Of a stretch of 22,165 nucleotides of DNA, positions 1 through 22,165 are shown in pieces. Position 1 is the stretch's first letter, and each line of letters starts with the position of its first letter. Made by a program: the position numbers and the translations under genes. The stretch is taken from positions 1 to 22,165 of the IMG/VR virus record IMGVR_UViG_3300046656_000019, one strand, 5' to 3'. This DNA is from a virus. The notes under the pieces were generated by a model. That model saw nothing but the letters and a program-made list of their open reading frames with translations, was not told where the DNA came from and ran no database searches.

Positions 1-123
1 CGATATAGTCCGCGTCGCCCGCCCCAACACCCGCGCGTCCAGGGATATCTTGGGGGAACGGAGAGTCCGAGCATCACCGTCTCTGCTCGAAGGGCACCGC
101 ACAAACCGCTGTACCGAGAATCG

Positions 124-146
124 ACCCGCCGCTCTGGCGGGTTTTT
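124..146 (+). terminator. Intrinsic terminator
   Basis: A 6-bp perfect GC stem (CCCGCC 125-130 with GGCGGG 136-141) around the loop GCTCT is followed at once by five T residues and then CGTTTT. This is a canonical rho-independent terminator for + strand transcription arriving from upstream of the window. Confidence 0.85.
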
Positions 147-197
147 CGTTTTCAGGCTGGGCTGATTCCGGCATCCACGATGCGCAGCGACCCCGGC

Positions 198-222
198 GCG
201 CCGCGATAAGCGGCGCTTTCTT
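198..222 (+). terminator. Terminator-like hairpin, weak T tract
   Basis: A perfect 7-bp stem, GCGCCGC (198-204) and GCGGCGC (210-216), has a GATAA loop and is followed by TTTCTT. The T tract is short, so it may be a weak terminator, a processing structure or chance in GC-rich DNA. It lies midway between the two stronger terminators. Confidence 0.45.
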
Positions 223-273
223 CCGACGTTTTCCGCTCGCGGGTTCCTCCCCCTCCGCGCAACGGAACACTCT

Positions 274-298
274 AGCCCGGCCTCGCGCCGGGCTTTTT
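274..298 (+). terminator. Intrinsic terminator upstream of the first virion-block gene
   Basis: A perfect 8-bp stem, AGCCCGGC (274-281) and GCCGGGCT (287-294), has a CTCGC loop. The T run continues into TTTTATTT. The ribosome-binding site GGAGG (305-309) of the next gene begins only a few bases downstream, so transcription of that gene from upstream must depend on read-through. Confidence 0.88.
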
Positions 299-317
299 AT
301 TTCCGGAGGCGCGAGCC

Positions 318-599
318 ATGCGAAGCCTGCGCTTCCTCAATCCCCTGCGACCGATCATCAGCCGACTGGAGAAAATCATGTCCGACCAAGCTCAGCTCGC
401 TACCGACCTGACCGCCGTCACGCAGCAGATCGCGAAGATTGGCACCGAGACGGCTGCCACGCTGCAGAAGGTTACGGATCTCGAGGCGGCGCTCAACGCT
501 GGCGGCGCGGTCACTCCGGAGGTTCAGGCCGCGTTCGATGCGCTCAAGGCGCAAGTGCAAGTCGTCGATGATCTCGTGCCGGACGCTCAGCAGGCGTAA
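318..599 (+). CDS. Small coiled-coil phage protein (93 aa, or 73 aa from an internal start)
   Basis: Function unknown. The N-terminal 20 residues are basic and amphipathic. From residue 21 onward (MSDQAQLATDLTAVTQQ...) the sequence is a long Ala/Thr/Leu-rich helix with heptad-like spacing of hydrophobic residues, broken at Gly42-Gly43 of the shorter form and followed by a second helix. Such short coiled-coil proteins are common next to tail-fibre and lysis genes of phages. Two starts are credible: ATG 318 with GGAGG eight bases upstream, and ATG 378 with GGAG (368-371) about six bases upstream. I chose the longer because its ribosome site is the stronger. The stop lies 16 bases before the next gene, so the two are probably cotranscribed. 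Confidence 0.6.
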   Translation: MRSLRFLNPLRPIISRLEKIMSDQAQLATDLTAVTQQIAKIGTETAATLQKVTDLEAALNAGGAVTPEVQAAFDALKAQVQVVDDLVPDAQQA

Positions 600-615
600 C
601 TGGTTGGTGCACGCC

Positions 616-3300
616 ATGAAGCGATTCACCGCGCGTCGTTTGCGAGCCGTGCTCGTGGGCTTCGTCATTGCCTTGGGCTTTGCCGGGCCGATATTGCCCG
701 TGCTCGGGCAATGGAGCTCGGCGCGCTTGGATGACGGTTCATGGGGCTGCGTGCACGCCCCGGAACTCTCGCAGCTCACGGCCGGCTACCCGAACTCGCA
801 GTCGACGACGACGATCGTCTGCAAGGGCTGGAACCGCCTGCTCTCGTGGATTGGCACGGCCGAGGCCGCGAACTTCCGAATCGCGGTCGGCGCCATCGTT
901 CCGGGCCCGGGCGGCGAGGTCAACACGTCTTGCCGAGACGGCAGCTGCGCACCGACGACGGTTGCGTGGACGGCGGGGCTCGCGACCGCGATGCAAGCCG
1001 TCGTGTCGCGCACGACTGGCGACGGCGGCGTCGACATCGATCTGTCGGCGTACTGCACGGGCGCGAACTGCGCGAGCGCGGTCTATCGGCTGCACACGGC
1101 CGTCACGGGCTGGTCGGTCGCCGGCTCGGGCACGAAGCATCTGCTCAACAACGGCATGTCGGTCGGCGACTGGTCGACGCTTGGCGCGCTCGTGCTCGAC
1201 GTCTGCTTCCCCAGCGCTCCGACGTGCAACGCGAGCAGCTCGTTCTCGTGGGCTTACTCGGCCGCGGGCCCGTCCGACACCACAATTCCGGATCCCGTCA
1301 CGAACCTGACTGTGACCGGCGTCAACACTAGCGAAGTCGACGTGAGCTTCAACGCGAGCATCGACCCTGACGACGGCGTTACGCGCTCGGGCATCGCGCA
1401 GTACTGCTACTACCGCAATAGCGTCTTGCTCTCGTGCGATGCCGCCTCGAGCGCGGGGCTCGTGAACGACTGGACTGGCGAGAACGTCGGCTCGCCGATG
1501 GGGACCGGATTCTGCACGCAGAGCGGGGCGTCATGGTCGTTGCGAGGACTTGGCGCCGGCGTCGAGCAGACGACCACCGATAGCTATTACGGGTGCGTTA
1601 CGTCGGTCTCTGGCGCGAGCACCGACGTAGTCGTGTCCTTCGGTGCGATCCCCAACGCTGCGACCTATAACAAATTCGGGTGCGAGTTCGTCGCGGCCGA
1701 CACGAACAACGCGGTCTCGGACGAGTTCCATGTCCTACGCATTGGCTCGACCTACTCCATCGAGTCGACACCGCGTAACAGCGTCGGAGCGGCCAGACAC
1801 ACGAACCTGAGCTCGCAGATCGGAACGACGCAACCGAACGCGCTGCAGCTTCACATCGATGCCAGCGGCTTCGATGCCAGCTATAGCTTCGATGGTGGCG
1901 CAACCTTCGTGCCCGGCGTGACGAACTACACGACCGCCGTGATTCCGACGACCAAGTACGTTCGATGCTTCGGCACGGCCACGAGCAACGGCGTGACGAT
2001 CGACATTCCGATCAATTGGATGCACGTCTCGGTCGATCCGACGATCACGAAGCAGCTCACGGGCGTTGCGTCGGGTACTGCCACATTCCAGGCTACCGCG
2101 AAGGATACGGTCGGCAACGAGGCAACCAAGCTCACCGGTGTGAGCGCGACGCCGCTCGCGCCCCCGTCCTCGCAGACGAATCTGCACGCTGGCCAGTACG
2201 CGGCGCTCGACTTCAATACCTCGAAAGCGAATCAGCTCGCGCAGATTGCGACGTATTGCAACAACTCAGCGCTCACGGGATTCAAGCTGTACGTTGCGTG
2301 GGCGCAGTTAGAGAGCGCGACGCTGGGCGACTACACCGCCGGCATAGCGTACGTACAGGACTTCGTGACCGCGGCGCACAACTGCGGCAAGTACCTCATG
2401 GTCGAGATGCGAGACCACATATTCGGGTCTCCCTATTCCTCGCCGCCGACGATCGGGCAACTGAGCCCCTACTTTCCTGCTTACCTCATGACCTCCACCT
2501 ACGGTCCGTGTTGTGGCGCAACCAACGGTTCGGGTGCGACTACGACGTATACGTACGGCGGTGTGATCGTGGCGGGAGCTGGCACGAACTCATATCCGCG
2601 ATCCGCGTCTATTGACACCTACCCGCCGGTAGTCGACCGGATGCTCGCGCTGGACAACGCCTACGGCGCGGTCTTCGACGGGCAGCTCGAATCGTTTGGG
2701 TGGACCGAGAGCGCAGACTTCTTCGTGACCAACGTAGCGGGCGGCGACTACTCAGGGAAGATCACCGGGCACAAGCGGCTCATTGCGGCGTGGGCCGCGG
2801 CCTGGCCGCACACGATGTATCGAGAGCAGCTGAACTTTCTGCAAAACGATTCGCAGATTTTGGACGTAATGAACTACTGCTTTGCTCACACGAATTGCGT
2901 AGTGGGAGGGCCTGATCCGCAGGCAGCGTCGAATCAGTCGGGGCTACAAGCGGCGGTAGTGTTCACCGGCACACGCTGCACGGGCTGTGTTGCGCATGAC
3001 TTTCGTACCGACGGGCTCTTGCTGATTGGAGAGACTCAGGATGACGGTATGGCGTTTTCCTATGCCGCAGCCGATGGCGGTGACTCCGGCACGGATCCAT
3101 TTGCCGAGTCTACGGTCGCGATTCAGACCAGCTACAAGAATACCTACCACGCGCCGTTCATGATTTGGTTTACGGGCGGCTACTCATCGCAGTACATGCT
3201 GGGCACGTTCGCGAAGGTGATCACGCAGCTCGGTGTTGATCACAGCGTCTACGCCCTGGCGTGCCCGCCGAATTTCCCTGGCGGCTGTAAGACGAACTAA
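616..3300 (+). CDS. Exported multidomain protein: split FN3, inserted beta-rich domain, C-terminal glycosidase-like domain
   Basis: This is an 894-residue protein. Residues 1-31 form a signal peptide: a basic start with RR, a hydrophobic core (AVLVGFVIALGFAG) and a plausible cleavage after VLG. Starting at ATG 616 puts this peptide at the N terminus; the open frame upstream (439-615) is Arg-rich shadow sequence. Residues 225-275 and 475-513 read as the two halves of one fibronectin type III domain (DPVTNLTVTGV... and ...TATFQATAKDTVGNEATKL), with about 200 beta-rich residues between them. Residues 520-894 resemble a TIM-barrel glycoside hydrolase, with GFKLYVAWAQLES, GKYLMVEMRD and VFDGQLESFGWTE as candidate strand ends, E692 and E698 being possible acidic residues. 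There are 24 cysteines, many in close pairs, which suggests disulfides and an oxidising location. It could be a secreted depolymerase or an adhesion protein; catalysis is inference. The ribosome site is weak. Confidence 0.7.
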   Translation: MKRFTARRLRAVLVGFVIALGFAGPILPVLGQWSSARLDDGSWGCVHAPELSQLTAGYPNSQSTTTIVCKGWNRLLSWIGTAEAANFRIAVGAIVPGPGGEVNTSCRDGSCAPTTVAWTAGLATAMQAVVSRTTGDGGVDIDLSAYCTGANCASAVYRLHTAVTGWSVAGSGTKHLLNNGMSVGDWSTLGALVLDVCFPSAPTCNASSSFSWAYSAAGPSDTTIPDPVTNLTVTGVNTSEVDVSFNASIDPDDGVTRSGIAQYCYYRNSVLLSCDAASSAGLVNDWTGENVGSPMGTGFCTQSGASWSLRGLGAGVEQTTTDSYYGCVTSVSGASTDVVVSFGAIPNAATYNKFGCEFVAADTNNAVSDEFHVLRIGSTYSIESTPRNSVGAARHTNLSSQIGTTQPNALQLHIDASGFDASYSFDGGATFVPGVTNYTTAVIPTTKYVRCFGTATSNGVTIDIPINWMHVSVDPTITKQLTGVASGTATFQATAKDTVGNEATKLTGVSATPLAPPSSQTNLHAGQYAALDFNTSKANQLAQIATYCNNSALTGFKLYVAWAQLESATLGDYTAGIAYVQDFVTAAHNCGKYLMVEMRDHIFGSPYSSPPTIGQLSPYFPAYLMTSTYGPCCGATNGSGATTTYTYGGVIVAGAGTNSYPRSASIDTYPPVVDRMLALDNAYGAVFDGQLESFGWTESADFFVTNVAGGDYSGKITGHKRLIAAWAAAWPHTMYREQLNFLQNDSQILDVMNYCFAHTNCVVGGPDPQAASNQSGLQAAVVFTGTRCTGCVAHDFRTDGLLLIGETQDDGMAFSYAAADGGDSGTDPFAESTVAIQTSYKNTYHAPFMIWFTGGYSSQYMLGTFAKVITQLGVDHSVYALACPPNFPGGCKTN

Positions 3301-5207
3301 TGCGCGCAGTCACGTTCGCACTCGCGGTTTGCGCCGCGCTGCTGGGCTTTAGCCGGCAAATCGAAGCCGCTCCGGCGCTGCGCGCGGGCACCGTCAACGC
3401 GTGCCTGGTCACCGCGCAGAACCCGACGTGCGTGCTCGGCGGGGCGGCGTCCGCTGGCGATTTGATTGTGTCATGCACCTACATCGCGTCGGGGAACATC
3501 TTCCAGAGCGCGACTACGGACAGCATCAACGGCACCTATACGGCCATCGGCACGGATGCGACTGACGCGAATCCGAATCACATCAACATTTACTACAAGG
3601 AAAACGTTAGCGCCGGCACGCCAACCATCACGACTCACCTGAACGTTTCGACGCCGAGCTACACGATCGTCGCGGCCTACAGCGGGATCGCGTCGAGCTC
3701 ATCCAAGGTCACCGCGAACAAGGTGAGCAGCTCGGGCTCGAGCACGGCGCAGACGGGTGGATCGGTTACGCCGACGGCAGCAAATCAGCTCATCGTGAGC
3801 TGCATCGGTCTATCGACTGCGGATACGTCGATCGCGCCGAACAATGGCGAGACCGAGCGCAACGAGGACGCCGGTCACCAGTTCCAGCTTCAAGACATCT
3901 TGAGCCCGAACACGAGCGCGTTCACGTCGAAGTGGACGCTTGGGGCCGCGAAGACTGCGGGCGACGTCACGGCGATATTCATGGAGCCGCCGGCCGCGTC
4001 GTTCGATTCGGTCTCGTTCGCGAAGGTCGACGGTAGCCACTACCGCATGACCTACGACACCGCGAACGCCACCAATGCGTACGTCGAGACTCTACCTGCA
4101 GGTACTGCGGACCCCAGCGCCGCCGCGCTGATCGCGGGCACGGGCGCGCACGGCACTGCGACGGAAGCTGCAACGAACTCGGCCGACACGCTCGACGTTA
4201 CGGTGAGCGATGGCACGCCGTATCCGCTCTACAAGGTTTGCGGTGTAGCGGCTGGCGGCGGCGGCAACTCTGCGGTTAGCTGCACCGACAACATCCTGCT
4301 CGATCCGCCGTCCGGCTATGCGTGGGTGACGCTTACCAGCATCGGCGTCGGTTCGTTTGCCGCGGACTACAACACCGCGTTCGATCCAGACCTGGCCGCG
4401 AACGACGTGCTCGGCATTCCGACCAACGTCAAGAAGGACGACGGCTCGACTGGCGAGGCTCTGTGCATCGGTACGGTTTCGGGCGGCGTCTGCACGCCAT
4501 CGACGGACGGCAGCGTTGGCTATCAGCCGAGCCCATCTAACGACTTCACGCGCCGGCGCGCGGTGAACTGGCTCCTGTACGACTACTCGGTCGGCGCCTA
4601 CATGACGCCCGACATCGACGCGTTTTGGTTCACGCAGAACCCGGTGTGCCCGGGTCAAGCTCAAGACTTCGTGTTCCGTACGGCGATCTCGCTCGTCACG
4701 GCGCCGAATCCCGGCAACCTCGATCTGACCGGCGAATGCACGCATCCGTACGGTGACTCGCTAACGTACTCGGAATCATCCGGCACTCGGCCGACCGGGC
4801 TCTCGTTCGCGGCGCCCGTGACGAGCGGCACCGTCGCGGACGTGGACGAGAACGAGGCCGGCGCGCTCATGACGTACGCCGCGACGAGCAACGTCGACGG
4901 CTCGGCGAGCACATTTCAGGAGAACCTTCTTCCGATCAAGACGTGGACGGTCGCGCCGGATTGCACGGCCACGCCCACGTCGGACGCAACCTGCGTGTCG
5001 TCTCTGAGTTCGCTCACGCACGGCTCGGTGACGATCGACGACTCGGGCGGCGCGATCAGCCATACCGTCGCGCGCGGGGACGTGATTTCGATGAGCCCGG
5101 CGGCCGGGCAGGAAGTCGCGCCGTTCAATACGGAAACGTTGGTGATCTCGCGCGGCGCTACGGGTGCCGGTGGCCGCTTGCGTCTTTGGCTTCGAGTGGG
5201 CCTCTAG
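3300..5207 (+). CDS. Exported beta-rich protein with Ig-like domains and a C-terminal PASTA-like segment
   Basis: This is a 635-residue protein starting at an ATG that shares its A with the preceding TAA (TAATG), so it is translationally coupled to the gene before it. Residues 1-24 are a signal peptide (hydrophobic core FALAVCAALLGF, cleavage near IEA/AP). Residues 26-230 form a Thr/Ser-rich beta domain of the kind seen in environmental secreted proteins. Residues 236-330 look Ig/FN3-like (SVSFAKVDGSHYRMTYDT). Residues 470-545 resemble a putative-Ig repeat (GDSLTYSESSGTRPTGLSF). Residues 550-619 end in GDVISMSPAAGQEVAPFNTE and LVISRG, a recognisable degenerate PASTA pattern; PASTA domains are known for binding peptidoglycan fragments. 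Thirteen cysteines, twelve in the mature part, suggest disulfides. No catalytic motif is evident. A cell-wall or surface-binding role is inferred. Confidence 0.65.
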   Translation: MRAVTFALAVCAALLGFSRQIEAAPALRAGTVNACLVTAQNPTCVLGGAASAGDLIVSCTYIASGNIFQSATTDSINGTYTAIGTDATDANPNHINIYYKENVSAGTPTITTHLNVSTPSYTIVAAYSGIASSSSKVTANKVSSSGSSTAQTGGSVTPTAANQLIVSCIGLSTADTSIAPNNGETERNEDAGHQFQLQDILSPNTSAFTSKWTLGAAKTAGDVTAIFMEPPAASFDSVSFAKVDGSHYRMTYDTANATNAYVETLPAGTADPSAAALIAGTGAHGTATEAATNSADTLDVTVSDGTPYPLYKVCGVAAGGGGNSAVSCTDNILLDPPSGYAWVTLTSIGVGSFAADYNTAFDPDLAANDVLGIPTNVKKDDGSTGEALCIGTVSGGVCTPSTDGSVGYQPSPSNDFTRRRAVNWLLYDYSVGAYMTPDIDAFWFTQNPVCPGQAQDFVFRTAISLVTAPNPGNLDLTGECTHPYGDSLTYSESSGTRPTGLSFAAPVTSGTVADVDENEAGALMTYAATSNVDGSASTFQENLLPIKTWTVAPDCTATPTSDATCVSSLSSLTHGSVTIDDSGGAISHTVARGDVISMSPAAGQEVAPFNTETLVISRGATGAGGRLRLWLRVGL

Positions 5208-5227
5208 CCGCTCATAGGAATCACACG

Positions 5228-5650
5228 ATGAAAACGTTCCATGCCGTTCTGATCTCGGTCGCTGTTGCGCTGCTCGCTTTCGCGCCTGCGCGCGAGGCAT
5301 TCGCGGGGTGCACGACCCAAGTCGTTTCGGCGGCCGGCAACTTCACTGGCTTTGCGGGCAGCTGCGCGAATACGACTGAGGTGCTCGTCACGACGGGCGA
5401 CGTCAGTCAGTACAACGCGTTCACGGTGATGTCGACGACCGGCTCGGTGCTCGTGTACGTCTCGCTCGACGGCACGAACTACTCGACTGCCGCGCTCTCG
5501 TTGCAGGACTTCGGCGCGACCACGTCCGATCCCGTGACGTCGACGACGGCGCTGCGCGTCTATCAGTTCACGGGCAAGTTCCGCCGCATCAAAGTCGTCC
5601 AGACAGGGGCGACTGCGGCGGCCGCTACGATCCTCTGCTGGGTTCTCTAA
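5228..5650 (+). CDS. Small exported protein with signal peptide
   Basis: This is a 140-residue protein. ATG 5228 is preceded by AGGAA at 5216-5220. Residues 1-26 are a clear signal peptide (MKTFHAVLISVAVALLAFAP, then AREAFA/GC). The mature part is about 114 residues, Thr/Ser/Val-rich and predicted beta, with cysteines at 28, 46 and 137. Its run of SVLVYVSLDGTNYSTAALSL resembles small beta-sandwich virion or surface proteins, but I do not recognise a family. It is the third signal-bearing gene in a row, 20 bases after the previous stop, and probably works with its two upstream neighbours. Cys28 follows FAG, but charged residues in the preceding six positions argue against a standard lipobox. 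Confidence 0.65.
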   Translation: MKTFHAVLISVAVALLAFAPAREAFAGCTTQVVSAAGNFTGFAGSCANTTEVLVTTGDVSQYNAFTVMSTTGSVLVYVSLDGTNYSTAALSLQDFGATTSDPVTSTTALRVYQFTGKFRRIKVVQTGATAAAATILCWVL

Positions 5651-5736
5651 CCACGTTCGTTCCCGTGCCGGCCCGTTCGACCGGATCGCCCCACAAGCAT
5701 TCAGCAACAAGCAGGGGCTCATAGGAGAGCATCGCC

Positions 5737-6549
5737 ATGGCAAAGCTACTGACGTCACTTCACGGCCGCGAGATCGGTCTCACCACGGACCGTCGACTCA
5801 TCGTTCCGAAGGGTCTCGTGCTCGGCGACGAGCACAATCAGATCGCGTTCGCGGACCCGCTGCGTCAAGCGATGTTCAACGACTTCGACGGCGCGGCACG
5901 CGCGTACTCGACGACCGTCGCCGACGGCATCCTGTCGCGCAAGGGCTCGGACGGCGCGTGCGTCGATTGGACGGTAACGGCGGCGCCCGGCGGCACGGTA
6001 GTCGGCACGATCGGCAACACCACGGCGACCATGGCAGTGTCTGGCGCGATGATGGCCGGCGGCTTGAACTTCAAGCCGAACCAGGGCGATCTCGTCTTCC
6101 AGGCCCGCGTGAAGATGTCGCGCATCACTCAGATCGCGGTGTTCGTCGGGTTCACCGATCAGGTGTCGGCGCTCGAGATGCCAATTCAGTCGGCGGCCGC
6201 GGCGGACACGATCACGACCAACGCGACGGACGCGGTCGGCTTCATGTTCGACACATCGATGGCGACGGCGAAGTGGTGGCTCGTGGGCGTCAAGAACGAC
6301 GTCGACGCCACGCTGCAGAACTCGACGTTCGCGCCCGTGGCCGACACGTACGAGACGCTGCGAGTCGTGGTCGACGTGAGCGGCAACGCGTACTTCTACC
6401 GCAACGGCCTGCTCGTGGGCACGAAGCTCGCGGCCGCGTGCACCGCGACGATCGCGCTGGTCCCGACGATCGCCGGTTTCAACCGCACGACGACCGGCAA
6501 TCCGACTCTCACGGCCGACTACTGGCACGCGAGCGCGCTGCGCGCCTAG
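5737..6549 (+). CDS. Phage structural protein with concanavalin A-like fold (candidate)
   Basis: This is a 270-residue protein with a strong ribosome site (AGGAGAG, 5722-5728). The N terminus (MAKLLTSLHGREIGLTTDRR) has no signal peptide, unlike the three genes before it. From about residue 40 the sequence has the alternating pattern of a concanavalin/LamG-type beta sandwich: FQARVKMSRITQIAVFVGFT, a middle strand set with VGFMFDTS and WWLVGVKND, then YETLRVVVDVSGNAYFYRNG and a closing ADYWHASAL. Proteins of this type occur in many phage structural modules as capsid- or tail-associated decoration proteins that may bind carbohydrate. The 3' neighbour is a strong terminator after about 130 bases, so this gene ends its transcription block. 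Confidence 0.65.
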   Translation: MAKLLTSLHGREIGLTTDRRLIVPKGLVLGDEHNQIAFADPLRQAMFNDFDGAARAYSTTVADGILSRKGSDGACVDWTVTAAPGGTVVGTIGNTTATMAVSGAMMAGGLNFKPNQGDLVFQARVKMSRITQIAVFVGFTDQVSALEMPIQSAAAADTITTNATDAVGFMFDTSMATAKWWLVGVKNDVDATLQNSTFAPVADTYETLRVVVDVSGNAYFYRNGLLVGTKLAAACTATIALVPTIAGFNRTTTGNPTLTADYWHASALRA

Positions 6550-6746
6550 CCCTGTTCCAAGCGGCGAGCGGGTTCCTTTCGCGGCGGGCTGCGGCGTCAG
6601 CTCAAGAGGCCGTATGCCACGCCGGGCGCTCGCCGCGTCGGGTTCATTGACCCGGCAATGCGGCCGTCTGCAGCAAGTCCCGGGCTCGCTCGAAAGGGCG
6701 GGCTCGGGTTTTTCTTTGACCACAACCTCTCGAGGAACACCGAACC
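6550..6746 (+). other. Intergenic stretch rich in inverted repeats
   Basis: The 197 bases hold no supported gene. They contain a perfect 10-bp inverted repeat (GCGGCGAGCG 6561-6570 with CGCTCGCCGC 6627-6636, 56 bases apart). Two mutually exclusive short stems share the segment CATTGACCCGG: CGGGT/ACCCG at 6639-6643/6650-6654 and CATTG/CAATG at 6645-6649/6656-6660. A strong terminator follows. The arrangement could be the structured 3' end of the upstream transcript or a small RNA; GC-rich composition raises the chance background. Confidence 0.45.
6679..6717 (+). terminator. Strong intrinsic terminator with GAAA tetraloop
   Basis: A 13-bp stem (6679-6691 with 6696-6708, including three G-U pairs) closed by the tetraloop GAAA is followed by TTTTTCTTT. 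It separates the exported/structural block from the packaging block. The same design, a long GC stem with GAAA loop, recurs at 14682-14713. Confidence 0.88.
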
Positions 6747-7142
6747 ATGAAGATTCTGCCGGGGATGATTTCGGATCCTGGCTGGACCGGCCCGCGCTGC
6801 GCGTCGTGTAGCCGCCCGATCGGCGGCGACGGCTCAATAATGATGACCTGCGAGGACATGCCGCAGGCGCACATGACGCTCGATCGCATTCCGCAGGCGA
6901 GCGTTTACGCGTTCTACCGGACCAGCGTTCTTCGTGACGTGAAGCAGGCGTTCAGCGACGAGCTCGACGCGATCGATTGGATGAAGGCGCCGCGCGGACT
7001 CGACGGGATCGATGCCGTTGCGATGCTTCGCTCGGGCCGTGGCGACAAGGTGCTCGAGGCGCTGCACGCCGAGTTCCCGATCCTCGCGAAGATCGAAGAA
7101 GGCGTGGCGCGCCAGGCGGCGGCGCTAAGGTCCGTCGGGTGA
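6747..7142 (+). CDS. Hypothetical protein with a possible zinc knuckle
   Basis: This is a 131-residue protein starting at ATG 6747, behind GAGGAA about eleven bases upstream. Near the N terminus there is a CxxC (Cys18, Cys21), then Cys35 and His42, which could together bind one zinc ion. The rest is helical, with DVKQAFSDELDAIDWMKAPR and an Ala-rich C terminus. I do not recognise a family. It is the first gene after the terminator at 6679-6717 and overlaps the next gene by four bases (GTGA), so it leads the packaging operon. A regulatory or DNA-binding role would fit the Cys/His pattern but is a guess. Confidence 0.6.
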   Translation: MKILPGMISDPGWTGPRCASCSRPIGGDGSIMMTCEDMPQAHMTLDRIPQASVYAFYRTSVLRDVKQAFSDELDAIDWMKAPRGLDGIDAVAMLRSGRGDKVLEALHAEFPILAKIEEGVARQAAALRSVG

Positions 7143-7600
7143 AAATCCAGTGGGTTGGCGACAACCTGCCGGCGATCCAGAAAGCTCTCGCGAGTTACGG
7201 CACGGTTGAGATCAGCGATGCGTCGCGGTGCGTGCTCTCGATTCACGCGCAGGAAACCCACGGCGGCGGCTTCGTGGCCGGCTCCGCGATCCAAGTGTTC
7301 CTCGGCGAGACGATCGAAGTGCGGCGCTATGGCGGCAAGGAAGTTCACACCGATAGCGTCGGCATTCACCGTCTGCCGAACGCCGGGAATCCTGAGCAAG
7401 TCACCTGGACCGGCGAGAACGCGAAATCGGTTGCGGCGTTCGTCTTGGCGCATGACGTCCGGATCGAAAGTTTCGGCGCCGCCCTGAAACTCAAGACCCG
7501 CGACGTCGACGGCTTCGTGTTACTGCGCCGCGGCGACCGGCTGCTCAAGAACGGCGGCTGTCTGTTCATGAGCCGCGCCGGCCAGGATCACCGTGCGTGA
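7139..7600 (+). CDS. Hypothetical beta-rich protein of the packaging operon
   Basis: This is a 153-residue protein starting at GTG 7139, whose GTG overlaps the TGA of the previous gene (GTGA). The same overlap is used at the next two junctions, which supports this start over the longer open frame from 6977. The sequence is beta-rich in the first half (SAIQVFLGETIEVRRYGG) and ends in a basic segment with VLLRRGDRLLKNGGCLF. I recognise no domain, signal peptide or membrane segment. Its place directly before the small terminase subunit suggests a part in packaging or its control, but nothing in the residues proves this. Confidence 0.6.
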   Translation: MKIQWVGDNLPAIQKALASYGTVEISDASRCVLSIHAQETHGGGFVAGSAIQVFLGETIEVRRYGGKEVHTDSVGIHRLPNAGNPEQVTWTGENAKSVAAFVLAHDVRIESFGAALKLKTRDVDGFVLLRRGDRLLKNGGCLFMSRAGQDHRA

Positions 7601-8145
7601 GCGCCAACGACTCTGAGATCGAGGGCGAGCTTCTACCGCGCCAGCACGGGCTGTCGAAGTACACGCCGGAGGTCGCGCACGAGATTTGCCGACTCATGGC
7701 CGAGGAAGGGCGCACGGTGCGCTGGGTCTGTCGGCAGGACGGCATGCCGTCCTTTCGGACGGTCATGCGGTGGGCGCGCGAGAAGCCAGAGTTCGCCGAC
7801 CTGTATCGGCAGGCGCTCGTCGATCGCTACGACTTTTGGGCCGAGCAGATCATCGATATCGCGGACGATGCGAGCAACGACATCGCGGAGAGCGAGACTG
7901 CCGACGGCCGCAAGATTCAAGTCGTCAATCACGAGAACATTCAGCGCGCGCGTCTGAGGATCGATACGCGCAAGTTCGTGATGGCGACCGGAGCGCCGCG
8001 CAAGTACGGAGATCGCGTCTCGCGTGACGATGATCCTGGCGACGCGCGGACGCCGGCTCAGATCGGCAGCGACATCGAGCGCACGCGGCGGATTCTGTAC
8101 ATATTGCGGCAGGCCAAGAAACTCTCGGGCCCGGTCGCGCGGTGA
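7597..8145 (+). CDS. terS: Terminase small subunit (Sf6-like)
   Basis: This is a 182-residue protein that would recognise phage DNA and load the large terminase during packaging. Residues 21-76 form a helix-turn-helix DNA-binding region (YTPEVAHEICRLMAEEGRTV, then VCRQDGMPSFRTVMRWAREK). Residues 77-140 are helical and end in RIDTRKFVMATGAPRKYGDR, a signature of Sf6-type small terminases that mediates oligomerisation. The C-terminal tail is charged. GTG 7597 overlaps the preceding TGA (GTGA), and the stop overlaps the terL start in the same way, so both subunits are translationally coupled. Family assignment is by motif recognition and position beside terL. Confidence 0.85.
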   Translation: MSANDSEIEGELLPRQHGLSKYTPEVAHEICRLMAEEGRTVRWVCRQDGMPSFRTVMRWAREKPEFADLYRQALVDRYDFWAEQIIDIADDASNDIAESETADGRKIQVVNHENIQRARLRIDTRKFVMATGAPRKYGDRVSRDDDPGDARTPAQIGSDIERTRRILYILRQAKKLSGPVAR

Positions 8146-9767
8146 GCGAGTTCGATCGCGTTCAGGAGCTCGTCGGCAAGCTCCCGCCTGAGCTATTGGC
8201 GGAAATCGACAAGATCATCGGCGAAGAAACCGGGCACATGCCGATCGTGCCGACGCCGGGCCCGCAGCTCGATGCGTACGAGCACGAGGCGGACGAGCTC
8301 TTTTACGGTGGTTCGGCCGGCGGCGGCAAGTCGGCGCTGGCAATCGGGCTCGCGCTGAACGAGCACCACAAGTCGCTGATCATGCGCCGCTTCGTCGCGG
8401 ACGCTGAGAACTTCGCCGAGCAGGCGCTCGAGATTGTCGGACACCGCGACGGCTACAACGGCCAGCAGCATCGGCTGCGGCTGAAGGACAACCGCACGAT
8501 CCGCTGGGCGGGTTGCCCCGAGGACAAGGACAAGCAGCGGTTCAAGGGCGATCCGTACGACCTGTACGTGTTCGACGAGATACCCGACTTCCTAGAGTCG
8601 CAGTACCTGTTCATCACGGCCTGGAACCGCACGACTCGGACGGGGCAGCGCTGCCGGATCGTGGCGACCGGCAACCCGCCGACGACGCCAGAGGGCTTGT
8701 GGGTGATCAAGCGCTGGGCGCCGTGGCTGGACCCGACGCATCCGAATCCGGCCGACTCGGGCGAGCTGCGCTGGTTCGTTCGCGACGAGAACGACCGCGA
8801 TATCGAAGTCGAGGGGCCGGGCGAGTACGACGTCGGCGGCAAGAAGCTCGTCAAGTCTCGAAGCCGCACGTTCATCCGCGCGCGGCTCGAAGACAACCCG
8901 GACCTGACGGCGACCGACGATTACGAACGTGCGCTCGACGCGCTCCCGAAGGAGCTGCGCGACGCGTACCGGGATGGCCGATTCGACGCGTCGATCAAAG
9001 ACCGTCCGAATCAGATGATCCCGAGCGATTGGATCCGCGAGGCGCAATCGCGCTGGCTGCCGACGCCGCCGACTGGCGTGCCGATGTGCGCGATCGGCGT
9101 CGACGGTGCGCGCGTTCACGACGACGTGGTGCTCGCGCCGCGCTACGACGGCTACTACCCGCGGCTGACCGTGGTGCCCGGCAAGACGACGCCAGAAGGG
9201 TCCGATCTCGCCGGCCTGATCATCACGGTACGGCGTGGCGATGCGCTGCCGATCATCGACGTGATCGAGTCCACGGGCGCGCAGGCGTATGCGCACTTGA
9301 AGGACATGGGCATCGAGTCGAAGCCGTTTCGAGGCTATGACGAATCGGCGCGCATGTCGAAGGACGGCCGACTCGTGTTCGCGAACGCGCGCTCTGAAGC
9401 GTACTGGCGCTTTCGCGAGGCGCTCGATCCAGGCCAGGAAGGCGGCTCGCCGATCGCTCTTGATCCGAACGACCACGAGCTCGTCGCTGATCTCTCGGCG
9501 ATCGAGTGGACACCGTTCTCGCGCGGCGGACGAACCGGCATCCGCGCGCTCTCGAAGGAAAAAGTGATCGAGAAGCTCGGTCGCTCGCCGAACCGTGGCG
9601 ATGCCGTGGTCATGTCGTGGTTCGACGGTCCGCGTGCGGCGACGCACATGCAGGTTTGGATGCCCGATGAGCGCGTTGCGCCGGGCCTACGCGGCGGTCG
9701 CCGTGTTCGACACCCGGGCGTGAACTTGGGCCCGCGCCGCACTTCGGCGCCGCTTAGGAGAAGCTGA
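8142..9767 (+). CDS. terL: Terminase large subunit (packaging ATPase and nuclease)
   Basis: This 541-residue motor protein drives DNA into the prohead and cuts the concatemer. The N-terminal ATPase domain shows the Walker A loop GGSAGGGKS at 56-64, the Walker B motif LYVFDE at 141-146 with the catalytic Glu146, and the coupling motif ATGNPP at 175-180. The C-terminal RNase H-like nuclease has the expected acidic triad: Asp321 in IGVDGA, Asp373 in IIDVIEST and Asp487 in NRGDAVVMSW. The last 30 residues are Arg-rich. GTG 8142 overlaps the terS stop (GTGA). All key residues are present and the length is normal, so it should be active. Confidence 0.95.
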   Translation: MSEFDRVQELVGKLPPELLAEIDKIIGEETGHMPIVPTPGPQLDAYEHEADELFYGGSAGGGKSALAIGLALNEHHKSLIMRRFVADAENFAEQALEIVGHRDGYNGQQHRLRLKDNRTIRWAGCPEDKDKQRFKGDPYDLYVFDEIPDFLESQYLFITAWNRTTRTGQRCRIVATGNPPTTPEGLWVIKRWAPWLDPTHPNPADSGELRWFVRDENDRDIEVEGPGEYDVGGKKLVKSRSRTFIRARLEDNPDLTATDDYERALDALPKELRDAYRDGRFDASIKDRPNQMIPSDWIREAQSRWLPTPPTGVPMCAIGVDGARVHDDVVLAPRYDGYYPRLTVVPGKTTPEGSDLAGLIITVRRGDALPIIDVIESTGAQAYAHLKDMGIESKPFRGYDESARMSKDGRLVFANARSEAYWRFREALDPGQEGGSPIALDPNDHELVADLSAIEWTPFSRGGRTGIRALSKEKVIEKLGRSPNRGDAVVMSWFDGPRAATHMQVWMPDERVAPGLRGGRRVRHPGVNLGPRRTSAPLRRS

Positions 9768-10034
9768 ATGGCATTCCTTGCAGCGTATCCAGCGCTCGCC
9801 GCTGCGACCGCCGCGACCACAACCGCGCTCGCCGTTAAGCAGAACGTCGACTCGTCGAAGGCCAGCAAGAAGGCTGCACAAGCGGCCGAGGACGCCGCCA
9901 AGAAGGCGCCGCTCATGCCCGACGAGGACGCGCTCAAGAAGCAGGCGCGGCGCGATGCGGCGCTGCGCTTCGGTCAGCTCGGCAGCGGTCGCGCGTCGAC
10001 GATCCTTGATACCAGCGACAAGCTCGGAGCGTAG
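9768..10034 (+). CDS. Small protein between terL and portal, N-terminal hydrophobic helix
   Basis: This is an 88-residue protein. AGGAG (9756-9760) lies seven bases before ATG 9768, which directly follows the terL stop. Residues 1-24 are hydrophobic and Ala/Thr-rich and could span a membrane or be buried. Residues 28-65 are a charged Ala/Lys helix, and the tail contains GRASTILDTSDKLG. Short proteins with such an RASTIL tail sit between terminase and portal genes in many phages, where their role is unknown. It might be a minor virion or a membrane protein; I cannot decide from the sequence. Confidence 0.7.
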   Translation: MAFLAAYPALAAATAATTTALAVKQNVDSSKASKKAAQAAEDAAKKAPLMPDEDALKKQARRDAALRFGQLGSGRASTILDTSDKLGA

Positions 10035-10037
10035 GCA

Positions 10038-11669
10038 TTGGACTCTCGAATCACATCGCTGACCCAGCGCGGCGACAAGTTGCACAGCGACAAGCTGACG
10101 CTCAACTCGCTGTACCAAGAAATCTCCGAGAACTTCTATCCCGAGCGCGCCGACTTCACGCGGACGCGGTATCTCGGCCAGGAGTTCGCGAGCGATCTCA
10201 TGTCGAGCTATCCGGTGCTCGTGCGCCGCGAGCTCGGCGATGCGTTCTCATCGATGCTGCGGCCGACCGAGCTTTCATGGTTCGAGATTACGGTCGAGGA
10301 CGACGAGGATTTGGACCGAGCGAGCCGCACGTGGCTTGAGCACGCGACTCGCATCCAGCGCCGCGCGATGTACGACCGAGTCACGCAATTCGTGCGCGCC
10401 ACGAAGCAGGGCGATCACGACTTCGCGACGTTCGGCGGCGCCGTGATCTCGAGCGAGTTCGATGCGAGCGCCGAGCGCGGCGGCGCGATGCTCTATCGCA
10501 CCTGGCATCTACGCGATTGCGCGTGGAGCGAGGGCTACAACGGCGAGATAGACGAACTTCACATCAACTGGAACCCGACGCTGCGCGAGCTCAGCAAGCG
10601 GTTCCCTGGAAAGCTCCACCAGTCCGCGCAGGACGCGCTCGCGAAAGAGCCGCTGCGCCGGATCAAGTGTCGCCGCGTGATGATGCTGGCCGACGACTAC
10701 GAGGCGCCCGGCAAGCGCTGGCCGTTCAAGTGGATCTCGGTCTACATCGACCTTGAGAACCAGCATGTGCTGCTCGAGGAATCGCTGCGCACGCGCCAGT
10801 ACGTGGTGCCGCGGTGGCAGACGGTCTCGGGTTCGCAGTACGCGTTCTCGCCCGCGACGATCGTCGGGCTGCCGGATGCGCGGCTGATTCAGGCGATGAC
10901 GCTCACGCTGCTCGAAGCGGGCGAGCAGGCCGTGCGGCCGCCGCTACTCGCAAGCGCCGACGTGATCCGCGAGGACGTCCAGAACTACGCCGGCGGCATC
11001 ACCTGGATCGACGCCGACTACGACAAGCGCAAGCAGGACGTGCTGCGCCCGCTCACCGAGGACAAGAGCGGGCTGCCGTTCGGCATGGACTTCGCAGACC
11101 GTATCGGGCACCAGCTCGCGTCGGTGTTCTACCTGAACAAGCTCACGCTGCCGCCGCCGCAAGGCGAGATGACGGCGTACGAAACGCGGCAGCGGATCGA
11201 GGAGTACCTGCGCGTCGCGCGTCCGCTCTTTGAGCCGGCCGAGACCGAGTACAACGGCGCGCTGTGTGACTCGACGTTCCAGGAACTCATGCCGCGCGGC
11301 GCGTTCGGGCCGATCACTCAGATCCCGCCGCAGATCGCCGGCCGTCAGGTGAAGTTCAAGTTCGAGTCGCCGCTTCATCAAGCGATCGAGCGACAGGACG
11401 GCGTCACGTTCCTCGAAGGCAGCCAGCTCATCACGAGCGCGATGTCGCTCGATGGCTCGGCGCGCTACATCGGCGACGTGCGCACGGCGCTGCGCGACGC
11501 GCTCCACGGCATCAAATTCAAGGGCAAGTGGATGCGAGACGTCGACGAGGTCGACAAGCTCGTCAAGCAGGCGGCTGCGCAGGAACAGGAGCAGCAGCAG
11601 GCGCTCTCCATGCAACAACGGGCATCGGCCGTTCAGCAGCTTGGAGAAGCGAGCAAGTCGCTCGCGTAG
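10038..11669 (+). CDS. Portal protein (T7 gp8-like head-tail connector)
   Basis: This 543-residue protein should form the dodecameric portal ring at the unique capsid vertex, through which DNA is packaged and ejected and on which the tail assembles. Length matches the podovirus connector family. Typical stretches are LYQEISENFYPERADFTR near residue 26, the clip/wing region around GDHDFATFGGAVISSEF (about 126-142) and, towards the end, KLTLPPPQGEMTAYETRQRI. The last 40 residues are a Gln-rich coil (AAAQEQEQQQALSMQQ). The start is TTG 10038 with GGAG at 10026-10029, eight bases upstream; there is no better start before the first conserved region. It follows the 88-residue gene by three bases. 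Confidence 0.92.
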   Translation: MDSRITSLTQRGDKLHSDKLTLNSLYQEISENFYPERADFTRTRYLGQEFASDLMSSYPVLVRRELGDAFSSMLRPTELSWFEITVEDDEDLDRASRTWLEHATRIQRRAMYDRVTQFVRATKQGDHDFATFGGAVISSEFDASAERGGAMLYRTWHLRDCAWSEGYNGEIDELHINWNPTLRELSKRFPGKLHQSAQDALAKEPLRRIKCRRVMMLADDYEAPGKRWPFKWISVYIDLENQHVLLEESLRTRQYVVPRWQTVSGSQYAFSPATIVGLPDARLIQAMTLTLLEAGEQAVRPPLLASADVIREDVQNYAGGITWIDADYDKRKQDVLRPLTEDKSGLPFGMDFADRIGHQLASVFYLNKLTLPPPQGEMTAYETRQRIEEYLRVARPLFEPAETEYNGALCDSTFQELMPRGAFGPITQIPPQIAGRQVKFKFESPLHQAIERQDGVTFLEGSQLITSAMSLDGSARYIGDVRTALRDALHGIKFKGKWMRDVDEVDKLVKQAAAQEQEQQQALSMQQRASAVQQLGEASKSLA

Positions 11670-12008
11670 ATGCTCGTCAAAGAGGCCGCCGAGAAGCGGC
11701 CGAAAGTCGATCCGCTCGAGCGGCCTGATTACCTCGAAGCGGATGCGCAGGCGCTGCGCGCGGTCGCCGTCGGCCGCGCTACCGAAGACCAACAACGTCG
11801 CGCGATGGATTTCATCGTCAACGAAATCTGCGCGACCTACGACATGCCGTTTCGCCCGACTGGCCGTGAGCTGACCGCATTCGCGTGCGGCAAGCAGCAC
11901 GTCGGGCAAACGATCGTTTGGCTGTTGAAGACCGCCCCGACGAAGACCGACCCCGCGGAGATCGCTTCACGACGGGCAATGGAGGAACAAGGCGATGTTT
12001 CTACGTAA
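11670..12008 (+). CDS. Small Bbp19-like phage protein
   Basis: This is a 112-residue helical protein whose ATG directly follows the portal stop (TAGATG). The segment AMDFIVNEICATYDMPFRPT followed by ELTAFACGKQHVGQTIVWLL matches, from memory, the pattern of the small Bbp19-like phage family: a helix, then an F..G...TAFA.G.R.VG motif. In this position, between portal and scaffold, it is a recurrent companion gene of podovirus head modules; its exact role is not known to me. It overlaps the scaffold gene by 14 bases. No good ribosome site precedes it, so it probably relies on coupling to portal translation. Confidence 0.6.
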   Translation: MLVKEAAEKRPKVDPLERPDYLEADAQALRAVAVGRATEDQQRRAMDFIVNEICATYDMPFRPTGRELTAFACGKQHVGQTIVWLLKTAPTKTDPAEIASRRAMEEQGDVST

Positions 12009-12993
12009 TGTGATCGCGCGTCAGGCGGCTCCGGATGACAAGAACCTCGGTGGCGGGGGTGGCGCCGACGGCGGTGGTGATAAGGGCGGCGATGCGGCGG
12101 CCGCTGCTGCGGCTGCGGCGGCTGCAGCCGCTGCGGCTGGCGGTGGCGACAAGGGCGGCGATAAAGGCGGCGGCGACAAGGGCGGGCAGGGCGGCGGCAA
12201 CGTCGTCGAGCTCGCGGCGCTGCGCAAGGCGCTCTCTGGCGGCGACGAGAAGCTCGCGAAGCAACTCGAGCGCTACTCGACACCCGACGCGATCGGCAAG
12301 GCGTTCCAGGCCGCGCAGGCGCGCGTGTCCGAAGGCTTCAAGCCGGAGCCGTTCCCCGAGAAGGGCACGGACGAGGACAAGACGAAGTGGCGTGCGGCGC
12401 AGGGCGTGCCGGCCAACGACGCCGACTACATCACGAAGGCCGACGGCGTCGTGATTGGCGAGGAGGACAAGCCGGTGCTCGCGTCCTTCGCCAAGGTCGC
12501 GCACGAGATGAACATGCCGCAGGCGCAGTTCAACGCGGCGGTCAAGTGGTACAACGGTCTCGCCGAGGAACGGCAGGCTGCGGTGGCCGAGCTCGACACG
12601 CAGCATTCGACCGAAGTGAACGACGCGCTCACAACCGAGATGGGGCCGGGCGAGTACCGCGCGAACAAGAACAACCTAAACGCGCTGCTCACGGCGCAGT
12701 TCGACAAGGACACGGCCGCCGCGCTCTTGAACGCGCGCCAGGCTGACGGCCGCGCCATCTTCAATAACCCGGCCGTGCTGAAAGGCTTCTTCGCGCTCGC
12801 GCGCATGGTCAACCCGATCTCGACACTCGTCGGCAATTCCGGCGCGTCGGGCAAGTCGATCGATGACCGGCTCGGCGAGCTCAAGGCCATGCGCGACAAG
12901 GACTACAACGCGTGGATGAAGAACGACAAGGCACGCGCCGAGGAGCGCGATCTCATCGATGCGAAGCAGCGTCTGGACGCGGCTGGCAAATGA
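11995..12993 (+). CDS. Capsid scaffolding protein with low-complexity N terminus
   Basis: This 332-residue protein lies immediately before the capsid region, where podoviruses encode the scaffold that guides prohead assembly and then leaves. GAGGAA precedes ATG 11995. Residues 19-68 are an extreme Gly/Asp/Lys and Ala15 tract. Residues 69-290 are helical and charged, with an EPFPEKGTDEDKTKWRAAQG segment (residues 118-137) like that of other phage scaffolds. The C-terminal 45 residues (DDRLGELKAMRDKDYNAWMK and onward) form a charged helix, as expected for the coat-binding end. No catalytic motif is seen, so a protease-scaffold fusion is unlikely. Identity rests on composition and position. Confidence 0.8.
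   Translation: MFLRNVIARQAAPDDKNLGGGGGADGGGDKGGDAAAAAAAAAAAAAAAGGGDKGGDKGGGDKGGQGGGNVVELAALRKALSGGDEKLAKQLERYSTPDAIGKAFQAAQARVSEGFKPEPFPEKGTDEDKTKWRAAQGVPANDADYITKADGVVIGEEDKPVLASFAKVAHEMNMPQAQFNAAVKWYNGLAEERQAAVAELDTQHSTEVNDALTTEMGPGEYRANKNNLNALLTAQFDKDTAAALLNARQADGRAIFNNPAVLKGFFALARMVNPISTLVGNSGASGKSIDDRLGELKAMRDKDYNAWMKNDKARAEERDLIDAKQRLDAAGK
12049..12198 (+). repeat. Low-complexity tract in the scaffold gene: GGDKGG repeats flanking 15 alanines
   Basis: Residues 19-68 of the scaffold consist of Gly5, several copies of GG(G)DKGG and a run of 15 alanines (12094-12138). The alanine run uses all four GCN codons in irregular order, so it is not a simple trinucleotide expansion by slippage but appears maintained at protein level. 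Confidence 0.9.
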
Positions 12994-13124
12994 AGAAGCC
13001 ACAGAAGCGGATCGGCACCGCACTCGATCAGCCGAAGCAATTGCGCAAGGTCGTGAAGGCCGGGCCGAAGAAGCCGCCGAGCGCGAAGACCGTGCTCACG
13101 GGCTACGGCGACCCGAAGGCGTAG
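12990..13124 (+). CDS. Tiny basic protein (44 aa)
   Basis: ATG 12990 overlaps the scaffold TGA (ATGA), the coupling used elsewhere in this genome. The product is 44 residues, strongly basic and Lys/Pro-rich (MKKPQKRIGTALDQPKQLRK, later GPKKPPSAKTVLTGYGDPKA). There is no domain I recognise. The composition suggests nucleic-acid or acidic-protein contact, possibly an assembly accessory expressed with the scaffold. The neat overlap is the best evidence that it is real. Confidence 0.55.
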   Translation: MKKPQKRIGTALDQPKQLRKVVKAGPKKPPSAKTVLTGYGDPKA

Positions 13125-13130
13125 CGGGCA

Positions 13131-13289
13131 ATGCCTCTCAAGCGTGGCAGCTCGCGCACCGTGATGTCCGAGAACATCGCGGAATTACGGCGCGCGGGCC
13201 ATCCGGCGAAGCAAGCCGAGGCGATCGCATACCGCCAGGCCGGCAAGTACCGCAAGCCTGCGAAGACCGCTCTATCGCGACAGTCTTGA
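13131..13289 (+). CDS. Tiny phage protein of the MPLK-GSS type (52 aa)
   Basis: This is a 52-residue protein read directly from ATG 13131 to TGA 13287-13289. It begins [20 protein letters not shown] and continues with [18 protein letters not shown] before a basic tail. Many phages and prophages encode such short proteins with the pattern MPLK.GSS..T.S.NI..L...G.P.KQA.AIA; the function is unknown to me. The ribosome site is poor, with the start six bases after the previous stop, so expression probably depends on coupling. Confidence 0.65.
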
Positions 13290-13313
13290 TTTTCGTAACG
13301 GAACGTGCATGAT
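13286..13313 (+). promoter_or_regulatory. Possible sigma70-type promoter for the capsid genes
   Basis: TTGATT (13286-13291) and CATGAT (13308-13313) match the -35 and -10 consensus at four of six positions each, with a 16-base spacer. It is the most AT-rich stretch nearby and lies about 180 bases before the capsid gene. Matches of this quality occur by chance, so this is only a candidate. Confidence 0.25.
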
Positions 13314-13317
13314 GGCC

Positions 13318-13425
13318 GCGTCCGGTCACCCTCTCGTCAGAGAGCGCCGGACGCACAGATGCCGAACGCTAGGCGCTGTGAAGGAGCGTAGGGCTCTGCC
13401 GCAAGGCAGCCACCCCCGAAGCTCC
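13318..13425 (+). promoter_or_regulatory. Structured 5' leader of the major capsid gene: three adjacent hairpins
   Basis: Hairpin 1: GCGTCCGG (13318-13325) pairs with CCGGACGC (13347-13354), enclosing CTCTC/GAGAG (13331-13335/13340-13344) with loop GTCA. Hairpin 2: CACAG (13354-13358) pairs with CTGTG (13376-13380), enclosing GCC/GGC. Hairpin 3: GGAGC (13383-13387) pairs with GCTCC (13421-13425), enclosing GGG/CCC and CTGCC/GGCAG around a GCAA tetraloop (13396-13409). None is followed by a T run, so none is an intrinsic terminator. About 65 bases separate the structure from the capsid start. I do not recognise a known riboswitch or ribozyme core. It may stabilise the abundant capsid mRNA or control its translation. 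Confidence 0.5.
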
Positions 13426-13490
13426 CGAGCAGATACCCCGAGCAAAGGTCGTTCCTAGAACACCCTTTCCTCAACGAAGGAGTATCTGCC

Positions 13491-14345
13491 ATGGCAGAGA
13501 CTGCATTCCAAGTCCAATACCGCCAGGACTTTATCGCGGGCTTCGAGCAGCGCGAATCGCTTCTGCGGCAATCGACTTCGACCGAGGTCGAGATCAAGGG
13601 CAACCAGGCGACGTTTCTCGTCGCGGATTCCGGCAGCGCAGCGGCGAAGACCCGCGGCGTCAACGGCCTGATCCCGGCGCGCGCGGACAACCTGACTCAG
13701 AGCACCGCGACGCTCGCCGAATGGCACGATCTCGTCCGCAAAACGTCGTTCAACATTTTCGCGAGCCAGGGCAACCAGGTCGCGATCATGCAGAAGACGT
13801 CGATGGGCGTGATCAATCGCAAGATCGATTACGACATCTTCACCGAGCTCGCGAACACCACGGTCAACGCGGGCGCGACGGCCGTCACCGCTTCGGTGGC
13901 TCTCGTCATGCGCGCGAAGACGATCCTCGGCATCAACAAGGTGCCGTGGGACTCGAACATCTTCGCGATGATCACGCCGGCCTTCGAGGCGTATCTCATG
14001 CAGACGAAGGAGTTCGCGTCGCGCGAGTACATCGGCCGCGCGCCGATGGATCAGGCGGACCCGGCGTGGCGCGACAAGCCGTTGAGCTACTACTGGCTCG
14101 GCGTGAACTGGATGGTGCATCCGGGGCTGAACGGCGTCGGCACGGCCGACGAGTACTGCTTCATGTACCACAAGACGTCGATCGGCCACGCGTACGCGAG
14201 CAGTGACATTCAGGCTCTCGCAGGCTTCAACGACGAGCAGGCGTACTCGTGGGCGCGGACGTCGCTGCCCATGGGCTCGAAGCTGCTGCAGGCGAGCGGC
14301 GCGGTCCTGATCCACCACGACGGTTCCGCGCTCGTCGCGGGCTAA
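13491..14345 (+). CDS. Major capsid protein
   Basis: This 284-residue shell protein builds the icosahedral head. The sequence resembles, from memory, the HK97-fold capsid family of BPP-1/BcepC6B-like podoviruses: MAETAFQVQYRQDFIAGFEQ at the N terminus, TRGVNGLIPARADNLTQ near residue 64, then TSMGVINRKIDYDIF, KVPWDSNIFAMITPAFEAYL and the C-terminal AYSWARTSLPMGSKLLQASG. There is a single cysteine, in contrast to the exported proteins upstream. AAGGAG lies about eleven bases before ATG 13491, a strong site as expected for the most abundant virion protein. A structured leader precedes the gene, and a decoration gene with an AGGA-rich leader follows 39 bases later. Confidence 0.9.
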   Translation: MAETAFQVQYRQDFIAGFEQRESLLRQSTSTEVEIKGNQATFLVADSGSAAAKTRGVNGLIPARADNLTQSTATLAEWHDLVRKTSFNIFASQGNQVAIMQKTSMGVINRKIDYDIFTELANTTVNAGATAVTASVALVMRAKTILGINKVPWDSNIFAMITPAFEAYLMQTKEFASREYIGRAPMDQADPAWRDKPLSYYWLGVNWMVHPGLNGVGTADEYCFMYHKTSIGHAYASSDIQALAGFNDEQAYSWARTSLPMGSKLLQASGAVLIHHDGSALVAG

Positions 14346-14355
14346 TCGTCGAGGG

Positions 14356-14380
14356 AAACAGGAACAGGAAACAGGAGAAA
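14356..14380 (+). promoter_or_regulatory. Triplicated ACAGGA ribosome-binding region
   Basis: The leader of the decoration gene carries ACAGGA three times in tandem (14358-14363, 14364-14369, 14371-14376), with the last copy about eight bases before ATG 14385. Repeated Shine-Dalgarno cores in an unstructured purine-rich leader should give very high initiation, consistent with a protein needed in hundreds of copies per head. Confidence 0.6.
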
Positions 14381-14384
14381 AGAC

Positions 14385-14642
14385 ATGGGTTATGCAGTCA
14401 CGATCCCGCCCCATTGCATGGTGCCGAGCATCGGCAACCAGCCGGCGATTTGGGTCTACAAGAGCGCAGACGCGAAAGCGACGGTGGTCGCAGCGGGCTA
14501 CATCACGGATGCGCTTCAACGCGGCATGAAGGTCGGCGACATCGTGCTCGTGTTCGACACGGCGACGCCGCAGTTCTCGATCATGGGCGTTCTGACGCTC
14601 ACGGCGAACGCGGCCAATCTCGGCTACGTCCAGAACTCGTAG
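14385..14642 (+). CDS. Probable head decoration protein
   Basis: This is an 85-residue, mostly beta protein following the capsid gene by 39 bases, the usual place for a capsid cement/decoration protein. It starts MGYAVTIPPHCMVPSIGNQP, and the centre AGYITDALQRGMKVGDIVLV resembles the short core seen in phage decoration and head-fibre proteins (a small beta barrel following a helix with a KVGD turn). The C-terminal FSIMGVLTLTANAANLGYVQ completes the sheet. Expression should be high, given the triplicated ribosome-site region. A strong terminator follows within 45 bases, so capsid and decoration genes can be made in excess over tail genes. Confidence 0.65.
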   Translation: MGYAVTIPPHCMVPSIGNQPAIWVYKSADAKATVVAAGYITDALQRGMKVGDIVLVFDTATPQFSIMGVLTLTANAANLGYVQNS

Positions 14643-14670
14643 CAGCCGGGCACTACAACAATTTTCTGTG

Positions 14671-14688
14671 CGGCCCTATTGCGGGCCG
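14671..14688 (+). promoter_or_regulatory. Hairpin competing with the downstream terminator
   Basis: CGGCCC (14671-14676) pairs perfectly with GGGCCG (14683-14688) around TATTGC. The right arm overlaps the left arm of the terminator stem at 14682-14693, so both cannot form at once. The first to form during transcription would be this hairpin, which could act as an antiterminator. Confidence 0.4.
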
Positions 14689-14713
14689 GTTCCGAAAGGG
14701 GCCGGTCCGTTTT
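14682..14713 (+). terminator. Intrinsic terminator with GAAA loop after capsid/decoration genes
   Basis: A 12-bp stem (14682-14693 with 14698-14709, three G-U pairs) with a GAAA tetraloop is followed by TTTTCATTT. The ribosome site TTGGAGGA of the next gene begins right after it, so some read-through must supply the tail genes unless an unseen promoter does. Confidence 0.8.
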
Positions 14714-14731
14714 CATTTGGAGGAAACATCA

Positions 14732-15283
14732 ATGGCAAAGTCGAAGTCTCTCGATGATTACGAGCCGGGCGAGACCCAGCAAGAGCTGTCTCAGCGCATG
14801 GCGACCGCAGCGCAAAACGTGCCGACGGTCGTCACGCCGCGCGCGTTCCGATCGCTGGCGCCCGGTCGCTTGGTCGCGGCCGACATCGCGCGCAACGCGT
14901 GGTGCGTCAAGGTCGACCCCGACACGACGAAGGACGAACTGCTGCGCACGTCGTACTGGCAGCATCACATTCGGGACCTGCGCCGCGACGACGAGGTTAT
15001 CGCGATGAGCGCGGACGGCTCGTTCCGTGCGCATCTGCTCGTGCGCGCCGTCGGCCCGAAGGACGCGGCCATGGTCATGCTTCAGTATTGGGAGCTCGAG
15101 GTCGTGACCCCCGATGCGCTCGACATTCCGGCCGGCTATCGCGTCGATTGGGCGAACGACATCTCGAACTGGCGCGCGTCACGGCTCGGCGAGGGCAATC
15201 GCTGGGAGAACCTGCGCGACGGGTTCCAGACCCGAGCGCTTGCGTTGGCGTGGCTCGGCGAGCACGTCAAGGCGATGCGCTAG
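14732..15283 (+). CDS. Hypothetical protein between decoration and tail adaptor genes
   Basis: This is a 183-residue protein with a strong ribosome site (GGAGGAAA at 14719-14726) before ATG 14732. Residues 1-35 are charged and probably disordered (SKSLDDYEPGETQQELSQRM). Residues 48-125 are beta-rich (GRLVAADIARNAWCVKVDPD, then FRAHLLVRAVGPKDAAMVML). The C terminus is helical with aromatic residues (DWANDISNWRASRLGEGNRW). I do not recognise a family. Similar unknown genes sit before the gp11-like adaptor in related podoviruses, so a head-completion or regulatory role is possible. The longer open frame extending upstream from 14249 overlaps the capsid gene and is not used. Confidence 0.75.
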   Translation: MAKSKSLDDYEPGETQQELSQRMATAAQNVPTVVTPRAFRSLAPGRLVAADIARNAWCVKVDPDTTKDELLRTSYWQHHIRDLRRDDEVIAMSADGSFRAHLLVRAVGPKDAAMVMLQYWELEVVTPDALDIPAGYRVDWANDISNWRASRLGEGNRWENLRDGFQTRALALAWLGEHVKAMR

Positions 15284-15286
15284 GCC

Positions 15287-15931
15287 ATGGGCGCACCTGA
15301 TCGCTTGAGTCTCTACAACGGCGCGCTCGTCGATCATCTCGGCGAGCCGCCGCTTCAGACGCTCGATGACGACGTTCCGGTCCGCTACACGCTCGACAAC
15401 GTGTGGGACCGGAACGCCGTGCGCCGCTGCTTGCAGACCGGTCAATGGAACTTCGGCGCGCGCACGGCGGCGCTGGAACCCGAGGACTCCATCACGCCGT
15501 CGTTCGGCTACCGGAATGCGTTCGCCAAGCCAGACGACTTCGTGCGGACGATGGGAGTGTGCTCGGATGAGTTCTTCCAGTCGCCGCTAACGGCGTACAC
15601 GGACGAGACCGGGTTTTGGTGGTGCGATCTCGACACGCTCTACGTGCGGTTCGTCTCCGACGACGCCCAGTACGGGCTCAACTACGCCGCGTGGCCGCAC
15701 AATTTTCAGGCGTACGTCGAGGGATTTCTCGCGCTCGGGTGCTGCTCGGCCACGACGTACACCGACAAGCGCGACTCGCTCGAGGCGCGGGTCGGGCGGC
15801 TGCTGCTCAAGGCGCAGAGCACCGACGCGATGGAGCAGCCGTCGAAGCAGAACCCGCCGGGCTCATGGACCACGTCGCGCAGCCGGCAAGGATCGAGCGA
15901 GCGCGGCTCGCGTAATCGGCTGATCGGATGA
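15287..15931 (+). CDS. Tail tubular protein A / adaptor (T7 gp11-like)
   Basis: This 214-residue protein should form the ring that joins the portal to the tail nozzle. The pattern LSLYNGALVDHLGEPPLQTL, then VWDRNAVRRCLQTGQWNFGA with the helical core, and KPDDFVRTMGVCSDEFF is typical of gp11-type adaptors, as is the length. The C-terminal 30 residues are Ser/Arg-rich and flexible (QNPPGSWTTSRSRQGSSERG). It begins three bases after the previous stop with a weak ribosome site, and its stop overlaps the nozzle gene start (ATGA), which keeps adaptor and nozzle synthesis linked. Confidence 0.85.
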   Translation: MGAPDRLSLYNGALVDHLGEPPLQTLDDDVPVRYTLDNVWDRNAVRRCLQTGQWNFGARTAALEPEDSITPSFGYRNAFAKPDDFVRTMGVCSDEFFQSPLTAYTDETGFWWCDLDTLYVRFVSDDAQYGLNYAAWPHNFQAYVEGFLALGCCSATTYTDKRDSLEARVGRLLLKAQSTDAMEQPSKQNPPGSWTTSRSRQGSSERGSRNRLIG

Positions 15932-18636
15932 AGGGCAGCTCTCCGACGCTATCGTTCAACCGCGGCGTGGTGTCGCGGCTGGGACTGGCTCGGATCGACG
16001 TTCCGCGCATGCGGCTCGCGGCCGCTGTTCAACAGAACTGGATGCCGCGCGTGCTCGGCTCGATGATGCTGCGCCCGGGCACTGAGTACATCGCGGCGAC
16101 TAAGGCGAACGCGCTCGCACGCAGCATCGCGTACGTGCGTTCGGCGACCGCTCAGGCTCGTCTCGAGCTGACCGACTCGGTGATGCGCGTTCTGATCGAT
16201 GACGCGCTGGTAACGCGGCCCGCGGTTACGGCTGCGGTCTCCAACGGCAGCTTCACTACCGACATCTTTACGTGGACAGACGCATCCGATAGCGGAGGAA
16301 CTCTGAGCTGGGTCGCTCCCGGCTACTGCGAGTTCCTCGGCGACGGCACGGACTACGCGATCCTGCGCCAGCCGATCACCGTGAACGAGCCGAACGTCGA
16401 GCACGCCGTACGCGTCGTCGTTGCCCGCGGCCCGGTCCTCTTTCGCATCGGCTCGGTGGCGGGCGGCGAGGAGTACATCAGCGAGACCACGCTCGGCACG
16501 GGCACGCACTCGATCGCGTTCACGCCGACTGGCAACTTCCATATTCAGGCGTCGAGCAATCTCGACTATCCGATCTACGTCGATTCGATCACCGTCGAAG
16601 CGGCGGGCGTGCTCGAGCTGCCGACGCCGTGGGCCGAGGCCGATCTGCCGAACCTGCGCTGGACGATCTCGGCTGACGTGATCTACGTCTGCGACGGCGC
16701 TCACCAGCAACGCAAGATCGAGCGGCGCAACGCGCGCTCGTGGTCGGTCGTTCTCTACGCGCCGAACACGGGGCCGTTTCGGATCCAGAACGTCGTGGAG
16801 AGCACCACGATCGCGCCGAGCGGGCTGAGCGGCGAGGTCACGCTCACGGCCACGAAGGGCATATTCAAGTCGACCCACGTCGGCGCGCTCTTTCGCATCG
16901 CGTCGGAAGGCCAGACGGTCTCGAAGACCATCAGCGCACAGAACACGTTCTCGGACCCGATCAAGGTAGTGGGCACTGGCGAGGCGCGGCGCTTCGCGAT
17001 TCAAGCGTCCGGCACCTACTCGGCAACGTTGAGGCTGCAATCGTCGGTTGGCTCTCCCGGCAGCTGGGTCGATGTGAAGTCGTGGGCGTCGGTGAGCGTG
17101 TCGGAGTCCTATCTCGACGGGCAGGACGATCAGACGATCTACTACCGGATCGGCGTCAAGACCGGCGAGTACACGTCCGGCACCGTGGTTGCCGATCTCA
17201 ACTACGCCGCCGGCAGCATCATCGGCGTCGCGCGCGTCGTGACGTACACGAATCCGACCACGGTGCATGCCGACGTTCTCAAGGCGTTTGGCGCCACCGC
17301 AGGCTCGCCCGATTGGTGGGAAGGCGAGTGGTCCGATTACCGCGGGTGGCCGTCCGCGATCGCGCTCTTTGAGGGACGGCTGTGGCACGCGGGCCTGAGC
17401 AAGATATGGGGCTCGATATCCGATGCCTACGAAGACTTCGATGACATGTTTGAAGGCGATGCCGGCCCGATCTCGCGCAGCATCGGCGAGGGTCCGGTCG
17501 ACTCGATCCACTGGCTCCTACCGCTCGGGCGGTTGCTGTTCGGGACGGCGATCAACTCGAGCCCGATCTCGGCTGCGAAGATCGACGGCAACAATATCCT
17601 GGCCGCGCGCTCAAGCTCGTTCGATGAGCCGCTGACGCCGACGAACTTCACGCTCAAGAACAGCTCTGTGCGTGGCGTGTTCGTCGACCGCTCGCAGCAA
17701 CGGCTGTACGAGCTCGCGTACGACATTCAATCGAACGACTACACGCCGCAGGATCTCTCGGTGCTCGTGCCCGACTTGAACATGGTCGGGATTGCCGGCG
17801 TGTGCGTGCAGATGAAGCCGGACATTCGGATTCACTGCTGGCGCAACGACGGCACGGTCGGCTGTCTCGTCTTCGATCGCGCCGAGAACGTGATCTGCTG
17901 GGTCGATATCCTCACGACGGGCGAGGTCGAGGACGTTTCGGTGCTGCCCGGGCCGGTCGAGGATCAGGTCTATTACATCGTCCGGCGCACGCTGAACTCT
18001 GGCGACGTGCGCTATCACGAGAAGTGGGCGCTCGAGAGCGAGTGTACGGGCCAGCCCGAGGCGCGCCTCTGCGACTGCCACGTCATGTACGAGGGCTCGC
18101 CGGCCACCACGATCGGCAACTTGAGCCACCTAGAAGGCATGGCTGTCAACGCGTGGGGCTGGAACGAGGCGGACCCTTTTCTAGACGATGAAGACAACAT
18201 CGTCGGGCGCGATCTCGGGACGTTCATCGTGACCAGCGGCCAGATCACCGGGCTCGCCGTGGCCGTGACAAACGCGTGCGTCGGTCTCAACTACGAGGCG
18301 CTCTACAAGAGTGCCAAGCAGGCGTTCATCGAGGCGCTCGGATCGCCGCTCAATCAGATGAAGCGCGTCGTGCATCTCGGTCTCGTGCTTGTCGACACGC
18401 ACTACCAAGGCATCCGCTACGGCAGTTCGTTCGAGAAGATGTTCGACATGACGAAGTCGGAGCGGATCAAGCCGACGAGCGACGTCAAGGTGTGGGACGA
18501 ACTTGAAACGCGGCTAATGCCGATGACCGGCAGTTGGGACACGGACTCGCGCATATGCTTGAGAGCGGCGTCACCGCGGCCGGCGAACGTGCTGGCTATG
18601 ACGATCGGCCTCGAAACGAACTCAAAGGCCGCGTGA
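15928..18636 (+). CDS. Tail tubular protein B / nozzle (T7 gp12-like)
   Basis: This 902-residue protein should assemble into the hexameric nozzle of the short tail. N-terminal residues 1-55 (NRGVVSRLGLARIDVPRMRL and WMPRVLGSMMLRPGTEYIA) are characteristic of gp12-type proteins, as are the segments YRGWPSAIALFEGRLWHAGL around residues 470-489 and SIHWLLPLGRLLFGTAINSS around 524-543. Residues about 103-228 look like an inserted jelly-roll module similar to a carbohydrate-binding domain (SNGSFTTDIFTWTDASDSGG, then FRIGSVAGGEEYISETTLGT). It is somewhat longer than T7 gp12, which the insert would explain. ATG 15928 overlaps the preceding TGA. Confidence 0.9.
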   Translation: MKGSSPTLSFNRGVVSRLGLARIDVPRMRLAAAVQQNWMPRVLGSMMLRPGTEYIAATKANALARSIAYVRSATAQARLELTDSVMRVLIDDALVTRPAVTAAVSNGSFTTDIFTWTDASDSGGTLSWVAPGYCEFLGDGTDYAILRQPITVNEPNVEHAVRVVVARGPVLFRIGSVAGGEEYISETTLGTGTHSIAFTPTGNFHIQASSNLDYPIYVDSITVEAAGVLELPTPWAEADLPNLRWTISADVIYVCDGAHQQRKIERRNARSWSVVLYAPNTGPFRIQNVVESTTIAPSGLSGEVTLTATKGIFKSTHVGALFRIASEGQTVSKTISAQNTFSDPIKVVGTGEARRFAIQASGTYSATLRLQSSVGSPGSWVDVKSWASVSVSESYLDGQDDQTIYYRIGVKTGEYTSGTVVADLNYAAGSIIGVARVVTYTNPTTVHADVLKAFGATAGSPDWWEGEWSDYRGWPSAIALFEGRLWHAGLSKIWGSISDAYEDFDDMFEGDAGPISRSIGEGPVDSIHWLLPLGRLLFGTAINSSPISAAKIDGNNILAARSSSFDEPLTPTNFTLKNSSVRGVFVDRSQQRLYELAYDIQSNDYTPQDLSVLVPDLNMVGIAGVCVQMKPDIRIHCWRNDGTVGCLVFDRAENVICWVDILTTGEVEDVSVLPGPVEDQVYYIVRRTLNSGDVRYHEKWALESECTGQPEARLCDCHVMYEGSPATTIGNLSHLEGMAVNAWGWNEADPFLDDEDNIVGRDLGTFIVTSGQITGLAVAVTNACVGLNYEALYKSAKQAFIEALGSPLNQMKRVVHLGLVLVDTHYQGIRYGSSFEKMFDMTKSERIKPTSDVKVWDELETRLMPMTGSWDTDSRICLRAASPRPANVLAMTIGLETNSKAA

Positions 18637-18962
18637 CCTATCGCGTCGGCACGCACGCCGACGTCTGCGAGTGGTTCGGTAAGCTGCCGCGAGAGACGCT
18701 GCGCGCCGTCGTGATCCTGCTCGATGGGCGGCTCGCGGGCATCATCGGTCTCGGGCGCGCCGCCGCGTGGACTGAACTGTTCTCCGATCACAAGCCGGAA
18801 CTCGCGCCGCACCTGTCGAGCGTCGCGGTGTGGCGGGCCGTGAAGCTGGCGATGCGGTTCGTGAACGAGTGTCGCGCCCCTGTGTTCTCGGTCTCGAGCG
18901 ATGCGCGCTTGATGGCGCGGCTCGGCTTTCACGAGGTCAACCCCGGAATATGGCGAATCTAG
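18633..18962 (+). CDS. GNAT-like internal virion protein (T7 gp13-like)
   Basis: This is a 109-residue protein from GTG 18633, which overlaps the nozzle TGA (GTGA). An ATG at 18555 in the same frame would give 135 residues but has no ribosome site, and the extra residues look like shadow sequence. The pattern VTYRVGTHADVCEWFGKLPR, then VVILLDGRLAGIIGLGRA, and a C-terminal FSVSSDARLMARLGFHEVNP is that of a reduced GNAT N-acetyltransferase fold; no full acetyl-CoA binding loop is evident. In T7-like phages the gp13 family occupies this place between nozzle and gp14. Whether it has enzyme activity is unknown. The end overlaps the next gene by 13 bases. Confidence 0.7.
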   Translation: MTYRVGTHADVCEWFGKLPRETLRAVVILLDGRLAGIIGLGRAAAWTELFSDHKPELAPHLSSVAVWRAVKLAMRFVNECRAPVFSVSSDARLMARLGFHEVNPGIWRI

Positions 18963-19438
18963 GTGCGGCCGGTTACGCCGGTATCGCGGGCACGGCCATG
19001 TCGAGCATTGGCTCGATATTCGCCGGCAACGCGGCCAAGAACTCGGCGGACGCGGAAGCCGTCCAGCTGCGCGCCAAGGCGGCCGCGCGTCGTGGCGAGG
19101 CGCAGGCTGGCGCGGTCGACGCGCGTCGGCAGTCGCAGCTCATGCAATCGCGTGCTCTCGCGCTCACGGCGGCCGGCGGCGGCTCTGTCGCCGATCCGAG
19201 CGTCGTGAACTACATGGGCACCGTGAAGGCCGAGGGCGAGTACGCCGCGCTCTCGCGGCTCTACGAGGGCTACGACGAGGCCGGCGGGCTCGACTACGCC
19301 GCCGCGACGCGCGAGAACGAAGGCAAGGCGGCACGCGCGCTCGGCTATTCGCGCGGCATCACGACGGCGCTCTCTGGTGCCGAGTCGCTCTATTCCAAGT
19401 ACGGGGCGCCGCCGCCGGCGCCGAAGAAGAAGAAGTAG
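18950..19438 (+). CDS. Internal virion protein (T7 gp14-like)
   Basis: This 162-residue protein is probably ejected into the cell envelope with the DNA to form part of the genome-delivery channel. The N terminus (ANLGAAGYAGIAGTAMSSIG, then SIFAGNAAKNSADAEA) is a Gly/Ala-rich hydrophobic helix that could insert in a membrane, followed by a long Arg/Ala/Gln helix (residues 40-80) and conserved AAGGGSVADPSVVNYMGTVK. The C terminus is a Pro/Lys tail (APPPAPKKKK). ATG 18950 overlaps the previous gene by 13 bases; the open frame before it (18830-18949) lies inside the gp13-like gene. Composition and position match the gp14 family. Confidence 0.85.
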   Translation: MANLGAAGYAGIAGTAMSSIGSIFAGNAAKNSADAEAVQLRAKAAARRGEAQAGAVDARRQSQLMQSRALALTAAGGGSVADPSVVNYMGTVKAEGEYAALSRLYEGYDEAGGLDYAAATRENEGKAARALGYSRGITTALSGAESLYSKYGAPPPAPKKKK

Positions 19439-19441
19439 CGC

Positions 19442-21430
19442 ATGGCCGAACTTCCTAACCCGTACGGCCAGCGCCAGGTTCCGAGGTCGCAGCGCCAGAT
19501 CGTCACCGATAACTCTGGCGAGCTCATGGGCCGCGCGGCCGTCGAACTCGGCCAGGGAGTCGAGGCTGTCGGCGCGCACGCACAGCAGCGCGAGGATCAG
19601 TTCAACTACGCCAAGGCGCGATCGTCTCTCCTGCAAGCCGATCTCGAAGCGCGGCAGTCCCTCGAGAACGATCAGGACTACGAGACGCATGAGCAGCGCT
19701 ACACCGAGAAGATGGCGAAGGCGCGAGATGACGCGGCGGAACTCATTCGCGGTCCGACCGATCGGGCGCAGTTCCAGCAGGAATCGAATCTCGATATAAG
19801 CCGCGGCTCGGCGGCCGTGGCGCAGAACGCGCGCGGCATCGAGGTCGACAAGGCGATGTCCGATCTCTCGACGCTGCTCGAGGGGAACCGCGCGGCGGCG
19901 CTCAAGGCCACGGACGAGCCGACGCGCTCAGCGATCATCCAGAACAGCATCGACGCGATCGGCGCGGCGCGCTCGCAGTACGGCGACAGGTTCACGGCTG
20001 TCCAAGCGACGCAGCTCCGGCAGCAGTGGACGCGCGACTACGCCGAGGGCGCGATCACGATGATGCCGGCGGATCAGCGGATTGCGGCGCTCAAGGGCGA
20101 GCCGGCCGATCGGCATATGGCCGCGAAGGCGCCGCCCGGGCTCGTGGAGCCGGGCAACGTCGAGGCGTGGGACCGCAAGGTTCTGAAAAACCCCGACGGC
20201 TCGTACAGCACCACGAGCTCCATGTCGATCGGCGAGGACAAGGGCGAAGTGCTGATTCCGACCGTCGTCAACGGCGTGCGGCTCTCGCAGGCCGAAGCGA
20301 TCAAGCACTACCACGACACGGGCGAGCATCTCGGCGTGTTCGACACTCCTGAGCACGCTGACGCCTATGCGCAATTTCTCCATGAGCAGCAAGCCGCGTA
20401 CATCGAAAACGGCAGCAAGACGAAGTCCGTCGCCGACTTCCTGCAGCCCGACGAGCGCGCCAAGATGCTCAAGCAGGCCGAGGCCGAGGACAAAGAGACC
20501 CAGCTGCGCGCCGCGTCTCAGAAGGCGTCGGACGGCATCATGGGGAAGTACAACGATCAGGGCGAAGCGCTCGCGGCCGCGCGCAAGATCACGGACCCGG
20601 ACGTGCGCGACGCGACGACACAGCGCGTGAACCAGCGCTTCGCGGAGATCAAACAGGTCGACGAGGAGCACCGCGACGCCGCGTTTACGGCCGCCGCGGC
20701 CCAGGTCGAGAAGACCGGCTCCGTCGACGGCATCGATGTCCGCACCTGGCAGACGACGCTCACGCTGCCGCAGCGTAATGCGCTCGAGGCGCGGGCGAAG
20801 CAGCTGCGCGAGGGCGAGGAGCCGAAGACCGATCTAGCCGTTTATTACGAGACGTTGCAGCAGTCGCAGTCTGATCCGAACGCGTTCATGAGGCGCAACC
20901 TCATGATCGACCGGCCGTCGCTCTCAGCAGGCGACTTCCAATCTCTCGCGCATTTGCAGGTCGCGATGCGCACGAAAGACGGCTCGGACGAGAAGCTGCT
21001 CGCGGGCGTGCGCACGCGGCAGCAAGTCGTCGACGGGACGCTGCGCGAGATCGGCGTGAAGTTCGGCGAGGGCGCAAGCCCGGATCAGAACATGCGCGCC
21101 AACGAGTTCCGGTCTCAGGTCGACGAGCGCGTGATCGCGTTGCAGAAGCAGACCGGCAAGGAAGCCACGGCAGAGGACGTCCAGAAGATCGCTGACGGCC
21201 TCATCGTAAAGGGCTCGACACCTGGACACGTTCTCGGGATCATTCCGTGGTCGACCAGCAAGCGGCTGTACGAAGTCAACCCGGGCGACGAGTTCGCGGT
21301 CAAGAACGTCAACGACGTGCCGGCTGGCGATCGCACTCAGATCGAGGCCGCGCTCAAGCGCGCCGGCCGCGCGGTCTCAAACGAGGCCGTATTGATGCTC
21401 TATAACGCCAAGGTTCAAGCGACCCGATGA
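19442..21430 (+). CDS. Internal virion protein (T7 gp15-like) with an inserted phage domain
   Basis: This 662-residue, largely helical ejection protein should form the periplasmic part of the genome-delivery conduit. It opens MAELPNPYGQRQVPRSQRQI, followed by coil-rich repeats such as MMPADQRIAALKGEP (207-221) and FLQPDERAKMLKQAEAE (333-349). Between these two related helical repeats lies a compact module (about 229-323): PGNVEAWDRKVLKNPDGSYS, later GEVLIPTVVNGVRLSQAEAI and HLGVFDTPEHADAYAQFLH. I recognise this as a domain inserted in many unrelated phage proteins. The gene starts three bases after gp14 and ends with ATGA overlap to the gp16-like gene. Confidence 0.85.
   Translation: MAELPNPYGQRQVPRSQRQIVTDNSGELMGRAAVELGQGVEAVGAHAQQREDQFNYAKARSSLLQADLEARQSLENDQDYETHEQRYTEKMAKARDDAAELIRGPTDRAQFQQESNLDISRGSAAVAQNARGIEVDKAMSDLSTLLEGNRAAALKATDEPTRSAIIQNSIDAIGAARSQYGDRFTAVQATQLRQQWTRDYAEGAITMMPADQRIAALKGEPADRHMAAKAPPGLVEPGNVEAWDRKVLKNPDGSYSTTSSMSIGEDKGEVLIPTVVNGVRLSQAEAIKHYHDTGEHLGVFDTPEHADAYAQFLHEQQAAYIENGSKTKSVADFLQPDERAKMLKQAEAEDKETQLRAASQKASDGIMGKYNDQGEALAAARKITDPDVRDATTQRVNQRFAEIKQVDEEHRDAAFTAAAAQVEKTGSVDGIDVRTWQTTLTLPQRNALEARAKQLREGEEPKTDLAVYYETLQQSQSDPNAFMRRNLMIDRPSLSAGDFQSLAHLQVAMRTKDGSDEKLLAGVRTRQQVVDGTLREIGVKFGEGASPDQNMRANEFRSQVDERVIALQKQTGKEATAEDVQKIADGLIVKGSTPGHVLGIIPWSTSKRLYEVNPGDEFAVKNVNDVPAGDRTQIEAALKRAGRAVSNEAVLMLYNAKVQATR
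20126..20410 (+). other. Inserted domain inside the gp15-like gene
   Basis: About 95 codons (residues 229-323) interrupt a series of helical repeats. The segment has its own beta/alpha character, Asn/Gly/Pro turns and a terminal Gln-rich helix, unlike the flanks. Boundaries are estimated from where the helical repeat pattern stops and resumes. Confidence 0.65.
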
Positions 21431-22165
21431 CCGAGTACGACGACATGCTCTCGGGTGCGGCGCCGAGCAACGAGTACGATGACCTTCTGAACTCTGGCCG
21501 CACCCAGCTACGCGCAGCCGTGAGCGGCGTGATCAATCGCAACCCGGACGAGGCCGCGCGTACCCAGCAGATTGCGGACTCGACTGGCGTGCCTCCGGCG
21601 ATCGTCGACCGCAATCGCCCCGAGGTCGAGCGCCAGGCGCAGCTCAATAGCTACGACACGCTGCTCAAGACGAACCCGAAGCTCTCGGAGTTCCTCTCGG
21701 ACAGCGAGAACGCGGCCGTAGCGCACGATGACGTCGCGAGCCTGTCGGGCCTGGAATGGATCACGAAGGCGTTCAGCGCCGCGCACGCGAACCAGTGGAA
21801 ACAGATCGAGCTCGGCACTCTGCGCGCCAAGCAGCTGTTCTCCGGTAGCCCGGCCTACGGGACGTTCGGTCCCGATGATCAGGCGCGCGTCGACGTGCTC
21901 AAGTCGGAGATCAGCGATAGCGATTACGGCGCGTCGCACTGGTACGAGAAGCTCGTCACCGAGGCCGGCAACTTGCTGCCGACATTCGAGAAGGCGGGCA
22001 TCGAAGGCGCGCGTACGGGCGCGGAGACGGCGGTCGCGTTCGGTACGGCTGCGGCGGTCGCCGGCCAGGCCGGTCCACAAATCATGACGCCGGAGGAAAT
22101 CGTGACCGTGCCAGGCGCGGCCACCGTTGGCTTTGCGGTGGGCTCCACGAGCGGCGCGGCGAAGA
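21427..22165 (+). CDS. gp16-like internal virion protein, 5' part only
   Basis: The frame opens at ATG 21427, overlapping the preceding TGA (ATGA), and stays open for 246 codons to the end of the window; the gene is cut by the window edge, not by mutation. Visible are a repeated short motif EYDDMLSGA/EYDDLLNSG at the N terminus, then AVSGVINRNPDEAARTQQIA, STGVPPAIVDRNRPEVERQA and NAAVAHDDVASLSGLEWITK. This combination is typical of very large podovirus ejection proteins related to gp16. From about residue 195 an Ala/Gly-rich hydrophobic stretch begins that may enter the membrane. A lytic transglycosylase domain often present in the family is not in the visible part. Confidence 0.8.
   Translation, partial: MTEYDDMLSGAAPSNEYDDLLNSGRTQLRAAVSGVINRNPDEAARTQQIADSTGVPPAIVDRNRPEVERQAQLNSYDTLLKTNPKLSEFLSDSENAAVAHDDVASLSGLEWITKAFSAAHANQWKQIELGTLRAKQLFSGSPAYGTFGPDDQARVDVLKSEISDSDYGASHWYEKLVTEAGNLLPTFEKAGIEGARTGAETAVAFGTAAAVAGQAGPQIMTPEEIVTVPGAATVGFAVGSTSGAAK

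Follow-up and report, generated by a model that had tools for sequence, protein, structure and literature searches.

The window analysed here is the whole of one IMG/VR virus record (IMGVR_UViG_3300046656_000019; 22,165 bases) and is likely a fragment. Everything from position 7597 onward belongs to a podovirus late region. On the forward strand it encodes a small terminase of the Sf6 type (TerS; 7597–8145), the large terminase (TerL; 8142–9767), the portal or head–tail connector (10038–11669) and the major capsid protein (MCP; 13491–14345); a scaffold-like gene begins at 11995, tail tubular-like genes at 15287 and 15928, and an internal virion protein-like gene at 18950. The order TerS–TerL–portal–scaffold–MCP–TTA–TTB, with homologues present, is that of a BPP-1/HTVC010P-like late module. 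Among named phages, Acidovorax AP1, Bordetella BPP-1 and Limnohabitans DC33 come closest by TerL (39–41% identity), and Pelagibacter phages of the HTVC010P kind by portal. Where TerL matched named genomes, the hits were pieces of MAGs or of distant prophages; in IMG/VR, a single TerL query gave no match and an alignment query gave matches. An earlier note on this DNA had placed the block at 616–5650 in a phage structural region, and the terminase, portal, MCP and tail series downstream of the block bears this out.

Upstream of the terminase genes, two intrinsic terminator-like hairpins on the forward strand (274–294 and 6679–6708) enclose five genes, all in the same orientation. These hairpins are the best two among nine terminators found in the window, where 5.8 are expected. 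The first gene after the upstream terminator encodes a coiled-coil-like protein of 93 aa (318–599). It is followed by A894 (616–3300; 894 aa), B635 (3300–5207; 635 aa), C140 (5228–5650; 140 aa) and D270 (5737–6549). The earlier description of the block as lying between terminators therefore holds for the hairpins, but the enclosed unit comprises five genes and not the trio A894, B635 and C140 alone. A894 has a predicted Sec signal peptide (616–708, with the cleavage site somewhere in residues 23–31), an FN3-like stretch (residues 220–271; 1273–1428) and a C-terminal region. Its start is ambiguous: ATG 616 lacks a Shine–Dalgarno sequence and TTG 604 is possible, and the signal peptide is kept with either. 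The A894 and B635 reading frames overlap at TAATG. B635 ends in a PASTA-like C-terminal domain (5034–5204) that closes with GRLRLWLRVGL, and in C140 a signal peptide (5228–5305) precedes a predicted XepA/YomS-like jelly-roll domain (5306–5647). D270 has a conserved N-terminus, with the motif LLTSLHGR.IGL, and a variable C-terminal domain; homologues were found at 45 loci, as a rule immediately upstream of TerL, and their C-terminal domains are exchangeable.

Sec-type N-termini had been attributed to all three products of the block. We assessed them with a crude, self-written scorer, which requires a charged n-region, a 9-residue hydrophobic stretch and an AXA-like site within about 45 residues, and which was calibrated against 937 conserved core virion proteins encoded in the same loci. 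A894, B635 and C140 scored 4.56, 4.16 and 4.41, respectively, and none of the 937 core proteins reached 3.8. The attribution was thus upheld: by this crude measure, all three N-termini have the sequence features of Sec/signal peptidase I substrates. No signal was detected on the genes that flank the trio, the 93-aa gene before it and D270 after it. Draws of 45 residues from the mature bodies reached the real scores 0, 1 and 3 times per 5000 (A894, B635 and C140). Shuffled versions of the real N-termini did so 15, 186 and 38 times per 5000 (0.3%, 3.7% and 0.8%), which indicates that composition accounts for part of the score. Sec export of A894, B635 and C140 is very probable. A lipoprotein assignment for C140 was considered and dropped by eye, as R and E occur in the stretch preceding the cysteine.

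The cysteine counts given for these proteins were also confirmed. A894 contains 24 cysteines and B635 13, compared with three in TerL, three in the portal and one in the MCP; C140 has three. All 24 cysteines of A894, 12 of those in B635 and the three of C140 lie in the mature part.

The proposed survey of related phages gave a divided result. No full-length relative of A894 or B635 was found in 50,697 phage records, IMG/VR patterns, Pfam, PHROGs, NCBIfam or the PDB. The A894 C-terminus had no match in 398 genomes, in a search run without a positive control, and the 93-aa gene had no homologue among the compared loci at E ≤ 1e-3. A search of 289 genomes for the C140 family was empty and is uninformative. 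C140 homologues were, however, present in about 20 other phage contigs (about 22 distinct loci), most of them directly upstream of TerS, D270 and TerL in the same kind of phage. C140 was single-copy in all five of the records checked that hold it. Nearly all of its homologues lack a signal and start exactly where the mature C140 domain of the window starts. Against the exported reading favoured below, the signal-free homologues at this position point to a role of the C140 family in the cytoplasm, possibly as part of the virion.

Only two homologues carry a signal peptide, with 52–59% identity: those of IMGVR_UViG_3300037457_000006 (L171) and IMGVR_UViG_3300020152_000058 (L172). In both, the signal-bearing C140 sits in the place of the signal-free homologue, at the end of a run in which every complete gene encodes a signal (250, 642, 99 and 135 aa in L171; 396, 229, 265, 132 and 127 aa in L172, the last of each being C140). 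In the signal-free phages, of which L175 is an example (1075, 172–222, 620, 129 and 119 aa), the equivalent run has no signal at all; the 1075-aa protein of L175, with FN3 and RG-lyase domains, is the one matched by the FN3-like stretch of A894. The 132-aa gene before C140 in L172 encodes a signal peptide, a start rich in W and a PASTA domain. L067 has a W-rich counterpart without a signal, and L177 has a weaker one. The C-terminus of B635 is homologous to that of the L172 132-aa protein (8.6e-5), and both proteins, together with the L171 99-aa protein, share a GRLRLxL-type end that was otherwise found in one unrelated protein. Since its C-terminus is thus the counterpart of a separate small gene with the same end motif, B635 is a fusion that includes this gene.

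When up to four genes upstream of C140 were counted, using complete starts only, signals were predicted for nine of 10 genes beside a signal-bearing C140 and for one of 41 beside a signal-free C140 (p = 3e-8), with only three phages (the window, L171 and L172) making up the first group. The pattern was stable across score thresholds from 3.0 to 4.0. The one signal-free gene among the 10 is the 93-aa gene of the window. The lone call upstream of a signal-free C140, a 387-aa protein in L178, looks by eye like a false positive and was nevertheless counted against the pattern. Across all deduplicated loci, adjacent signal-bearing genes formed 13 pairs, against 1.1 expected, and three triples, against 0.014 expected, an excess that is inflated by the choice of some loci for such genes. 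In close relatives, predicted signals are therefore present throughout the block or absent throughout it, bar the odd boundary gene.

The cysteine content follows the signals. Cysteine makes up 1.72% of signal-bearing modules and 0.77% of core proteins in the same phages, compared with 0.82% and 0.79% for signal-free modules and their core; about half of the cysteines in signal-bearing modules come from the window alone, and few phages underlie the rise. Counts in the mature proteins are mostly even (24, 12 and 3 in the window; 0, 6, 0 and 4 in L171; 5, 0, 8, 2 and 2 in L172). These patterns bear on the possibility that ordinary cytoplasmic or membrane-tethered late proteins have acquired their hydrophobic N-termini by chance or use them as anchors that stay uncleaved. 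The crudeness of the scorer and the 186 of 5000 shuffled B635 N-termini that equal the real score speak for it. However, the clustering in neighbouring genes, the replacement of a homologue's start by a signal and the coupled rise in cysteine would be hard to obtain by chance, and we regard this explanation as very improbable.

A second protein family shows comparable behaviour. A domain with the motif GPFxDSTDG is found in the L171 642-aa and L172 265-aa proteins, and also in a very common phage protein. It was present in 79 further loci, eight with a signal (two of these represent one phage, and one is L172) and 71 without. In L282, L313, L323 and L351, whose phages have no TerL homologue of the window's kind, the genes adjoining the GPFxDSTDG gene are also signal-bearing, with six consecutive genes in L351; in L313 and L323 the signal-bearing run is followed by a signal-free boundary gene. 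In L290/L291, only the one gene directly carries a signal. A cysteine immediately precedes the motif in five of eight distinct signal-bearing forms (L171 included), compared with one of 62 signal-free forms, and the cysteine content of the family is 1.31% with and 0.62% without a signal. The same association of predicted export with cysteine thus recurs in unrelated phages with another family.

In a tree of C140, the three signal-bearing forms grouped together with a support of 90/84, and did so in 89% of bootstrap trees. The same three phages were never grouped in the TerL tree, and three changes were needed. As the signal-bearing C140s group but their TerLs do not, the exported module appears to move between phages. 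The simplest reading is one exported module lineage that would have been transferred between backbones; repeated loss of signals is an alternative history that still has to be reckoned with.

The place of the module also bears on the suggestion of lysogenic conversion or superinfection exclusion, in which the exported proteins would coat or alter the host surface and block phage adsorption. Beyond the export predicted for the trio, two observations agree with it: an acyltransferase-3/OafA-like gene directly upstream of the exported module in L172, and an integrase-like gene just downstream of those in L313 and L323, all named by eye. As in lambda Lom-type conversion genes, which carry a signal peptide inside a late tail region (PMC12309495), a signal peptide is encoded within a late region; Lom, however, is a single outer-membrane barrel added among tail genes, whereas the window has a multi-gene module that replaces a signal-free one. 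The single-copy C140 seems to take the place of its homologue, which is not what an extra gene, or moron, would look like. Because signal-free counterparts occupy the same place, a normal accessory module appears to have been re-addressed rather than a moron added. Further points against conversion are that the blocks lie in the late operon and in the late direction, and that the window, a fragment, contains no integrase. The proposal that the block has its own expression timing likewise found no support. A search of the window by sigma-70 match, which may not be the host's type, found no promoter for the block, and a terminator also stands at this position in the signal-free L175 (1321–1346), so that the upstream terminator is not tied to export. 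Taken together, we consider conversion or exclusion improbable.

To approach the function of C140, its mature part was modelled as a monomer from a 22-sequence alignment. The predicted structure is confident (pLDDT 94) and all-beta. Its best solved matches are the C-terminal disc of XepA (Z 11.8) and YomS (Z 11.4), followed by a next match at 8.9; the superposition on XepA has an r.m.s.d. of 2.2 over 98 residues, with 11–13% identity in the structural alignment. The model thus shows a predicted jelly roll of the XepA/YomS type. Ena-type disulphide-linked fibres were rejected as a parallel: they ranked 6, 8 and 9 in Foldseek, VIA Z scores of 7.5–7.8 correspond to background, and the N-terminal cysteine is absent from L172.

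XepA (PBSX) and YomS (SPbeta) of Bacillus subtilis resemble C140 both in fold and in being encoded by late prophage genes, with YomS adjoining the tail cassette. XepA differs from the window in having two jelly rolls and in being listed as secreted without a signal peptide (PMC1266369), whereas all three proteins of the trio have predicted Sec signals and two of them many cysteines. To our knowledge, no exported partner genes of XepA have been described. XepA is a pentamer described as being exported during phage development and as absent from mature particles (PMC6834076). It appears on a list of non-classically secreted proteins alongside PBSX virion proteins, with no signal peptide listed (PMC1266369); because it was found extracellularly together with virion proteins, this finding may partly reflect lysis.

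Matches to glycan-related families were found mainly in the partner proteins of other modules. L172 has a PL14 match (2.7e-5) and L171 a chondroitinase B match (1.3e-4), both under the Pfam cut-off; in L175, FN3 and RGI-lyase domains match above the cut-off, the latter just over it. The PASTA match is strong in L172 (1.9e-12) and lies under the cut-off in B635. A search of A894 and B635 for glycan-active families gave no lyase or hydrolase domain match. The C-terminal region of A894, which we take to be possibly a glycosidase-like barrel, an unproven assignment, gave a model too poor to use when predicted alone with AlphaFold (pLDDT 37). The module resembles phage tailspike and depolymerase modules in that its late-region genes encode FN3, lyase-like and binding domains that are large and variable. 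Known tailspikes, by contrast, lack Sec signals, and both their synthesis and their docking take place in the cytoplasm.

The possibility, raised in the earlier note, that the block acts outside the cell is well supported by the signal peptides, the cysteine rise in signal-bearing modules and the predicted XepA-like fold of C140. On balance, and with modest confidence, we interpret 616–5650 as an accessory late module, here in its exported form, that lies upstream of the terminase and has an off-virion, probably glycan-active role. The best reading of the block itself is a late, exported, disulphide-rich and probably glycan-active complex. In a host assumed to be Gram-negative, A894, B635 and C140 would cross the inner membrane via Sec late in infection, their signals would be cleaved off and disulphides would form in the periplasm. 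Assembly there would yield a glycan-binding or glycan-cutting complex in which C140 would serve as an oligomeric base for the active components, A894 and B635. Its action would take place outside the cytoplasm, in the envelope before lysis and, once the cell has lysed, on capsule, matrix or cell debris. D270 would be retained inside the cell and is probably a normal virion part.

The earlier note had also ruled out a virion role, which goes too far, as signal-free C140 homologues and equivalent blocks occur in the same place. A894, B635 and C140 could be parts of a spike, turret or fibre whose folding and disulphide formation take place in the periplasm and which attach to finished capsids or tails at lysis, an alternative that we think unlikely but take seriously. 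It agrees with the replacement of a signal-free module by a signal-bearing one in the same place, with the single-copy C140, with the late-operon position of the block, adjoining D270 and the terminase, and with the match of the large L175 protein to a PHROG named major tail protein (9e-28). The turret of the archaeal virus HFTV1 offers a parallel, since it too has a small jelly-roll base with a glycan-binding or glycan-acting partner. The only probable homologue of its base is a PBSX structure, and the turret displays on the capsid a deacetylase-like head that binds glycans (PMC12494034). C140 resembles the turret chain 8qpg_TD (Z 7.3 over 90 residues), but this score is at background level and the fold match is weak. 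The window partner proteins gave no deacetylase match. The HFTV1 turret further differs in being a proven virion part for which no signal peptides are mentioned (PMC12494034). A search of the literature for Sec-exported spikes that are added after lysis found none. We know of no tailed phage that adds such spikes. The evidence for off-virion action and for late docking is nearly balanced; we lean towards the former because XepA, the closest fold, is reported missing from mature particles (PMC6834076).

Apart from lysis proteins and individual conversion genes, the late products of tailed phages are commonly assumed to remain in the cytoplasm until the cell lyses. Some phage proteins are known to be exported singly, namely lysis proteins, Lom and XepA; export of a late block as a whole was not found described in the searchable literature, limited to open-licence papers. 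What appears to be new here is a whole multi-gene late block that exists with and without predicted signals in matched phages, with cysteines tracking the signals. Among virion genes, it is unexpected to find a late block whose products seem to have been redirected out of the cell. Nature offers matched pairs here, in which C140 either has or lacks a signal, and these open the way to questions about the function of the block, about whether completion of virions is possible outside the cytoplasm and about phage action on envelope glycans ahead of lysis. Two-compartment virion assembly, in which a cysteine-rich appendage would be folded in the periplasm via Sec and added at or after lysis, seems to us rather unlikely; if it were true, virion assembly would be split across cytoplasm and periplasm.

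Several other phage loci carry signal-bearing genes side by side. In L351, one of the phages with a second family of such genes, six signal-bearing genes follow one another immediately 3' of a gene resembling that for the major capsid protein (5433-11188), and two of the six appear beta-helix-like by eye. An isolate-derived record, L042, carries an adjacent signal-bearing pair (8408-9756) immediately 5' of the large terminase gene; the pair has no homology to the window trio.

Some genes adjoining exported or signal-free modules are named by eye. A putative acyltransferase-3/OafA-like gene lies immediately upstream of the exported module of L172, on the opposite strand (3730-4785, minus strand), and the signal-free accessory module of L049, an isolate-derived phage, adjoins a gene set resembling sugar/nonulosonate biosynthesis (2516-8460). 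A putative integrase-like gene stands between the exported block upstream and the terminase genes downstream in both L313 (12732-13865) and L323 (10009-11199).

Within the window, three terminator-like hairpins lie in the first 300 bases (123-143, 198-216 and 274-294). A small, putatively acetyltransferase-like protein by eye (18555-18962), with homologues in six loci, is encoded between a tail tubular-like and an internal virion protein-like gene. Limnohabitans phage DC33 (PQ492659.1, L003) is classed in its record as Inoviridae, yet it has a tailed-phage large terminase (39% identity).

D270, the signal-free gene after the trio (5737-6549), has homologues that include L065 9404-9988, L171 5580-6152 and L064 9477-9923. 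The family combines a constant N-terminus, ILTSLHGRxLGL, with differing C-terminal domains. Such an arrangement is what would be expected if a peptide that docks on the virion carried interchangeable heads.
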